Assembly: GCA_009379825.1 (NCBI GenBank)
Contig: WHTA01000029.1
Coordinates: forward strand, 1 to 61,517
DNA length: 61,517 bases
Source: Streptosporangiales bacterium
Lineage (GTDB): Bacteria > Actinomycetota > Actinomycetes > Streptosporangiales > WHST01
Reading direction: 5' to 3'
Positions 1-61,517 of this stretch are shown piece by piece. Position 1 is the first letter of the stretch. Each line of letters begins with the position of its first letter. A model generated the notes under the pieces. That model was not told the origin of the DNA. It worked only from the letters and a program-made list of their open reading frames with translations, and made no database searches. A program made the position numbers and the translations under genes.

Positions 1-37
1 ACCACGTGATCGTCGACCACCACATACAGTGCTGTCA

Positions 38-84
38 GGAGGGTGTTCAGTTCTTTGGTCACACATCGATCTTGAACACCCTCC
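38..84. repeat. 12-bp inverted repeat with 23-nt loop, downstream of pit
   Basis: Arms GGAGGGTGTTCA (38-49) and TGAACACCCTCC (73-84) are perfect complements. The element sits just past the stop of the leftward phosphate transporter gene. It could form a 3' stem-loop of the transcript, but the loop is long and there is no T tract, so it may equally be an operator or the remnant of a mobile end. Bases 1-37 show no recognisable gene. Confidence 0.5.
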
Positions 85-135
85 GCCCCACGTCTCCGCA
101 GCCGCGCCGACCACACCCTTCAAGGAATCACTCAT

Positions 136-1134
136 CTAGACGGGCAGCAGCGCCTTCGCGATCCAGTACACGACCGCGGCGACCAGTGCCGCGGCCGGGA
201 TGGTCAGCACCCAGGCCGTGATGATGTTGCCCGCCACGCCCCAACGCACAGCGGACAGCCGCTTCGTCGCACCGACACCCATGATCGCCGAGGTGATGGT
301 GTGCGTCGTGGAGATCGGCGCCGCGAACACGAACGCGGTGGTGTAGAGCACCGACGACGCGGTCGCCTCGGCGGCGAAGCCGTGCGGCGGGTCGAGCTCG
401 ATCACCCGGCGGCCCAGCGTCCGCATGATCCGCCAGCCACCCGAGTAGGTGCCGAGCGAGATCACCAACGCGCTCGACACGGTCACCCACACCGGGACCT
501 GGAAGCCCTCGTGGTAGCCGGTGGTCACCAGGGCGAGGACCATGATGCCCATCGTCTTCTGCGCGTCCTGCAGGCCGTGGCCGAGTGCCATGGCGGCCGC
601 CGAGATCGACTGCGCGACCCGGAACCCGCGGTTCAGCTTCGCCGGCGGATAGTTGCGGAACAGCCACAGGATGGCGAGCATCACCAGATACCCGAGCAGC
701 CCGCCGACGATCGGCGAGAGCACCATGGGGATGACGACCTTGTCGAGTACTCCGCCCCAGATCACGTCGCTGCTCCCGGCGATCGCGGCACCGACCATCC
801 CGCCGATCAGAGCGTGTGACGACGACGACGGCAACCCGAAGTACCAGGTGATCAGGTTCCACACGATCGCCCCTGCGAGCGCCGCGAAGACGATGATCAG
901 CCCCGCAGAGCCCTTCGGCGGGGCGATGATGCCCTCCCCCACCGTCGCCGCGACCTTCGTACCGAGGAAGGCACCGATGAGGTTCATGATCGCTGCCATC
1001 GCCAAGGCGACCCGCGGGGTGAGTGCCCGCGTCGACACCGCGGTCGCGATGGCGTTCGCGGCATCGTGGAAACCGTTGGTGTAGTTGAAGAAGAGAGCGA
1101 CGGCCAGTACGGCGATGAGCCCGACTAACTCCAT
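136..1134 (-). CDS. pit: inorganic phosphate transporter, PiT family
   Basis: This 332-residue integral membrane protein is a low-affinity metal-phosphate/H+ symporter of the PiT family. The N-terminal signature NGFHDAANAIATAV and the internal repeat GHGLQDAQKTMGIM (near residue 200) mark the two inverted halves of the family. About ten hydrophobic segments are visible, and the length is in the normal range for bacterial PiT. It lies 53 nt downstream of a DUF47 gene on the same strand, the usual actinobacterial pairing, so the two are probably cotranscribed from the promoter beyond 1805. Identity as a phosphate carrier is well supported; metal preference cannot be read from sequence. Confidence 0.93.
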   Translation of the reverse strand: MELVGLIAVLAVALFFNYTNGFHDAANAIATAVSTRALTPRVALAMAAIMNLIGAFLGTKVAATVGEGIIAPPKGSAGLIIVFAALAGAIVWNLITWYFGLPSSSSHALIGGMVGAAIAGSSDVIWGGVLDKVVIPMVLSPIVGGLLGYLVMLAILWLFRNYPPAKLNRGFRVAQSISAAAMALGHGLQDAQKTMGIMVLALVTTGYHEGFQVPVWVTVSSALVISLGTYSGGWRIMRTLGRRVIELDPPHGFAAEATASSVLYTTAFVFAAPISTTHTITSAIMGVGATKRLSAVRWGVAGNIITAWVLTIPAAALVAAVVYWIAKALLPV

Positions 1135-1187
1135 TACGTGCGCCCGTTCCCTCGCTCAACCGCCATCGACCGTTGCGCTGCCAACGG

Positions 1188-1805
1188 TCAGGACTCCTTG
1201 ACCGCGATGGTCTCGACCGTGTTGGCGACGTGTTCGAAGGAGTCCATCGCCTGCTCGAGCTGGTCGACGATCTCCTTCAGCTTCATCACGGTCAGCGCGT
1301 CATAGGTGCCGCCGAAGAGGTGCGCGAGCAGTTTGCGGTAGATCTGATCGCCCTGGTTCTCCAACCGGTTGATCTCGATCCAGTACTCCTGGAGATCCCG
1401 CATCGCCTTCAGCCTGGGCATCGCCTCCGCCGTCAGCTCGGCCGCCCGCTCGAGCACCTCGACCTGCTTGATCATCTCCCGCGGCAGCTCGTCGAGCTGG
1501 TAGAGCACGACCAGGTCGGCGGCCGCCTCCATGTAGTCCATGACGTCGTCCATCTCGCTGGCCAACCGGTAGATGTCCTGCCGGTCGAACGGAGTGACGA
1601 ACGTCTGGTTCATGCGCTGCATGACGCGGTGCACGCAGTCGTCCCCGGCGTGCTCGCACTCGCGCATCTTGTCCGCGATCGCGGCCCGGTCCGCGCCGTC
1701 GTTGAACAGTTCGACGAGCAGACGCGAACCCACCAAGTTGTTCTTCGCTGCCTCCGTAAACAGCTCGTAAAACGAATGATCTCGTGGCGTAAGGCGTATA
1801 CGCAC
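1188..1805 (-). CDS. DUF47 family protein (PhoU-like phosphate transport regulator)
   Basis: This 205-residue soluble helical protein belongs to the DUF47/PhoU-related family that accompanies PiT transporters. The helical pattern with repeated acidic clusters (ADKMRECEHAGDDC, LASEMDDVMDYMEAA, INRLENQGDQIY) matches the metal-binding E/D motifs of PhoU-like bundles. The GTG start at 1805 is preceded by AGGAG at suitable spacing. It precedes pit in an apparent two-gene operon and probably tunes or couples to the transporter. The exact mechanism of DUF47 proteins is not settled. Confidence 0.88.
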   Translation of the reverse strand: MRIRLTPRDHSFYELFTEAAKNNLVGSRLLVELFNDGADRAAIADKMRECEHAGDDCVHRVMQRMNQTFVTPFDRQDIYRLASEMDDVMDYMEAAADLVVLYQLDELPREMIKQVEVLERAAELTAEAMPRLKAMRDLQEYWIEINRLENQGDQIYRKLLAHLFGGTYDALTVMKLKEIVDQLEQAMDSFEHVANTVETIAVKES

Positions 1806-1828
1806 GTGTTAGCTCCTATGAACGCGGC

Positions 1829-1871
1829 GGTTACGCGTTGGGCATACTAGGGCAACCACGAGGTTACGCGT
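1829..1871. promoter_or_regulatory. direct repeats flanking the DUF47-pit promoter
   Basis: Two copies of GGTTACGCGT (1829-1838 and 1862-1871) lie 33 bp apart, about three helical turns, upstream of the leftward DUF47-pit operon. Between them is a leftward -10-like TAGTAT (1844-1849). Direct repeats at helical phasing are typical of response-regulator sites, so PhoP control is a reasonable guess, but the repeat does not obviously match a PHO box. Confidence 0.4.
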
Positions 1872-1923
1872 CCACTCCGCGGGGTTGGCCGCAGGGCCGT
1901 TTCCGCTGTGCGTAGCGATCCCC

Positions 1924-3927
1924 TCACTGGGTCACCGACTGCCCGAATCCCTCGAACTCGGCCAGTGCGTCCGGGTTGGCCAGCGCCCCCTTCGCGGCGG
2001 CGGTCTCGACCGGCGCGCCGGTGAGGATCCGCTTGACCGGCACCTCCAGCTTCTTCCCGGAGAGCGTGCGCGGCACGTCGCTGACCTGGTGCATCGCGTC
2101 CGGCACGTGCCGGGGCGACAGCGACGTACGCAGCTCACCAGCGATCCGTCGGCGCAGCTCGTCGCCCAACGACTTCCCCTCGCGCAGCACGAGAAACAGC
2201 AACAGCCGGCCGGACGGGTCGTCCGGATCGTCCAGATGCACGACCAGGCTGTCGGCGACCTCGGGCAGGCTCTCGACCACCGCGTAGAACTCCGATGTGC
2301 CAAGCCGCACACCGCCGCGGTTCAAGGTGGCGTCCGACCGGCCGGTGATCACGCATCTGCCGTGCTCGTCCACGGTGACCCAGTCGCCGTGGCGCCACAC
2401 ACCAGGGAACGTGTCGAAGTACGCCGCCCGGTAGCGCGAGCCGTCGTCGTCGCCCCAGAACCCGACCGGCATCGACGGCATGGGCGCAGTGAGCACCAGC
2501 TCACCCTCCCGCCCGATCACCGGCCGGCCCGCCTCGTCGTACGCCTCCACCTTGGCGGCGAGGCAGCGGCAGGGGATCTCGCCCTCCCGCACCGGCAGCA
2601 ACGGCACCGAGCCCACGAACGCCGTACACACGTCCGTGCCGCCGGACGTAGAGTTCAGCAGCAGGCCGGGGCCCTCGGGGTCCGCGACGTTCTCGTACAC
2701 CCAGCGGAAGCCCTCCACCGGCAGCGGTGCGCCGGTGGAGCCGACGCCGCGCAGGCGGGACAGGTCCGCGGTCGCGCGCGGCTGCAGGCCCTCCTTGCGG
2801 CAGGCCATCAGGTACGGCGCGCTGGTGCCGAAGAACGTCATCTCCGTCTCCTCGGCGAACCGCCAGAGCTCACCGAGATCCGGGTACCCGGGATTACCGT
2901 CGTACAGCAGGATCGTCGCGCCCACGAGCAGGCCGGAGACCAGGTAGTTCCACATCATCCAGCCGGTGGTGGAGAACCAGAAGAACCGGGAACCTGGACC
3001 GAGATCGTCGTGGAAGGCCAGCTTCTTCAGGTGCTCGACGAGGATGCCGCCGTGGCAGTGCACGATCGGCTTCGGCAGGCCGGTCGTGCCGGACGAGTAC
3101 AGCACGTACAGCGGGTGGTCGAACGGCATCGGGTCGAACGCCAGCTCGCCCGGCTCGGCGAGCAGCTCCTGCCAGGTCAGCGCGTCGGGGACGTCCGGTT
3201 CAGCTGTCAGGTACGGCAGCACGACGGCGTGGGCGAGGCTCGGCAGCGCCGCCCGGATCTGGGCGAGCTCCGTGGTCCTGTCGATGTCCTTGGCGCCGTA
3301 CCGGTAGCCGTCCACGGCGACGAGCACCTTCGGCTCGATCTGCTGCCACCGGTCGACCACGCTGCGCGTACCGAACTCCGGTGCGCACGAGGAGAACACC
3401 GCCCCGAGGCTCGCGCTCGCCAGGAACAGCACCACGGTCTCGGGGACGTTCGGCAGGTACGCGGCGACCCGGTCGCCACGGCCCACGCCGAGCCTGCGCA
3501 GGCCCGCACGCGCCCGTGCGACCTGGTCGCGCAGCTCGGCGAGCGTCAGCTCGACCGGCTCCCTGCTCTGCGACCGCGCGACCACGAGGACGTCGTCGGC
3601 ACCGACCCCGGACGGCAGCAGCACGTGCTCGGCGTAGTTCAGCGTGGCGCCGGTGAACCAGGTGGCGCCCGGCATGGTCCGGTTGCCGAGGACCTCCGTG
3701 TAGGGCGTGTGCGACCGGATCTGGAAGTACTCCCAGATCGACGCCCAGAAGCCGTCCAGGTCGTCCACCGACCACTGCCACAGGTCCTGGTAGGTCGCGA
3801 AGTGCCGCCCCTTGGCCTCCTCCAGCCAGCGCAGGTACGCACCGATGCGGGTGGTCTCGCGCACGTTGGCAGGCGGTTCCCAGAGCACCCGCGGTTCGGC
3901 GGGGTCGTTCGTGGCGTCGTCGCTCAC
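1924..3927 (-). CDS. aacS: acetoacetate-CoA ligase
   Basis: This ANL-superfamily adenylating enzyme of about 667 residues activates acetoacetate (or a related short beta-keto acid) to its CoA thioester using ATP. The N-terminal region (EPRVLWEPPANVRETTRIG, then WSVDDLDGFWASIWEYF) is characteristic of acetoacetyl-CoA synthetases and distinguishes it from acetyl-CoA synthetase. The AMP-binding motif YSSGTTGLPKPIVH and the C-terminal SGKKLEVPVKRIL lysine motif are present. I chose GTG 3927 because it gives the normal family length. An in-frame ATG at 3969 with GAGGA six bases upstream is a real alternative. It is divergent from the polyprenyl synthase gene. Confidence 0.9.
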   Translation of the reverse strand: MSDDATNDPAEPRVLWEPPANVRETTRIGAYLRWLEEAKGRHFATYQDLWQWSVDDLDGFWASIWEYFQIRSHTPYTEVLGNRTMPGATWFTGATLNYAEHVLLPSGVGADDVLVVARSQSREPVELTLAELRDQVARARAGLRRLGVGRGDRVAAYLPNVPETVVLFLASASLGAVFSSCAPEFGTRSVVDRWQQIEPKVLVAVDGYRYGAKDIDRTTELAQIRAALPSLAHAVVLPYLTAEPDVPDALTWQELLAEPGELAFDPMPFDHPLYVLYSSGTTGLPKPIVHCHGGILVEHLKKLAFHDDLGPGSRFFWFSTTGWMMWNYLVSGLLVGATILLYDGNPGYPDLGELWRFAEETEMTFFGTSAPYLMACRKEGLQPRATADLSRLRGVGSTGAPLPVEGFRWVYENVADPEGPGLLLNSTSGGTDVCTAFVGSVPLLPVREGEIPCRCLAAKVEAYDEAGRPVIGREGELVLTAPMPSMPVGFWGDDDGSRYRAAYFDTFPGVWRHGDWVTVDEHGRCVITGRSDATLNRGGVRLGTSEFYAVVESLPEVADSLVVHLDDPDDPSGRLLLFLVLREGKSLGDELRRRIAGELRTSLSPRHVPDAMHQVSDVPRTLSGKKLEVPVKRILTGAPVETAAAKGALANPDALAEFEGFGQSVTQ

Positions 3928-4000
3928 TGTGCTTCCAATCGTGTCGCAGGGGCGAACGTACGTCAGCATGCCCAATCCTCATCGCTGTGTCACCGGGACG

Positions 4001-4006
4001 TACGCT
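4001..4006 (+). promoter_or_regulatory. -10 element TACGCT of a leaderless promoter
   Basis: TACGCT is followed by exactly six bases and then GTG 4013. No Shine-Dalgarno sequence precedes that codon, so the transcript probably begins at the start codon. Confidence 0.5.
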
Positions 4007-4012
4007 GCGATC

Positions 4013-5020
4013 GTGGTCACAGCTCCGCCTGCGGTAGACACCGCGCGCACGACGATCCAGCCCGCGCTGCGCGCCGCGGTCGAGCACCTGCCCGCCGGGC
4101 TGCAGCGGCTGGTCGGCTACCACTTCGGCTGGCTGGACCGCGACGGTAACCCGCACGACGGCGGGGTAGGCAAGGCGCTGCGGCCGACGCTGGCGCTGCT
4201 CGGGGCCCGTGCCGCCGGCTCCGCGGAGCGGGCGGCCGTACCGGCCGCTGTCGCCGTGGAGCTGGTGCACAACTCGTCGCTGCTGCACGACGACCTGATC
4301 GACGGTGACCGCACCAGGCACCACCGACCGACCGTCTGGGCTGAGTTCGGCGTACCCGCGGCCATCCTCGCCGGTGACGCGCTGCTCAACCTGGCGTACC
4401 ACGTGGTGGGCGCGGAGCCGGCCGGCAGCTACGGCGCGAGCCGCTGGCTGTCCGAGGCGACCAACCGGATGCTCGCCGGGCAGGCGGCGGACGTGTCGTT
4501 CGAGCACCGCCTGGACGTGACCGTCGAGGAGTGCCTGCAGATGGCCGAGGACAAGACCGCAGCCCTGCTGTCCGGGGCTGCGGCGATCGGCTCGGCGTAC
4601 GTCAGCGGGCCGGAGGAGGTCACGCACGCGCTGGCCGCGTACGGCCGGCACCTGGGCGTGGCGTTCCAGCTCGTCGACGACGTACTCGGCATCTGGGGCG
4701 CGGCCGAGAGCACGGGCAAGCCCGTGCTCGCCGACCTGCGGGTGCGGAAGAAGTCGCTGCCCGTGGTCTACGCGCTGCGCGCGGGCGAGCCGGCGTCGAC
4801 GGAGCTGGCCGAGCTGTACGCAGCCACCGACCTGGCCGAGACCGACCTGCAGCGCTGCGCCGACCTGGTGGCCGCCGCCGGCGGCCGCGACTGGGCAGAA
4901 CAGCAGGCGGCGGCCGCCCTGGCGCGCGCCCTCGGCGCCGTCCGCGACGTCCCGCTGGCCGCCGGCACCCGCGAGGAGCTCGACCAGGTGGCGGCGTACG
5001 TCACCGCCCGGAACCGCTGA
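4013..5020 (+). CDS. polyprenyl diphosphate synthase (geranylgeranyl-diphosphate-synthase-like)
   Basis: This 335-residue trans-prenyltransferase condenses isopentenyl diphosphate with allylic diphosphates. The first aspartate-rich motif is SLLHDDLIDGD (DDxxD at about residues 93-97). The second is LVDDVLGIWG near residue 221, followed by TGKPVLADLRVRKKSLPV; the fifth position is Gly rather than Asp, as in many actinobacterial GGPP-type synthases feeding terpenoid pathways. No terpene cyclase lies nearby, so the product chain length and use are unknown. The start is GTG 4013, placed six bases after a -10-like TACGCT and consistent with leaderless expression. Longer in-frame extension upstream overlaps the divergent ligase and looks non-coding. 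Confidence 0.87.
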   Translation: MVTAPPAVDTARTTIQPALRAAVEHLPAGLQRLVGYHFGWLDRDGNPHDGGVGKALRPTLALLGARAAGSAERAAVPAAVAVELVHNSSLLHDDLIDGDRTRHHRPTVWAEFGVPAAILAGDALLNLAYHVVGAEPAGSYGASRWLSEATNRMLAGQAADVSFEHRLDVTVEECLQMAEDKTAALLSGAAAIGSAYVSGPEEVTHALAAYGRHLGVAFQLVDDVLGIWGAAESTGKPVLADLRVRKKSLPVVYALRAGEPASTELAELYAATDLAETDLQRCADLVAAAGGRDWAEQQAAAALARALGAVRDVPLAAGTREELDQVAAYVTARNR

Positions 5021-5026
5021 CCGGCG

Positions 5027-5569
5027 TCAGTCCCACTCGGCGTTGCGGTGCACCTCGGTGCGGCCCAGGTACGACGCCCAGGTGTGCTCGAGCATCCCCT
5101 GCTCGACGCCCTTCAGCGGGCGCAGCACCTTCGCCGGCACGCCGGCGACCAGCATGCCCGGCGCCACGACGGTGCCCGGCCGCACCACGGCGCCCGCCGC
5201 GACCAGCGAACCGGCACCGATGTCCGCGCCGCCGAGTACCACCGCGCCCATGCCGATCAGCGAACCGGCCCCGATCCGCGCACCGTGCACGATCGCCCGG
5301 TGCCCGACGGAGGCCCGCTCCTCGAGCACCGCGGGCTCGCCCGGGTCGGAGTGCAGGCAGGAGAGGTCCTGGATGTTGACCTCCTCGCCCACCACGACGT
5401 CCTCGTCGTCGGCTCGGAGCACGCAGCCGTACCAGATGCTGGACCTGGCACCGATGCGCACCCGCCCGACGAGCACGGCACCAGGCGCGACCCACGCTTC
5501 TTCATGTACCTGCGGTCGGTGCGGTCCGAGGACCCCGATCCGCGCGTTCGGCTGGTCAGCGACGCTCAT
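5027..5569 (-). CDS. gamma-carbonic anhydrase family protein (left-handed beta-helix)
   Basis: This 180-residue protein consists mainly of hexapeptide repeats (for example IGARSSIW, IGAGSLIG, IGAGSLVA) that form a left-handed beta-helix trimer, followed by a C-terminal helix. The metal-site histidines of gamma carbonic anhydrases are visible in CLHSD and SVGHRAIVHGA. Members of the family may be true zinc enzymes or carnitine/acyl-transfer-like proteins, so catalysis is not assured. It converges with the prenyl synthase, whose stop is 6 bp away. No clear Shine-Dalgarno is seen; TAGGGT six bases before ATG suggests a leaderless message. Confidence 0.88.
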   Translation of the reverse strand: MSVADQPNARIGVLGPHRPQVHEEAWVAPGAVLVGRVRIGARSSIWYGCVLRADDEDVVVGEEVNIQDLSCLHSDPGEPAVLEERASVGHRAIVHGARIGAGSLIGMGAVVLGGADIGAGSLVAAGAVVRPGTVVAPGMLVAGVPAKVLRPLKGVEQGMLEHTWASYLGRTEVHRNAEWD

Positions 5570-5575
5570 GGCAGG

Positions 5576-5581
5576 ACCCTA
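5576..5581 (-). promoter_or_regulatory. -10 element TAGGGT of a leaderless promoter
   Basis: On the minus strand TAGGGT is followed by six bases and then the ATG at 5569, the same geometry as at several other genes of the window. Confidence 0.45.
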
Positions 5582-5719
5582 GATGATCAGCACGCTCGAC
5601 GCCGCTCGCTGCAGCGGGCCCGGCGCGCTGACCACGGCCTGGTGTGGTTGATGTCACCTCGGGCCGGACCGAGGGTATCGCCGCGGAGGCACGTATCGTG
5701 CTCCACTCCGGGAGGGCAG

Positions 5720-6544
5720 ATGCGATCGTTCACCGCAGGCAGGGTGCTGGCCGCGGCGGCCGTGGCGGCCGTCGCCGCGACGGTGCCCGCGGCCGGGCCG
5801 GCCACGGCGGGCGCCGACGGGGAATTCGGTGCCATCGTCGAGCTGAGCAGCTGCTCGGGCGCGGTGGTGCAGCTGCCGGATGCCACCGCGTCCGACCAGG
5901 CGCTCGTGCTGACCAACGGCCACTGTCTGCCGACGCTGCCCGAGCCCGGTGAGGTGGTCAGCAACCGGGCGTCCGAGCGTACCTTCACGCTGCTCGATCC
6001 CGCCGGCGAGGAACTGGGCGAGCTGACCGCAGATCGCCTGGTCTACGCGACGATGACCGACACCGACGCCGCGGTGTACCGGCTGCGCGAGACGTACGCC
6101 GACCTCCGCGCGGACTACGACACCGACGCGCTCCCCCTCGCCGAGACGCGGCCGAAGGCCGGCACCGAGATCGACGTCGTCTCCGGCTACTGGCGCCGGG
6201 TGTACTCCTGCGCCATCGACGGCTTCGTGCCCGAGCTGCGCGAGGACGGGTACACGTCGCGGGACGCCATCAGGTACACGGCCGGCTGCGACACCGTGGG
6301 CGGCAGCTCCGGGTCACCGATCGTCGGCCCCGAGGGCGAGGTCGTCGGCGTGAACAACACGGCGTACGAGGACTCAGGCGACGACTGCAGCCTGGACAAC
6401 CCGTGCGAGGTCGACCGCGGCGGCCGCGTCACGGTCGTCCAGGACGCGCACTACGGGCAGCAGACGTACCACCTGGCCGGGTGCATCTCCACCCGCGGCG
6501 TCGCCACCCCGCACCGCAGCAGCTGCCAGCTGCCGTCGGCCTGA
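5720..6544 (+). CDS. secreted trypsin-like serine peptidase
   Basis: This 274-residue protein has an N-terminal Sec signal peptide (hydrophobic Ala/Val-rich stretch, residues 8-30, ending near ATAGADG). The chymotrypsin-fold catalytic triad is recognisable: His68 in LTNGHCLP, Asp116 in TDTDAAVYRL, and Ser197 in VGGSSGSPIVG, an arrangement like V8/glutamyl-endopeptidase-type proteins. Several cysteines (C45, C69, C164, C190, C223, C229, C255, C269) could form disulfides after export. The ATG at 5720 is preceded by GGAGGG at 5711. It stands alone between the carbonic-anhydrase-like gene and the propionate-CoA ligase. The substrate is unknown. Confidence 0.85.
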   Translation: MRSFTAGRVLAAAAVAAVAATVPAAGPATAGADGEFGAIVELSSCSGAVVQLPDATASDQALVLTNGHCLPTLPEPGEVVSNRASERTFTLLDPAGEELGELTADRLVYATMTDTDAAVYRLRETYADLRADYDTDALPLAETRPKAGTEIDVVSGYWRRVYSCAIDGFVPELREDGYTSRDAIRYTAGCDTVGGSSGSPIVGPEGEVVGVNNTAYEDSGDDCSLDNPCEVDRGGRVTVVQDAHYGQQTYHLAGCISTRGVATPHRSSCQLPSA

Positions 6545-6607
6545 CCGTTTCGCGCACGGCGTTCTCGCAGTACGGTCCTCGAAGACGGCATGCCGAGGGA
6601 GGACGAC

Positions 6608-8488
6608 ATGAGCACGTACGCCGAGGCACACGCACGCAGCATCTCGGACGAGGACGGCTTCTGGTTGGCCGCGGCGGCCGACATCGACTGGTACCGACCG
6701 CCAAGCCGTGCGCTCGACGACAGCAACCCGCCGTTCTACCGCTGGTTCCCCGACGGCGTGCTGAACACCTGCCACAACGCGCTCGACCGGCACGTCGACG
6801 GCGGCCGCGCCGACCAGCCGGCACTGCGCTACGACAGCCCGGTCACCGGCACCGCGCGCTCGTACACCTACCGGGAGCTGCGCGACGAGGTCGCGAAGTT
6901 CGCCGGTGCGCTCCACGGGCTCGGCGTGGCCAAGGGCGACCGGGTGGTCATCTACATGCCGATGGTGTCCGAGGCGGTCGTCGCCATGCTCGCCTGCGCC
7001 CGCATCGGCGCGGTGCACTCCGTGGTGTTCGGCGGGTTCGCACCGGCCGAGCTGGCGGCCCGCATCGAGGATGCCGCCCCGACGGTGATCGTGTCCGCGT
7101 CGTGCGGCGTCGAGCCGGCCCGGGTGGTCGAGTACGGGCCGCTACTCGCCCGCGCGCTCGAGCTCTCCAGCCACCAGCCACGGCACTGCGTCGTGCTGCA
7201 GCGCGAGCAGGCGACCACCGAGCTGCACCCACCACGCGATCACGACTGGCACGAGCTGATGGCTACGGCCACCCCGGTCGACTGCGTGCCCGTCGCGTCG
7301 AACGACCCGCTGTACGTGCTCTACACGTCGGGCACGACGGGGAAGCCGAAGGGCATCGTGCGCGACAACGGCGGCCACGCGGTCGCGCTGAAGTGGAGCA
7401 TGTACAACATCTACGGCCTCGCCTCCGGCGAGGTGATGTTCACCGGCTCCGACATCGGCTGGGTGGTCGGGCACTCGTACATCGTGTACGCGCCGCTGCT
7501 GCACGGCTGCACAACCGTGCTGTACGAGGGCAAGCCGGTCGGCACCCCGGACGCCGGCGCGTACTGGCGGCTCGTGCAGCACTACGGCGTGCACGTGGTG
7601 TTCACCGCCCCGACGGCGTTCCGCGCAATCAAGAAGGAGGACCCAAAGGGCGCGCTGCTGCAGGACTACGACGTCTCCTCGCTGCGCTACCTGTTCCTCG
7701 CCGGCGAGCGGCTCGACCCGGAGACGTACCACTGGGCGGCCGAGCTGCTCGGCATCCCGGTACTGGACCACTGGTGGCAGACGGAGACCGGCTGGCCGAT
7801 CGCCGCGAACCTGCGTGGCCTCGACCCGATGCCGCCGAAGCCCGGCTCGCCGAGCGTGCCCGTACCCGGCTACGACGTGCGCGTGCTGCAACCGGACGGC
7901 AGCGAGGCGCCGGCGGGCGAGGACGGCGACATCGTGATCCGGTTGCCGCTGCCGCCCGGGTGCCTGCCCACCCTGTGGGGCGCGGACGACAGGTACCAGC
8001 AGTCGTACCTGTCGCGGCATCCCGGCTACTACCTCACCGGCGACGGCGGGCACCTGGACGAGGACGGCTACCTGTTCGTGATGGGCCGCACCGACGACGT
8101 CATCAACGTCGCCGGGCACCGGCTGTCGACGGGCACCATGGAGGAAACCATCGCCTCGCACCCCGCCGTCGCCGAATGCTGTGTGATCGGCGTGCACGAC
8201 GAGCTCAAGGGCCAAGTGCCGCGCGCGTTCGTCGTGCTGAAAGCCGGGGTCGAGGTGGACGGCGAGCAGCTGCAGGCCGAGCTCGTACAGCAGGTACGCG
8301 ACCAGGTCGGCGGCATCGCGTCGATGCGGCGGGTGGACGTCGTACGGGCGCTGCCGAAGACCCGGTCGGGGAAGATCCTGCGCAAGACGCTGCGCGGCAT
8401 CGCCGACGGGCGCGAGGAGCCGGTGCCGTCCACCATCGAGGACGCCGGCGTGCTCGACGACCTCCGCCCGGTGCTGCGCTCCGGCTGA
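6608..8488 (+). CDS. prpE: propionyl-CoA synthetase (acetyl/propionyl-CoA ligase)
   Basis: This adenylate-forming ligase of about 626 residues resembles PrpE. The N-terminus (AEAHARSISDEDGFWLAAA, IDW) and the conserved blocks YTSGTTGKPKGIVRDNGG, GWVVGHSYIVYAPLL, DHWWQTETGWPI and YLTGDGG are those of propionate/acetate-CoA ligases. The C-terminal acetylation-site loop LPKTRSGKILRKTLR carries the catalytic lysine. It would convert propionate (possibly acetate) plus CoA and ATP to the acyl-CoA in the cytoplasm. ATG 6608 follows GGGAGGA. No methylcitrate or methylmalonyl genes adjoin it. Confidence 0.9.
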   Translation: MSTYAEAHARSISDEDGFWLAAAADIDWYRPPSRALDDSNPPFYRWFPDGVLNTCHNALDRHVDGGRADQPALRYDSPVTGTARSYTYRELRDEVAKFAGALHGLGVAKGDRVVIYMPMVSEAVVAMLACARIGAVHSVVFGGFAPAELAARIEDAAPTVIVSASCGVEPARVVEYGPLLARALELSSHQPRHCVVLQREQATTELHPPRDHDWHELMATATPVDCVPVASNDPLYVLYTSGTTGKPKGIVRDNGGHAVALKWSMYNIYGLASGEVMFTGSDIGWVVGHSYIVYAPLLHGCTTVLYEGKPVGTPDAGAYWRLVQHYGVHVVFTAPTAFRAIKKEDPKGALLQDYDVSSLRYLFLAGERLDPETYHWAAELLGIPVLDHWWQTETGWPIAANLRGLDPMPPKPGSPSVPVPGYDVRVLQPDGSEAPAGEDGDIVIRLPLPPGCLPTLWGADDRYQQSYLSRHPGYYLTGDGGHLDEDGYLFVMGRTDDVINVAGHRLSTGTMEETIASHPAVAECCVIGVHDELKGQVPRAFVVLKAGVEVDGEQLQAELVQQVRDQVGGIASMRRVDVVRALPKTRSGKILRKTLRGIADGREEPVPSTIEDAGVLDDLRPVLRSG

Positions 8489-8535
8489 CCGACCTGCGCG
8501 CCGACTGGCACCCGATCCACAATTGAGGGTTGAGT

Positions 8536-8550
8536 CTCCAGCGACTGGAG
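8536..8550. promoter_or_regulatory. probable MerR-type operator
   Basis: CTCCAG-CGA-CTGGAG is a perfect 6-3-6 inverted repeat whose right arm merges into the Shine-Dalgarno sequence (GGAGGG) of the adjacent MerR gene. MerR-family regulators bind short dyads of this kind in their own promoters, so autoregulation is likely. Confidence 0.6.
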
Positions 8551-8558
8551 GGTGCACG

Positions 8559-9515
8559 GTGGAAGACATGGACGGCAGCGCTGCGCTCACGGAGGACGAG
8601 CGACTGTTCCCCATCGGGGAGCTTGCTCGGCGTACCGGCCTGACGGTGAAGACCGTCAGGTTCTGGTCCGACGAGGGCCTGGTGCCGCCGGCCGACCGTA
8701 CACCCGCCGGCTACCGGATGTACGGGCAAGACGCCCTTGCCCGGCTCGCGCTCGTCCGTACGTTGCGCGACCTCGGCGTCGACCTGCGCACCGCCCAACG
8801 GGTGTTGGCGCGTGAGGTCACCGTCTCCGAGGTCGCCGCGGCGCACGCGGACGCGCTCGACGCGCACATCAAGACACTGCGCCTGCATCACACGGTGCTG
8901 CGTGCGGTGGCCGACCGCGGGGCCACACCCGAGGAGATGGAGATCATGAACAAGTTGGCCCAGATGTCAGGAGAGGAGCGGCGGCGGCTCGTCACGGACT
9001 TCCTCGACGACGTCTTCGCCGAGGTGCCCGGGGGCACCGTGGAACAGATGTACCGGCAGGCGCTACCCGACCTGCCGGACGAGCCGAGCCAGCAGCAGGT
9101 CGAGGCCTGGGTCGAGCTCGCCGAGCTCATCCAGGACCCGGACTTCAAGGCCCGGGCCAGGGAGATGAGCGTCAAGGGCGTCGAGCAGGGCGAGCAGCCG
9201 ACCGAGGAGGTGCAGCGGGCGGCGCAGCTGGTCGCCGAGTTGGCGAACCAGGCGCTGGCCGACGGCATCGACCCGGCGTCGGAGCAGGCCCGTCCGATCG
9301 TCGACGAGCTGGCCGCCGCCCACGCCCGTACCGGCGACGACCCGTCGGCGCCGGCGTTCCGTACGGAGCTCGCCGACCAGCTGGCTACCTTCACCGACCG
9401 CAGGGTGGAGCGCTACTGGGAGCTGATCGGCACCATCAACGGCTGGAGCAGCTCGATCCCGAGCATGATCGCACCGTACGAGTGGTTCATCGCCGGCCTC
9501 CGCGCCACCGCCTAG
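8559..9515 (+). CDS. MerR family transcriptional regulator
   Basis: The N-terminal 70 residues form a MerR winged helix (FPIGELARRTGLTVKTVRFWSDEGLVPP followed by the GYRMY wing). A coiled-coil linker follows (residues about 85-125), then a helical C-terminal domain of about 190 residues without obvious metal-binding cysteines, so a metal sensor is unlikely. That C-terminal domain may bind a small ligand or serve in oligomerisation. I chose GTG 8559 because GGAGGG lies seven bases upstream; an in-frame TTG at 8523 would place the operator inside the gene. Its total of 318 residues is longer than simple MerR proteins. The nearest co-directional gene, prpE, ends 70 bp upstream. Confidence 0.85.
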   Translation: MEDMDGSAALTEDERLFPIGELARRTGLTVKTVRFWSDEGLVPPADRTPAGYRMYGQDALARLALVRTLRDLGVDLRTAQRVLAREVTVSEVAAAHADALDAHIKTLRLHHTVLRAVADRGATPEEMEIMNKLAQMSGEERRRLVTDFLDDVFAEVPGGTVEQMYRQALPDLPDEPSQQQVEAWVELAELIQDPDFKARAREMSVKGVEQGEQPTEEVQRAAQLVAELANQALADGIDPASEQARPIVDELAAAHARTGDDPSAPAFRTELADQLATFTDRRVERYWELIGTINGWSSSIPSMIAPYEWFIAGLRATA

Positions 9516-9529
9516 CCCGAGTGGGCAGA

Positions 9530-9563
9530 CCGCGGCCCGACACCGGGGGGTGTCGGGCCGCGG
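9530..9563 (+). terminator. GC-rich stem-loop after the MerR gene
   Basis: A perfect 15-bp stem (CCGCGGCCCGACACC and its complement) closes a GGGG loop 14 bp past the MerR stop. There is no T run, as is common for actinobacterial terminators. Confidence 0.65.
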
Positions 9564-9730
9564 CGTCCGCACCCCATGACCCCGCGGGCCGCACCAGGCA
9601 CCACACCGCAACCGGGCGGGCGCCGGGCCCACCCGGGCCGCATACCGGGCACCCACAGGGGCAGGTTGGCACCCAGACCGCGGCGCTCACGCCCACCCGG
9701 GCCGCGGCCGGGCTCCGGGCAGGCGGGGCC

Positions 9731-9736
9731 TATGCT
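9731..9736 (+). promoter_or_regulatory. -10 element TATGCT of a leaderless promoter
   Basis: TATGCT is followed by six bases and GTG 9743. The 170 bp between the MerR terminator and this element are very GC-rich and show no gene. Confidence 0.5.
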
Positions 9737-9742
9737 CGCCCG

Positions 9743-10285
9743 GTGGTCGACGACCGTGACCGGGCGGGGCTTGCGCTGTGTTCAGGCACAGGGCGGGCGG
9801 TGCGGGCTGTCGCGGTGTCGGGTATCGCCACGCTGTTGGCGGTCGGGTGCCATGTGGCCGCCGGGGGCACGCCGCCGCCGGGTGGGATCGTTGCCGTCGT
9901 CCTCGCGGTCGCCGCGCCGCTGTGTTTCTGGCTCAGCGACCGCGCCTGGTCGACCGTCCAGCTGGCCGCTACGTTCTTCGCCGTCCAGGCCGCGCTGCAC
10001 GTCGTCAGCCTGGTGACGGCCAGCGACTCCGTCGCACACACCTCCAGCGCCCGGATGCTGACCGCGCACCTGGTCGGCACGGCTCTCACCACCGCCTTCG
10101 CACGGTACGGCGAGCTGTGCCTGTGGGCGACCGTCGACGCGCTAGGGCTGCGGGCACTTCGGATGCCGACCGTGCCGAGCCTGCCGGCCTGGCACGCACC
10201 GTGGCAGCCGGCCGACCCGGTCGACGCGACGTGCTCCGACCAGTGCGCCGTCGCGGTCGCGCCGGCACGCGGGCCACCGCGGTAG
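9743..10285 (+). CDS. hypothetical four-helix membrane protein
   Basis: I do not recognise a named family. The 180-residue product has four hydrophobic segments: around AVAVSGIATLLAVGC, PGGIVAVVLAVAAPLCFWL, STVQLAATFFAVQAALHVVS and LTAHLVGTALTTAFARYG. The tail is polar and Pro/Cys-containing. Histidines lie within the second half of the membrane region (ALHVV, TAHLV). It precedes a PepSY membrane protein on the same strand, separated by a long palindrome, so the two may share a role in metal or redox handling at the membrane, which is inference only. The start is GTG 9743, matching a leaderless promoter; the upstream in-frame sequence is low-complexity and unlikely to be coding. Confidence 0.6.
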   Translation: MVDDRDRAGLALCSGTGRAVRAVAVSGIATLLAVGCHVAAGGTPPPGGIVAVVLAVAAPLCFWLSDRAWSTVQLAATFFAVQAALHVVSLVTASDSVAHTSSARMLTAHLVGTALTTAFARYGELCLWATVDALGLRALRMPTVPSLPAWHAPWQPADPVDATCSDQCAVAVAPARGPPR

Positions 10286-10298
10286 CGAGCACCGAGTC

Positions 10299-10324
10299 AC
10301 GTCGACCGCACGTGCGGTCGACGT
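10299..10324. repeat. perfect 26-bp palindrome
   Basis: Bases 10299-10324 are exactly self-complementary (half-site ACGTCGACCGCAC). The element lies 13 bp past the stop of the four-helix protein and 134 bp before the PepSY gene. It may be a terminator hairpin without a T tract or a dimer-binding operator. Confidence 0.6.
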
Positions 10325-10458
10325 AGCTCTCGGGCTGCCAACTCCGGGCTGGTCTTCGTCACCTTCCAGGCGGACGTGGACCGGCAGCTCCCGCCTGGGT
10401 GCCGACCCGGCGGCTACCTCGACGCTCCGCTCCTCGACTGTACGAACAGGACACCCAT

Positions 10459-11805
10459 ATGCGCGACACCCCGAGCGCAGCGGCCGCGTTCCGGCCGCTG
10501 CTGATGCGACTGCACTTCTACGCCGGCATCTTCGTCGGCCCGTTCGTCCTCGTCGCCGCGATCAGCGGCATGCTCTACGCCCTCACCCCGCAGCTGGAGC
10601 AGGTCGTGTACGACGACCAGCTCCACACCGAGAGCCGCGGCACCCCGTTGCCGCTGGCGCAGCAGCTCGTCTCCGCGCGCGCCGTCGAGCCGACCGCGCA
10701 GCTGACCGCCATCAGACCGGCCGCGGCCGCCGGCGAGACCACGCGCGTGCTCTTCGGCGGCCGGTCCCCGTTCGGTGACCACCGCACGGTCTTCGTCGAC
10801 CCGGTCACCGGCGAGGTGCGCGGCCAGCTGACGACGTACGGCAGCAGCGGCGCCCTGCCGGTACGGGCCGTGGTGGACAAGCTGCACCGCGAGCTCTGGC
10901 TCGGCGAACCCGGCCGCGTCTACAGCGAGCTCGCCGCGTCCTGGCTGTGGGTGCTCACCCTCGGCGGGCTGGCGTTGTGGTGGACCGCCCGCCGCGGTCG
11001 GCGGCGCACGGCCGCGAGCCCACGTCGCCGCGCGCGGTCGTGGCACGTCACCGTCGGGCTGTGCGCCGCGCTCGGCATGCTGATGCTGTCGGCGACCGGG
11101 CTGACCTGGTCGCGGTTCGCCGGCGAGCACGTCACCACGGTCCGCGAGGCCTTCGACTGGGCGACCCCCTCGGTCGCCGCGACGGGCGGGCACCCCAGCC
11201 ACGGCATGACCACCTCCGACCGCGCCGGCGTCGGGCCCGACCAGGCCGCCAGGGCGGCGGCCGCAGCGGGGATGTCGGCGCCGTACGAGGTGCGGCCGCC
11301 GTCACACACCGACGGCTACGTCGTGCAGCAGGTGCAGACGAGCTGGCCGGCACGCGCGGATGCGATGGAGGTCGACCCGCGGACCGGCGCGGTCACCGAG
11401 CGGATCGCGTTCGACGACTGGCCGCTCGCCGCGAAGCTCGCCAGGTGGGGGATCCAGCTGCACATGGGGCTGCTCTTCGGCGGGTGGAACCAGGCCGGGC
11501 TGGTGCTGCTCGCGCTCGCGATCGTCGGCATGGTCTGCCTCGGGTACCGGATGTGGTGGCTGCGGCGGCCCACCCGCGGCCACCACCTCAAGCTGGCCCG
11601 GCCACCCGGCCGGGTGCGCTGGCAGCAGCTGCCGAGGCTACCGCTGGCGCTCCTGCTGGCCGTGGCGTGCGGCGTCGGCTGGTTCCTGCCCCTGCTGGGG
11701 CTGAGCCTGCTCGCCTTCCTGCTGGTCGACGTCGCGCTTGGCCTGCGCACGCCCGCGGCGCGGCCCCGTACGGGTGAGCGTCAGCTGAGCAGGTCGGGCC
11801 GGTAG
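10459..11805 (+). CDS. PepSY-associated transmembrane protein
   Basis: This 448-residue protein has the architecture of PepSY_TM proteins. The first helix is FYAGIFVGPFVLVAAISGMLYAL (given here only by its position, residues about 18-40), followed by an extracytoplasmic PepSY domain with the FVDPVTGEVRG motif, two further helices, a second PepSY-like segment (MEVDPRTGAVTERIAF) and two C-terminal helices. Such proteins are often linked to siderophore or flavin/metal reduction at the membrane. ATG 10459 follows AGGA; the upstream in-frame stretch lacks coding character. Its last 25 bp overlap the convergent membrane-protein gene. Confidence 0.82.
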   Translation: MRDTPSAAAAFRPLLMRLHFYAGIFVGPFVLVAAISGMLYALTPQLEQVVYDDQLHTESRGTPLPLAQQLVSARAVEPTAQLTAIRPAAAAGETTRVLFGGRSPFGDHRTVFVDPVTGEVRGQLTTYGSSGALPVRAVVDKLHRELWLGEPGRVYSELAASWLWVLTLGGLALWWTARRGRRRTAASPRRRARSWHVTVGLCAALGMLMLSATGLTWSRFAGEHVTTVREAFDWATPSVAATGGHPSHGMTTSDRAGVGPDQAARAAAAAGMSAPYEVRPPSHTDGYVVQQVQTSWPARADAMEVDPRTGAVTERIAFDDWPLAAKLARWGIQLHMGLLFGGWNQAGLVLLALAIVGMVCLGYRMWWLRRPTRGHHLKLARPPGRVRWQQLPRLPLALLLAVACGVGWFLPLLGLSLLAFLLVDVALGLRTPAARPRTGERQLSRSGR

Positions 11806-12449
11806 GCGCGGATCCAGGCACCGATCCGGCCCTGCGGCCAGTTGGGGTCGTACTGCGCGAGCAGGATCGCGTTCAGCGGCTGGCCGCTGGCCGGGTCGAC
11901 CTGACGGCCCCGGTTGTTCTGCGCCACCTGGGTACGCAACATCGCCGGTGCGCCGGGCTTCAGCGTCATGGCGCCCGCGCCGATCAGCCCGTCCTGCGGC
12001 CGGGCAGCGGTGGCGGCGTTGATGGCCTGCCCGGCGACGGCGGTTGCCGGCGAGAACGCCACCGGCGGCTTCACCACCGCCATCAGGTCGGCCGCCCCGA
12101 TCGCCCGCACTGCGTGCCACGGCATCTCTATGCGCAGGTGCCGCTCGTCGAGCACGGCGCCCCACGGCGACAGCTGCAGCGTCGCGGTGCGCCAGGTGCC
12201 GTCGAACTGCCGCTTCTTCAGCCAGACGGTCAGCGCGCAGCACGCGGCCGCCCCCAGGACGGCGATCACCCAGATCAGCACCCCGCGGACGAAGTACCAC
12301 GAGACGAACGCGAGCACCGCCACGACGAACAGGAACATGAACACGAGCAGCGGGATCATCCGTTTGATGAACTTGCCGAACGCCACCCGGTTGGCGAACG
12401 TCTCGACTCCCTCGAATCCGGGCAGGGGCTGCGGTTGTTGGTACATCAC
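11781..12449 (-). CDS. hypothetical membrane protein with two N-terminal helices
   Basis: I do not recognise this family. The 222-residue product has two adjacent hydrophobic helices (around residues 32-55 and 57-78) and a cytosolic C-terminal domain of about 140 residues with beta-rich character (LQLSPWGAVLDERHLRIEMPW). This resembles membrane-anchored PH-like or YcxB-like domains, but that is only a fold guess. Start GTG 12449 lies six bases after TAGCGT; the following codon is ATG (12446). Its promoter sits just past the stop of the SDR operon. The 3' end overlaps the PepSY gene by 25 bp. Confidence 0.7.
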   Translation of the reverse strand: MMYQQPQPLPGFEGVETFANRVAFGKFIKRMIPLLVFMFLFVVAVLAFVSWYFVRGVLIWVIAVLGAAACCALTVWLKKRQFDGTWRTATLQLSPWGAVLDERHLRIEMPWHAVRAIGAADLMAVVKPPVAFSPATAVAGQAINAATAARPQDGLIGAGAMTLKPGAPAMLRTQVAQNNRGRQVDPASGQPLNAILLAQYDPNWPQGRIGAWIRAYRPDLLS

Positions 12450-12455
12450 GCCGGC

Positions 12456-12461
12456 ACGCTA
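12456..12461 (-). promoter_or_regulatory. -10 element TAGCGT of a leaderless promoter
   Basis: On the minus strand TAGCGT is followed by six bases and GTG 12449, with no Shine-Dalgarno sequence in between. It lies in the short gap after the SDR stop, giving the membrane-protein gene a promoter separate from the catabolic operon. Confidence 0.45.
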
Positions 12462-12472
12462 CCGCAGGCCGG

Positions 12473-13222
12473 TCACCGGGCCGTCCAGCCGCCGTCGACG
12501 TAGAGCGTGGTGCCCGTGACGTACCGCGACGCGTCGCTCGCGAGGAACACCACGGCACCGTCGAGGTCGCTGCCTTCGCCGATCCTGCCCTGCGGAATCG
12601 CGCCGACGATGGTGTCGCGCCACCTGCTGGCCATCAGCCCGGCGGAGAGATCGGTGGCGAAGTAGCCGGGGGCGAGTGCGTTCACCCGCACCCCGCGGTC
12701 CGCCCACTCCACCGCGAGCACCCTGGTCAGCGCCTCCACCCCGCCCTTGCTTGCCGCGTACGCAGCGATCCGCTCGAAGCCGCTGACGCCGTGCACCGAG
12801 CTGACGTTGACGATGCTCCCGCCGCCCTGGGCGAGCAGCTGGTTGCCTACGGCACGGCAGCAGTAGAACGCACCGTCCAGGTTGACCCGCAGCACGTCGG
12901 CCCACTCCTCGTCGGTGACGCGCTCGCTGCGCTTGAAGAGCGGGCTGATCCCGGCGCAGTTGACCAACACGTCCAGCCGCCCGTACGCGTCGACGATCCG
13001 TTCCACGCAGCCGTCGACGACCTGCGGGTCCGCCACCGAGCCAGGCAGCACGAGCGCCCGCGGCCCGATCTCGCCGGCCAGCGACTCGAGGTCGGCGGCG
13101 GTACGCGACGTCACCGTGACGGTGGCGCCGGCACGGGCCAGCGCGAGCGACATCGCCCGGCCGAGCCCCTTGCCAGCGCCGGTCACCCAGGCGACCCTTC
13201 CGCTGAGGTCGAACTCGCTCAT
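12473..13222 (-). CDS. SDR family oxidoreductase (last gene of the catabolic operon)
   Basis: This 249-residue classical short-chain dehydrogenase/reductase has the cofactor motif VTGAGKGLGRA near the N-terminus, the NAG-type motif LVNCAGIS, catalytic Ser in NVSSVHG and the YAASK pair. The C-terminus VTGTTLYVDGGW is typical. It oxidises or reduces an alcohol/ketone with NAD(P). Its ATG overlaps the stop of the upstream acyl-CoA ligase by four bases (ATGA), so translation is coupled. As one of three SDRs in the operon, it probably handles a hydroxyacyl or carbinol intermediate. Sequence does not reveal the substrate. Confidence 0.9.
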   Translation of the reverse strand: MSEFDLSGRVAWVTGAGKGLGRAMSLALARAGATVTVTSRTAADLESLAGEIGPRALVLPGSVADPQVVDGCVERIVDAYGRLDVLVNCAGISPLFKRSERVTDEEWADVLRVNLDGAFYCCRAVGNQLLAQGGGSIVNVSSVHGVSGFERIAAYAASKGGVEALTRVLAVEWADRGVRVNALAPGYFATDLSAGLMASRWRDTIVGAIPQGRIGEGSDLDGAVVFLASDASRYVTGTTLYVDGGWTAR

Positions 13223-14757
13223 GAGGCCGTGGTCTCCGGCACTGCGGCGCGCAGGTCGCGCTTGAGCACCTTCCCGCTCGGCGTCCGCGGCAGGGCGGCC
13301 ACGAACTCGAACTCGGCGGGCACCTTGAACTTCGCCAGCCGCGCCAGGCAGAACTCCCGCAGGGCCGCGGAGTCCACCGCGGCGTCCGCGCGCAGCACGA
13401 CGTACGCCTTCGGCACCTCACCCCACCGCGGGTGCGGCATGCCGACGACCGCCGCCTCCACGACACCGTCGTGTTCGTAGAGCACCCGTTCCACCTCCGG
13501 TGTCGCGATGTTCTCTCCGCCGGAGACGATCATGTCCTTCTTCCTGTCCTCGACGTAGAGGTAGCCGTCCTCGTCCAGCCGCCCCACGTCGCCGGTGTGG
13601 AACCAGCCGTCGCGGAACGCGGCCGCCGTCGCGGCCTCGTCGCGCCAGTAGCCGGGGCTGACCTTCGGGCCGCGCAGAGCGATCTCGCCGAGCTGGCCCT
13701 GCGGCACCGGTGCGCCGGTCTCGTCGACGATGCGGACCTCCAGGTGGATCACCGGGCGCCCGACAGAGCCGACCTTGGCGAGCACGTGCTCGGTGTCGTT
13801 GAAGGTGTCCCCTGACACCGTCTCGGTGAGTCCGTACGCGTCGGAGAACCAGGCGTTCGGGAACGCGCGCAGGATCTTCTCCACCAACGGTTCCGGCATC
13901 TTCTCGCCGCCACCGATGATGAACCGCAGCGACGAGGTGTCGCGTTCGAGGATATCTGGCAGCTGTAGGACGGCGTTCATCATGGCGGGGGCGAGCCAGA
14001 CGTTCGTCGGCCGTTCCTGCTCGACGAGTTGCACGGCCGCTGCCGCCTCGAACCTCTCCATCACCACCAGACTGCCGCCGACGTGCAGCGTGCCGAGGCC
14101 CGGCAGGTCGAGCCCGCCCACGTGGTACAGCGGGCCGCACACCAAGGTGACGTCGGCGGCGGTGATACCGAACTCGGCGATGTGCCCGAGCTGCTTCCAC
14201 ACCACGTTGCCGTGCGTGATGCAGACGCCCTTCGGCCTGGACGTGGTACCCGACGTGTACATCAGCCGTTGCAGGTCGTGCTCCCCGACGTCCGCCACCG
14301 GGACGTCGGCGTCCTGGTGGTCGGCCACCAGCTGTTCGTACCCCAGCCAGGGCGCACGGTCGGGGCGGCCGAGCAGGATCTGGTGGCGCAGGCCAGGCAG
14401 GTCGGCCGCGATCGCCTCGATGTCGTCGGCGAACTGCTCCTCGGTGACGATCGCGGCGGCCCGTGCGTGCCCGAGGATGTACTGCCACTCCGCCGGCGCG
14501 AGGCGGTAGTTCAACGGCAGGAACGCCGCACCGAGCCGGTTGACGGCGAAGACCACCTCGAGGAACTCGGTGTGGTTGTACATCAGCAGTGCCACCACGT
14601 CGCCGCGGCCGACGCCGCGGTCACGTAGTCCGGCGGCGAACGCACGGACCCGCGCGTGCAGCTCGCGGTTCGTGATCGACCGGTCGCCTTGCTTGATCAC
14701 GACCTTGTCCGGGTAGCGCGCCAGGTTGTGGTCGAGCACCGATGCGAAGTTGTACAC
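13219..14757 (-). CDS. acyl-CoA ligase (AMP-binding, FadD-like)
   Basis: This 512-residue ANL-family ligase has MYTSGTTSRPKGVCITHGN for ATP binding, YGLTETVSGD, WFHTGDVGRLDEDGYLYVEDRKKDMI and the C-terminal catalytic lysine in PRTPSGKVLKRDLR. Its size and motifs fit medium/long-chain or aromatic acyl-CoA synthetases. It lies 9 bp downstream of an SDR and is translationally coupled to the following SDR. In the operon it would activate the acid released by the carboxylase/oxidation steps so that the enoyl-CoA hydratase and acyl-CoA dehydrogenase of the same regulon can act. The chain specificity is unknown. Confidence 0.88.
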   Translation of the reverse strand: MYNFASVLDHNLARYPDKVVIKQGDRSITNRELHARVRAFAAGLRDRGVGRGDVVALLMYNHTEFLEVVFAVNRLGAAFLPLNYRLAPAEWQYILGHARAAAIVTEEQFADDIEAIAADLPGLRHQILLGRPDRAPWLGYEQLVADHQDADVPVADVGEHDLQRLMYTSGTTSRPKGVCITHGNVVWKQLGHIAEFGITAADVTLVCGPLYHVGGLDLPGLGTLHVGGSLVVMERFEAAAAVQLVEQERPTNVWLAPAMMNAVLQLPDILERDTSSLRFIIGGGEKMPEPLVEKILRAFPNAWFSDAYGLTETVSGDTFNDTEHVLAKVGSVGRPVIHLEVRIVDETGAPVPQGQLGEIALRGPKVSPGYWRDEAATAAAFRDGWFHTGDVGRLDEDGYLYVEDRKKDMIVSGGENIATPEVERVLYEHDGVVEAAVVGMPHPRWGEVPKAYVVLRADAAVDSAALREFCLARLAKFKVPAEFEFVAALPRTPSGKVLKRDLRAAVPETTAS

Positions 14758-14766
14758 GAGGTTCCC

Positions 14767-15609
14767 CTACTGTCGCTCCGTCGCGGGATCGGCGTGGAAG
14801 CTGTGCAGCTCGTCACCGCCCTTGCCGAAGTGGATGGCACTGGTCATGCCGCCGTCCACGATGAGGTCGGTGCCGGTCACGTAGTCGGCCTGCGGGCTGG
14901 ACAGGTAGAGCACGGCGGCAGCGATGTCGTCTGGCTCACCGATCCGTCCCCACGGCGTCGCCGACTCGGTCGCCGACCGGATCGCGGACGTGGCAAGTGT
15001 GTCCCTGTTCAGTCCCGTATGCACTACCCCGGGGCTCACCGAGTTGATCCTGATCCGGCTCTGCGCCAGCTCGGCCGCGAGTTGCTTCGTCATCGCGAGC
15101 ACACCGCCCTTCGCGGCCGTGTACGAAGGGAAGCCGTAGCCGATGTGGCCGGCGATGGACGCGATCTGCACGATCGAACCGCCACCGGCTTCGGCCATCC
15201 TCGGCACCACCTGCTGCAGCATGACGAAGTAGCCGGTGACGTTCACGTCGAGCACTCGCCGCCACTCCTCCACCGAGGTCTCGAGCAGCTGCTTCCTGAC
15301 CACGATGCCGGCGGCGTTGACGAGGATGCGCGGCGGGCCCAGCCGGTCGCTCGCGGTGGCCAGCGCGGCGGCGACCGCGGACTCGTCGGTGACGTCGACC
15401 TCGACGTCGACGGTCTCGGCGCCGGCCGTGCCGAGATCCTTCCCCGTACTGGCCGCGGCGGCACCGTCGCGGTCGAGCAGCGCGACACTCGCCCCGGCGG
15501 CGGCGAGCTGCTGTGCGCAGGCCTTCCCGATACCGGACCCGGCACCGGTGACGACCGCCGCTCGCCCGCGGAGATCCACGGGCGGGCCAACATGTTGAGG
15601 TGAGGGCAT
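14767..15609 (-). CDS. SDR family oxidoreductase
   Basis: This 280-residue classical SDR has VVTGAGSGIGKACAQ (NAD(P) binding), LVNAAGIV, IVQIASIAG (catalytic Ser), SYTAAKGG (Tyr and Lys) and YVTGTDLIVDGG. It carries a short C-terminal extension beyond the usual end (HFGKGGDELHSFHADPATE). It is the sixth gene of the leftward catabolic operon, 27 bp after the preceding SDR gene and 9 bp before the ligase. The role is likely oxidation of a secondary alcohol or beta-hydroxy intermediate; the substrate is not determinable from sequence. Confidence 0.9.
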   Translation of the reverse strand: MPSPQHVGPPVDLRGRAAVVTGAGSGIGKACAQQLAAAGASVALLDRDGAAAASTGKDLGTAGAETVDVEVDVTDESAVAAALATASDRLGPPRILVNAAGIVVRKQLLETSVEEWRRVLDVNVTGYFVMLQQVVPRMAEAGGGSIVQIASIAGHIGYGFPSYTAAKGGVLAMTKQLAAELAQSRIRINSVSPGVVHTGLNRDTLATSAIRSATESATPWGRIGEPDDIAAAVLYLSSPQADYVTGTDLIVDGGMTSAIHFGKGGDELHSFHADPATERQ

Positions 15610-15636
15610 CCTTGACCAACTCCTGCCGTTTCGTTG

Positions 15637-16413
15637 TCAACCCATCCGGTAGCCACCGTTGACGTCGACCACGGTGCCCGTCATGTAGCTCGCCGCCGGC
15701 GACGCAAGGAACACCGCGACCCTGGCGATCTCCTCCGGCTGGGCGAACCTGCCGAGCGGACAGTAGTCGGGCCGGTAACCGCGGCCGACCACCATGTCGG
15801 TGTCGACCACCCCTGGAGCCACCGCATTGGCCGCGATGCCGCGCGCCGCCTCGGTCTTCGCCAACCACGCGACGAGCGCGTGCACACCGCCCTTGCTCGC
15901 GACGTAGTGCGGTCCGGCCAGCACGCCGCCCACCTGGCCGGCCACCGACCCGATGCAGACGACCCGCGCGCGGTCGGCGGCCCGCAGGTACTGCAGTGCC
16001 GCCTGCACGCACCAGAGCGTGCCGACGACGTTGACCGAAAGCACCTTGTCGACCTCCGCCTGCTCGAGGTCGTCGATCGCCATCGTGTCGCCGTAGATGC
16101 CGGCAGCGGTGACCAGTACGTCGAGCTTGCCTTCTGTGCCGGCAGCGGCGCGCATCGCGTCGACGACCGCCACCTTGTCGGTGACGTCCACGTGTGCCGC
16201 TCGTGCGGCGCCCGCCTCCGCCTGGATCCGGTCGACGGTCTCCGCCGGGTCGAGCACGTCGAACGCCGTGACCGCAGCACCGGCCCTGGCCAGCTCGACG
16301 GCCACCTGCTGGCCGATGCCGCGTGCCGCACCCGTCACGACCGCACGCGCACCGCGCAGCGACCCAGGTCCTTCGGGGTGGAGCACGCCTGGCACCGGTG
16401 CAACAGGGCTCAT
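15637..16413 (-). CDS. SDR family oxidoreductase
   Basis: This 258-residue classical SDR has VVTGAARGIGQQVA, LVTAAGIYG, CIGSVAGQVG and the HYVASK active-site pair, ending MTGTVVDVNGG. The start is ATG 16413, whose first base is the last base of the upstream CMD stop (TGATG), so the pair is coupled. The longer in-frame ORF upstream is an artefact reading across the CMD gene. It is the fifth gene of the operon. Having three distinct SDRs together argues for a multi-step route with several alcohol/ketone interconversions. Confidence 0.9.
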   Translation of the reverse strand: MSPVAPVPGVLHPEGPGSLRGARAVVTGAARGIGQQVAVELARAGAAVTAFDVLDPAETVDRIQAEAGAARAAHVDVTDKVAVVDAMRAAAGTEGKLDVLVTAAGIYGDTMAIDDLEQAEVDKVLSVNVVGTLWCVQAALQYLRAADRARVVCIGSVAGQVGGVLAGPHYVASKGGVHALVAWLAKTEAARGIAANAVAPGVVDTDMVVGRGYRPDYCPLGRFAQPEEIARVAVFLASPAASYMTGTVVDVNGGYRMG

Positions 16414-16814
16414 CACGACGTCCCGTCGTCCTTCTTTTCGGCGGCCTCGAGCTCCTCCATGAGCACTGGCACCCCCAGGGTGCAGGTGTGGATGCCGAGC
16501 ACGCTCGTCAGCTCGAACACCTCCATGATCTCTTCCTTCGTAGCGCCGTACTTCAACGCATTGCGGATATGCACCCGCAGACCCGGCTCGTAGAGGTGCG
16601 TCGTGGACGCGTCGATCGCGGTGTAGATCAGCTCGCGCACCTTCGGTTCGAGCACACCCTTGCGCCACGGCACCGAAGAGAACTCGACGTACGCCTCGAA
16701 GAAGTCGGGGTCGAGCTGCAGCAGCCCGTCCCAGATCGGGCTCCAGTAGCCACGTTCCTCGATGAACTGGTCTCGCAGCTGGCGCTGCTTGTCGCTGAGT
16801 TCTGTCTCTGGCAC
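16413..16814 (-). CDS. carboxymuconolactone decarboxylase (CMD) family protein
   Basis: This 133-residue helical protein belongs to the CMD/AhpD-like superfamily: RELIYTAIDASTTHLYEPGLRVHI and ALKYGATKEEIMEVFELTSVLG carry the signature VH..NAL..GAT.EEI. The AhpD CxxC pair is absent, so peroxidase-type activity is unlikely and a lactone-decarboxylase-like or other binding role is more plausible. I chose GTG 16814 because GAGGAG is spaced eight bases upstream; the longer ORF lacks a ribosome site. It sits between HyuB (19 bp upstream) and an overlapping SDR. Its precise reaction in this operon is unknown. Confidence 0.83.
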   Translation of the reverse strand: MPETELSDKQRQLRDQFIEERGYWSPIWDGLLQLDPDFFEAYVEFSSVPWRKGVLEPKVRELIYTAIDASTTHLYEPGLRVHIRNALKYGATKEEIMEVFELTSVLGIHTCTLGVPVLMEELEAAEKKDDGTS

Positions 16815-16833
16815 GGCATTCGCCTCCTCGTCG

Positions 16834-18792
16834 TCAACCTTGCGCAGTGCTCGCCGCAAGCTCGGCCCTGCGCCTGCTGGTGGCCTCGTGGTCGATGACG
16901 AGACCTTCCGGGTCGGTCACCGGGTCACCGGTGATGACGACGCCGTAGTCGCGGTACGCGCCCTCGATGCTCACGTACTCGTCCCTCACGTCGTTCTTAA
17001 CGCGCTCCGGGTCGCGCTCCAGCGGGCTGCCCCAACCGCCACCGCCGTTGGTGAGGTAGCGGAACACCGCACCCCGCTTGGTCTGCCACACCGGTGACGA
17101 CGCGAAGTAGAAGTACTCACCGTTCTCCAGGTCGACGTGCTTGGTCTCGGGGTCGAGCACACCCGAGATCGGCACGGCATCCGCGTACACTTCACGCTCG
17201 AGACCGATGATGTCCTTCTTCGCCGCCACGTCGAACGACTCAGGCTCGAAGAACCAGACGGCTCCGGTGCCGCCGTCCTTGCCGCCGTGCACGCCGACCC
17301 CACTCGTGCGTTTGGTGTGCATGGGGCTCGACCAGTGTTCGGCCTCGCGCAGCCACATGGTGTCCTTGAAGACCGCGGCACCGCCGCGGTTGGTCCCAGG
17401 GCCACCGCTGTCGATCGCGTACTCCTTCCTGAGCACGACACCGGGCACATCGGACTCGATCGCCTCGGTCGCGGGGTCCAGGTTGTTGGCGAGTGAGATC
17501 GCCTCGTAGCTGTCGCCGTCGGCGTACTTCGTGGCACCCCACGGCCCGTGCTCGCCGCCGCACTGCGCGGTGGTCACCCACGGCGTGCCGTCGTCCAGCA
17601 CACCGTGCGCGTTGTGGATGCTCAGCGAGCCGTAGTCGCCACCCACGGCGTTCTCCCCCAGCGCCTGCTCCAAGGCCCGGTAGATCGCCAGCAACACGGG
17701 CATTGCGGTCTCCCAGTACAGGAAGATCGCCCCGTCGGGCGGTGTCGCGCTCACGAAGGTGCCTGGCGGGATGACCACGTCGATGTTGCGGTACGACCCG
17801 GACGTGAACCTGGTCCTCGGGTCGATCAGCGACTTCAGCGCGACCCCGACTGCCGTCTTCGTGTCGAGGGTGCCGCTGTTGATGCTCGTCCTCGCCTGCG
17901 GCGAAGTACCACTGAGGTCGACCTCGATGTTCTCGCCGGCCTTGCGCAGTTCCAGCTTCAACCGGTACTCGACGGTGTCGTCGATGCCGTCGCAGTCGAT
18001 CCCTTCCTCCGCGTGGTACACGCCGTCCGGGATCTGTGTGATCGCCTCGCGCATCGACTCCGCCGAGACGTCACAGCTGTACCTGATCGCACCCAGGTAC
18101 GCGTCGATGCCGTACTTCTCGATGCTCTCCTTGACCAGCCGCTCCCCGAGCAACAGGTTCTGGTAGATGGTCTTGATGTCGGGCAGCAGCAGGGCCGCCA
18201 TCCGCGCGTTGTCGAAGATCAGGTTGAACGACGACTGGATCGGCTTGTCGTCGCGGTACAACAGCGACGGCGAGATCACCAGACCGTTCTCGTAGACATT
18301 GCGCTTGGTGGCGCTGAAGCCCGCAGGCACGATGCCACCCATGTCCAGCTGGTGCGCGCGCAAAGTGATGTAGGTGACCACCTTGCCGTCGTGGAACACC
18401 GGCCGGATGAAGCAGATGTCGTTGACGTGGTTGCCGGTGCGGTACGGGTCGTTGGCGATGATCACGTCGCCTTCGCGGACCTCTGCCGGCCCGTACTCCT
18501 CGATCGTGTTACGTACGGCCTCGGCCATCGTGCCGAGGAACAGCACCAGGCTGTTGCTCACCGCGCCCATCGGGTAGTTCTGCTCGCGTGGCCCTGAGAT
18601 GGTCGCAGCGAAGTCGTACCAGTCACGCAGGATCATCGAGAACGCGTTGTTCAACAGGTCGGAGCACATGTGCTGCACGATGTAGCGCATCCGGCTCGAC
18701 AACACGGATGCGGTGAACCTGTCGGCTCCGTACTCGGCGAGGAACTGCGCCTCGTCCACATCTTTCAGGGACACGTGCGGATTGCTCGTCAT
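16834..18792 (-). CDS. hydantoinase B/oxoprolinase family subunit (HyuB, ketone-carboxylase-like)
   Basis: This 652-residue protein is the HyuB-type subunit. It shows DRFTASVLSSRMRYIVQHMC at the start, the family motif IIANDPYRTGNHVNDICFIRPVF and SGTSPQARTSINSGTLDTK in the middle, and GGGGWGSPLERDPERV near the C-terminus. Families built on HyuA/HyuB include hydantoinases, 5-oxoprolinases and the ATP-dependent acetone and acetophenone carboxylases. The catabolic neighbours (CoA ligase, SDRs, enoyl-CoA hydratase) fit a ketone or keto-acid carboxylase better than an amidase, but this is inference. ATG 18792 is used; HyuA ends 20 bp upstream. Confidence 0.9.
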   Translation of the reverse strand: MTSNPHVSLKDVDEAQFLAEYGADRFTASVLSSRMRYIVQHMCSDLLNNAFSMILRDWYDFAATISGPREQNYPMGAVSNSLVLFLGTMAEAVRNTIEEYGPAEVREGDVIIANDPYRTGNHVNDICFIRPVFHDGKVVTYITLRAHQLDMGGIVPAGFSATKRNVYENGLVISPSLLYRDDKPIQSSFNLIFDNARMAALLLPDIKTIYQNLLLGERLVKESIEKYGIDAYLGAIRYSCDVSAESMREAITQIPDGVYHAEEGIDCDGIDDTVEYRLKLELRKAGENIEVDLSGTSPQARTSINSGTLDTKTAVGVALKSLIDPRTRFTSGSYRNIDVVIPPGTFVSATPPDGAIFLYWETAMPVLLAIYRALEQALGENAVGGDYGSLSIHNAHGVLDDGTPWVTTAQCGGEHGPWGATKYADGDSYEAISLANNLDPATEAIESDVPGVVLRKEYAIDSGGPGTNRGGAAVFKDTMWLREAEHWSSPMHTKRTSGVGVHGGKDGGTGAVWFFEPESFDVAAKKDIIGLEREVYADAVPISGVLDPETKHVDLENGEYFYFASSPVWQTKRGAVFRYLTNGGGGWGSPLERDPERVKNDVRDEYVSIEGAYRDYGVVITGDPVTDPEGLVIDHEATSRRRAELAASTAQG

Positions 18793-18812
18793 CGTCGTCG
18801 ACGCTCCTTCGC

Positions 18813-20831
18813 TCAGGCTCGGGTGATCCGCAGCTCGCCGTACGTTCCGACCGTGGCGACCTGGCCGGCGACGAGGAAGGTGGTGGACAGGGGCTCGCGA
18901 ATCACCGCAGGACCAGCGACCTGGTCGCCACGGCACAGCTCGGCTCGCTGGTACTCGGAGGCGCCGACGACGTCGTCGCCGAGGTGACGGAGCTCGATCT
19001 GGCGCGTCGGCTCGGGTGCGCCTCCGTTGCGCTCAGGCGCCGCCGGGTACTCGACCTTGTCGGCCGCGACGATCGCGTCCACCCGGTACGTGACGCCCTG
19101 CACGGGCAGCGCCTCGAACTTGTTGCCCGACCGCTGCTCGTAGCGTTCGTGGAAGTTGGCGATCATGGTCTCCACCGCGGCACCGTCGATCTCGCCGTCG
19201 GGCACGCCCACGAACGGCGTCTCCCAGGTCTGCCCGGCGAGCCGGCCGTCGAAGCTGCGGACGAACCGCACGTCCATGTCGCCGAGCCGCTTGCTCAGCT
19301 GCTCCTCCATCTGCGCGTACACCTTGTCGATCGAAGCCGCGGCCTCAGGCGTGAGCATGGTGTACGCACTGCGGCTGTCGGCGTAGACCAGGTCGGAGCT
19401 GAGCAGACCGAGCGCGGAGAACAGACCGGGGTGCGGCGGCACCACGACCTCGCGGGCGTGCACCAGGTCGAGGGTGGCGGGCAGCAGCATCGGCCCCGCC
19501 GCGCCGTACGCCACGAGGCTGTAGTCGCGCGGGTCGACACCGTGCTTGATCGCGATGTTGACGACGCCTTCCGCGATGTTGTTCAGCCCGATGTTGAACG
19601 CGTAGCTGACCCGCTGCTCGTAGTCGAGTGGGCTGTCCAGCCCCTCGAACGCGTCCCTGGCGAGGTCGGGACGCAGGTGCATCTGGCCGCCGGCGAAGGC
19701 GTCGGCGTCGATGATGCCCATCAGCAGGCAGGCGTCGGTGAGCGTCGGCTCAGTGCCACCGGCGCCGTAACAGGCCGGCCCTGGATCTGCGCCCGCGCTG
19801 CCCGGCCCCACCTGCAGCTCGCCGGTCGCGGTGCTGGTGACGAGGCTGCCACCGCCGGCACCGATGCTGTCGACCTCGTTCGAGAGCGCATTCACCACGA
19901 GGTCGTGCTCGAGCTCGAACGTGGTGTTCACGAACGGCTCGCCCTCGGTCACCATGCTGATGTCGCACGACGTGCCGCCGACGTCCGCACAGAGCAGGTT
20001 GCCGACACCGAGCAGGCTGCCCAGGTGTGCGCTCGCCACGGTGCCCGCCGCGGGACCGGCGAACACCACCTTGAACGGGTGCTCCATCGCGACGTCCGAA
20101 CGCACCAGGTGCGCGGCGCAGTCGGCGAAGTTCAGGTCACCTTCGAAGCCGAGGTCACGCAGGCCACCGTCTAGCCGCTTGGTGTAGTCGTCGTAGATCA
20201 GCTTCATGAACACGTCGATTACGGTGGTCGACGCGCGGGCGAACTCCTTCGCCAGCGGCGACACCTCGCTCGAGATCGAGACCGGTACGTCGCCGAGCTC
20301 TTCGAGCACCAGCTGACGGAGTAGTTCCTCGTGGTACCGGTTCAGGTATGCGTTGATCAGACAGATCGCGACGCCCTGCACGCCGCAACGGCGCAACACC
20401 GCGAGCTCTTGGCGGGCCTGGTCCTCGTCGAGCTGGATCAGCACGCCGCCGTCGGCGGTCAGCCGCTCACGCACACCGCGACGCAGGTAGCGAGGCACCA
20501 GCGGCCGGGCCGCGTCGCCGAACGGACGGCGCCAGTTGGGGTCGGTGAGCCCCTCGACCGGCCGCCAGTTACGTCCGATGTCGAGGATGTCGCGGTGCCC
20601 CAGCGTGGTCAGGAACGCGATCTTCGGGAGCCTGCGGGTGATGATCGCGTTGAGTCCGTGCGTGCTGGCGTGGTTGAAGACCGTGGAGTCACCGACGCCG
20701 ATCTCTTGCGCACCACGCAGTACGCCGCGCTCGGTCTGCTGGACATCGGTCGCGACCTTGACGGTATCGATCTTCCCGTTGGTGATCGCTACGACGTCGG
20801 TGAAGGTGCCGCCTACGTCTACTCCGATCAT
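18813..20831 (-). CDS. hydantoinase A/oxoprolinase family subunit (HyuA, ATP-binding)
   Basis: This 672-residue protein is the ATP-using HyuA subunit of the ASKHA fold. MIGVDVGGTFTDVV gives the phosphate-binding loop. NHASTHGLNAIITRR, FAGPAAGTVASAHLG, LCADVGGTSCDISMV, EVDSIGAGGGSLV and GPGSAGADPGPACYG are successive family blocks. In the DVGGTS motif a Cys replaces the more common Thr/Phe after the Ser, which could affect substrate choice. It pairs with HyuB downstream and follows a small 88-residue gene. The ATP-dependent role, phosphorylating substrate or bicarbonate, is known for the family; the substrate here is unknown. Confidence 0.92.
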   Translation of the reverse strand: MIGVDVGGTFTDVVAITNGKIDTVKVATDVQQTERGVLRGAQEIGVGDSTVFNHASTHGLNAIITRRLPKIAFLTTLGHRDILDIGRNWRPVEGLTDPNWRRPFGDAARPLVPRYLRRGVRERLTADGGVLIQLDEDQARQELAVLRRCGVQGVAICLINAYLNRYHEELLRQLVLEELGDVPVSISSEVSPLAKEFARASTTVIDVFMKLIYDDYTKRLDGGLRDLGFEGDLNFADCAAHLVRSDVAMEHPFKVVFAGPAAGTVASAHLGSLLGVGNLLCADVGGTSCDISMVTEGEPFVNTTFELEHDLVVNALSNEVDSIGAGGGSLVTSTATGELQVGPGSAGADPGPACYGAGGTEPTLTDACLLMGIIDADAFAGGQMHLRPDLARDAFEGLDSPLDYEQRVSYAFNIGLNNIAEGVVNIAIKHGVDPRDYSLVAYGAAGPMLLPATLDLVHAREVVVPPHPGLFSALGLLSSDLVYADSRSAYTMLTPEAAASIDKVYAQMEEQLSKRLGDMDVRFVRSFDGRLAGQTWETPFVGVPDGEIDGAAVETMIANFHERYEQRSGNKFEALPVQGVTYRVDAIVAADKVEYPAAPERNGGAPEPTRQIELRHLGDDVVGASEYQRAELCRGDQVAGPAVIREPLSTTFLVAGQVATVGTYGELRITRA

Positions 20832-20861
20832 GGGCTCTACTTCCCTTCAGAAGACGCTAAT

Positions 20862-21128
20862 TCAGTCGACAGCGAGACCGGCCGAGACGAGGGTGATCGG
20901 GCCGAACAGGTGCCACGGCTCGCGGCTGACGGACTGGAGGGTCGGTTGGTGCTTGACGACCATGAACCAGCCGCCTTCGGAGAGCACCGGGTAGCGGCGG
21001 AAGTCCGCCACCGTCGAACCGGGAAAGTCGCGCTGTAGGTCCACCCCCAGCGCGCGAAGCTCGTTTTCGGTCACTTCCTCCCTCGGGACGGAAGGACCCT
21101 CGGGCACGGTCACCTGTGCTTCGCCCAT
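20862..21128 (-). CDS. small hypothetical protein, first gene of the HyuAB operon
   Basis: The 88-residue product (MGEAQVTVPEGPSVPREEVT, then LRALGVDLQRDFPGSTVADF) matches no family I can name. It has no Cys, no membrane segment and no signal peptide. The strong ribosome site GGGGAG six bases before ATG 21128 decides the start; a longer in-frame reading to 21227 would run across the operator. Being first in the operon, 30 bp before hyuA, it may be a small accessory subunit comparable in position to the third subunit of ketone carboxylases, though it is shorter than acetone carboxylase gamma and lacks zinc-binding cysteines. Confidence 0.72.
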   Translation of the reverse strand: MGEAQVTVPEGPSVPREEVTENELRALGVDLQRDFPGSTVADFRRYPVLSEGGWFMVVKHQPTLQSVSREPWHLFGPITLVSAGLAVD

Positions 21129-21170
21129 GAAGAACTCCCCGACAACTCGATGCTCTGTAGATCTGTTTCG

Positions 21171-21186
21171 TGTACCAATCGGTCTA
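21171..21186. promoter_or_regulatory. TetR-type operator, site 1
   Basis: TGTACCAATCGGTCTA has a ten-base near-palindromic core (ACCAATCGGT, 21174-21183) and matches site 2 near 24.8 kb in 15 of 16 positions. It lies between the leftward small-protein/hyuAB operon (start 21128) and the rightward enoyl-CoA hydratase/TetR operon (start 21244), so one bound repressor could close both promoters. Confidence 0.75.
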
Positions 21187-21243
21187 ATAAACTCGATGGC
21201 AGCACTGTAGGACTCTCGAACCGGCATGACAAGGGGAAGATCG

Positions 21244-22032
21244 ATGGAAACCGGCCCGAGAACCAGAGTTCAACTCGAAGCGCGCGGGTCGGTCAGGACC
21301 GTCCGGCTGCACCATCCGCCGCTGAACGCGTTCGACAGCGCGATGCGCAGCGAACTCGCCGAAGTCGCGCGTGACCTCACCGACGCCAGCGACGTCGGCG
21401 CGGTGGTGCTCTACGGCGGCGAGCGCGCGTTCGCCGCCGGCGCCGACATCCACGAACTCGCCGACATGGGGTACGAGCAGATCCACCACTGGAACCGGGC
21501 CATGCAGCGCACCCTCGACCAGTTCGCGCGGTTGCCGATGCCCGTCGTCGCCGCGATTTCCGGCAACGCGCTCGGCGGCGGCCTCGAGCTCGCGCTGGCC
21601 GCCGACTACCGGGTGGCCGACCCGGGAGCACAGCTCGGCCTCCCCGAGGTGCTGCTCGGCATCATGCCGGGCTCGGGCGGCACCCAGCGGTTGAGCCGGC
21701 TGGTCGGACCGGCGAAGGCGAAGGCGATCATGATGACCGGCCGCCGGCTCGACGCCGCCGAGGCACACGCCATCGGCCTCGTCGACCAGCTCTCCGCAGA
21801 CGGCCAGGTGTACGAAGCGGCGCTCGACTACGCCACCCGGCTCGCGGCCGGTCCCAGGTACGCGATCCAGGCGATCAAGCAGGCCGTCGACCACGGTACG
21901 GACGCGTCCATGGCCGCCGGGCTCGCCCTGGAGCACGCGGCGATCTCCGGGCTGTTCGCGACGGCCGACAAGGACACGGGGATGCAATCGTTCCTCGCCG
22001 ACGGTCCGGGACATGCGCGTTTCGGGGACTGA
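21244..22032 (+). CDS. enoyl-CoA hydratase/isomerase (crotonase family)
   Basis: This 262-residue crotonase has the oxyanion-hole segments AFAAGADIHEL and SGNALGGGLELALAADYR, and both catalytic glutamates are in place (GGLELA and LPEVLLGIMPG). GSGGTQRLSRLVG follows as expected. It would hydrate a 2-enoyl-CoA to the 3-hydroxyacyl-CoA. ATG 21244 is preceded by AGGGGAAG; the alternative ATG at 21226 lacks a ribosome site. It is the first gene of a two-gene rightward operon with the TetR regulator 67 bp downstream, and its promoter region contains operator site 1. Confidence 0.9.
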   Translation: METGPRTRVQLEARGSVRTVRLHHPPLNAFDSAMRSELAEVARDLTDASDVGAVVLYGGERAFAAGADIHELADMGYEQIHHWNRAMQRTLDQFARLPMPVVAAISGNALGGGLELALAADYRVADPGAQLGLPEVLLGIMPGSGGTQRLSRLVGPAKAKAIMMTGRRLDAAEAHAIGLVDQLSADGQVYEAALDYATRLAAGPRYAIQAIKQAVDHGTDASMAAGLALEHAAISGLFATADKDTGMQSFLADGPGHARFGD

Positions 22033-22099
22033 CGCAACACTGCCGCGCAACCCGACTACGGTGTCTGCAAGAGCACGCCCTCGGCGACTGTGAGGAGTC

Positions 22100-22768
22100 A
22101 TGCCAAGACCGCCAGGACATGGGCCGGGATACGAGGTCAAGCGTCAGGAGATCATCGACGCTGCCGCAGACCTGTTCGGCAAGAAGGGCTACGCGGCGAC
22201 CGGTATCGCGGAGATCGGCAAGGCCGCCGGCCTCGCCAAGGGCGCGCTGTACTACTACATCGGCTCCAAGGAGAACCTGCTCGTCGAGATCCAGGCCAGG
22301 GTCCTCACGCCGCTGCTCACGTCCGCCAAGGAGATCGCGGCGCTCGACGAAGACCCGGTCGTACGGTTGCGGCTGCTCTCCGAGACCTTGCTCGACATGA
22401 TCTTCAGGCGGCTCGACCACATCTGGGTGTACGAGCACGACTACCGGCAGCTGCGCGGCGCCAACAAGAGCCGGCTGAAGCGGCAGCGCGGGCAGTTCGA
22501 ACAGATCGTGCAAGACCTGCTCGTGGAGGCCATGGACTCCGGCGCGTTCCGCACCATGAACCCGCGGATCGCCGTACTCCAGTTCCTTAACATGCACAAC
22601 CACACGTACCAGTGGGTGCGACCGAACGGGCCGTGGGACGCCGCGTACCTGTCCAGGGAGTACTGCGCGACGCTGTTCTCCGGGTTCAGGAGCGAGAGCT
22701 ACGACCTCAGCGACCTGGAGGACCGCGTCGCGAAGTTCCGCGACCGCAACGCCCCAGCGGAGACCTGA
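22100..22768 (+). CDS. TetR family repressor of the catabolic island
   Basis: This 222-residue regulator has a TetR helix-turn-helix at residues about 14-60 (RQEIIDAAADLFGKKGYAAT, IAEIGKAAGLAKGALYYYIG) and a C-terminal helical ligand domain of the kind found in KstR2/FadR-like acyl-CoA-responsive repressors. ATG 22100 follows GAGGAG. It lies downstream of the enoyl-CoA hydratase on the same strand, so operator site 1 would give autoregulation. Together with site 2 it is positioned to govern thirteen surrounding catabolic genes. The inducer is probably an acyl-CoA intermediate, which is inference. It ends directly against the convergent E1 gene. Confidence 0.88.
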   Translation: MPRPPGHGPGYEVKRQEIIDAAADLFGKKGYAATGIAEIGKAAGLAKGALYYYIGSKENLLVEIQARVLTPLLTSAKEIAALDEDPVVRLRLLSETLLDMIFRRLDHIWVYEHDYRQLRGANKSRLKRQRGQFEQIVQDLLVEAMDSGAFRTMNPRIAVLQFLNMHNHTYQWVRPNGPWDAAYLSREYCATLFSGFRSESYDLSDLEDRVAKFRDRNAPAET

Positions 22769-24742
22769 TCACGCTGCTGCCGCCGTACGCAATGCGGCGG
22801 TGATCTTCTCCCTGTCGGGCAGCCAGGCGCGTTCGAGCGTCGGCGCGTACGGCGCGGGCGTGGCCTCGGCACCCACCCGCAACACCGGGGCATCGAGCGT
22901 CCAGAAGCCTTCGTGTGCCGCGAGCGCGGCCAGCTCGGCACCCACCCCGAACTCGGCGACCGCCTCGTGCGCGATCACCAGCCTGTTGGTCTTCGCCAGC
23001 GACGCGAGCACCGTCGGCTTGTCCAGCGGCGCGACCGTCCGCAGGTCGATGACCTCGACGCTGACACCTTCCGCCGCGAGCTGCTCGGCGCTGGCGAGGC
23101 ACTCGTGCAGCATCCGTGAGTACGAGACCAGCGTGACGTCGGTGCCGCTCCTGCACACCCGCGCCTTGCCGAGCGGCACCAGGTGGCCGTCAGGCGGTGC
23201 GGGGCCGACGCTGCCGTAGAGCAACCGGTTCTCGACGAAGACGACGGGGTTCGGGTCGCGGATCGCCGCGCGCAGCAAGCCGTACGTGTCGGCGGGCGTC
23301 GCCGGCATCACGACGGTGAGACCCGGTATGTGCGCGAGCAGTGCCTCCAGGCTCTGCGAGTGTTGACTGCCGGAGGAACGACCGGCGCCGAACTGCGTCC
23401 GCACGACGAGCGGCAGGCTGGCGCCGCCGCCGGTCATGTAGCGCAGCTTGGCCGCCTGGTTGAGTAGCTGGTCGAAGCACACACCCAGGAAGTCGAAGTA
23501 CATCAGCTCGACCACCGGTCGCATCCCGGCGAGCGCCGCGCCCACTGCCGTGCCGACGATCGCGGTCTCGGAGATCGGGGTGTCGCGCACCCGCCCGGGG
23601 AACGTGTCGGCCAGCTCCCTGGTCAGCCCGAAGACGTTGCCGCCGGCGCCCACGTCGATACCGGCGAGGAAGACCGAGTCGTCGTGCTCCAGCTCGTACG
23701 TCAGGGCCGCCCTGACCGCCCTGCCGACCTTCGTGGTCTCACCGGCGGGCTCCACCGGCTCAGGCGCCGGCTCCCTGGGCGTGATCACGTAGTGGTGCAG
23801 GGTCTCCGCGGCGGGCTCCCGGCCGGCGTGCGCCGCCGCGACACCGTCGTCGATCAGCTGCTCGACCTCCGCGTCACACGCGGCCAGATCCGCGCTGTCC
23901 ACCCCCAGCTCGGCGAGCCGGTTGGCCGCCACCAGCAACGGGTCGCGCTCTCGCCAGTGCTCGAGCTCGTCGGCATCACGGTAGCGTTCCGGGTCGCCCT
24001 CGTAGTGACCGCGCCAGCGGTAGGTGTCCGCCTCGACCATGATCGGGCCGGCACCGGAGCGCAGCCGTTCCACCAGGCCGGCGGTGAGCTGCGCGACCTC
24101 GACCACGTCGTTCCCGTCCACCCGGTGGAACTCGACGCCGTACCCCTGGGCACGGTCGGTGAGCGTCACCGGGTGCTGGGCCGCTGCGGCGGAGAACTCC
24201 GCGTACTTGTTGTTCTCGCAGCAGAAGAGCACCGGCAGCTGCCAGACCGCGGCCAGGTTGACCGCCTCGTGGAACATGCCCTGGGCCACCGCGCCGTCGC
24301 CGAAGAACGCGACCACCACGGCGCCCTCGTCGCGCAGTTGCGCAGCGGTTCCCGCACCGACGGCGATCGGCAGGCCGGCGGCGACGATGCCGTTCGCGCC
24401 GAAGATGCCAAGGCGCGGATCGGCGATGTGCATCGAGCCGCCGCGGCCGCCGCAGACGCCCTCGCTCTTGCCCATCAGCTCCGCGAGCATCGCCTTCGGG
24501 TCCAGCCCCTTGGCGATGCAGTGTCCGTGCCCGCGATGGGTGGAGGTGACCACGTCGCGTTCCTCCAGCGGCCAGCAAGTGCCTACGGCCGATCCCTCCT
24601 GCCCGACGGAGAGGTGCAGGAAACCCGGCACGTCCCCGTCCCGGTAGAGCGTGGCAGCACGTTCCTCGAAGGCCCTGATCAACCGCATCCTGCGGTACAT
24701 CTCTACGAGTGCCGCGGCGTCGGTGGTCGAGATCTCGTTCAC
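22769..24742 (-). CDS. fused alpha-beta TPP-dependent 2-oxoacid/acetoin dehydrogenase E1
   Basis: This 657-residue protein joins an E1-alpha domain (residues about 1-330) to an E1-beta domain (about 335-657). The alpha part has STHRGHGHCIAKG, GGRGGSMHI and the TPP motif FFGDGAVAQGMFHEAVNLAA ending in NNKYAEFS. The beta part has DTPISETAIVGTAVGAALAG and VRTQFGAG. Such fusions act on branched-chain 2-oxoacids or acetoin, transferring an acyl group to a lipoyl E2. No E2 or E3 gene is in the window. GTG 24742 follows GAGGAG. The promoter faces operator site 2. Confidence 0.88.
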   Translation of the reverse strand: MNEISTTDAAALVEMYRRMRLIRAFEERAATLYRDGDVPGFLHLSVGQEGSAVGTCWPLEERDVVTSTHRGHGHCIAKGLDPKAMLAELMGKSEGVCGGRGGSMHIADPRLGIFGANGIVAAGLPIAVGAGTAAQLRDEGAVVVAFFGDGAVAQGMFHEAVNLAAVWQLPVLFCCENNKYAEFSAAAAQHPVTLTDRAQGYGVEFHRVDGNDVVEVAQLTAGLVERLRSGAGPIMVEADTYRWRGHYEGDPERYRDADELEHWRERDPLLVAANRLAELGVDSADLAACDAEVEQLIDDGVAAAHAGREPAAETLHHYVITPREPAPEPVEPAGETTKVGRAVRAALTYELEHDDSVFLAGIDVGAGGNVFGLTRELADTFPGRVRDTPISETAIVGTAVGAALAGMRPVVELMYFDFLGVCFDQLLNQAAKLRYMTGGGASLPLVVRTQFGAGRSSGSQHSQSLEALLAHIPGLTVVMPATPADTYGLLRAAIRDPNPVVFVENRLLYGSVGPAPPDGHLVPLGKARVCRSGTDVTLVSYSRMLHECLASAEQLAAEGVSVEVIDLRTVAPLDKPTVLASLAKTNRLVIAHEAVAEFGVGAELAALAAHEGFWTLDAPVLRVGAEATPAPYAPTLERAWLPDREKITAALRTAAAA

Positions 24743-24790
24743 GCTTCTCCTCGACTCTCTTGACCAAACTCGGTGTATTGGCGATTCTTG

Positions 24791-24804
24791 TACCGATCGG
24801 TCTA
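24791..24804. promoter_or_regulatory. TetR-type operator, site 2
   Basis: TACCGATCGGTCTA contains the perfect ten-base palindrome ACCGATCGGT (24792-24801) and extends to a 16-base match with site 1 when TG upstream is included. It lies between the leftward E1 gene (start 24742) and the rightward alcohol dehydrogenase/acyl-CoA dehydrogenase operon (start 24849). Confidence 0.78.
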
Positions 24805-24848
24805 CGAAACAATAGGCTGTGGGACAAGACGTCGGGAGGTGGGTCCGG

Positions 24849-25907
24849 GTGCACGCGCTCCGTTGGTACGGCAAGGGCGATCTGCGGTTGGCAGATGTCC
24901 CAGAGCCCGCTGCCCCGGACGTCGGCCAGGCCGTGATCGAGGTGGCGTTCTGCGGCATATGCGGCACCGACCTGCACGAGTACGCGGACGGCCCGGTGCT
25001 CATCAGGCCGGAAGGTCACCCACTCACCGGATGCAAACCGCCGATGACCATGGGCCACGAGATGAGCGGCACAGTGGTGGCGTTGAACGGCACCGCGCCC
25101 GGCATCGAGGTCGGCACGCGGGTGGCAGTCGATCCTTGCCTGCGCTGCGACCAGTGCTACTGGTGTCTGCGTGGCGACTACCACATCTGCGCGAAGGGCG
25201 GCTCCGTCGGCCTGGCCGCGCCTGGTGGCTTCGCCGAGCTGGTCACCGTGCCCGTGTATTGCCTGGTGCCGGTACCCGACAGGGTACCCGACGAACACGC
25301 CGCCGTGGCCGAGCCGCTGGCCGTCGGCCTGCACGCAGTACGCCGCGCGGGCGTGCAACCCGGCGACAACGTCCTGGTGATTGGCGCGGGCCCGATCGGT
25401 GTGGCCGCGATTCTCGCCGCACGGCTCGCCGGCGCGGCCGGGCTCTACGTCAGCGAACCGATGGCGGCACGCGCCCGGCACGCCGCCACCCTCGGCGTGA
25501 CTGAGGTCTTCGACCCCACGGCCGTCGACGTCCGCAGGGAAGTGTTCAGGCGTACGTCCAGGGTCGGCCCCGACGTCGTGGTGGAGGCGACAGGCAAGGC
25601 TGCCGCCGCGGAGCTGGCGATCAACACCGTCCGCCGCGGCGGCACGGCAACGCTGGCCGGCGTATCGGGCGAACGGCTCGACCTGCCGCTCGGCTCGGTC
25701 GTGCTGTACGAACGCACGGTGGTCGGCTCGCTCGGCTACAACTACGACATCCAGCGGGTGCTCGGGTTACTGGCCACCGGCCGGCTCGACGCGACCGCCA
25801 TGACGACCGACATCAGGCCGCTGACCGCGGGGCCAGATGTGTTCGACGCGCTGCTCGGCAACAGCGGTGAGCAGCTCAAGATGCTGTTGACCCCGAAAGG
25901 TCCGTGA
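24849..25907 (+). CDS. zinc-dependent alcohol dehydrogenase (2,3-butanediol/sorbitol dehydrogenase-like MDR)
   Basis: This 352-residue medium-chain dehydrogenase has the catalytic-zinc ligands in FCGICGTDLHEY and GHEMSG and the structural-zinc Cys4 lobe DPCLRCDQCYWCLRGDYHIC. A Rossmann motif follows (VIGAGPIGVAAILAARLAG). The N-terminus HALRWYGKGDLRLADVPEP and the HPLTG insertion resemble 2,3-butanediol dehydrogenases, suggesting a vicinal diol or acetoin-type substrate, which would match the adjacent E1. GTG 24849 is preceded by GGGAGGTGGG. It is followed after one base by the acyl-CoA dehydrogenase gene. Confidence 0.9.
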   Translation: MHALRWYGKGDLRLADVPEPAAPDVGQAVIEVAFCGICGTDLHEYADGPVLIRPEGHPLTGCKPPMTMGHEMSGTVVALNGTAPGIEVGTRVAVDPCLRCDQCYWCLRGDYHICAKGGSVGLAAPGGFAELVTVPVYCLVPVPDRVPDEHAAVAEPLAVGLHAVRRAGVQPGDNVLVIGAGPIGVAAILAARLAGAAGLYVSEPMAARARHAATLGVTEVFDPTAVDVRREVFRRTSRVGPDVVVEATGKAAAAELAINTVRRGGTATLAGVSGERLDLPLGSVVLYERTVVGSLGYNYDIQRVLGLLATGRLDATAMTTDIRPLTAGPDVFDALLGNSGEQLKMLLTPKGP

Positions 25908-25908
25908 C

Positions 25909-27057
25909 ATGGACTTCGACCTGCCGGAAGAGACCGTTGCCCTGCAACGGATGTGCCGCGAGTTCGCGGACAAGGAGGTCGCGCCGTACGCAGCCGAGTG
26001 GTCGGAGCGTTCGTACTTCCCCACCGAGGTGTTCCGCAAGATGGGCGACCTCGGTCTGATGGGCATGCTCGTCGACGAGGAGTACGGCGGCAGCGCCGCG
26101 GGCTACCTCGCGTACGTGACCGCCATGGAGGAGCTCGGCACGGCCGACCAGTCCGTGGCGTCCGCCTGGAACGCGCACTCCACCATCGCCACGCTGCCGC
26201 TCGCGACGTTCGGCACGCCGACCCAGAAACGCGACTGGCTGGTGCCGCTCGCGGAGGGCAGGAACATCGGCGCGTTCGGCCTCACCGAGCCGACGGCGGG
26301 CTCGGACGCCGCGGGCATCCAGATGCGCGCACGCCGCGCCGACGGTGGCTGGCTGCTCGACGGGACGAAGATGTTCATCAGCAACGCCGGCACCGAGATG
26401 AGCCTCGGCGTCACGGTGCTCGCCGTCACCGGCACGACCGACGAAGGGACGAAACGGTTCGGTACGTTCTTCGTCCCCGACGACCACCCCGGCTACACGA
26501 AGGGCCAGCCGCTGCAGAAGATCGGTTGGCACATGCTCGACACGAGGGAGCTCGTCTTCCGCGAGTGCTGGGTGCCCGACACGCACCTGATCGGCGACGA
26601 GGGCAACGGCCTGCGGCAGTTCCTGCAGGTGCTCGACCCGGGCCGGATCAGCGTGGCGGCACTGTCGCTGTCGCTGGCCAGGGCCGCGCTCGAACTTGCC
26701 ACCACCCACGCGAAGGAACGCGAGCAGTTCGGCAAGCCGCTGCACAGCTTCCAGGCGGTGGCACACAAGCTCGCGGACATGGCGACGGAGGTGGAGGCGG
26801 CACGCGGCCTCGTCCGACGAGCGGCATGGCTCGCGGACGAGGGCAGGCCGTTCACCAAGGAGGCCGCGATGGCGAAGCTCTACGCCTCGGAGCTGGCCAA
26901 CCGCGCGGCGAGCGCCAGCGTGCAGATCCACGGCGGTTACGGTTACGTCAGGGAGTCGGCCATCTCCCGGTTCTACACGGACGCGAAGATCCTGGAGATC
27001 GGCGAGGGCACCAACGAGGTCCAGCGCAACGTCATCGCCCGCCTGCTCACCAGCTGA
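25909..27057 (+). CDS. acyl-CoA dehydrogenase
   Basis: This 382-residue flavoprotein is of normal acyl-CoA dehydrogenase length. FGLTEPTAGSDAAGI and FISNAGTEM mark the FAD/substrate region, and RISVAALSLSLARAALELA, REQFGKPLHSFQAV and IHGGYGYVRE complete the family blocks. The catalytic base corresponds to the Glu in EIGEGTNEVQRNVIARLL. It oxidises an acyl-CoA to the 2-enoyl-CoA, feeding the enoyl-CoA hydratase of the same putative regulon. The ATG lies one base after the dehydrogenase stop, a tight two-gene operon. It converges on the MMPL gene, 4 bp away. Confidence 0.92.
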   Translation: MDFDLPEETVALQRMCREFADKEVAPYAAEWSERSYFPTEVFRKMGDLGLMGMLVDEEYGGSAAGYLAYVTAMEELGTADQSVASAWNAHSTIATLPLATFGTPTQKRDWLVPLAEGRNIGAFGLTEPTAGSDAAGIQMRARRADGGWLLDGTKMFISNAGTEMSLGVTVLAVTGTTDEGTKRFGTFFVPDDHPGYTKGQPLQKIGWHMLDTRELVFRECWVPDTHLIGDEGNGLRQFLQVLDPGRISVAALSLSLARAALELATTHAKEREQFGKPLHSFQAVAHKLADMATEVEAARGLVRRAAWLADEGRPFTKEAAMAKLYASELANRAASASVQIHGGYGYVRESAISRFYTDAKILEIGEGTNEVQRNVIARLLTS

Positions 27058-27061
27058 CCGG

Positions 27062-29278
27062 TCAGCGGGCGTGTGACGGCTCGCGGAGCGCGTCGGCGTC
27101 CAGCTCGGCCACCGGCGCCTCGGACTCCTTGATGCCGTAGCGGGCGTAGAGCTTGCGCAGCGGACCTGGCGCCCACCAGTTGGCCCGGCCGAGCAGCCGC
27201 ATGGTCGCCGGCACGAGCAGCACCCTGATCAACGTCGCGTCGACCGCGACCGCGATCACGATGCCCACACCGATCAGCTTCAGGAACATCACCTCCGCGG
27301 TGGCGAAGGCACCCACCACCACGATCAGCAGTAGTGCCGCGCTCGTGATGATCCCGCCGGTGCGTTGCAGCCCGGACGCGACGGCCGCCGTGTTGTCGCC
27401 GGTGAGGTCGTACTGCTCCCGTACCCGGGAGAGCAGGAACACCTCGTAGTCCATGGAGAGCCCGAACACCACCATCAGCACGAGCACCGGCTGGCTGGGT
27501 TCGAGCGCGCCGGTCGCGGTGAAGTCCAACAGCCCGGAGAGGTTGCCCTCCTGGAAGATCCAAACGAGCGCGCCGAACGCCGCGGACAGCGAGAGCACGT
27601 TCATCAGCACCGCCTTCAGCGGCAGCAACAGCGACCCGAAAGCGAGGAACAGCAGGACGAACGTGGCGCTGCCGACGAGCAGCGCGACCTTCGGCAGTGC
27701 ACCGGCGAGACCGGCGAGCAGGTCGACCAGGTCCGCACTCTCACCACCGACGCGCACGGTCGCCCCGTCGGGCGCCTCCACGTCGCGGACGTCCCTGACG
27801 ATGTCGCGCGCATGTGCCGAGGTCGCCTTGCCGTCGTAGTCGATGTTCACCCGCGCGAGGTCGCCCTCGGCGCCGGTGAGGCGCGCGCCGGTGACGCCGT
27901 CGACATCGTCGATGCGGTCGACGTACGCGGTCAGCTCGGCACGCTGTTGGGCATCGGTCGCAGGCCCGTCGAGCCGCACTGCCGCCATGATCGGCGCGGT
28001 CTGCTGCTTCGGGAAGTCCTCGTCGATGGTGTCCGCCACCACCCGGCTGGTCGCGTCCTCGGGCAGCACCCGCTCGTCGACGCCGCCGAAGGAGATCCCG
28101 AGGAACGGTGACCCGAGGAACAGGATGACCGCCGTGACGCTGGTCAGGTAGAGCACCGGCCGGCGCATGACGCTGCGCGCCAGTCGTGCCCAGCGGCCGT
28201 CGCCGGCGACGTGCCGCGGCGCGGCCACGGGCGCCTTCCCCCGCATGCGCCGCAGCAACCGGCGCGGCGACAGCGCGTCGATCCGGTGCCCGAGGACGCC
28301 GAGCAGCGCAGGCAGCACGAGCAGCGCCGAGCCCGCGGCGATGCTCACGGCCGCGATCCCGCCGTACCCCATCGACTTCAGGAACATCTGCGGGAAGAGG
28401 GTCAGGCCGGCCAGCGATATCGCCACGGTGATGCCGGAGACGGCGACGGTACGTCCTGCGGTCGCCATCGTCGCGGCGACGGCGTCCGGCACCGGGCGTC
28501 CTCGGCCAAGCTCCTCGCGGAACCTGCTCACCACGAACAGGCCGTAGTCGATGGCCAGACCGAGCCCGAGCAGGGTCACCACGTTGAGCGCGAAGATCGA
28601 CACGTCGGTGGCCATCGAGAGCAGGCGCAGCGCGACGAAGCCGCCGAGGATGGTGATGCCGCCGACGGCAAGCGGCATCGACGCCGCGACCAGTCCGCCG
28701 AACACGATCACCAGCAGCACGAACACCACGGGCAGCGAGAGCCTCTCGGCGCGCGCGAGGTCCTCGCTCGACTGGTCGCTGATCTCGCTGTTCACCGCCG
28801 CCGGCCCGCCGAGCTGCTCGGTCAGACCCGGCGCATCGGCCTTCGGCTCGATCTCCTCCGCCAGCTCCATCTGCCGGCCCTGGTCGTCGCTTGTCAGCCG
28901 GACCGAGACGTACGTGCTGTGCCCGTCCGCGGAGACGAACTGCGGGGACTTGGTGGACCAGTAGCTCGCCGTGGACGCGACGGCGTCGTCCGGCAGGTCG
29001 GCCAGGGTCTCCGTCACGGCCGTACGGAACCACGGGTCGTCCACCGTCAGGTCGTCGCTGCGGTAGAGCACGATCACGTCGGTCGCCTGCCGGCCCAGCT
29101 CGTCGTCGAGTACCCGTTGGGCCTTCGCGCTCTCGCTGTCCTCGTTGTTGAACCCGCCGGGCTGCAGCACGTCGGCGACGCCGCTCCCCCAGACTGCGCC
29201 GAACGCGACGAACGCGACGGCGAGCACCAGCACCAGCCAGCGCAGTCGGTAGACCACCCGGCCCAACGACTCGAACAC
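27062..29278 (-). CDS. MMPL family RND transporter
   Basis: This 738-residue membrane protein has the two-fold RND/MMPL arrangement: an N-terminal helix (residues about 10-32), an extracytoplasmic loop, five helices to about residue 310, a second helix/loop (near 375-520) and a second five-helix block. The conserved LGLGLAIDYGLFVVSRFREE and VVFGLSMDYEVFLLSRVREQ carry the proton-relay Asp-Tyr pairs. It may export lipids, siderophores or drugs. The GTG start follows GGAGG. A divergent TetR gene and a long dyad lie immediately upstream, indicating repressor control. Confidence 0.9.
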   Translation of the reverse strand: MFESLGRVVYRLRWLVLVLAVAFVAFGAVWGSGVADVLQPGGFNNEDSESAKAQRVLDDELGRQATDVIVLYRSDDLTVDDPWFRTAVTETLADLPDDAVASTASYWSTKSPQFVSADGHSTYVSVRLTSDDQGRQMELAEEIEPKADAPGLTEQLGGPAAVNSEISDQSSEDLARAERLSLPVVFVLLVIVFGGLVAASMPLAVGGITILGGFVALRLLSMATDVSIFALNVVTLLGLGLAIDYGLFVVSRFREELGRGRPVPDAVAATMATAGRTVAVSGITVAISLAGLTLFPQMFLKSMGYGGIAAVSIAAGSALLVLPALLGVLGHRIDALSPRRLLRRMRGKAPVAAPRHVAGDGRWARLARSVMRRPVLYLTSVTAVILFLGSPFLGISFGGVDERVLPEDATSRVVADTIDEDFPKQQTAPIMAAVRLDGPATDAQQRAELTAYVDRIDDVDGVTGARLTGAEGDLARVNIDYDGKATSAHARDIVRDVRDVEAPDGATVRVGGESADLVDLLAGLAGALPKVALLVGSATFVLLFLAFGSLLLPLKAVLMNVLSLSAAFGALVWIFQEGNLSGLLDFTATGALEPSQPVLVLMVVFGLSMDYEVFLLSRVREQYDLTGDNTAAVASGLQRTGGIITSAALLLIVVVGAFATAEVMFLKLIGVGIVIAVAVDATLIRVLLVPATMRLLGRANWWAPGPLRKLYARYGIKESEAPVAELDADALREPSHAR

Positions 29279-29315
29279 GGCAGACCTCCACGGCTAGACT
29301 GCGACACCAACAACC

Positions 29316-29364
29316 GTTAACACCGTTTACAATTTACGGTGTTAACTCTGCATACGGTGTTCAC
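29316..29364. promoter_or_regulatory. TetR operator between MMPL and TetR genes
   Basis: GTTAACACCGT (29316-29326) and its exact complement ACGGTGTTAAC (29336-29346) form an 11-bp inverted repeat around a 9-bp AT-rich centre. A third half-site ACGGTGTTCAC (29354-29364) repeats directly 18 bp further. This AT-rich island in GC-rich DNA lies between the divergent MMPL and TetR genes. Confidence 0.75.
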
Positions 29365-29385
29365 TAATGTCAAGGGGGCAGTCGG

Positions 29386-30117
29386 GTGCCGGAGCTCACC
29401 CGCCGCGAGAAGACGCGGCAGGCCACCCGCCAGGAGATCCTCGACGCGGCCAGGCGGCTGCTCGCTGCCGGCGGGCCGTCGAACGTGTCCGTGCGGGCGG
29501 TCGCCGGCGAGATCGGCATGACGGCACCCGGCATCTACCGCTACTTCCCCCGCCACGAGGACCTGCTGATCGAGCTGAACGACCGGGTCGCAGGCGAGCT
29601 GCTGGCCGCGTTGGTCGAAGGCGCCGCCGGCCAGCCGGCCGACGACCCGGGGCGCCAGCTGGTCGCCGCCGCCCGCGCGTTCCGCCGCTGGTGCATCGAC
29701 CATCCACGGGAGTTCCAGCTCGCGTTCGGTCTCGCCCCCGCACCCCCGGGCGACGCGGTGCCGCCGCACTGCGACGTCCCCAACGTGCGGAAGCTGTGCG
29801 CCTCGTTCTTCATCCTGTTCGTGGCGATCTGGCGACAGCGCCCGTTCGACCTCCCCGACCCTGACACCATCGACGCGCACCTGGTCGAGCAGATGCAGGA
29901 GTTCGTCACCGAGCGGATGACGACCGAGCTCGGCGAGGACTTCACGGACGTGCCCGTCGGCCTGGTGCGCCTCTACGCGGATGCCTGGAGCCGGCTCTAC
30001 GGAACGGTCGCGATCGAGATCTACGGACACATGCGGTTCATCGTCACCGACGGCCAGGCGCTGTTCGATGCCATCCTGAAGGAGTACGTGACCACCGTCC
30101 TCGGCGTCGACGCCTAG
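29386..30117 (+). CDS. TetR family repressor of the MMPL exporter
   Basis: This 243-residue regulator has a TetR helix-turn-helix at residues about 8-55 (RQATRQEILDAARRLLAAGG, VRAVAGEIGMTAPGIYRYF) and a longer C-terminal domain of the TetR_C_13/WHG type. GTG 29386 is preceded by AGGGGG. It is divergent from the MMPL gene with a strong dyad between them, the usual arrangement for a local repressor of an exporter. Its ligand is presumably an export substrate. It is followed by 122 bp without a gene that contain only short GC-rich palindromes. Confidence 0.88.
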   Translation: MPELTRREKTRQATRQEILDAARRLLAAGGPSNVSVRAVAGEIGMTAPGIYRYFPRHEDLLIELNDRVAGELLAALVEGAAGQPADDPGRQLVAAARAFRRWCIDHPREFQLAFGLAPAPPGDAVPPHCDVPNVRKLCASFFILFVAIWRQRPFDLPDPDTIDAHLVEQMQEFVTERMTTELGEDFTDVPVGLVRLYADAWSRLYGTVAIEIYGHMRFIVTDGQALFDAILKEYVTTVLGVDA

Positions 30118-30239
30118 CGCGCGATCGCGCAGCGTGGCCGGCCACCCGCGGCGGTCCGCGACTCACAGGCGCGGCCGAGGTGTCATGGGTAGTCTGCCGG
30201 AGGGCCACTTACCGACACGAGCCACCACGAGGAGTCTCG

Positions 30240-31571
30240 TTGACTGAGCCAGCACTCACAGCCTCCGACCTGGAGCTGTTCGACAAGAGCTTCGCCGCCA
30301 ACCCGACGCACCGGGCGATGCAGAACGCCGTCACGTCCACGTCGATCGACAACGTCGCGTTGGACCGGGAGATCGTCGCGTCGACCGACACTACCGTGTC
30401 GAACCTGCTCGACGACTGGAAGACCACGAACCAGAAGAACAGCGGCCGCTGCTGGATGTTCGCGGGCCTGAACCTGCTCCGTGCCGGCACGGCCAAGAAG
30501 CTGAACGTCACCGACTTCGAGTTCTCGCAGAGCTACGTGCAGTTCTGGGACAAGTTGGAGCGCGCCAACTACTTCCTCGAAGCCGTCATCGACACCAGCG
30601 ACCGCCCGGTCGACGACCGCACCGTCGGCTTCCTCCTCAGCGAGGTGCTCAGCGACGGCGGGCAGTGGAACATGTTCGCGGCACTGGTGAAGAAGCACGG
30701 CCTGGTCCCCAAGCAGGCGATGCCGGAGACCGACAGCTCGTCCGCCACCAGCAGGATGAACAACAACCTGTGCGCGATCCTGCGCGAGGGCGCCAGGGAC
30801 GTGCGTGCCCTGCGCGCGTCCGGCGTCGAGGCGCAGCGGGAACGCAAGCGGGAACTGCTCGAGGTCGTACACCGGGTGCTGCGCATCCACATCGGCACGC
30901 CACCCACGAAGTTCCTGTGGCAATGGCAGGACAAGGACCGCAACTTCCACCGGCACGGGTGGACGACCCCGACGGAGTTCGCCGCCGAGTACGTCACCGT
31001 CCCGATCGACGAGTACGTCTGCCTGGTGAACGACCCGCGCGAGACCAGCCCGTACGGCCGCACCTTCACCGTGGACTACCTCGGGGCCGTCGTGGGTGGC
31101 GACCGGGTCACGTACCTCAACGTGGAGATCGACGTGCTGAAGCAGATCGCCGCGGACACCGTGGCCGGCGGCGAGCCTGTCTGGTTCGGCTGTGACGTGG
31201 ACCCGATGATGAGCCGCGAGATCGGCATCTGGGACGCCAAGCTCTACGACTACGGGAGCGTCTACGACGCCGAGGTGACGCTGAGCAAGGCCGACCGGCT
31301 CGTCTACCACCACTCGGCCATGACGCACGCCATGCTGTTCACCGGCGTCGACATCGTCGACGGCACGCCGCGCAAGTGGCGGGTGGAGAACAGCTGGGGC
31401 GACGACAAGGCGGACAAGGGCTTCTACACGATGAACGACTCGTGGTTCGACGAGTACGTCTTCGAGATCGCCGCCCGCAGGTCGGCGCTGCCGAAGCACC
31501 TGCAGGACGCGCTCGATACCGAGCCGCTTGTGCTGCCGGCGTGGGACCCGATGGGCTCGCTCGCCCGCTGA
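30240..31571 (+). CDS. pepC: aminopeptidase C (bleomycin-hydrolase-type C1 cysteine peptidase)
   Basis: This 443-residue papain-family peptidase has the catalytic Cys in QKNSGRCWMFAGLN, His in AMTHAMLFTGVD and Asn in WRVENSWGDD, the order and spacing of PepC/bleomycin hydrolase. Such enzymes form cytoplasmic hexamers, trim peptides from the N-terminus and can inactivate bleomycin-type compounds. I chose TTG 30240 because GAGGAG lies five to ten bases upstream and the next residues (LTEPALTASDLELFDKSF) resemble the family start; the ORF extends further upstream without a ribosome site. A strong terminator follows directly. Confidence 0.92.
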   Translation: MTEPALTASDLELFDKSFAANPTHRAMQNAVTSTSIDNVALDREIVASTDTTVSNLLDDWKTTNQKNSGRCWMFAGLNLLRAGTAKKLNVTDFEFSQSYVQFWDKLERANYFLEAVIDTSDRPVDDRTVGFLLSEVLSDGGQWNMFAALVKKHGLVPKQAMPETDSSSATSRMNNNLCAILREGARDVRALRASGVEAQRERKRELLEVVHRVLRIHIGTPPTKFLWQWQDKDRNFHRHGWTTPTEFAAEYVTVPIDEYVCLVNDPRETSPYGRTFTVDYLGAVVGGDRVTYLNVEIDVLKQIAADTVAGGEPVWFGCDVDPMMSREIGIWDAKLYDYGSVYDAEVTLSKADRLVYHHSAMTHAMLFTGVDIVDGTPRKWRVENSWGDDKADKGFYTMNDSWFDEYVFEIAARRSALPKHLQDALDTEPLVLPAWDPMGSLAR

Positions 31572-31581
31572 ACCACCCGGA

Positions 31582-31617
31582 GCCCTCCCACCGCCGAGCG
31601 GTGGGAGGGCTTTCTCT
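31582..31617 (+). terminator. strong intrinsic terminator after pepC
   Basis: A perfect 12-bp stem (GCCCTCCCACCG / CGGTGGGAGGGC) with a five-base loop is followed by TTTCTCTT, the clearest rho-independent terminator in the window. Confidence 0.92.
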
Positions 31618-31630
31618 TGCCGTGGACTGA

Positions 31631-31645
31631 ACAAACGTTTAGCTT
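31631..31645. promoter_or_regulatory. operator and -10 element of the TetR-P450 operon
   Basis: AAACGTTT (31633-31640) is a perfect palindrome typical of TetR operators and abuts a -10-like TAGCTT (31640-31645). Seven bases later is ATG 31653. The TetR gene is therefore probably leaderless and autoregulated. Confidence 0.55.
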
Positions 31646-31652
31646 GCTGAAC

Positions 31653-32276
31653 ATGAGTTCACCCGACCGCACGGCGCGCGCCCGCATCAAGGACGCGGCC
31701 ATGCGCCGGTTCGGCGCCGACGGGGTGAACCGCGTGACGTTGCGGGCGATCGCGGCGGACGCGGGCGTCTCGCCCGCGCTGGTCGTGCACCACTTCGGGT
31801 CCAAGGAAGGGCTGCGCAGGGCGTGCGACGCCGCTCTCCTGGAGATCATGCACACCTCCCGTCCGCGGGATCTGCTCCAGGACCCCGCCGGCCTCGCCGC
31901 CGCGCTCGAGGACTCCGCCGACGCACGGCGCTACCTGGCCAGGTCACTGCTCGACGGGTCCGCAGCGGCCGCCGAGCTGTACCACGAGATCGTCGAGACC
32001 ACCGAGGCGTTCCTCACCGACGCCGAACGCGACGGCTGGGTCCGTCCCACCGCAGACCCGCGCGCACGCGCCGCCGTGTACGTCAGCTGGTTGCTGGCAC
32101 CGCTGGTGCTGGAGAGCCAGCTCGCCACGGTGCTCGAGGTCGACGACCTGCACGGGCTGGACTCGACGTTGCGGTACTCCAGGGCCGCCCTGGAGATGTT
32201 CACCCACGGCGTCTTCGCGGACGACCGTGGCCTGCAGGCATGGGACGCCGTAGCCGAGCTACGGAGACCCCGATGA
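31653..32276 (+). CDS. TetR family transcriptional regulator
   Basis: This 207-residue regulator has a TetR DNA-binding domain at residues about 7-52 (ARARIKDAAMRRFGADGVNR, LRAIAADAGVSPALVVHHFG) and a TetR_C-type effector domain. The ATG 31653 is chosen over an upstream in-frame ATG inside the terminator. Its stop overlaps an ATG of the P450 reading frame (ATGA at 32273-32276), so the two genes form an operon and the regulator probably senses a substrate or product of the P450. Confidence 0.87.
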   Translation: MSSPDRTARARIKDAAMRRFGADGVNRVTLRAIAADAGVSPALVVHHFGSKEGLRRACDAALLEIMHTSRPRDLLQDPAGLAAALEDSADARRYLARSLLDGSAAAAELYHEIVETTEAFLTDAERDGWVRPTADPRARAAVYVSWLLAPLVLESQLATVLEVDDLHGLDSTLRYSRAALEMFTHGVFADDRGLQAWDAVAELRRPR

Positions 32277-32296
32277 GAGCCGTCGAGGAGACGCAC

Positions 32297-33514
32297 ATGT
32301 CCGAACCCGCCGCACCACCCCACCTCGGCGAGCTGCTGACCACACCGGACCGCGACGGCTTCCTCGCCGACCTGGCCGGCCGCGGCCCGGTCAGCCGCGC
32401 CGTCTATCTGGACGGCACGCCCGTCTGGCTGGTGACCGGGCACGCCGAGTGCAGCGCCATACTCACCGACACGCGGTTCAGCAGCGACATCAACACCAGG
32501 AAGGACGCGCTCGACGTCGCGGCCACGGCCAGTTTCCCCGAGGACGTGCAGCCGTTCCTGACCAGCACCCTCGGCGCGTACGACCCGCCGGACCATACGC
32601 GCCTGCGCAAGCTGGTGTCGAAGGGCTTCACCGCCCGCCGGATCAACGAGCTGCGGCCGCGGATCCAGCAGATCGTCGACGAGCTGCTCACCGAGCTCGA
32701 CGGCCACGAGGAGATCGACGCCATCGAGGGCTTCGCCTACCCGCTGCCGATCCGGGTGATCTGCGAGCTGCTCGGCGTACCGGCGGACGACGTGCACCGT
32801 TGGCGCTCCTGGTCCGCGGGGCTCGTCGCGCCCGACCCGGACGAGATCGCGACGAGCGCACGCAGCCTCATCGCGTACATGCAGGAACTGATCGCGACGA
32901 AGAAGGCCGCAGGCGACCACGACGACCTGATCGGCACGCTCGTCCAGGTACGTGAGGACGACGGCGACCGGCTCAGCGACGAGGAGCTGATCTCCGTCTC
33001 GCTGATAATCCTGCTCGCCGGCCACGAGACGACGGTCAGCGTGCTCAGCCAGGGGGGCGTGCTCCTGTTGCTCACCCGGCCGGAGCAGCTGGCGTTGCTG
33101 CGCGCGGAGCCGGACCGCGTGCCGGCCGCCGTCGAGGAGATGTTGCGCTACGCCGGCCCCGCCGAGATCGCGCCGATGCGCTACGCCCGCGAGGACATCG
33201 CGCTCGGCGGCGTGACCATTCGGGCCGGCGAGCCGGTGCAGCTCGTGTACGCGACGGCGAACCGCGACCAGGCGGCGTTCGAGCTGCCGGACGAGGCGCG
33301 GTTCGACCGCGCGGACAACCCGCACCTGGCGTTCGGGCACGGCATCCACTTCTGCCTGGGCGCAGCGCTCGCCCGCGCCGAGGCCGACATCGCGTTCCGC
33401 AGCCTGCTCGCCCGGTTCCCCGACCTCGCGCTGGCGGTGCCAGCCGACCGGCTCACCTGGCTACCCGGCATCGCTCGCCGGCTGTCCGCCCTCCCGGTGC
33501 GCCCGCACGGCTGA
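32297..33514 (+). CDS. cytochrome P450
   Basis: This 405-residue soluble bacterial P450 has the I-helix oxygen-activation motif LLAGHETT, the K-helix ExxR in VEEMLRY, and the heme loop LAFGHGIHFCLGAALARAE with the thiolate ligand Cys353. The length and motifs fit the CYP105/107-like actinobacterial class that hydroxylates xenobiotics or secondary metabolites. ATG 32297 is preceded by GAGGAG; an upstream ATG at 32273 overlapping the TetR stop is the alternative. No ferredoxin or reductase gene adjoins it, so electrons must come from partners elsewhere. Confidence 0.93.
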   Translation: MSEPAAPPHLGELLTTPDRDGFLADLAGRGPVSRAVYLDGTPVWLVTGHAECSAILTDTRFSSDINTRKDALDVAATASFPEDVQPFLTSTLGAYDPPDHTRLRKLVSKGFTARRINELRPRIQQIVDELLTELDGHEEIDAIEGFAYPLPIRVICELLGVPADDVHRWRSWSAGLVAPDPDEIATSARSLIAYMQELIATKKAAGDHDDLIGTLVQVREDDGDRLSDEELISVSLIILLAGHETTVSVLSQGGVLLLLTRPEQLALLRAEPDRVPAAVEEMLRYAGPAEIAPMRYAREDIALGGVTIRAGEPVQLVYATANRDQAAFELPDEARFDRADNPHLAFGHGIHFCLGAALARAEADIAFRSLLARFPDLALAVPADRLTWLPGIARRLSALPVRPHG

Positions 33515-33528
33515 CCACGTCCCGTACG

Positions 33529-34437
33529 TCAGCTGTCGTCGGGGAGGTTGGTGAGGCCGAACAGCATCCAGCCGGTGCGCACCGCGTCGTCGTGGCTGCC
33601 CTGCACGACGTTCGCCACGTAGCTGGCGGCCGGGGTGCCGAGGAACTCCCGCCGCGCCGCGCCGAGCTCGGTCGCCACCAGCTCCACCCCGCCGGCTTCC
33701 GGGTACCGCACCGCGGCGATCTGCACGAGCTCGGGGAACGGGTTGCCGAACCCGTGGGCCTGCTCGGCCACGCCGGGGAAGCCGTGCTCCACGAACGTCT
33801 CGGCGAGCCGCAGTGCCTCCTCGTACGAGCCCGCGGGTTCCATCGCGAACGCACCCGTCACGGCGTCGGTGCGGTGCACCACGAACCCGGCGTCGGCCGG
33901 CAGCTCGGGCAGCTCCTGCGGATAGACGGCCACCTGCCACTCGTCCGCCGTCGCGTCGCGGACCATCCAGTCCAGCCGCGCGCCCTCGGCCAGCCGGTAG
34001 CGCACCGCCGACGGCGGCCGCAGGTGCAGCGTGTTCAGCACGTCCACGTCCGTGGTGTCGAGGTCGACGGTGAGGAACGTCGGTTCGGTGTCGTACGCGC
34101 CCGCCTCGTCGCACACGGGGATCGCGGCGGCCGCCAGGTCGACGCCGGTCAGCGGGCGGGGCAGGTCATTGCTTGGGCTGCCCATCGCCGCGGTGACCAG
34201 GGCGAGCAGCTCCGCGCTCTCCGGCCGCGGCTCGTCGGCCGCGCGCTCGAGCAGGTGCCGCGCAAGCAGCGTGCCCTCGGTCACCCGGCACAGCTGCGTG
34301 GTGACCACCTCGGCAGTGCCGTCCCCCGGGCGGTGCACCCCGGTCGCGCTCTTCGCCACCGCCTCCGCCCGCAGGCGTGCGACCGCTGCCTGCAGGTCGG
34401 CCTCCGGGATGTACGTGCAGTAGGCACCAACCGCCAT
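33529..34437 (-). CDS. hypothetical protein
   Basis: I do not recognise a family for this 302-residue soluble protein. It has no signal peptide or membrane helix; the sequence is acidic and Ala-rich with segments such as CTYIPEADLQAAVARLRAEA at the N-terminus and TFLTVDLDTTDVDVLNTLHLRP in the middle. The ATG 34437 is preceded by GAGGGAG, which rejects the much longer in-frame ORF reaching 35514, an open-frame artefact antisense to the esterase. It converges with the P450 gene and is divergent from the esterase gene. Function unknown. Confidence 0.72.
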   Translation of the reverse strand: MAVGAYCTYIPEADLQAAVARLRAEAVAKSATGVHRPGDGTAEVVTTQLCRVTEGTLLARHLLERAADEPRPESAELLALVTAAMGSPSNDLPRPLTGVDLAAAAIPVCDEAGAYDTEPTFLTVDLDTTDVDVLNTLHLRPPSAVRYRLAEGARLDWMVRDATADEWQVAVYPQELPELPADAGFVVHRTDAVTGAFAMEPAGSYEEALRLAETFVEHGFPGVAEQAHGFGNPFPELVQIAAVRYPEAGGVELVATELGAARREFLGTPAASYVANVVQGSHDDAVRTGWMLFGLTNLPDDS

Positions 34438-34528
34438 CGGCTCCCTCGTCTCATCCGGCGTACCGGACGGTCCCCGGCGTGCCGCCCATGCTGCCAGGCC
34501 CAGCCGCCCGGCAGGGACGCCGGTCACG

Positions 34529-34534
34529 TAGCCT
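34529..34534 (+). promoter_or_regulatory. -10 element TAGCCT of a probable leaderless promoter
   Basis: TAGCCT is followed by eight bases and ATG 34543; there is no Shine-Dalgarno sequence. Confidence 0.35.
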
Positions 34535-34542
34535 GCGACTCG

Positions 34543-35442
34543 ATGGTGAGTCGACGTGCACTGCTCGGCGGCGCGGCAGGGGTAGTGGGGGCCGCCGGCC
34601 TGGGCGCCGTGCTCGTCGAGACCGAGGTGCTCCCCGGCCGCGGCGCGGTCCACCGCAAGCTCGGCTGGACCGGTCCGGAGACCCCGGTGCCGAAGACCAA
34701 GCCAGGGCGGTCGGCCGGCGGCACGTTCACCTCGCGAGCACGCGGGAACCGTAAGGTCAGCTGGCGCGCCAGCTACCCGCCAGGCATGGTCGCCACGGCG
34801 CAGCTCCCGGTCGCCATCGCGTTGCACAGCCGCGGCAGGGACCACAGGTTCGCGTTCGACGACCTCGGCGCCGACAGGTACCTCGCGCAGGTCACCGCGT
34901 TCGCCGTGCAGCCGTTCGTGGTGGTGTCGGTGGACGGCGGGCCGGACAGCTACTGGCACGAGCGGGAGAACGCCGACGACCCACCGCGGATGATCCGCGA
35001 CGAGCTGCTCCCTGTACTCGCCGACCGCGGCCTGCAGACCGACCGGATCGGGCTGATCGGCTGGTCGATGGGCGGCTACGGCGCGCTGCTGTTCGCCGAG
35101 CACTTCCCCGCCCAGGTCGTCGCGGTGGCCGCGGTCAGCCCGGCGCTGTGGCGCGATCCCGAGGACGCCGCGGACGGCGCGTTCGACGGCGCGTCCGACT
35201 TCCGCAGGCACGACGTGTTCCGCAGGTCGAGCGCGCTGCGCAGCGTGGACGTCCGGGTGGACTGCGGCGACGTGGACCCGTTCGTGGACACGGTCGAGGA
35301 GTTCCGCGACCGGCTCGAGCCGAAGCCCGGCGGGCACATCAGCGAGGGCGGGCACGACGTTTACTACTGGCGCCGGGCCATGCCTGGCGCGCTCGGTTTC
35401 CTCGGCGACGCCCTCGGCAACGCGTACGCGGAAGCCCCGTAG
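34543..35442 (+). CDS. Tat-exported alpha/beta-hydrolase (esterase)
   Basis: This 299-residue protein begins VSRRALLGGAAGVVGAAG, a twin-arginine-type signal with the hydrophobic core to about residue 27. The hydrolase fold follows: nucleophile Ser in LIGWSMGGYGALL, acid Asp in VDCGDVDPF and catalytic His in EGGHDVYYWRR, resembling esterase D/mycolyltransferase-like proteins. It would act outside the membrane on an ester of unknown identity. It is divergent from the hypothetical gene and ends 135 bp before the Bcr-type exporter. Confidence 0.82.
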   Translation: MVSRRALLGGAAGVVGAAGLGAVLVETEVLPGRGAVHRKLGWTGPETPVPKTKPGRSAGGTFTSRARGNRKVSWRASYPPGMVATAQLPVAIALHSRGRDHRFAFDDLGADRYLAQVTAFAVQPFVVVSVDGGPDSYWHERENADDPPRMIRDELLPVLADRGLQTDRIGLIGWSMGGYGALLFAEHFPAQVVAVAAVSPALWRDPEDAADGAFDGASDFRRHDVFRRSSALRSVDVRVDCGDVDPFVDTVEEFRDRLEPKPGGHISEGGHDVYYWRRAMPGALGFLGDALGNAYAEAP

Positions 35443-35469
35443 CTCGAATTGTTGCTGACCGTACGTACA

Positions 35470-35555
35470 ACCTCTGGCGCAGAGGTGAGATTCGGCCACG
35501 AGGAATGCGAACATGGCACTGCGGGTTGTAGCAGACCGTAGCCCTGTTCACCTCT
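35470..35555 (+). promoter_or_regulatory. mutually exclusive hairpins in the leader of the Bcr-type exporter
   Basis: ACCTCTG-GCG-CAGAGGT (35470-35486) forms a local hairpin. Its right half AGAGGTGA (35481-35488) is also complementary to TCACCTCT (35548-35555), just ahead of the exporter ribosome site. The two pairings cannot coexist, as in attenuators or translation-control leaders. A further pair, TACAACC near 35466 and GGTTGTA near 35524, would close an outer stem. Confidence 0.45.
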
Positions 35556-35581
35556 TACCCCGGAGAGCTGGAGGAGCATGA
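35513..35581 (+). CDS. upstream ORF (22 codons) coupled to the Bcr-type exporter
   Basis: ATG 35513 has GAGGA (35500-35504) eight bases upstream, a good ribosome site. The predicted peptide starts MALRVVADRSPVHLL and its TGA overlaps the exporter ATG (ATGA at 35578-35581). Translation of the exporter would therefore depend on ribosomes that finish this peptide. It spans the right side of the alternative hairpin. Leader peptides of this kind govern several antibiotic-resistance genes; whether this one does so is inference. Confidence 0.5.
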   Translation: MALRVVADRSPVHLLPRRAGGA

Positions 35582-36810
35582 CCGTCGCCGGCCAGTCCGT
35601 CGCGACGCCCACCGTCTTGTCCAGCCGCTCCAAACGCCTCCGCGTCATCGTCGTACTCGGCGGTCTCTCCGCGCTCGCGCCGCTGTCCATCGACGCGTAC
35701 CTGCCAGGCCTGCCGGAGATGACCGACTCACTACAGACGACCAGCCCGGCCGTACAGCTGTCGCTGACCGGTTTCGTGGTCGGCATGTCGCTCGGTCAGC
35801 TGGTGATCGGCCCGCTCAGCGACACGAAGGGCCGCCGCGGCCCGCTGATCGTCGGCATGGCGGTGTTCACGCTCGTCGCGCTCGCCTGCGCGATCTCCCC
35901 GAACATCGTGCTGCTCGACGTGCTGCGCTTCGCCCAGGGCTTCGCCGGCGCGGCCGGGGTGGTGATCGCCAGGGCGGTGGTGCGCGACCTGTTCTCCGGG
36001 CCCGCCGCGGCCCGGTTCTTCGCGTCGCTGATGCTGGTCAACGGGCTCGCCCCGATCCTCGCGCCCATCTTCGGTGCACAGCTGCTGCGCTGGACCTCGT
36101 GGCGCGGCGTCTTCGTGGCGCTCGCGGTCATCGGGCTGCTGCTGATGCTCGGCGTCGCGCTCGGCCTGCCGGAGACGCTGGAACCGGAGCGGCGCAGGGC
36201 CGGCGGGCTGGTCAGCACGCTACGGACGTTCTGGCGCCTCGGCCACGACCCGATCCTCATCGGCTACGCCCTGACCACCGCGTTCGGGTTCGCGGCGATG
36301 TTCTCGTACATCTCCGGGTCGTCGTTCGTGCTGCAGAACGTCTTCGGCTTCTCGCCACAGGTGTACAGCTACGCGTTCGGCGCCAACGCGCTCGGCCTGG
36401 TGATCTGCGCGCAGATCAGCGGCCGTCTCGCCCACCGGCTCGGCGCGTACCGGCTGCTGGTCACCGGCATCGGGTCGCTGCTCGCCGGCGGCCTGCTGAT
36501 GCTGGTCGGGCAGCTGGCCGGCGCCGGGGTGGTCGGGGTGCTCGGCGGTGCGTTCCTCGTCGCGACCGGGATGGGCTTCATCTTCCCGAACGCGATGGCG
36601 CTTGCGATGGCCGCCCACGGCAAGGACGCCGGCGCCGCCTCCGCCATGTTGGGCGTACTCCAGTTCCTGGTCGGCGGCCTGGCCGCGCCGCTGGTCGGCG
36701 TCGCGGGCGAGAACACGGCCATGCCGATGGCCGCGGTGATGGCGGCGTCCGCGGTGACCGCCTCGCTGAGCTGGCTGGTGCTCGTCCGCCGCAACTCGCC
36801 GACGCCCTGA
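35578..36810 (+). CDS. Bcr/CflA family multidrug efflux MFS transporter
   Basis: This 410-residue MFS protein has twelve hydrophobic segments. It shows the Bcr/CflA features LAPLSIDAYLPGLPEM near helix 1, SLTGFVVGMSLGQLVIGPLSDTKGRRGPL (only the parts up to loop 2-3 quoted in position, residues about 62-90) and RFAQGFAGAAGVVIARAVVRD in helix 4-5. It exports drugs or small metabolites by proton antiport. ATG 35578 follows GGAGGAG. It has an unusual leader with an upstream ORF and alternative hairpins, and converges with a MarR gene 11 bp away. Confidence 0.9.
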   Translation: MTVAGQSVATPTVLSSRSKRLRVIVVLGGLSALAPLSIDAYLPGLPEMTDSLQTTSPAVQLSLTGFVVGMSLGQLVIGPLSDTKGRRGPLIVGMAVFTLVALACAISPNIVLLDVLRFAQGFAGAAGVVIARAVVRDLFSGPAAARFFASLMLVNGLAPILAPIFGAQLLRWTSWRGVFVALAVIGLLLMLGVALGLPETLEPERRRAGGLVSTLRTFWRLGHDPILIGYALTTAFGFAAMFSYISGSSFVLQNVFGFSPQVYSYAFGANALGLVICAQISGRLAHRLGAYRLLVTGIGSLLAGGLLMLVGQLAGAGVVGVLGGAFLVATGMGFIFPNAMALAMAAHGKDAGAASAMLGVLQFLVGGLAAPLVGVAGENTAMPMAAVMAASAVTASLSWLVLVRRNSPTP

Positions 36811-36821
36811 CCGCCGTACGG

Positions 36822-37310
36822 TCAGGCTTCCTCGCGGGCTTCCGCGTCCGGCAGCCGCTCGACGAGGTCGAGGAGTACGGGCAGCGCCTTCGCCAGGTTG
36901 CGCCTACGGGCCGCGGGGAGGCCGGCGATCGCCTCGGTGACCACGTGGTGCCGCTCGTCGTTCCAGGCGCGGAACCGTTCCGCGGCCGACTCGGTGAGGC
37001 GTAGCCGCGCGACCCTACGGTCCTTGTCGTCCGCGACCCTGGTGACGATCTCCGCCTCGGTCAGCTGCCCGACGAGAGTGCTCACCGTGTTCGCCGCGAG
37101 CCGCAGCTCGTGGGCCGCCTCCGCCACGGAGATGCCCGGCTGGTTGCGTACCACACGAACCAGGTCGATCTGCGCGTTCGTCAGCCCGCGTGGTGGCCAG
37201 CTACTGCCGGACGCTCGCCGAATGCTCCGTCGCAGCGCACCCAGGTGGTCGACGAGGAGCTCGGCCAGCATCGCCGGGTCGTCGGCGACGGCGCCTTCTC
37301 GCGATTCCAT
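36822..37310 (-). CDS. MarR family transcriptional regulator
   Basis: This 162-residue regulator has the MarR winged helix: recognition-helix region ISVAEAAHELRLAANTVSTL and wing DDKDRRVARLRLTESA, flanked by dimerisation helices. It is convergent with the Bcr-type exporter, the common genomic arrangement for a regulator of that exporter, although a direct link cannot be shown. The ATG at 37310 has no ribosome site but lies six bases after TAACCT, suggesting a leaderless transcript. It may also respond to phenolic or drug ligands as MarR proteins do. Confidence 0.88.
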   Translation of the reverse strand: MESREGAVADDPAMLAELLVDHLGALRRSIRRASGSSWPPRGLTNAQIDLVRVVRNQPGISVAEAAHELRLAANTVSTLVGQLTEAEIVTRVADDKDRRVARLRLTESAAERFRAWNDERHHVVTEAIAGLPAARRRNLAKALPVLLDLVERLPDAEAREEA

Positions 37311-37316
37311 CGGGTG

Positions 37317-37322
37317 AGGTTA
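37317..37322 (-). promoter_or_regulatory. -10 element TAACCT of a leaderless promoter
   Basis: On the minus strand TAACCT is followed by six bases and the MarR ATG at 37310. It sits in the 33-bp gap between the S4 stop and the MarR start, so MarR has a promoter separate from the S4 gene. Confidence 0.5.
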
Positions 37323-37343
37323 CCGGGCGGCCGGCACAACCGG

Positions 37344-37952
37344 TCAGCGCGAGTAGTACTCCACGACCATCGCCTCGTCGCAGATGATCGGCACCAGCGG
37401 GCGCGACGGCTCGGCCAGCAGCTGTACGCGCAGGTCGGTGAGCTGCACGTCGAGGTACGAGGGCGTGGAGTCCGGCGCGTTCGCGCCCTCCGCCGCCACC
37501 AGGAACGGCGGCAGGGTGCGGCTGCGCGGCGCGACCGACACCTCGTCACCCACCGCCAACCGGTACGACGACCGATCCACGCGCTGCCCGTTCACCGTGA
37601 TGTGCCGGTGCACGACCAGCTGCCGCGCCTGGTAGATCGTGCGCGCTATCCCGGACCGCCAGACGATCGCGTCCAGCCGCCGTTCGAGCAGGCTCACCAG
37701 GTTCGAACCGGTCTTGCCCTCGCGCCGGCGCGCGTCGTCGAACGTGCGACGCAGCTGCGTCTCCGAGACGTTGTACTGCTCGCGCAGCCGCTGCTTCTCC
37801 TTCAGCCGCAGCGCGTAGTCGGTTTCCTTGCGGCGTGCCCGGCCGTGCTCACCAGGCGGGTACGGGCGGCGCTCGAAGTACGGCACGCACTTGCGGGTCA
37901 GCGGGATACCCAGGGCCCTGCTGCGCTTGACCTTCGGTCGGGGTCGACTCAC
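37344..37952 (-). CDS. rpsD: 30S ribosomal protein S4 (stand-alone, possibly iron-regulated)
   Basis: This 202-residue S4 has the rRNA-binding N-terminus (RRPYPPGEHGRARRKETDY) and the S4 RNA-binding domain at about residues 95-155 (ERRLDAIVWRSGIARTIYQA, VHRHITVNGQRV). S4 nucleates 30S assembly. It is not in an alpha operon with rpsM, rpsK and rpoA. Where some bacterial S4 proteins carry a four-Cys metal site before RPYPPG, this one keeps only one Cys (TRKCVPYFE). GTG 37952 follows AGGAGG. A near-consensus iron box lies 16-34 bp upstream, so expression may rise in iron starvation. Confidence 0.92.
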   Translation of the reverse strand: MSRPRPKVKRSRALGIPLTRKCVPYFERRPYPPGEHGRARRKETDYALRLKEKQRLREQYNVSETQLRRTFDDARRREGKTGSNLVSLLERRLDAIVWRSGIARTIYQARQLVVHRHITVNGQRVDRSSYRLAVGDEVSVAPRSRTLPPFLVAAEGANAPDSTPSYLDVQLTDLRVQLLAEPSRPLVPIICDEAMVVEYYSR

Positions 37953-37967
37953 ACTACCTCCTAGAAC

Positions 37968-37986
37968 TAAGGATAGCCTAACCTAT
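37968..37986. promoter_or_regulatory. iron box (DtxR/IdeR/DmdR-type operator)
   Basis: TAAGGATAGCCTAACCTAT matches the DtxR-family 19-bp consensus TTAGGTTAGCCTAACCTAA at 16 positions, including the whole right half except the last base. It overlaps plausible -10 elements of both the leftward S4 gene and the rightward DUF2470 gene. Confidence 0.8.
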
Positions 37987-38015
37987 ATCAGGTGGACCGC
38001 TCGCTTGGAGGCCGG

Positions 38016-38843
38016 ATGACGACGCTGACCGATCGACTGCCGCGCTGGCCGACCCCGGCCGAGACGGCTCGCACCCTGGTCTTCGGCGTGGTGCCTGGCA
38101 CCCTGCTCGTCCCCGCCAGCGGCGGACCTGGCACACCCCACGCGATCGCCGGCGGCCCGGACGACATCGTGCTCAAGGCGCGCCCGTACACCGGTGCGTC
38201 CAGCAACGAGATCGTGCTGCTCGTCGAGGAGAGCGGCGAGCCGGCCAACCGGCTGCGCACCACGGTCACCGACTCGCGGCACCAGGATGCGGCCGCGTTC
38301 CTCGACCTGCTCGACGTACCGCCGGTCCGCACCGACCTGCCCCGCGCCCGGCTGTGCGTCGCCGGCTGGGTGGAACCGCTGGGCAAGGAGGAGCAGCGGA
38401 AGGCCGCTCTCGACGCGGCGACCAGCCGGCCGGCCGGCGAGCTGCTGACCGTCGGGCACGGCGCCTCGCTCTACCGGCTGCACCCGGCCGAGCTCTCGCT
38501 GACGCGCAGCGACGGCACGTACGACGTGGCGGTCGAGGAGTTCCGCGACGCCGAGCCCGACCCGGTGTACGAGAACGAGCAGGAGATCACCGGACACCTG
38601 CAGCAGCACCACTACGACGACCTGACCCAGTGGGCGATGGCCAGATTGAACCGCGACGACAGGCGCACGCTGCGGGAGGTCACCATCACGGGGATCGACA
38701 GGTACGGCCTCGACCTCGCCTGCGTCACCGCGCGCGGCTGCCAGCACTCGCGGATCAGCTTCGCCGCCCCGGTGTCCGACGAGGACGCACTCGGCGACGC
38801 CCTGCAGGAGCTGCGCCGCTGTCCCTGCGAGCCACCCGCCTGA
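38016..38843 (+). CDS. DUF2470 domain protein (HugZ/pyridoxamine-oxidase-like, iron-linked)
   Basis: This 275-residue protein has an N-terminal split-barrel-like region (ARTLVFGVVPGTLLVPASGG, DSRHQDAAAFLDLLDVPPV, ARLCVAGWVEPLG) and a C-terminal DUF2470 segment at about residues 195-265 (EITGHLQQHHYDDLTQWAMA, ITGIDRYGLDLACVTARGC). DUF2470 is shared with HugZ-type heme-utilisation proteins and often lies in iron-acquisition loci. ATG 38016 follows GGAGG. The adjacent iron box supports a role in iron or heme metabolism. An enzymatic activity cannot be assigned. Confidence 0.8.
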   Translation: MTTLTDRLPRWPTPAETARTLVFGVVPGTLLVPASGGPGTPHAIAGGPDDIVLKARPYTGASSNEIVLLVEESGEPANRLRTTVTDSRHQDAAAFLDLLDVPPVRTDLPRARLCVAGWVEPLGKEEQRKAALDAATSRPAGELLTVGHGASLYRLHPAELSLTRSDGTYDVAVEEFRDAEPDPVYENEQEITGHLQQHHYDDLTQWAMARLNRDDRRTLREVTITGIDRYGLDLACVTARGCQHSRISFAAPVSDEDALGDALQELRRCPCEPPA

Positions 38844-38929
38844 CGCCGGACACCTACCGCCGGTACTGCCTGCACCCCGGCCGGTGACGCTCGCGAGAAA
38901 CGGTTTGGCCGTCCCCTCGCCGGCCTGCA

Positions 38930-38935
38930 TATAGT
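38930..38935 (+). promoter_or_regulatory. -10 element TATAGT of a leaderless promoter
   Basis: TATAGT is followed by six bases and GTG 38942 of the MarR gene. The 98 bp between the DUF2470 stop and this GTG hold no other feature I can see. Confidence 0.55.
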
Positions 38936-38941
38936 TGTGGG

Positions 38942-39394
38942 GTGCAAGCAATGAAACCGGCGACGGACCTCGAACATGGCCTGCCGCTGGCCCTGATGCG
39001 AATCGGGCGGCAGCTGAAGGCGGTCACCGCCCGTACGCCGGACGAGGCCTGGGCCGTGCTCCTGCTGCACAAGGTGCGGGAGAACGGCCACTGCCGGGTG
39101 TCCGAGCTCGCCGCACAGGCCGGCCTCGACACCTCCACCGTGAGCCGGCACGTAGCGCGGCTGGAGAAGAACGGCCACCTCGAGCGCACCGAGGACCCCG
39201 CCGACCGCAGGGCCAGCCAGCTGGCCCTCACGCCGCGGGGCCGGCGCATGCTGAAGGCAGCCACCCAGGCCCGCATCGACCTCATCCACCAGGCCGTCGC
39301 CGACTGGTCCGAGGACGAGCTGCGCACCCTGTGCGCGCTGACCGACCGACTGGCCGCCGCCCTCGAGGAACACGTACCAGGAACGGAGAGCTGA
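38942..39394 (+). CDS. MarR family transcriptional regulator
   Basis: This 150-residue MarR protein has the winged helix CRVSELAAQAGLDTSTVSRH, AR, LEKNGHLERTEDPADRR and C-terminal dimerisation helices. GTG 38942 fits a leaderless transcript; the in-frame ATG at 38951 is an alternative. Its stop overlaps the start of the DHA2 exporter (TGATG), so it is the first gene of an exporter operon and very likely represses it, with the exported compound as inducer. Confidence 0.9.
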   Translation: MQAMKPATDLEHGLPLALMRIGRQLKAVTARTPDEAWAVLLLHKVRENGHCRVSELAAQAGLDTSTVSRHVARLEKNGHLERTEDPADRRASQLALTPRGRRMLKAATQARIDLIHQAVADWSEDELRTLCALTDRLAAALEEHVPGTES

Positions 39395-41019
39395 TGACGG
39401 ACGTCGACCGCGACGACTCGTCGCGGGCGGCCGAGGCCACCCCGACCAACTCCACCAACTCCACCGCCCTCTCCCACCGACAGATCCTGGTCGTGCTCGG
39501 TGGCCTGATGGCCGGCATGCTGCTCGCCGCGCTCGACCAGAGCATCGTTGGCACCGCGCTGCCGCGCATCGTCAGCGAGCTCGGCGGTCTCGACCACCTC
39601 TCCTGGGTGGTCACCGCGTACCTGCTGACCGCGACGGCGAGCACGCCGCTGTGGGGCAAGATCTCCGACCTCTACGGCCGCCGGCTGATCTTCCAGATCG
39701 CCATCGGCATCTTCCTGGTCGGCTCCGTGCTCGCCGGGCTCAGCCAGGACATGACGCAGCTGATCGGCTCGCGCGCCGTCCAGGGCATGGGCGGCGGCGG
39801 CCTGATGTCCATCGCGCTCGCGATCGTCGGGGACGTCATCCCGGCGCGACAGCGCGGCAAGTACCAGGGGTACTTCGGCGTCGTCTTCGGTGTCTCGAGC
39901 GTCGCGGGCCCGCTGATGGGCGGGTTCTTCACCGACGGTCCCGGCTGGCGCTGGATCTTCTGGATCAACGTGCCGATCGGACTGGCCGCGCTCGTCGTGA
40001 CGTCGCTGGCGCTGCGCATGCCGTTGAAGCGCAGAGAGCACCGGATCGACTACCTCGGCGCCATGGTCATCGTCGCCGCGGTGAGCTCGCTGCTGCTCTA
40101 CCTGAACTGGGCCGGCAACGAGTACGGCTGGTTCGCCGGCCGTTCGCTGGCACTGCTCGGCGGCGCCATCGCGCTCGCGGTGGTGTTCGTCGTCGTCGAG
40201 CACTACGCGGAGGAGCCGATCATCCCGTTGCGGCTGTTCCGCAACAGGGTGTTCAGCGTCGGCAACCTGTTCGCGGCGCTGTGCGGTGTCGCCATGTTCG
40301 GTGCGATCGTGTTCTTCCCGCTGTACCTGCAGGCCGTGATGGGCATGTCGCCGACGATGTCCGGGCTCGGCATGCTGCCCGCGGTAGCCGGTATCTTCAC
40401 CACGTCGATCGGGTCCGGTCAGCTGATGACGCGCACCGGGCGGTACAAGATCTTCCCGATCCTCGGTGGGGCCACGCTGATCGTGGCGTTGCTGCTGCTG
40501 AGCACCCTCACCTTCGAGACGCCGTACTGGCAGGCGGCGATCTTCGTCTACTTCTTCGGTGCCGGGCTCGGCTTCACCATGCAGACGATCGTGACCGCCG
40601 TGCAGAACTCGGTCGCGATGTCGGACATGGGTGCGGCCACCAGCTCCACGGTGTTCTTCCGGCAGACCGGCGGCGCCATCGGCACGGCGGTGTTCGGCGC
40701 CGTGCTCAGCAGCAGGCTGAGCACGTACCTGGCCGAGGAGCTGGCAGGTGCAGTGCCACCGGGCACGAGGACGCCGAACGTGGACGCCAACAACATCGAG
40801 GCGATCCAACGGCTGCAGGAACCGCTCAAGACACCGGTGCTCACCGCGTTCTCGAACGCGATCGACGACGTGTTCCTCGTCGGTGTGCCGTTCGTCGCCG
40901 CCGCGTTCATCGTCTCGCTGTTCCTTAAGGAGCTCCCGCTCCGCACGAGCAACGAGGTGCGGCCACCCGCCGACGCGCCCAAGGCGCCTGCCGACGAGGT
41001 GCGCGCCGCCAGCGACTGA
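39394..41019 (+). CDS. DHA2 family (EmrB/QacA) multidrug MFS transporter
   Basis: This 541-residue transporter has about fourteen hydrophobic segments, as in DHA2 proteins. Conserved blocks are LLAALDQSIVGTALPRIVSE (helix 1), WVVTAYLLTATASTPLWGK (helix 2), SDLYGRR (loop 2-3) and RAVQGMGGGGLM (helix 4). A polar N-terminus of about 28 residues (rich in Thr, Asn, Ser) and a charged C-terminal tail (PPADAPKAPADEV) lie in the cytoplasm. It exports toxic compounds by proton antiport and is coupled to the upstream MarR gene. Confidence 0.93.
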   Translation: MTDVDRDDSSRAAEATPTNSTNSTALSHRQILVVLGGLMAGMLLAALDQSIVGTALPRIVSELGGLDHLSWVVTAYLLTATASTPLWGKISDLYGRRLIFQIAIGIFLVGSVLAGLSQDMTQLIGSRAVQGMGGGGLMSIALAIVGDVIPARQRGKYQGYFGVVFGVSSVAGPLMGGFFTDGPGWRWIFWINVPIGLAALVVTSLALRMPLKRREHRIDYLGAMVIVAAVSSLLLYLNWAGNEYGWFAGRSLALLGGAIALAVVFVVVEHYAEEPIIPLRLFRNRVFSVGNLFAALCGVAMFGAIVFFPLYLQAVMGMSPTMSGLGMLPAVAGIFTTSIGSGQLMTRTGRYKIFPILGGATLIVALLLLSTLTFETPYWQAAIFVYFFGAGLGFTMQTIVTAVQNSVAMSDMGAATSSTVFFRQTGGAIGTAVFGAVLSSRLSTYLAEELAGAVPPGTRTPNVDANNIEAIQRLQEPLKTPVLTAFSNAIDDVFLVGVPFVAAAFIVSLFLKELPLRTSNEVRPPADAPKAPADEVRAASD

Positions 41020-41046
41020 ACGTATCTGCGCGGCGTACCGGTCTCC

Positions 41047-41052
41047 TATGCT
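41047..41052 (+). promoter_or_regulatory. -10 element TATGCT of a leaderless promoter
   Basis: TATGCT is followed by seven bases and GTG 41060, favouring that start for the SARP gene over the ATG that lies within the box itself (41048). Confidence 0.45.
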
Positions 41053-41059
41053 GCGTCAC

Positions 41060-44000
41060 GTGGTGCGGATCAGGCTGCTCGGCCCGCCGGCGCTCGAGGT
41101 CGCCGGCCGGGAGGTCGAGCTGCGCGGGCACCGCGAACGTGCGCTGCTCGCCGCGCTCGCGCTGCGCATCGGCGAGGTCGTCTCCACCACGTCGCTCGCG
41201 GACGTGATCTGGGGCCCGACACCGCCGCCCACCGCCGGCGTGCAGATCCAGTCCTGTGTGAGCACGTTGCGCAAACGGCTCGCCGCCGCGGACGTAGCGG
41301 AACCCCGCAACGTCCTCGTCACACGGCAGCCCGGCTACCTGCTGCCGACCAACCTCGTCACGACGGACCTGGACGAGTTCAGGCAGCACGTCCACCTCGC
41401 GTCCGTCGCCGCCAGGCGCGGCGACCACGAGCACGCCCACGAGTGCTACCTACGTGGACTTGCGCTCTGGCGTGGGCAGCCGTTCCAGGACATCGGAGCG
41501 CCCGAGTTCGACGTCACGGCAGAGCGCCTGCGCGAGGAGTGGCTCTGCGCGGTGGAAGGACGGATGGACGCCGCCCTGCAGCTCGACAGCGCGCACGACC
41601 TGGTCGGCACGCTCACCGACCTGGTACGAACCCATCCGCTCAGGGAACGGCTGCGCGGCCAGCTGATGCTCGCGCTCTACCGCACCGGCCGCCAGGCGGA
41701 GGCGCTCGACGTCTACACCACCGGCAGGCGACAGCTGGTCGACGAGCTCGGCCTTGACCCGGGCGAGCAGCTGCAGCGGCTGCAGCAGCGGATCGTGACC
41801 GGCGACCCGACCCTGCTGCAGGCCGGGGCCGACAGCACGGCGAGGACCGGGTTCCAGGCCGCGCTGCCCACGCCGCGACAGCTGCCGGCCGACCTCGGCT
41901 CGTTCGTCGGCCGCCGCAGCCAGCTCGACGAGCTGCTGGCCGTCCTGACCGACGCGGACCGCGGCGCCGCGCCTGCCCTGATCTGCCTGCACGGCGGCGG
42001 CGGCACCGGTAAGACGGCCCTGGCCGTACACGCCGCCCACCGCGCCACCGGCGAGTTCCCCGACGGCCAGCTCTACGCCCATCTCGGCGGCGGCGCCGGG
42101 GCTCCGGTGGCTGCGTTCGAGGTCCTCGGCACCTTCCTGCACGCCTTCGGCGTCACCGGCGCCGACCTGCCGAGCAACCTGGACGAGCGCGTGGCGCTGT
42201 TCCGCAGCTGCCTCGCCGGCCGGCGGGTGCTCGTGCTGCTCGACGACGCCGCCGACGCCGCCCAGGTGCGGCCGCTGCTGCCGGCGACCGCCGACTGCGC
42301 GGCCATCGTCACCAGTCGGCCGATCCTCACCAGCCTGGACGGTGCCCACCAGCTGCCGATCAGCACCCTCGCCGACGGCGAGGCAAGGCAGCTGCTCGCC
42401 GAGCACCTCGGCGGCGACCAGCTGGCCGCCGCCGGCGAGGCCGTGGACCAGCTGGTCGAGCTGTGCGGCCGGCTGCCGCTCGCGCTGCGCGTCACGGCCG
42501 CCAGGCTGACGAAGGCGGGCGGCGCACCGCCGATCGACAGGTTCGCCCGCCGGCTGGCGGACGAGCGGCACCGGCTGGACCTGTTGCAAAGCGACGACCT
42601 GGCGGTACGGGCCACGCTGCTGCTCAGCTGGGAGTCCCTCGGCGACGACCAGCGGCTGCTCGTACAGCGGCTGGCGCTGCTCCCGCCGCTGCCGTTCCCC
42701 GACTGGATGCCGGCGCCGCTGCTCGACGTCGACGAGGACACCGGGCGTGACCTGCTCGACGACCTCGCCGGCGCCCACCTGGTCGAGCACGCCGGCCAGG
42801 CCGGCTACCGGATGCACGACCTGGTGCGCCTGGTCGCCGAGGAACGGCTGCGCGACGAGGAACCCGCGGCGGCGACCGCCGCCGCCAGGCAGCGCCTCTG
42901 GCAGGCCTGGCTGGGTCTCGCCGAGACCGCCGACGTGCAGGTGACGGCCGGCCGGACGTTCGTCGCCGGGCTCCGCACCGCAGGCACCGCACCACCACTG
43001 GCGGCGTCCGCCGTAGAGCGCGACCCGCTCGGCTGGCTCGACAGCTGGTACGTACAGCTCGCGCACATCGTCACCGACGCCGCCGAGTGCCTGCCGGACC
43101 TGGCCGGCATGCTCGCGGCGCGGTTGTACGGGTTCCTCTCCATCCGCCGCCTCGCCGACGTCAGGACCAGGACGCTGACTACGGCGGTAGAAGCCACCAG
43201 GCTGCACAGCGACCTGCGGGCCAGGCTGCTCCTGCAGCTCGCCAACGCGCACGCGCTTGCCGGCGCCTCCCCGACCGACTACCTGCACCTGCGCAGCGAG
43301 GCCGCAGCGGCAGCCGAGCACAGCGCGGACCGGCATCTCGCGGTCATCGCCGGCGAACGCCTCGCGGCCGCGTACCACGAGCTGACCGAGTACCGGGCAA
43401 GCACCGACCGGCTGCGCGCGCTGCTGCCCGAGGCACGTGCGCTCGACGAGCAGCTCTACGCGCAGGTGCTCGCCATGCTTGGGCTTGCGCTAACCGACAC
43501 CGGCAACTACCCGGAGGCCGAGGAGCAGTTCCTGCTCGCGCTCGGCATCTACACCGGCGACTCACGCAGCGCCGCCGGCACGCTGATGAACTACGCGGAG
43601 CTGCTCGTCGTGATGGGCCGCCCGGTCGACGCCGAGCAGCGGCTGCGCGAGGGGCTCGCGATCTCCGAGCGGCTGGGCGACGACGCGCTCGTCGCGTACC
43701 TCTCGCTATCGCTCGCGGACGCTCTGGCGCACCAGCAGCGCTTCGGCGAGGCGACCGCGGCGCTGCGCCGTGCGGAGGCCACCTTCCACGCCGCCGCGGA
43801 GCCGACCGACCTGGAGCTCGCGCACCTCGCCCTGTGGCGGGCCAGGGTCGAGTCGCTGCGCGGCGAACACGCCACGGCGATCAACACTCTCACCTGGGCG
43901 CTGTCGGAGTTCGAACGGCTACGCAACCCGGGGTACGCGGATCGCACCAGGGTCGATCTCGCTCTCTCGCCTACCGGCGGGCCGGCGACAAGCGGCGTGC

Positions 44001-44494
44001 GAGCGGCAGGCGGTCGGCGCGGTCAACGCACCAGGCGGATGATTTCGCGAGACCTGGTGCATCTGGCTGGCCGGCCAGATGCACCAGGCCTGACCTCCCC
44101 CGGTCGCCACCGCATGCACTTTCGGACCCACCACGAAGGTGCGCGGCAAGGCGACGGTCATCGCGACGGGAAGCGCTCCACCGACCGGCGCGACACGGCC
44201 ACACCCCAGAACCCGTGTCGTGTCGTCGTGGCAGAAATCCTGACCACCAGTGGCACTTCCCGCCCCGGCACGATACCTCCCCGAGGCGGCTGTGGCCGCA
44301 TCCTGGATCGGGCAGTGATGCCGACAGTGACCATTTCTGTTCCAACGGCCACCACTACGCGGAAAGGCCCTGGGCAGAAGCCCGTGGTGCCCGACCGGGC
44401 ACGGTTGCACGGGGTGACCGCCGTAGCTACGGCGAGGCGACGGGGAACAGGTCCCTGGCCGCGAACACCAGCTGCGGCAGCACAGAAAGGATGA
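41060..44494 (+). CDS. SARP/AfsR-type regulator with BTAD, NB-ARC and TPR domains (3' end probably frameshifted)
   Basis: The protein has, in order, an OmpR-like winged helix (residues about 1-95, RIRLLGPPALEVAG, RKRLAAA), a BTAD domain (about 100-250), an NB-ARC ATPase (P-loop LHGGGGTGKTAL near 315; Walker B RRVLVLLDDAAD) and TPR repeats to about 965. Such regulators activate secondary metabolism or stress genes. After DRTRVDLA (near 43963) the frame loses coding character. Dropping one base in the CTCTCT run (43962-43967) restores a SARP-like end (RQAACERQAVGAV) with a stop at 44042, giving about 993 residues. A hairpin at 44053-44088 follows that stop. The open frame as given runs to 44494 and overlaps nuoN. 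Confidence 0.85.
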   Translation: MVRIRLLGPPALEVAGREVELRGHRERALLAALALRIGEVVSTTSLADVIWGPTPPPTAGVQIQSCVSTLRKRLAAADVAEPRNVLVTRQPGYLLPTNLVTTDLDEFRQHVHLASVAARRGDHEHAHECYLRGLALWRGQPFQDIGAPEFDVTAERLREEWLCAVEGRMDAALQLDSAHDLVGTLTDLVRTHPLRERLRGQLMLALYRTGRQAEALDVYTTGRRQLVDELGLDPGEQLQRLQQRIVTGDPTLLQAGADSTARTGFQAALPTPRQLPADLGSFVGRRSQLDELLAVLTDADRGAAPALICLHGGGGTGKTALAVHAAHRATGEFPDGQLYAHLGGGAGAPVAAFEVLGTFLHAFGVTGADLPSNLDERVALFRSCLAGRRVLVLLDDAADAAQVRPLLPATADCAAIVTSRPILTSLDGAHQLPISTLADGEARQLLAEHLGGDQLAAAGEAVDQLVELCGRLPLALRVTAARLTKAGGAPPIDRFARRLADERHRLDLLQSDDLAVRATLLLSWESLGDDQRLLVQRLALLPPLPFPDWMPAPLLDVDEDTGRDLLDDLAGAHLVEHAGQAGYRMHDLVRLVAEERLRDEEPAAATAAARQRLWQAWLGLAETADVQVTAGRTFVAGLRTAGTAPPLAASAVERDPLGWLDSWYVQLAHIVTDAAECLPDLAGMLAARLYGFLSIRRLADVRTRTLTTAVEATRLHSDLRARLLLQLANAHALAGASPTDYLHLRSEAAAAAEHSADRHLAVIAGERLAAAYHELTEYRASTDRLRALLPEARALDEQLYAQVLAMLGLALTDTGNYPEAEEQFLLALGIYTGDSRSAAGTLMNYAELLVVMGRPVDAEQRLREGLAISERLGDDALVAYLSLSLADALAHQQRFGEATAALRRAEATFHAAAEPTDLELAHLALWRARVESLRGEHATAINTLTWALSEFERLRNPGYADRTRVDLALSPTGGPATSGVRAAGGRRGQRTRRMISRDLVHLAGRPDAPGLTSPGRHRMHFRTHHEGARQGDGHRDGKRSTDRRDTATPQNPCRVVVAEILTTSGTSRPGTIPPRGGCGRILDRAVMPTVTISVPTATTTRKGPGQKPVVPDRARLHGVTAVATARRRGTGPWPRTPAAAAQKG
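44053..44088 (+). terminator. long stem-loop inside the apparent SARP 3' extension
   Basis: A perfect 15-bp stem (CCTGGTGCATCTGGC and its complement) closes a six-base loop, starting 10 bp after the stop codon reached when the SARP frameshift is corrected. It looks like the true terminator of that gene. The remaining 44089-44426 shows weak coding character and only a small GTGCCCGACCGGGCAC dyad (44387-44402), perhaps part of the nuo 3' end. Confidence 0.6.
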
Positions 44495-45920
44495 CCGTGG
44501 CGGTCACGCTCACCGCGACCGCGGCGCCGATGGGCGCAGGCACCGCGGTGGGAACCTTGGGCAGCTGCTTGCGCTGTTCGGCGGTCGGCCGCTGCACGAC
44601 CAGCACCGTCCACGAGACGTAGTAGTACAGCGCGATCACGACGTTCACGGCCATCACCATGGCCAGCCAGCCGGCGCCGCCGAGCAGCACCGCACGGAAC
44701 ACGGCGACCTTGGCGAACAGCCCCACCAGGCCTGGCGGCACGCCGGCGAGCGCCACCAGCGCGAAGGCGAGTGCGATACCCGCGATCGGGCGGCGCCACA
44801 GCAGACCGCGGTACGACTCGAGCTGGCCGTCCGGGTGGTCCCTGGTGACCGCCACCACCACCGCGAACGCGGTCATCGTCATCGCCGCATACGCAACGAT
44901 GTACGAGACAGGCGCGGCCAGCGGGTCGACGCCGGCCACCGGGTTGCCGCCCCCGGCGAACGGCGCGAGTGCGTACCCCGCCTGCCCGATCGACGACCAC
45001 GCAAGCAACCGGATAGCACTGCGCTGCCGCAACGCCACCAGGTTCCCCACGGTCATGGTCAACGCCGCGACGATCGCGAGCACGGGTGCCCAGTTCACCG
45101 CGTACGGCTCCAGACCGCGGCCGAGCAGCACCACCAGGCCGGCGAAGCCGGCGACCTTGGAGACCACGGCGAGGTACGCGGCCACCGGCAGCGGCGCGCC
45201 CTCGTAGGTGTCCGGCGCCCAGGCGTGGAACGGCACCGCGGCCACCTTGAAACCGAAGCCGAGCACGGCGAACGCGATACCGACGGCCAGCACCGGCTGC
45301 AACCTGTCGTCCACGGACGGGTCGCCGGTGAGGTCGGTGAGCCACAGCGAGCCGCGAGCCGCGTAGATCCAGCTGACGCCGAACAGCAGCAACGCCGTCG
45401 ACGCCACCGAGACGAGAAACAGCTTCAGCGCCGCCTCGCCGCCTGCGACGCGGCCGACCCGGCCGCGCAACGCGACCATGCCGAACACCGGCAGCGACAG
45501 CGTCTCCAGGCCGACGACCAGGGTGGCGAAGTCACCCGCCGCGGTGAGGACCAGAGCGCCGGTCACCGAGCACAGCAGCAGGAACACGTACTCGCCTGGC
45601 GGAATGCTCTCCTCGACCACCGTCTGCACCGACAGCAGGAGCACGGCGACCGCGCCCACGAGGATCGCCAGGTGCAGCACGACGCCGTACCGTGCGAGGT
45701 CGTACGCACACACGATGTCGGCGCCCTGCCGGCAGAAGGCCTGCGCGCCCGACCACAGCTGCGGCACGGTGATGACGAACGCGACGCCAAGCATGATGAT
45801 GCCGAGCCACAGCACGAGGAACTTCGCGCGGTCGGGCAGGAACGCGTCGAGCAGCAGCACGACGGCAGCGGTGACCGCGAGCATCAGCGGCACCACCAGA
45901 CCGCTCAGCTGAACTGCCAT
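44427..45920 (-). CDS. nuoN: complex I subunit NuoN
   Basis: This 497-residue antiporter-like membrane subunit has about fourteen hydrophobic segments. The proton-channel region includes GLETLSLPVFGMVAL near residue 145, FKVAAVPFHAWAPDTYEGAP near 225 with the conserved Lys/His, and SSIGQAGYALAPFA near 310. It forms the most proximal of the three antiporter-like pumps. It is the last gene of the operon, 15 bp after nuoM with its own GGGGG-type ribosome site. Confidence 0.93.
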   Translation of the reverse strand: MAVQLSGLVVPLMLAVTAAVVLLLDAFLPDRAKFLVLWLGIIMLGVAFVITVPQLWSGAQAFCRQGADIVCAYDLARYGVVLHLAILVGAVAVLLLSVQTVVEESIPPGEYVFLLLCSVTGALVLTAAGDFATLVVGLETLSLPVFGMVALRGRVGRVAGGEAALKLFLVSVASTALLLFGVSWIYAARGSLWLTDLTGDPSVDDRLQPVLAVGIAFAVLGFGFKVAAVPFHAWAPDTYEGAPLPVAAYLAVVSKVAGFAGLVVLLGRGLEPYAVNWAPVLAIVAALTMTVGNLVALRQRSAIRLLAWSSIGQAGYALAPFAGGGNPVAGVDPLAAPVSYIVAYAAMTMTAFAVVVAVTRDHPDGQLESYRGLLWRRPIAGIALAFALVALAGVPPGLVGLFAKVAVFRAVLLGGAGWLAMVMAVNVVIALYYYVSWTVLVVQRPTAEQRKQLPKVPTAVPAPIGAAVAVSVTATVILSVLPQLVFAARDLFPVASP

Positions 45921-45935
45921 CGCCCGATACCCCCG

Positions 45936-47432
45936 TTACCCGCCGATACCGAGCAGCCGATTGACGGCGGCACCTGTCAGGCCGAGCAGCGTGCGCGGCC
46001 ACAGCCCGGTGGCGAGCATGACCGCGACCAGCGGCAGCCAGGTCACCAGCTCCATCGTGGACAACCGCGGCACCGCGACCGTCCGCCACCTGTCGGCGAC
46101 CTTGCCGTGGGCGACCCGGTGCAGCATCACCAGGAAGTACGCGGCCGTCAGCACCCCGCCGACGCCCGCGATCGCGAGGTACACGAGGAACGCCGCCCGT
46201 GGCAGCCCTTCGGCCGGCTGCCACGCGCCGAGCAGCGCGAGCATCTCGCCCCAGAAGCCGGCGAAGCCCGGCAGGCCGAGGCTCGCGATCGACGCGACGG
46301 CGAGGAACCCGGCGAGCTGCGGCGCCTTCGCGCGCATGCCGGCGCCGAGCTCGGTCATGTCCGTGGTGCCGTAGCGCTCCTTGATGGCACCGGCGACGAA
46401 GAACAGCAGCCCGGTGATGATCCCGTGCGCGATGTTGCCGAACAGCGCCGCGTTCACCCCGACCGGGCTCAACGTCGAGATGCCGAGCAGCACGAACCCC
46501 ATGTGCCCCACGGAGGAGAACGCGATCAACCGCTTCAGGTCCCGTTGCGCGAGGCAGGCCAGGGCCGCGTACACGATGCCGACGACCGCGTACGCGCCGA
46601 GGAACGGCGCTACCAGGTGCGCTCCCTCGGGCGCGGTCGGCAACGCGATCCGGACCATGCCGTAGGTGCCCATCTTCAGCAGCACGCCGGCGAGCAGCAC
46701 CGAACCGACGGTCGGCGCCTCCGTGTGCGCGTCCGGCAGCCAGCTGTGCAACGGCCACATCGGCACCTTGACTGCCAGCCCGCCCGCGATGGTCAGGAAC
46801 ACCAGCACCTGCAGACCGGTGGACATGCCGCCGCCGGCGTTCTCCAGCAACCGCTGGATGGACAGCGACCCGGCGTGCGCCGCCGCGGTGAGCAGGCCGA
46901 CCAGCATCACCGCGGAACCGAGCAACGTGAAGAGCAGGAACTTGTTCGCCGCGGCCCGCCTGCCGGGCCCGCCCCACACCGCGATGATCGCGTACATCGG
47001 CAGCAGCACGATCTCGAAGAAGATGAAGAACAGCAGCACGTCACCGGCGAGGAACGTGCCCACCATCCCCACTTCGAGCACCAGCAGGGCGACCACGAGC
47101 GCACGGGCCCTGCCCGGCTCTGGCACCTGCCGCCGCAACGTGAGGAAGCACAGGACAACCAGCCCCGTCGTGAGCACGACAAGCGGCAGCGAGATGCCGT
47201 CCAGGCCGAGGTGGAAGCGCAGCCCGATGGCCGGGATCCACAGCCAGCTCACCTCGAACTGCAGCTGCTCGGTGGCGCCGTAGTCGAAGACCAGCAGCAC
47301 GACGAGCGCGTCGATGAAGGTCAGCGAGGCCGCCACTGCGCCGAACTTCGTTGCCAGCCACCGCGGTACGCCCGCGGTGGCGACCGCGCCTGCGGTCGGC
47401 AGCAACACGAGGAGCAGCGTCAGGACGCTCAT
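45936..47432 (-). CDS. nuoM: complex I subunit NuoM
   Basis: This 498-residue proton-pumping subunit shows the family block LAVKVPMWPLHSWLPDAHTEA (only the key part around residues 225-245 matters: Lys, His and Asp of the channel), FEIVLLPMYAIIAVWGG and SSVGHMGFVLLGI. It has about fourteen hydrophobic segments. Its ATG overlaps the stop of a 60-codon ORF that links it to nuoL (ATGA). Length and order are normal for bacterial complex I. Confidence 0.94.
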   Translation of the reverse strand: MSVLTLLLVLLPTAGAVATAGVPRWLATKFGAVAASLTFIDALVVLLVFDYGATEQLQFEVSWLWIPAIGLRFHLGLDGISLPLVVLTTGLVVLCFLTLRRQVPEPGRARALVVALLVLEVGMVGTFLAGDVLLFFIFFEIVLLPMYAIIAVWGGPGRRAAANKFLLFTLLGSAVMLVGLLTAAAHAGSLSIQRLLENAGGGMSTGLQVLVFLTIAGGLAVKVPMWPLHSWLPDAHTEAPTVGSVLLAGVLLKMGTYGMVRIALPTAPEGAHLVAPFLGAYAVVGIVYAALACLAQRDLKRLIAFSSVGHMGFVLLGISTLSPVGVNAALFGNIAHGIITGLLFFVAGAIKERYGTTDMTELGAGMRAKAPQLAGFLAVASIASLGLPGFAGFWGEMLALLGAWQPAEGLPRAAFLVYLAIAGVGGVLTAAYFLVMLHRVAHGKVADRWRTVAVPRLSTMELVTWLPLVAVMLATGLWPRTLLGLTGAAVNRLLGIGG

Positions 47433-47611
47433 GGCCGCTCACCACCGCTCGCGCCGCCGTCGTCGCCCCGGTCACGCCAGGTCCACTGCACCTGGCCACG
47501 CGCCACCGTGTCGTGGTGGTGGCGGATGTACCGGCAGCACCGGCTGTGCACGGCGACGACAGGCACGCCGCGTCTGCGGTCACCGGCCCGGCGCGTCCAG
47601 GCACAGTTCAT
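47429..47611 (-). CDS. 60-codon ORF coupled between nuoL and nuoM
   Basis: ATG 47611 overlaps the nuoL stop (ATGA) and the TGA at 47429 overlaps the nuoM start (ATGA), so ribosomes can pass from nuoL to nuoM without a gap. The predicted peptide is Arg/His/Cys-rich ([19 protein letters not shown], then HSRCCRYIRHHHDTV), with three Cys and five His. I know no such subunit in complex I. It may be a real small metal-binding protein or only a coupling device; there is no separate ribosome site. Confidence 0.45.
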   Translation of the reverse strand: MNCAWTRRAGDRRRGVPVVAVHSRCCRYIRHHHDTVARGQVQWTWRDRGDDGGASGGERP

Positions 47612-49509
47612 ACCAGCACCACCGCCCCGACGGCCAACGCCACCGCGCCGATCACGACGCCGGTGACGTACCACTGGGCGTTGCCGGTCTGCGTACGCCT
47701 GGCCAACGCACCGAGCCAGCCCATCAGCCGGCCGGAGTCCGAGACGGTCGCGTCCACGCCGTCGGTGTCGAGCCGCACCACTGCGCGGCCGAGCGCTGCC
47801 GTGCCACGCACGAACACCAGCTCGTAGAGGTCGTCGACGAAGAACCCGCGCGCGAACAGCGGCCGCACCGGCTCCACCAGGCGCACCGGGTCGCGTTCCG
47901 GGTGCGGAACCCAGGCGAAGTAGACGACGGCCACGCCGACGACGACCAGCACGAACGAGAGCACGGCGGTCAGCGCGCCCGGCAGCACCGCGTGCGGCGT
48001 ACCGGTGTCCGCGCTGGCGAACCAGCTCGGCAGCCAGCCCTCGTGCACACCGAACAGGCCGAGCGACAGCGACGGCACGCTGAGCACGAGCATCGGCACG
48101 AGCATGCCGAGCTCCGGGTCGCCGCCCGACGCGACGTCCGTCCGCCGCGGCCCGTGGAAGGTCAGCAGCACTGTGCGGGCGGCGTACGCGGCGGTCATGA
48201 ACGCGGTCAGCGCGCCCGCGACCAGCACGACGCCCGCCACCGACTGCGGCACCAGCGGCTGGGGAGCGGTCAGCTGGTGCAGCGACTGCTCGAGCACGGC
48301 GTCCTTGGAGAAGAACCCGGACGTCGGCGGCACCCCGACGAGCGCGGCGAAGCCGACCAGCATGCACGTGTACGTGATCGGCATGACCCGGTAGAGCCCG
48401 CCCATCTCGCTCATCAGGTTGGTGCCGACGCGGAGTATCACCGCCCCCGCGGCCAGGAACAGCACGGCCTTGAACGCGCCGTGGGTGAGCAGGTGCTCGA
48501 CCCCGGCCGCGTAGCCGCCCATCGCGAGGCCGGCCTGCATGTACGCGACCTGGCTGACCGTGGAGTACGCGAGCACCCGCTTCAGGTCGTCCTGCGCGAA
48601 CGCGGCGCACGCGGCGGTGAACATGGTGATCGCGGCGACCACACCGAGCACCGCAAGGGCGGTCGGCGACTGCAGGAACACCGGGTACAGCCGCGCCACA
48701 AGGTATGCGCCCGCGGCCACCATGGTGGCCGCGTGGATCAGCGCGCTGACCGGCGTCGGGCCGGCCATCGCGTCCGGCAACCACGTCTGCAGCGGGAACT
48801 GGGCGCTCTTGCCGACCACGCCGCCGAGCAACAGCAGCGTGCCTACGGTCACCGTCAGCTGGTTCATCTCGGCCGCAGCGGCCAACACGTCACTGACGCG
48901 GAACGACTCCGCCGCCACACCGAGCGCGAAGATGCCGAACATGAACGGCACGTCGCCGAGCTTCGTGACGAGGAACGCCTTCACGCCGGCGCGGGAGAAG
49001 TCGACCCGCTCCCAGTGGTGCCCGATGAGCACGTACGAGCACAGGCCCATCACTTCCCAGCCGACCAGCAGCACGATCAGGTCGGAGGCGAACACCACCA
49101 GCAGCATGGCTCCGGTGAACAGCGAGACGAACGCCGCGTACGACCGGTACCGCGGCTCGTTGCGCATGTACCCGACGGAGTAGACCTGCACGGCGAGCGC
49201 GACGACGCACACCAGCACCGCCACGGTCGCGGACAGCCCGTCGACGCGCACGCCAACGGCGATGTCGATGGTCCCCGTGGGGGTGAGCCTGGCGGTCAGC
49301 TCGCGTACCTGGGTGGGCTGCCAGATCGTGACGAACCACAGCGGCGCCAACAGCAGGGTGGCCAGGCCGGTGCCGGCCAGCGCGGTGATCGCGCTGATCG
49401 ACACGGTCGACGGCTCGGCGCGGCGGCCGGCAAGCAGCCGTACGGGCACCAGGCCGACCGCTGCCGCGAGCAATGGCAGCGCTACGACGGCAACCGCGAG
49501 GCCGGTCAC
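47608..49509 (-). CDS. nuoL: complex I subunit NuoL
   Basis: This 633-residue distal pump subunit has [40 protein letters not shown] with the channel Glu, [20 protein letters not shown] with the conserved Lys, and [12 protein letters not shown]. The long lateral helix region of NuoL is represented by the C-terminal third. The GTG start overlaps the nuoK stop by four bases. Length is normal. Confidence 0.94.
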
Positions 49510-49898
49510 TTGGTGACCTCCTGCGGGGGCGGGGACGTGGCCGGCTGCGGCTCCTCCGGCTGCTGCGGCCCTAGCTCGCTGGGGTCGGCGCCGGACTCCC
49601 GCAGCTGCCTGAGCCTGTCCACGTCGATGATCCGGCGCCGCCGGTAGACCAACAGGACGATCGCGAGCCCCAGCCCGACCTCAGCGGCCGCGATCACCAC
49701 CACGTAGAGGGTGAGGACCTGCCCGCCGTAGAGCTGGTCACCGAGCCAGACGTCGAACGCGACCAGGTTCAGGTTCACCGCGTTCAGCATCAGCTCGACG
49801 GACATCAGCACGAGGATCGCGTTGCGGCGGGCGAGCACGCCGTAGACACCAAGGGAGAACAGCAGCGCTGCGACGACGACGGGGACGACGACGTGCAC
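49506..49898 (-). CDS. nuoK: complex I subunit NuoK with C-terminal extension
   Basis: The first hundred residues are a standard NuoK with three helices ([37 protein letters not shown] with the conserved Glu, [18 protein letters not shown]). A 30-residue polar tail ([20 protein letters not shown]) is additional to the usual length. The GTG start follows directly on the nuoJ stop, and its own stop overlaps nuoL. It forms part of the membrane proton channel near the quinone module. Confidence 0.93.
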
Positions 49899-50402
49899 CT
49901 AGTCCTCCCCTCGCCGGGAGAGCACGATGGCCGCCACCAGCGCCGAGAGCAACAGCACAGAGAGCAGCTCGAACGGCAGCACCCAGGACTTGAAGAGCAC
50001 GGCCCCGATCGCCTGCGCCGTCCCGACCCGGTCGTCGCCGAGCTCGGCGTACGCGCCCGCGAACCCGTAGCCGCCGAGGGTGACGAGGAGCACCGCCGAC
50101 CCCAGCCCGCCGATGATCGCCGCGACCCGGTTACCGCTGTCCAGGTCGCCCGAGGACCCGGTCGGCGCCCGGGTGAGCATGATGCCGAACAGCAACAGCA
50201 CGACGATGGCCCCGACGTAGATCAGCACCTGGACCCAGGCCACCAGCTCCGCGGACAGCACGAGGTACATACCGGCAAGCGCACCGAACGTGACGACCAG
50301 CCAAAGTGCGGCGTGCACCAGCCGCCGGGTCGTCACCACGAGCAACCCGGACCCGAGCGCGACCACACCGAGCAGCACGAGCACCACGTCGACACCGGTC
50401 AT
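49899..50402 (-). CDS. nuoJ: complex I subunit NuoJ
   Basis: This 167-residue subunit has five hydrophobic segments, including AALWLVVTFGALAGMYLVLS and the conserved third helix ELVAWVQVLIYVGAIVVLLL that contains the pi-bulge region. The ATG 50402 is used because it overlaps the stop of a 24-codon linking ORF; the much longer in-frame extension upstream is antisense-like low-complexity sequence from the nuoI tail. Confidence 0.93.
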   Translation of the reverse strand: MTGVDVVLVLLGVVALGSGLLVVTTRRLVHAALWLVVTFGALAGMYLVLSAELVAWVQVLIYVGAIVVLLLFGIMLTRAPTGSSGDLDSGNRVAAIIGGLGSAVLLVTLGGYGFAGAYAELGDDRVGTAQAIGAVLFKSWVLPFELLSVLLLSALVAAIVLSRRGED

Positions 50403-50473
50403 AGTGCCCCCACCCGCAGCCGCCACAACGCGCCGCACGGGCCCAGGAGAACGGTCGGAACCGCGCACATCAT
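50399..50473 (-). CDS. 24-codon ORF linking nuoI to nuoJ
   Basis: ATG 50473 overlaps the nuoI stop and its TGA overlaps the nuoJ ATG, filling the 67-bp gap with translated sequence. The peptide starts [16 protein letters not shown]. Too short to assign a function; translation coupling is the simplest explanation. Confidence 0.35.
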
Positions 50474-52209
50474 GGCCCGGCCCCGCCCCCTTGCTCGTCA
50501 CCCTCCCCGGGCGCCCCTGGCGCCCGCTCGTCTTCCGCACCGCCCTCAGCCGCAGGTTCCTGCCGCCCGCCAACCCCGGCGGGCTCCGCGCCAGCCCCGG
50601 TCTCAGCCCCGGGGGGCTCCTCGCCGACCCCGGGCCCGGCCTCGGCCTCGGGCTCCGGCTTCGGGACTTGCTCGCCAGCCGCAGGCGCCGCCTCGCGGGG
50701 CTCCGCGCCAGCCCCAGGATCAGCCCCGGCCTCCGCCTCCGCCTCCGGCTTCGGGACTTGCTCGCCAGCCGCAGGCGCGGCCTCGGAGGTCCGCTCGCCT
50801 CCCACCTCCGGCGGCGGGGGCGGCTCACCACCCGCCGCAGACCCCGGCGCCCGCGGCGCCTTTTCATCAGCCCCGGCCGCCGCCTCGGGCTTCGCGGGCT
50901 CGGGTGGCTTCCGCTGTGCCTTCTTTGCTGCCTTGGTGGTCCGCTTGGCCGCCTTCTTCGTTGCCTTGGCCGTCCGCTTGGCGGCCTTCTTCGCCGCGGG
51001 CGCTGGCGTGCTCTGCCCATCCGCCGCGTCCGCACCCGCGGATTGCTCGCCTTGGCTCTCGGCACCCGGCTCACCCTCGGCGCCCGCGCCAGCGGGCTGC
51101 CCAGCCTGCGGCTCGGCGGCCGGCTGCTCGGCACTCACACCGGTGGGCGGGTCGGCGGCCGGCTGCGCTGCCTCCGCCCCACCAGCGGACTGCGCAGCGC
51201 TCGCCCCCACAGTGCCCTGCGCGGCCTGCGGCTCGGCGACGGGCTGGCCGGCTTGCGGCTCGGCGACCGACTGCTCCGCACCCGCGTCGGTGGGCTGTTC
51301 GGTCTGCGGCTCGGCGACGGGCTGGCCGGCTTGCGGCTCGGCGACCGACTGCTCCGCACTCGCGTCGGTGGGCTGTTCGGTCTGCGGGTCGGCGACGGGC
51401 TGGGCGGGGGCGTCGGCGTTCGGCGTGGTGGTTGAGGGCTTCGGGGTGGCGGTCTTCTTCGCTGCCTTTTTGGCCGATGGTGCGCGCGCGGCGCGCTCTA
51501 CCGGCGCGGAAGCTGCACCCTGCGGCGCAGCCGGAGGGTCAGCCCCTGCAGCCCCCGCACCGGCGGCAGCAGCCTCGGCACTGGCGGCACCAGCAGCCTC
51601 CGCACCGGCGCCAGCACCGGCACCGGCACCGGCACCGGCGGCACCGCTACCGGTGCCCGTGTCCGGCGTGGTGGGTTGGTCGGCCTTGGCGGCTGCCTTG
51701 GCGGCGCTCTCGACTTCCTTGGGGGCGGGGGCGGCGTCGTCGTTGGCGGGTGGGGGTGGGACGGTCCACATCCACTCGCGGAGGCGGTCGCGTTCGTGGG
51801 TGAGGTCGCGGATGTCGTACTCCGCGTACTCGAACTCCGGCGACCAGAAGAGTGCGTCGAACGGGCACACCTCGATGCAGATGCCGCAGTACATGCACAG
51901 CGAATAGTCGATGGCGAAGCGGTCGAGGACGTTCTTGCTGCGCTCCCTGCCACCCGGCTTCGCCGGCGGCACAGGCTCCTTGTGCGAGTCGATGTAGATG
52001 CACCAGTCGGGGCACTCCCTGGCGCACAGCATGCAGACGGTGCAGTTCTCCTCGAACAGCCCGATCACGCCACGGCTGCGCGGCGGCAGCTCGGGCACCT
52101 GGTGCGGGTACTCGTCGGTGCCGGTGCGCCTGGTCAACGTCTTCAGCGTGGTCGCGAGCCCCTTGACCAGACCCGTACCGGGAACGCCCGAGGTGCCTGG
52201 GTCGCTCAT
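50470..52209 (-). CDS. nuoI: complex I subunit NuoI with a 430-residue low-complexity tail
   Basis: Residues 1-150 are a normal NuoI: two 4Fe-4S motifs with Cys56, 59, 62, 66 ([13 protein letters not shown]) and Cys105, 108, 111, 115 ([12 protein letters not shown]). It passes electrons towards NuoB. Residues 151-579 are disordered sequence unlike any usual NuoI: Ala/Gly runs, two full 26-residue repeats rich in AEPQ, and a lysine-rich stretch around 404-440 ([20 protein letters not shown]) resembling histone H1/HU tails. Normal NuoI is about 150-220 residues. ATG 52209 overlaps the stop of a 19-codon linking ORF. The reading frame is open throughout, so the tail is probably made. Confidence 0.92.
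51226..51402. repeat. nuoI: 78-bp tandem repeats in the nuoI tail
   Basis: Two full copies (51226-51303 and 51304-51381) and the start of a third (from 51382) encode a 26-residue unit ([17 protein letters not shown]...). Near-identity at the DNA level suggests recent duplication and possible copy-number variation. A separate GCACCG-type hexamer run lies near 51610-51645. Confidence 0.85.
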
Positions 52210-52265
52210 GCTCGGGTCCTCGCGTTCCTCGACGTCGTCGGCAAGCCAAGATAGGAGGTCATCAT
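52206..52265 (-). CDS. 19-codon ORF linking nuoH to nuoI
   Basis: The ATG at 52265 starts on the last base of the nuoH stop (TGATG) and its TGA overlaps the nuoI ATG. The peptide would be [19 protein letters not shown]. It closes the 55-bp gap between the two genes; a regulatory or coupling role is more likely than a structural one. Confidence 0.35.
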
Positions 52266-53230
52266 CACGCGAAGGTCACTCTCACGATCGCGGTCAGCAA
52301 CAGCTGGGCCAGCGCCAACGGCACCAGTCCGACCCAGGCCAGCCGCTGCAACTGGTCCTCGCGCAGCCGCGGGAACGACACCCGCAGCCAGATCATCACG
52401 AACGACACCAGCAGCAGCTTCACGCCGGTCCACAGCCAGCCCAGCTCGGTGTCGAGGAACGGGCCCTTCCAGCCGCCGAGGAAGAGCACAGTGGTCAGCG
52501 CCGCGACCACCACGATGCCGGCGTACTCGGCGAGCAGGAACAGCGCGAACCGCAGGCCGGTGTACTCGGTGTACGGGCCGAGGATGATCTCCGAGTCGGC
52601 GATCGGCATGTCGAACGGCACCCGCCGCAGCTCGGCGACGCCCGCGACCACGAACACGATCAGCGCGGGCAGCTGCCACGCCAGCCACCACGGCTGCCAG
52701 GCCTCGACGATGCCCGTCAGCGACAGCGTGCCGGCCGCCATCGCCACCGACACCGCCGCGATGACCAGCGGCAGCTCGTACGCCAGCAGCTGAGCGGCCG
52801 CCCGCACCCCGCCGAGCAGCGCGAACTTGTTGGCGCTGGCGTAGCCCGCCATGATCGCGCCGAGCACGCCGATGCCGAGCACCGCGAGCGCGTAGAACAG
52901 GCCGGCGTCGAGGTCCCTGCCGACCAGGCCGCCAGGGCCGACCGGCACCACGACGAGCACCAGCAGGTACGGCAGCAGCGCCACCCACGGCGCCAGCTTG
53001 AACACCGTACGGTCGGCCGCCTGCGGAACGATGTCCTCCTTCTGCGCGAACTTCACCCCGTCGGCGACCAGCTGCGCCCACCCGTGGAAGCCACCGGCGT
53101 ACATCGGGCCGAGCCGGCCCTGCATGTGCGCCATCGCCTTGTGCTCGAGGTAGCCGACGACCATCGGCAGCACGAGGAACGCGGCGAACACCACGACCAC
53201 CCGCACGGCGATCTCCAACGCAAGCGTCAC
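52265..53230 (-). CDS. nuoH: complex I subunit NuoH
   Basis: This 321-residue membrane subunit forms the quinone entry site with NuoB and NuoD. It has about eight helices with the conserved [20 protein letters not shown] near the start, [30 protein letters not shown] and [15 protein letters not shown], the acidic loops of the E-channel. GTG 53230 follows GAGGAG and overlaps the nuoC stop (GTGA). In most operons nuoD to nuoG would separate nuoC and nuoH; here they are directly joined. Confidence 0.94.
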
Positions 53231-53847
53231 GGCGTCTCCTCGCCGGAACCCGGCTCGGTGTCGGCTGAGCCGGCCGCGGCGCGCCACTCGTCCACGTCCG
53301 GCTTCCCCGGCGGCCGCACCCGCCGCCGGCTCGGTGCCGCGTCGTGCTCGGACTCACCTGGCTCCTTGGCACCCGGCCACGGCTTCGCGACCCGGGACGC
53401 CAGCACGAAGTCCTTGCGCAGCGGGTGCCCCTCGAAGCCGTCCGGCAGCAGCAGCGGCGTCAGGTTGGGGTGCCCGGTGAACACCACGCCGAACATCTCC
53501 GCCGTCTCCCGCTCGTGCCACGCGGCACCGCGGAACACCCCGGTCAGGCTCGGCAGCTCCCACCGGTCGCCGGCCGCCGGCACCGGCAGCCGGGTACGCA
53601 GCAGCAGATGCCGCCGCAGGGGGATCGACCACAGGTGGGTCAGCACGACGAGCCCGTCGTCCTGGTCGTCGACGGCGGACAGCCAGTCGAAGTACGTGCA
53701 GCCCAACTGGTCGCGCGCGTGGCTCGCGACGGCCACCCACTCCGCGACCGGCACGTCGGCAGTGACCGCGCCGACCTGGTCCTCCGTGCACTCGACGGCA
53801 GGGAACCGCTCGGTCAGCGCGGCGACGAGCTGACTGGACTCGGTCAC
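53227..53847 (-). CDS. nuoC: complex I subunit NuoC
   Basis: This 206-residue subunit matches the 30-kDa family: [39 protein letters not shown] and [16 protein letters not shown]. It is not fused to NuoD, whose domain is entirely absent. The C-terminal 55 residues are a charged, proline-rich tail ([20 protein letters not shown]). Its ATG overlaps the nuoB stop by four bases, and its stop overlaps the nuoH GTG. Confidence 0.92.
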
Positions 53848-54671
53848 GGCCGCTCGCCACCGTCGAGCCGAGGCAGCGGCTGGGTGTCACCGCCGCGTGG
53901 TGGGTGCGGGCCCCACGGCGGCGCGAGCGGCTGGGTGCCAGGCCCGCCGTCGTCGACGGCGTCCTGCGCGGGCAGCTCCTCGGTCGGCGCGTCGTCGTGG
54001 CGGAAACCGAGCGCGGTGAGCAGCTCGGTCGGCGCGTCGTCGGCGTCGTCGTCCTCCGCAGGTTCCTCCTCCTCGGCGGTCGGCGCCAGTGGCCGCCACG
54101 GCGCGATCGGCTCCGGCGGGGGCGGTTGCCACGGACGCCGCAGCGCGTCCGCACTCGGCGCCGCGCCGCCGTAGCGCTTCGGCAGCGACTCGGCGGCGAT
54201 CTTCTCCTGCAGCTTCACGATGCCCTGCAGCAGCGCCTCAGGACGCGGCGGACACCCCGGCACGTACACGTCGACAGGGACGATCTGGTCGACGCCCTTC
54301 GTCACGCAGTACGAGTCCCAGTACGGCCCGCCGCAGTTGGAGCAGGCGCCGAACGAGATGACGTACTTCGGCTCCGGCATCTGCTCGTACAGCCGCTTCA
54401 CCGCCGGCGCCATCTTGTCGGTGACCGTGCCTGAGACCACCATCAGGTCCGCCTGGCGCGGCCCGGGCGCGAACGGGATGACGCCGAGCCTGATGAAGTC
54501 GTGTCTGGCCATGGAGGTGGCGATGAACTCGATCGCACAGCAGGCCAGGCCGAAGTTGAAGACCCACAGCGAGTACCTGCGGCCCCAGTTCAGCACTATC
54601 CGGACCGGGTCGGGGACGATCCGGGAGAGCAGGCCGAGCTTGGGGGTGGGCAGCTGAACGGGCGTGGTCAT
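53844..54671 (-). CDS. nuoB: complex I subunit NuoB with acidic tail
   Basis: Residues 1-175 are a normal NuoB carrying cluster N2: the tandem cysteines in [14 protein letters not shown], the Cys in [13 protein letters not shown] and the Cys in [15 protein letters not shown]. It hands electrons to quinone. About 100 further residues form an unusual proline-rich and strongly acidic tail ([19 protein letters not shown], then a second [12 protein letters not shown]). The ATG at 54671 has GAGGAGG upstream. The acidic tail contrasts with the basic NuoI tail, its direct neighbour in complex I. Confidence 0.93.
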
Positions 54672-54700
54672 CCGCGACCGCCTCCTCGCGCCGCTGTCAC
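54668..54700 (-). CDS. 10-codon ORF linking nuoA to nuoB
   Basis: GTG 54700 overlaps the nuoA stop (GTGA) and its TGA overlaps the nuoB ATG. It contains the nuoB ribosome site. On its own it could be chance; it is listed because the same geometry recurs three more times in the operon. Confidence 0.25.
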
Positions 54701-55068
54701 GTCCACGTCAGCACCCCCTTGCGGGCGGCATAGGCCAGCCCGACTACGAGGAAGCCGATGAAGACGAACATCTCCACGATGCTCTCCACCCCGTAGCCGG
54801 GCGCCGCGAACACGGTCGCCCAGGGGAAGAGGAACATCACATCGACGGCGAACACCAGGTAGAGGAACGCGTACACGTAGTAGCGGATGTGCAGCTGCGC
54901 CCAGCCCTCACCGACCGGATCCACCCCGCACTCGTAGCTGTACAGCTTCTCCGTGGTGGGGCCGTTCGGTCGCAGTAGCCGGTTCGCGGTGAAGGCCACT
55001 GCGAGGAACACCGCGCCGACCAGCAAGACCACGCCGACCACGGTGTACGAGGTCAGGTACGCGGACAT
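54697..55068 (-). CDS. nuoA: complex I subunit NuoA
   Basis: This 123-residue subunit has three helices and the conserved loop [20 protein letters not shown] (with the Cys of the quinone-site loop) followed by [20 protein letters not shown]. It is the first gene of the leftward nuoABCHIJKLMN operon. The 176 bp upstream to the protease stop carry the promoter region; I see a GGGCAG-AAACCCGTGGTCCGGGA-CTGCCC dyad (around 55100-55129) but no clear -35/-10 pair. Confidence 0.94.
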
Positions 55069-55244
55069 CGCTCACCTTCGACGTTGGTAGGTCGGGCAGC
55101 AAACCCGTGGTCCGGGACTGCCCAGCGGGCAACAGCAACCCGTACAGATAACACCACGTCCGCCGACGACACCAGCGCGGGCTGATCTTTCCGGTTACGC
55201 GGTGTGCCGCGCCGCGGTCACCCGCCAATCCCAGCTTGTCAGGA

Positions 55245-56057
55245 CTACGCGCGGATGGGAACGCCACCCAGGTCGTCGAGCACGTCGAACGCCGGGACGA
55301 AGTGGCCGAGCGAGGCGGACCCGCCCGCCGGCGAGGACACCGCGGTGAAGACGCCGAGCAGCCGTACCCGGCCCGGCGCGACCGACTGCCACACCGGCCC
55401 GCCTGAGTCACCCAGCCAGCCCACCTGCTGGCCGTCGTCGCCGCGCATGGTGATCTGGCATCCCGCCGCGACCAGGTAGGAACTGCAGCTGGCGGGGACG
55501 TCGACCACCTCGCCGCAGACGTAGCCGCCGGCCTGCTGAGTGCTCTCCGCGTAGCCGCTGTGGCAGACCCGCTGGCCGACCGCGATCGAGCCCCGGGTCG
55601 CCACGCTGTCGACGGCGGCGTTGACCGACGAGCCGTCGGCCGCGGTGCCGATCCGGAGGTGGCCGTCCGGTTTGTCCTGGTTCAGCCGTACGTACGCGGT
55701 GTCCCTCGAGGTGGAGACCGAGCTGGTCTGGCCGAGCAGCCCGGTGGAGCCGTAGACCGCGGCACCGGTCGGCGCGACGTGGCGCGCGGTGACCAGGTAG
55801 AAGTCGTCCCCCTGCTGGACCGCGAACGCGTAGGAGCCGGCCTCGTACGACGTGCTGTTCAGGAACCCGCCGCCTGAGGTCACCGAGACGCCACTGCCCT
55901 GCGCGGGCGGCGCGTGTGCCGCCGCCTGGGGTGCGGGAATGCCCAGCACGCTCACCGCCACGGACGCCACGACGACCAGCAGACCGCACAACAATGCCCG
56001 GGGCCGCGTTGGGGGACGCGACCACCGTGGCCGGCGGGGTACGCCAGTCACGAACAT
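55245..56057 (-). CDS. secreted trypsin-like serine protease
   Basis: This 270-residue protein has a long actinobacterial signal peptide (Arg-rich start, hydrophobic core around residues 22-40, APQAAAHA cleavage region). The triad is His in LVTARHVAP, Asp in SRDTAYVRL and Ser in WLGDSGGPVW, with paired cysteines (RVCHSGY/YVCGEV and PASCSSY/AAGCQI). This fits streptogrisin-like S1 peptidases. ATG 56057 follows GGAGG. It lies between the nuo operon and korAB without an evident link to energy metabolism. Confidence 0.88.
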   Translation of the reverse strand: MFVTGVPRRPRWSRPPTRPRALLCGLLVVVASVAVSVLGIPAPQAAAHAPPAQGSGVSVTSGGGFLNSTSYEAGSYAFAVQQGDDFYLVTARHVAPTGAAVYGSTGLLGQTSSVSTSRDTAYVRLNQDKPDGHLRIGTAADGSSVNAAVDSVATRGSIAVGQRVCHSGYAESTQQAGGYVCGEVVDVPASCSSYLVAAGCQITMRGDDGQQVGWLGDSGGPVWQSVAPGRVRLLGVFTAVSSPAGGSASLGHFVPAFDVLDDLGGVPIRA

Positions 56058-56422
56058 GGCACCTCCGTTGCGACGCCGGGGGTTACGCCGCATGGGTGAG
56101 CCTAGGCACCCGGTACAACCGCCGCAACGGCCGCACAACAAGCTGTGGACAGCCAGGTAGCCGATCCACCCATGGCGGAGTCCCAGGTCAGAGCCTTAAT
56201 CGCCGAGCCGGGCATAAAGGGCACCCCGCGCTCGTTACGACGAGTGAGCTCTTCCCTCTCGAAAGGCCGGTCACGATGAGCGACCTCACGAGTCGTACCC
56301 GACCGTATCCCCTGCGCAACCGGGCATACCCCCGACCCCCCCCGCGCCGCGTAACCGATGTCTTCCTCTCGGTCTCGAGATACGTAGCATGGAGTGACGA
56401 GATTGAGGAGGCTGTAAGCCCC
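56058..56422. other. 365-bp intergenic region upstream of the protease and korA
   Basis: This region holds the divergent promoters of the leftward protease and the rightward korAB operon. A CTCGTTACGACGAG dyad lies near 56230, and TAGCAT (56385-56390) is a possible -10 for korA. The korA frame is open upstream to an ATG at 56276, but that stretch is Pro/Arg-rich without a good ribosome site, so I treat it as non-coding leader. Confidence 0.4.
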
Positions 56423-58309
56423 GTGACCACGTCAGCCACCACGCCCACGGAGAAGGGCGTACAAAAGCTCGACCGAGTCATCATCCGATTCGCCGGCGAC
56501 TCCGGCGACGGCATCCAGGTCACCGGCGATCGCTTCACCTCGGAGACCGCCCAGTTCGGGAACGACCTGGCCACCTTGCCGAACTTCCCCGCGGAGATCA
56601 GAGCCCCCGCGGGCACCCTGCCCGGCGTCTCGTCGTTCCAGCTGCAGTTCGCCGACCACGACGTACTGACCCCGGGCGACCAGCCGGACGTCCTCGTGGT
56701 GATGAACCCGGCCGCGCTACGCGCCAACCTCGCCGACCTACGCCGCGGTGGTCGCATCATCGCGAACGTCGACGAGTTCACCTCCCGCAACCTGCGCCGT
56801 GTCGGCTACGACGCCAACCCGCTCGACGACGGCAGCCTGGACGGCTACACGGTGCACCAGGTGAAGCTCACCTCGATGACCGTGGAGGCCCTGAAAGAAC
56901 TGGAGATCGGGAAGAAGGACGCAGAACGCGCGAAGAACATGTTCGCGCTCGGCCTGCTCTCCTGGCTCTACCACCGGCCCACGGAACGCACCCTGGAGTT
57001 CATCCAGAAGCGCTTCGGCAAGGCGCCGGAGATCGCGCAGGCCAACACCACGGCGTTCACCGCCGGGTGGAACTACGGCGAGACCACCGAAGAGTTCGCC
57101 ATCTCCTACGAGATCAGGCCCGCGGCGATGCCGACCGGTCTGTACCGCAGGATCACCGGTAACACCGCGCTGTCACTCGGCCTGGTGGCGGCGTCGCGGC
57201 AGGCGGGGATTCCGCTGTTCCTCGGTGCGTACCCGATCACGCCGGCGAGCGACGTGCTGCACGAGCTGAGCAAGCACAAGCGGTTCGACGTGCACACCTT
57301 CCAGGCGGAGGACGAGATCGCCGGGGTCGGTGCCGCGCTCGGAGCCGCGTACGGCGGCGCGCTCGGCGTCACCGTGACGTCCGGGCCCGGTGTCTCGCTG
57401 AAGGGCGAGACGATCTCGCTCGGCGTGGCGTTCGAGCTGCCGCTGATCGTCTGCGACATCCAGCGCGCGGGTCCGTCCACCGGTATGCCGACCAAGACCG
57501 AGCAGGCCGACCTGCTGATGGCGTACGGCGGCCGGCACGGCGAGGCACCCGTCGTGGTGCTCGCGCCGCAGAGCCCGGCGGACTGTTTCACCATGGCCAT
57601 CGAAGCCGCCAGGATCGCCACCAAGTACCGCACGCCGGTGATCCTGCTGTCCGACGGGTATCTCGCGAACGGCTCGGAACCTTGGCAGATCCCGGACGTC
57701 AGCACACTGCCCGACATCCGGCCGGAGTTCGCCACCGAGCCCAACGGTACGGACGCCAAGGGCAACCCGATGTTCCTGCCGTACCTGCGCGACCCGGAGA
57801 CGCTCGCCCGGCCGTGGGCGGTGCCGGGCACCGCGGGCCTAGAACACCGGATCGGCGGCCTGGAGAAGGCGGACGGCACCGGGCACATCTCGTACGACCC
57901 GGACAACCACGATCTGATGGTCCGTACCAGGCAGGCGAAGATCGACGGCGTAGCACGCGACGTCGCGCCGCTCGAGGTGGACGACCCGACCGGCGACGCG
58001 CGCACCCTGGTGCTCGGCTGGGGCAGCACGTACGGCCCGATCGGTGCGGCGGTGCGCGAGGTGCGGCAGCACGGTTACGCGGTCGCCCAGGCCCACCTGC
58101 GCTACCTGAACCCACTGCCGCAGGGCACCGGCGAGGTGCTCGCGCGGTACGACCGGGTGGTGGTGCCGGAGATGAACCTCGGCCAGCTCGCGCTGCTGCT
58201 GCGCGCTACGTACCTGGTCGACGTCGTGACATACAACAAGGTGCGCGGACTGCCGTTCACCTCCCACGAGCTCGTGACTGCGATCGAAGAGGTAGTCGAC
58301 GGTGACTGA
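56423..58309 (+). CDS. korA: 2-oxoacid:ferredoxin oxidoreductase, alpha subunit (gamma-alpha fusion)
   Basis: This 628-residue protein has an N-terminal gamma domain (residues about 15-200, RVIIRFAGDSGDGIQVTGD, LPNFPAEIRAPAGT) and the alpha/pyrimidine-binding domain (AYPITPASDVLHELSKH, FQAEDEIAGVGAALGAAYGG, TSGPGVSLKGETISL, DIQRAGPSTGMPTKTEQADL). This is the two-subunit KorAB type, which oxidises 2-oxoglutarate or related acids to the acyl-CoA and CO2 and reduces ferredoxin. GTG 56423 has GAGGAGG upstream. It overlaps korB by eight bases. Confidence 0.93.
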   Translation: MTTSATTPTEKGVQKLDRVIIRFAGDSGDGIQVTGDRFTSETAQFGNDLATLPNFPAEIRAPAGTLPGVSSFQLQFADHDVLTPGDQPDVLVVMNPAALRANLADLRRGGRIIANVDEFTSRNLRRVGYDANPLDDGSLDGYTVHQVKLTSMTVEALKELEIGKKDAERAKNMFALGLLSWLYHRPTERTLEFIQKRFGKAPEIAQANTTAFTAGWNYGETTEEFAISYEIRPAAMPTGLYRRITGNTALSLGLVAASRQAGIPLFLGAYPITPASDVLHELSKHKRFDVHTFQAEDEIAGVGAALGAAYGGALGVTVTSGPGVSLKGETISLGVAFELPLIVCDIQRAGPSTGMPTKTEQADLLMAYGGRHGEAPVVVLAPQSPADCFTMAIEAARIATKYRTPVILLSDGYLANGSEPWQIPDVSTLPDIRPEFATEPNGTDAKGNPMFLPYLRDPETLARPWAVPGTAGLEHRIGGLEKADGTGHISYDPDNHDLMVRTRQAKIDGVARDVAPLEVDDPTGDARTLVLGWGSTYGPIGAAVREVRQHGYAVAQAHLRYLNPLPQGTGEVLARYDRVVVPEMNLGQLALLLRATYLVDVVTYNKVRGLPFTSHELVTAIEEVVDGD

Positions 58310-59366
58310 ACTAGAGACGGGTCCGCGCAAGTACCGCGCGTTCGACCTGGTGCCGGTGGAGAACGGCGAGCAGAAAGCGAAGGACTTCAAGTCCGACCAA
58401 GAGGTGCGCTGGTGCCCCGGTTGCGGTGACTACGCGATCCTCGCTGCGTTCCAGAGCTTCCTGCCGGAGCTGCAGCTGCGCAAGGAGAACATGGTCATCG
58501 TCTCGGGCATCGGCTGCTCGAGCCGGTTCCCGTACTACATGGACACCTACGGCGTGCACTCCATCCACGGACGCGCGCCCGCGGTGGCGACCGGCCTGGC
58601 GTGCAGCCGGCCGGACCTGTCGGTGTGGGTGATGACCGGTGACGGCGACGGGCTGTCCATCGGCGGCAACCACCTGATCCATACCCTGCGCCGCAACGTG
58701 AACCTCCGGGTGTTGCTGTTCAACAACCGGATCTACGGGCTGACCAAGGGCCAGTACTCGCCGACCAGCGAGCAGGGCAAGGTCACCAAGTCCACGCCGT
58801 ACGGGTCGCTGGACGCCCCGTTCAACCCGCTGTCGCTGGCGATCGGCGCCGAGGCCAGCTTCGTCGCGCGTACCCTCGACTCCGACCGCAAGCACCTGAT
58901 CGAGGTGCTGCGGCAGGCGTCCGACCACAAGGGTTCGGCGTTCGTGGAGATCCTGCAGAACTGCCCGATCTACAACGACGACGCGTTCGAGCCGCTGAAG
59001 GACGCCGAGTCGCGCGACGACCGCACCGTCCGGCTCGTGCACGGCGAGCCGATCGTCTACGGCGCGGACGCGAGCAAGGGCATCAGGCGCAACCCGACGA
59101 CCGGGGCGCTGGAGGGCTGCGCGGCCGACGACCCCGGCGTGCTCGTGCACGACGCCACCGCCGCCGACCCGACGACCGCGTTCGCCCTGTCGCGGCTGGA
59201 CGACGAGGCGTTCTCGCACGTACCGGTCGGCGTCTTCAGGTCCGTCGAGCGCTCGACGTACGACGAGCTGATGCGCGCGCAGATCACCGAGGCCAAGGAC
59301 GACCACGGCCCCGGCGACCTGCAGGCCCTGGTAACCGGCGCAGACACCTGGCGCGTGGACAACTAG
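58302..59366 (+). CDS. korB: 2-oxoacid:ferredoxin oxidoreductase, beta subunit
   Basis: This 354-residue TPP-binding subunit has WCPGCGDYAIL with the cluster cysteines, IGCSSRFPYYM, VMTGDGDGLSIGGNHLIH for TPP/Mg binding and NNRIYGLTKGQYSPTS. It lacks a ferredoxin domain, so a separate ferredoxin must carry electrons. The GTG start overlaps the korA stop region, so the two are coupled. Its location next to a complex I lacking the NADH module suggests that reduced ferredoxin feeds that complex. Confidence 0.94.
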   Translation: MTELETGPRKYRAFDLVPVENGEQKAKDFKSDQEVRWCPGCGDYAILAAFQSFLPELQLRKENMVIVSGIGCSSRFPYYMDTYGVHSIHGRAPAVATGLACSRPDLSVWVMTGDGDGLSIGGNHLIHTLRRNVNLRVLLFNNRIYGLTKGQYSPTSEQGKVTKSTPYGSLDAPFNPLSLAIGAEASFVARTLDSDRKHLIEVLRQASDHKGSAFVEILQNCPIYNDDAFEPLKDAESRDDRTVRLVHGEPIVYGADASKGIRRNPTTGALEGCAADDPGVLVHDATAADPTTAFALSRLDDEAFSHVPVGVFRSVERSTYDELMRAQITEAKDDHGPGDLQALVTGADTWRVDN

Positions 59367-59419
59367 CGGTCACCGTTGGCGCACGTGGCCACAGTCGTCG
59401 ACTCGCTCAGCTCGGCTGC

Positions 59420-59607
59420 CGCGGCGGAGGCCATCGCAGGATGCGCCCACCGAAGTAGCCGCCCTCGTCGGCGCGATGGCCGGCGCGATCACCAACGCCG
59501 TACTTGGCCATCTCCGCGATCGCGGCGCGCCTGAAGCCATCCCGGCCATCGCGGAACGAGCCGCCCGGATCGCGCTGGCAGGTCACTGCGCCAGCTCCCC
59601 CGGCTGA
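59420..59607 (+). pseudogene. degenerate coding remnant
   Basis: The segment from about 59460 reads ALVGAMAGAITNAVLGHLRD, AIPAIAERAARIALAGHCA and stops at 59607, with good codon usage but no start. A second frame just upstream (SSAAAAEAIAGCA) joins it by a one-base shift. The helical pattern resembles the C-terminal part of a TetR-type regulator. The rest of 59367-59663 shows nothing else. Confidence 0.35.
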
Positions 59608-59663
59608 ACCCTAGAGGGTCGCGACCGCCCCTGCGGGCGCCGGCGAGGTGCCAAGCTGTACGC

Positions 59664-60298
59664 GTGACGTCAGACCGCTCCACGGCGGCGGACATCCATG
59701 CCCTGCTCGCCGACCTGCTGCCGGTGCTCGTGCCGGGTGCCGAGCTGCGCACCGACACCGCGGAGGTGCTGCTGTGTCTCGGCACGGCGCGTGCCGGCGT
59801 CTCGACCGAGGAGCTCGTGCAGCGTTGTGGCACGCGCCGCACCACCAGTGGCCGCGTGCCGTCGAGGACTGGCTGCGGCGGGTCGGCGCCGAGGCCGAGC
59901 TGGCCCTCGTGGAGGCCGAACAGCCCGGTGACCCGCACGACCGGCTGCGCGTGGTGCTCGGCGCCCGCGACCGGCAGTTCGGCGACCCCCACGAGCTGAC
60001 CACGGTGTCCGTGCCGTTCGGCCGCTACTTCACCGTGCACACCGCGCTGGAGCACGACGGCACGCCGCGGATCCTCACCAGGCTGCGGGCCCGCCTGCTC
60101 GACCTGCGCGGCATCGGCGAACGGGCGGTACGCAACACGCTCGACATCGAACACCCGCGCCTCACCGTACGTCCGCAGCAGCTGACACTGCAGGAACGCG
60201 CGACCGTCGTGACCCTGCCCGGCAGTCCGTACGCGGCGACGACACTGCTCGACATCCGCAAGATGCTGCCTAAGTCCAGTATCGTTCAGTTAAGGTGA
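59664..60298 (+). pseudogene. frameshifted hypothetical gene, 3' end probably cut by an IS element
   Basis: From GTG 59664 the frame codes well to VSTEELVQR, then shifts. Adding one base near 59824 joins it to LWHAPHHQWPRAVEDWLRR and a good frame through LRVVLGARDRQFGDPHELTT, LQERATVVTLPGSPYAATTL to a stop at 60298. The family is not recognised; it is a soluble protein of about 210 residues. Its final residues (KSSIVQLR) fall where the IS4-family element begins, so the original C-terminus is probably lost. A sequencing error could explain the shift. Confidence 0.6.
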
Positions 60299-60318
60299 CG
60301 TGGGTGTAGTTTGGTGGC

Positions 60319-61517
60319 ATGCCGCGTGCTGGATGGAAGAAGCCGGAGTCGGAGCGTCGGTTGTCAGACCTGGTGTCGGTCGGGGTGCTGACGCGGGTGT
60401 TCCCGCCAGGGCTGGTCGATGATGTGATCGCCGAGGTGGGCCGCACCGAGCAGCGTCACCGGTCGTTGCCGGCACGAGTGATGGCCTACTTCTCGATCGG
60501 GATGGCGCTGTACTCCGAGGGTTCCGATGAGGACGTGCTGGCCCAGCTCACCGACGGGCTCTCGTGGACCTCGGGCTGGCAGGAGACTTACAGCCCGCCG
60601 AGTAAGTCGGCGATCTTCCAGGCCCGGGCACGGTTGGGCTCGGAGCCGTTGGCCGCGGTGTTCGAGCGGGTGGCCCGACCGATCGGCGCCGAGCAGACGC
60701 CGGGTGTGTGGCTGGCCGGACGCCGTATGGTCGCGATCGACGGGACCTGCCTCGATATCGCCGATACGACCTCCAACGCTGCGCACTTCGGACGTCCCGG
60801 GGTCAACAAGGGCGAGCAGGCGGCGTTCCCGCAGGCCCGGGGCGTGGCATTGGCCGAGTGCGGCACGCACGCGGTCTTCGCTGCCGAGATCGGCAAGTAC
60901 GCCCAGTCCGAGGCCACGTTGACCGGGCCGCTGCTGGACCGGCTGGAGCCAGGCATGCTGCTCCTGGCCGACCGTGGTTTCTTCTCTTACGCCCTGTGGC
61001 GCAAGGCAATCGCGACCGGAGCCGACCTGCTGTGGCGGGTTCGCACCGACAAGGCCGGACCCAAGCCCTCCCACCTCGAAGACCTTCCTGACGGCTCCTG
61101 GCTGGCCCACCTACGCCGCGCCACGCCCGCAGCAGCCCGTCGCGAGGAGCCGATGCTGGTCCGGGTCATCGACTACACCGTCGAGGACGGCCGCGAGGAC
61201 CCCATCACCTACCGGCTCTTCACCACGCTGCTGGACCCGGCCGAGGTCACCGCAGTCGACCTCGCCGCGTCCTACACGCAACGGTGGGAGATCGAACTGA
61301 CCTTCGACGAACTGAAGACCCACCAGCGCGGGCCACGCACCGTGCTGCGCTCGAAGTCCCCAGACCTGGTTCTCCAAGAGATCTGGGGACACCTGTGCTG
61401 CCACTACGCAATCCGCTCCCTGATGACCCAAGCGGCAGCTCATTCCGGTCACGACCCCGACCGGGTCAGCTTCGTCGCCGCGCTGCGGATCACTCGCCAA
61501 TCCCTCGCCCACCCGGG
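60319..61517 (+). mobile_element. IS4-family transposase gene (runs off the right edge)
   Basis: From ATG 60319 the frame is open to the window end (399 codons). The N-terminal IS4 domain (VFPPGLVDDVIAEVGRTEQR, PARVMAYFSIGMALYSE) precedes a DDE transposase: first Asp in VAIDGTCLDIADT, second Asp in MLLLADRGFFSYALW, and the YREK-type motif with Glu in YTQRWEIELTFDELK. This is the IS4-group layout. The left end of the element lies near 60285-60318; the right end and target duplication are outside the window. Confidence 0.9.

Follow-up and report, generated by a model that had tools for sequence, protein, structure and literature searches.

The window (the whole 61,517-nucleotide stretch of DNA, from a soil bacterium of the Streptosporangiales, that was analysed) carries adjacent genes for HyuA, the ATP-binding (ASKHA) subunit, and HyuB, the metal-site subunit, of a HyuAB-type enzyme. 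Pfam matches and the surrounding CoA-type cluster confirm an earlier note on this DNA, which had described a HyuAB pair in a catabolic setting, and every neighbour it had named (a CoA ligase, three SDRs, an enoyl-CoA hydratase and an acyl-CoA dehydrogenase) is found at the locus. The interval it gave, 16834-21128, encloses both genes and also, at one end, an 88-aa gene that the note had not mentioned; the CMD protein, fused E1, Zn-dependent alcohol dehydrogenase and TetR regulator had likewise gone unnamed. The genes are as follows.

12473..13222, minus strand: SDR1, dehydrogenase of the lower module
13219..14757, minus strand: acyl-CoA ligase of the lower module (PF00501/PF13193)
14767..15609, minus strand: SDR2, dehydrogenase, kept in close relatives
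15637..16416, minus strand: SDR3, dehydrogenase; a ~51% orthologue adjoins HyuAB in Rhodococcus plasmids
16413..16814, minus strand: CMD/AhpD-family protein (PF02627, 1e-13), present in 8/8 close relatives
16834..18792, minus strand: HyuB, metal-site subunit, 652 aa (PF02538, E 5e-119, a value taken from the longer open reading frame 16834-18936)
18813..20831, minus strand: HyuA, ATP-binding (ASKHA) subunit, 672 aa (PF05378, E 7e-35; PF01968, E 4e-63)
20862..21128, minus strand: putative gamma-like third subunit, small (88 aa) and without the zinc-ribbon cysteines, whose gene opens the HyuAB operon (upstream orthologue in 17/17 clade members)
21226..22032, plus strand: enoyl-CoA hydratase (ECH); adjacent orthologue only in L009, L014, L021 and L071
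22100..22768, plus strand: TetR-family regulator, presumably of this cluster (75-80% identity in 8/8 close relatives)
22769..24700, minus strand: TPP-dependent E1, fused alpha/beta, lower module (73-80% in 8/8 close relatives)
24819..25907, plus strand: Zn-dependent alcohol dehydrogenase (ADH), lower module
25909..27057, plus strand: acyl-CoA dehydrogenase family enzyme (ACAD), lower module

Spacing from the small gene to the CMD gene is operon-like, with gaps of 30 bp (small gene to HyuA), 20 bp (HyuA to HyuB) and 19 bp (HyuB to the CMD gene), and SDR3, SDR2, the CoA ligase and SDR1 follow in that order on the same strand. The nearest solved structure to the CoA ligase is feruloyl-CoA synthetase 8wev. 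The typed genes of the cluster include none for amino-acid or hydantoin metabolism, as the earlier note had stated, and no transaminase, amidase, amine-handling gene or thiolase was identified among them. A peptidase of aminopeptidase-C type (30180-31571) lies outside the cluster, as does a P450 homologue (32372-33499; 36% to a Streptomyces plasmid P450). The strongest AT skew among the 3-kb steps of the window, 0.31, falls at 45001-48000.

Conservation of the cluster and its small third gene

A species-genome collection covering 84,980 species by its own description yielded seven further loci, all from Amycolatopsis or Prauserella, with HyuA at 79-80% identity. The cluster is kept whole in these seven (L009-L015) and in L021, from a second genome of the window's genus. 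Its proteins share 63-85% identity in 8/8 close relatives, which indicates that the gene set is not a chance association. The small gene, HyuA, HyuB, CMD, SDR1-3, ligase, E1, ADH, ACAD and TetR are present in 9/9 loci, window included; the exception is the ECH, whose orthologue (at least 60%) occurs in 3/8 close relatives, or 4/9 counting the window. At a threshold of E ≤1e-120, HyuA orthologues are rare, being found in 3/394 genomes of the class, 3/345 of the order and 2/296 of the phylum (each count including the window's own genome), and in 2/35 genomes of the family of G172. More distant members of the clade (56-65%) are L018, L019, L024, L025 and four plasmids, from Rhodococcus rhodochrous GD02, R. 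opacus DSM 44186, R. opacus G13 and Burkholderia arboris. Our literature searches found no work on this clade, although one may exist that they did not reach.

Several irregular copies were also seen. HyuB of L018 (9438-11985, G172) is broken into two reading frames, as a pseudogene or through an assembly error, and the R. opacus DSM 44186 plasmid bears a second, truncated HyuA beside an IS1182 element (L030:11367-11831). The window's own genome (G000, 6.15 Mb) holds 26 HyuA-type matches, some of them HyuA-HyuB open frames of ~1200 aa, a large number beside the few HyuAB enzymes that have been characterised.

The small gene lies directly upstream of HyuA in all 17 clade members. Its product is a CPxC-x20-CxxC zinc-ribbon in five of them (L018, L019, L024, L025 and L031), while the remaining 12 (the window, L021, seven Pseudonocardiaceae and three Rhodococcus plasmids) have lost the four cysteines and are still recognisable as orthologues of the zinc-ribbon form. 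Because one branch has lost its zinc ligands, the clade provides a natural experiment on gamma-subunit function. Both sister-clade loci examined (L069 and L070) carry a related Zn-ribbon gene, but after HyuB; in L069 (8059-13673) the operon HyuA-HyuB-Zn-ribbon has an aldehyde dehydrogenase homologue before it and an alcohol-dehydrogenase homologue after it. No HyuA locus outside the clade and its sister scored with an HMM of the small protein; many of the loci searched end before or soon after HyuB, and the 16 paralogue loci of the window's own genome (L053-L068) are the better control for absence of the gene.

The window's small protein has no PF08882 match and no Pfam or NCBIfam placement, profile searches against the PDB returned nothing meaningful, and its predicted structure (mean pLDDT 64) has no Foldseek match at E ≤0.001. 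Comparison with AcxC of the own-genome acetone carboxylase detected no homology (hhalign probability 2.8%). According to Weidenweber 2017 (PMC5214803), hydantoinase clusters have two genes only, and acetone and acetophenone carboxylases possess a gamma subunit in which four cysteines are conserved. A third gene in 17/17 clade members departs from the two-gene arrangement of HydAB hydantoinases and oxoprolinases and, by these published criteria, argues for the carboxylase branch.

Active-site motifs and phylogenetic position

HyuA contains DVGGTFTD at residue 5, RERLTADG at 121, DVGGTSCD at 283 and GADPGP at 347. The PHOSPHATE 1, PHOSPHATE 2 and GxxPGP ATP motifs that, with a HyuB domain, mark the HyuAB superfamily are thus present, and the ATP motifs are intact in 17/17 clade members. 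The HyuB metal tetrad D60-H122-D125-H147, with D60 assigned through alignment to 7hk5, is invariant in all 17 orthologues; residue roles follow PMC8453981. The predicted structure of HyuB (mean pLDDT 37) is not usable. The cysteine in DVGGTSCD had been singled out earlier as unusual in the ATP-site motif. The motif is indeed present, but the residue is a variable position typical of the clade: cysteine occurs in 14/17 orthologues, the other three having T, V or L, and in 0/33 of the remaining HyuA rows whose motif could be read. We rejected it as a functional signature or catalytic novelty.

In the HyuA tree (55 rows) the 17 orthologues form one clade (support 100/100) whose sister is L033/L034 (100/98). 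Acx+Apc (100/99), the N-methylhydantoinase pair and caprolactamase all branch apart from this clade. The HyuB tree (52 rows), a quick tree with PDB rows trimmed to their aligned stretches, gives the same picture, with the clade outside Acx/Apc. Clear membership of a hydantoinase or oxoprolinase clade, which the earlier note had named as refuting its proposal, is not seen, and the pair does not group with characterised acetone or acetophenone carboxylases either. AU tests on the HyuA tree, constraining 19 rows, did not reject joining the clade with Acx/Apc (p-AU 0.234), N-methylhydantoinase (0.277) or caprolactamase (0.090), and on these alignments the HyuA tree cannot decide between carboxylase and hydrolase.

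Similarity scores lean towards the hydrolases. Against NCBIfam and PDB entries, HyuA scores 353 bits with caprolactamase and 323 with N-methylhydantoinase, and lower with ApcC (231 and 222 bits) and acetone carboxylase (163 bits); the best matches of HyuB are 6yra_B and 7hk5. We take 6yra to be the P. jessenii caprolactamase (its PDB listing is 5-oxoprolinase/hydantoinase). The separate clade, the AU tests and these scores point to a distinct lineage whose deeper kinship these data do not settle. The clade is a real, conserved and hitherto uncharacterised HyuAB lineage, predicted to be ATP-dependent and equipped with a third subunit of its own; in the window it sits in a ketone/CoA catabolic cluster.

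The scores and the unrejected joinings with N-methylhydantoinase and caprolactamase would fit an ATP-dependent lactamase, hydantoinase or amidase, the best-known chemistry of the family. We nevertheless consider this assignment quite improbable, as the scores fall far under the NCBIfam equivalog cut-offs for caprolactamase (353/1000 and 196/1000 bits), the window cluster has no identified gene for handling amines or amides, and the conserved third gene runs contrary to the hydantoinase two-gene rule.

Neighbouring pathways and candidate chemistry

We compared 4-kb flanks of the 17 clade loci with those of the 16 own-genome paralogue loci, several of whose flanks are shorter than 4 kb, leaving below-threshold matches uncounted. 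An AMP-ligase homologue lies within this distance in 12/17 clade loci and 0/16 paralogue loci, and the counts for an SDR homologue are the same (12/17 and 0/16). The counts are 1/17 and 2/16 for CoA-transferase III, and 1/17 and 1/16 for the beta-keto-acid cleavage enzyme BKACE. The one clade locus with BKACE is L019, where the operon order is gamma-HyuA-HyuB-SDR-BKACE and the BKACE exceeds the NCBIfam cut-off for 3,5-dioxohexanoate (491.7 vs 430 bits). The sole paralogue control with BKACE is the own-genome AcxABC operon (contig C47, L065:3496-9274), whose AcxC was identified by PF08882 (145 bits) and which has the BKACE homologue directly downstream. The placement of BKACE after both operons fits a beta-keto-acid product for each. 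BVMO-like flavoenzymes adjoin HyuAB in 3/3 Rhodococcus plasmids, and a luciferase-type monooxygenase with a flavin reductase does so in L024; by family, these flavoenzymes are of ketone-oxidising types. A putative alkyl-phenyl ketone carboxylase, apkABC of strain GD02, is listed by homology to other Aromatoleum proteins. Those Aromatoleum proteins are presumably not HyuAB.

The CoA ligase, SDR1, ECH, ACAD, ADH and E1 constitute a separate lower module that is also found without HyuAB. A Streptomyces plasmid carries E1 (70%), ACAD (72%), SDR1 (67%), CoA ligase (64%), ADH (60%), TetR (63%) and ECH (65%), with no HyuAB in the stretch examined; there the lower module is accompanied by a cyclase-family protein, a BVMO-like flavoenzyme, a P450 system and another CMD. 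E1 alone is common (22/394 genomes of the class and 13/342 of the order, both counts including the window's genome). Among 20 further E1 loci, HyuAB is present in 0/20 and the cyclase, at 68-72%, in 5/20, and within the stretches examined this cyclase occurs in 0/17 loci of the HyuAB clade. In many actinobacteria the fused E1 (window and L113-L132) is accompanied by homologues of the CoA ligase, SDR, ADH or ACAD. No E2 accompanies the fused alpha/beta E1 (22769-24700) in the window cluster; on an Azospirillum plasmid, E1 is split and an E2 is annotated.

This distribution bears on the main rival reading, in which HyuAB-gamma is an ATP-dependent ring-opening C-C hydrolase. HyuA would form the enol phosphate of a cyclic 1,3-diketone, and a water bound to the HyuB metal would cleave the C-C bond by a retro-Claisen reaction to give a keto acid for the CoA ligase, ATP being spent on what cyclase-family hydrolases do without it. 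For a phloroglucinol cluster, PMC10470551 describes retro-Claisen ring cleavage by the cyclase-family DPGC (dihydrophloroglucinol cyclohydrolase) and assigns the TAL of that cluster to the BKACE family. A cyclase beside the same lower module, combined with this chemistry, suggests that HyuAB-gamma might open rings, and L019 places HyuAB-gamma beside an SDR and such a BKACE; the nearest HyuAB relatives by score are also ring-opening hydrolases. Against this, the upper modules differ by several genes together, G324 has both systems, the cyclase with E1 (L116) and HyuAB with BKACE (L019), on separate contigs, and a conserved gamma-like gene would be unexpected in a plain hydrolase. We know of no HyuAB enzyme that cleaves a C-C bond. 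We therefore regard this reading as unlikely but deserving of weight, and hold it there because the exchange with the cyclase is not one for one. Slightly more doubtful again is the fuller claim that gamma-HyuA-HyuB would be the first hydrolase to cleave C-C bonds with ATP, standing in for the ATP-free cyclase-family hydrolase that goes with this lower pathway in Streptomyces and other actinobacteria.

The varied neighbourhoods of L018, L019, L024, L025, L031 and the Rhodococcus plasmids would suit an enzyme, whether carboxylase or hydrolase, that takes a keto acid or a CoA-bound ketone instead of a free ketone, with substrates differing by cluster. We give this reading little credence, given that the window cluster itself is highly constant.

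The window enzyme probably prepares a ketone for breakdown, either by adding CO2 or by opening a ring. Carboxylation is the best-supported chemistry, though it is not established, and whether the gamma-like protein, HyuA and HyuB together form an ATP-dependent ketone carboxylase, representing a third and so far uncharacterised lineage, seems to us close to an even question. The earlier note had proposed a new carboxylase of ketones or keto acids, and the analysis supports this in part. In its favour are the third gene, the acid-activating and ketone-handling neighbours, the BKACE of L019 (as in the own-genome acetone carboxylase operon) and the lack of nitrogen genes in the cluster. Weighing on the other side, both large subunits branch apart from Acx/Apc and score higher with caprolactamase and N-methylhydantoinase; the window's small protein lacks all four cysteines and is not detectably AcxC-like; there is no alpha'; BKACE is present in 1/17 relatives only; and the cyclase found with the same lower pathway elsewhere keeps hydrolytic ring opening in contention. 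The accompanying route from ketone through beta-keto acid to CoA thioester finds its ligase, SDR1, ECH and ACAD at the locus, but these belong to the module that also occurs without HyuAB, and no thiolase was identified among the typed genes.

What the sequences show is the gene anatomy, the conservation and the intact ATP and metal motifs; the chemistry, the substrate and the role of the gamma-like protein are inferred. For a carboxylase, the adjacent SDRs would turn an alcohol into a ketone, and HyuA would use ATP to phosphorylate the enol form of the ketone (and bicarbonate). The activated intermediates would move to the HyuB metal site, where C-C bond formation would give a beta-keto acid, with the gamma-like protein as a structural or regulatory part of the complex. 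The window's CoA ligase could then form the thioester (BKACE would act instead in the L019 relative), to be broken down by ACAD, ECH, ADH, SDR1 and the TPP E1. A carboxylase would be a further biotin-free CO2-fixing ketone carboxylase, and a ring-opening hydrolase would represent a novel way of using ATP in catabolism. The lineage is discrete, has a small subunit of its own and a constant cluster, and includes named relatives in accessible strains, so that it offers a tractable entry to the dark part of the family.

Comparison with characterised systems

AcxABC (5m45/5svb), like the clade of the window, combines HyuA and HyuB with a small, Cys-rich third gene product and has the ATP motifs and H-D-H metal ligands; the own-genome AcxABC further resembles the L019 relative in having BKACE after the operon. 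The two systems differ in that their A and B subunits fall in separate clades, the gamma proteins are not detectably homologous and the gamma gene is upstream in the window but downstream in Acx. The first metal ligand is Asp in the window HyuB and Glu89 in acetone carboxylase, and the 5m45 chains exceed the window subunits in length by about 45 and 120 aa.

ApcABCDE (5l9w) shares the gene order gamma-alpha-beta (apcB-C-D), which holds in 17/17 clade members with gamma identity putative, and the window HyuA has the R/KER...G fingerprint that marks the beta-contacting alpha subunit. The window cluster, however, has one HyuA only, with no alpha' (apcA) or epsilon gene identified, and the clade lies outside Apc/Acx, with scores far under the NCBIfam cut-offs.

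CapAB (6yra) and N-methylhydantoinase (7hk5) give the top pairwise scores and have the D-H-D-H tetrad and two large subunits or domains. A third gene is not described for either, both fall in a different clade in the best trees, and no nitrogen metabolism surrounds the window genes. The cyclase hydrolases of DPGC type resemble HyuAB in that comparable clusters combine them with the lower module or with a BKACE and an SDR, but they are unrelated proteins that use no ATP, and the analogy is one of position only.
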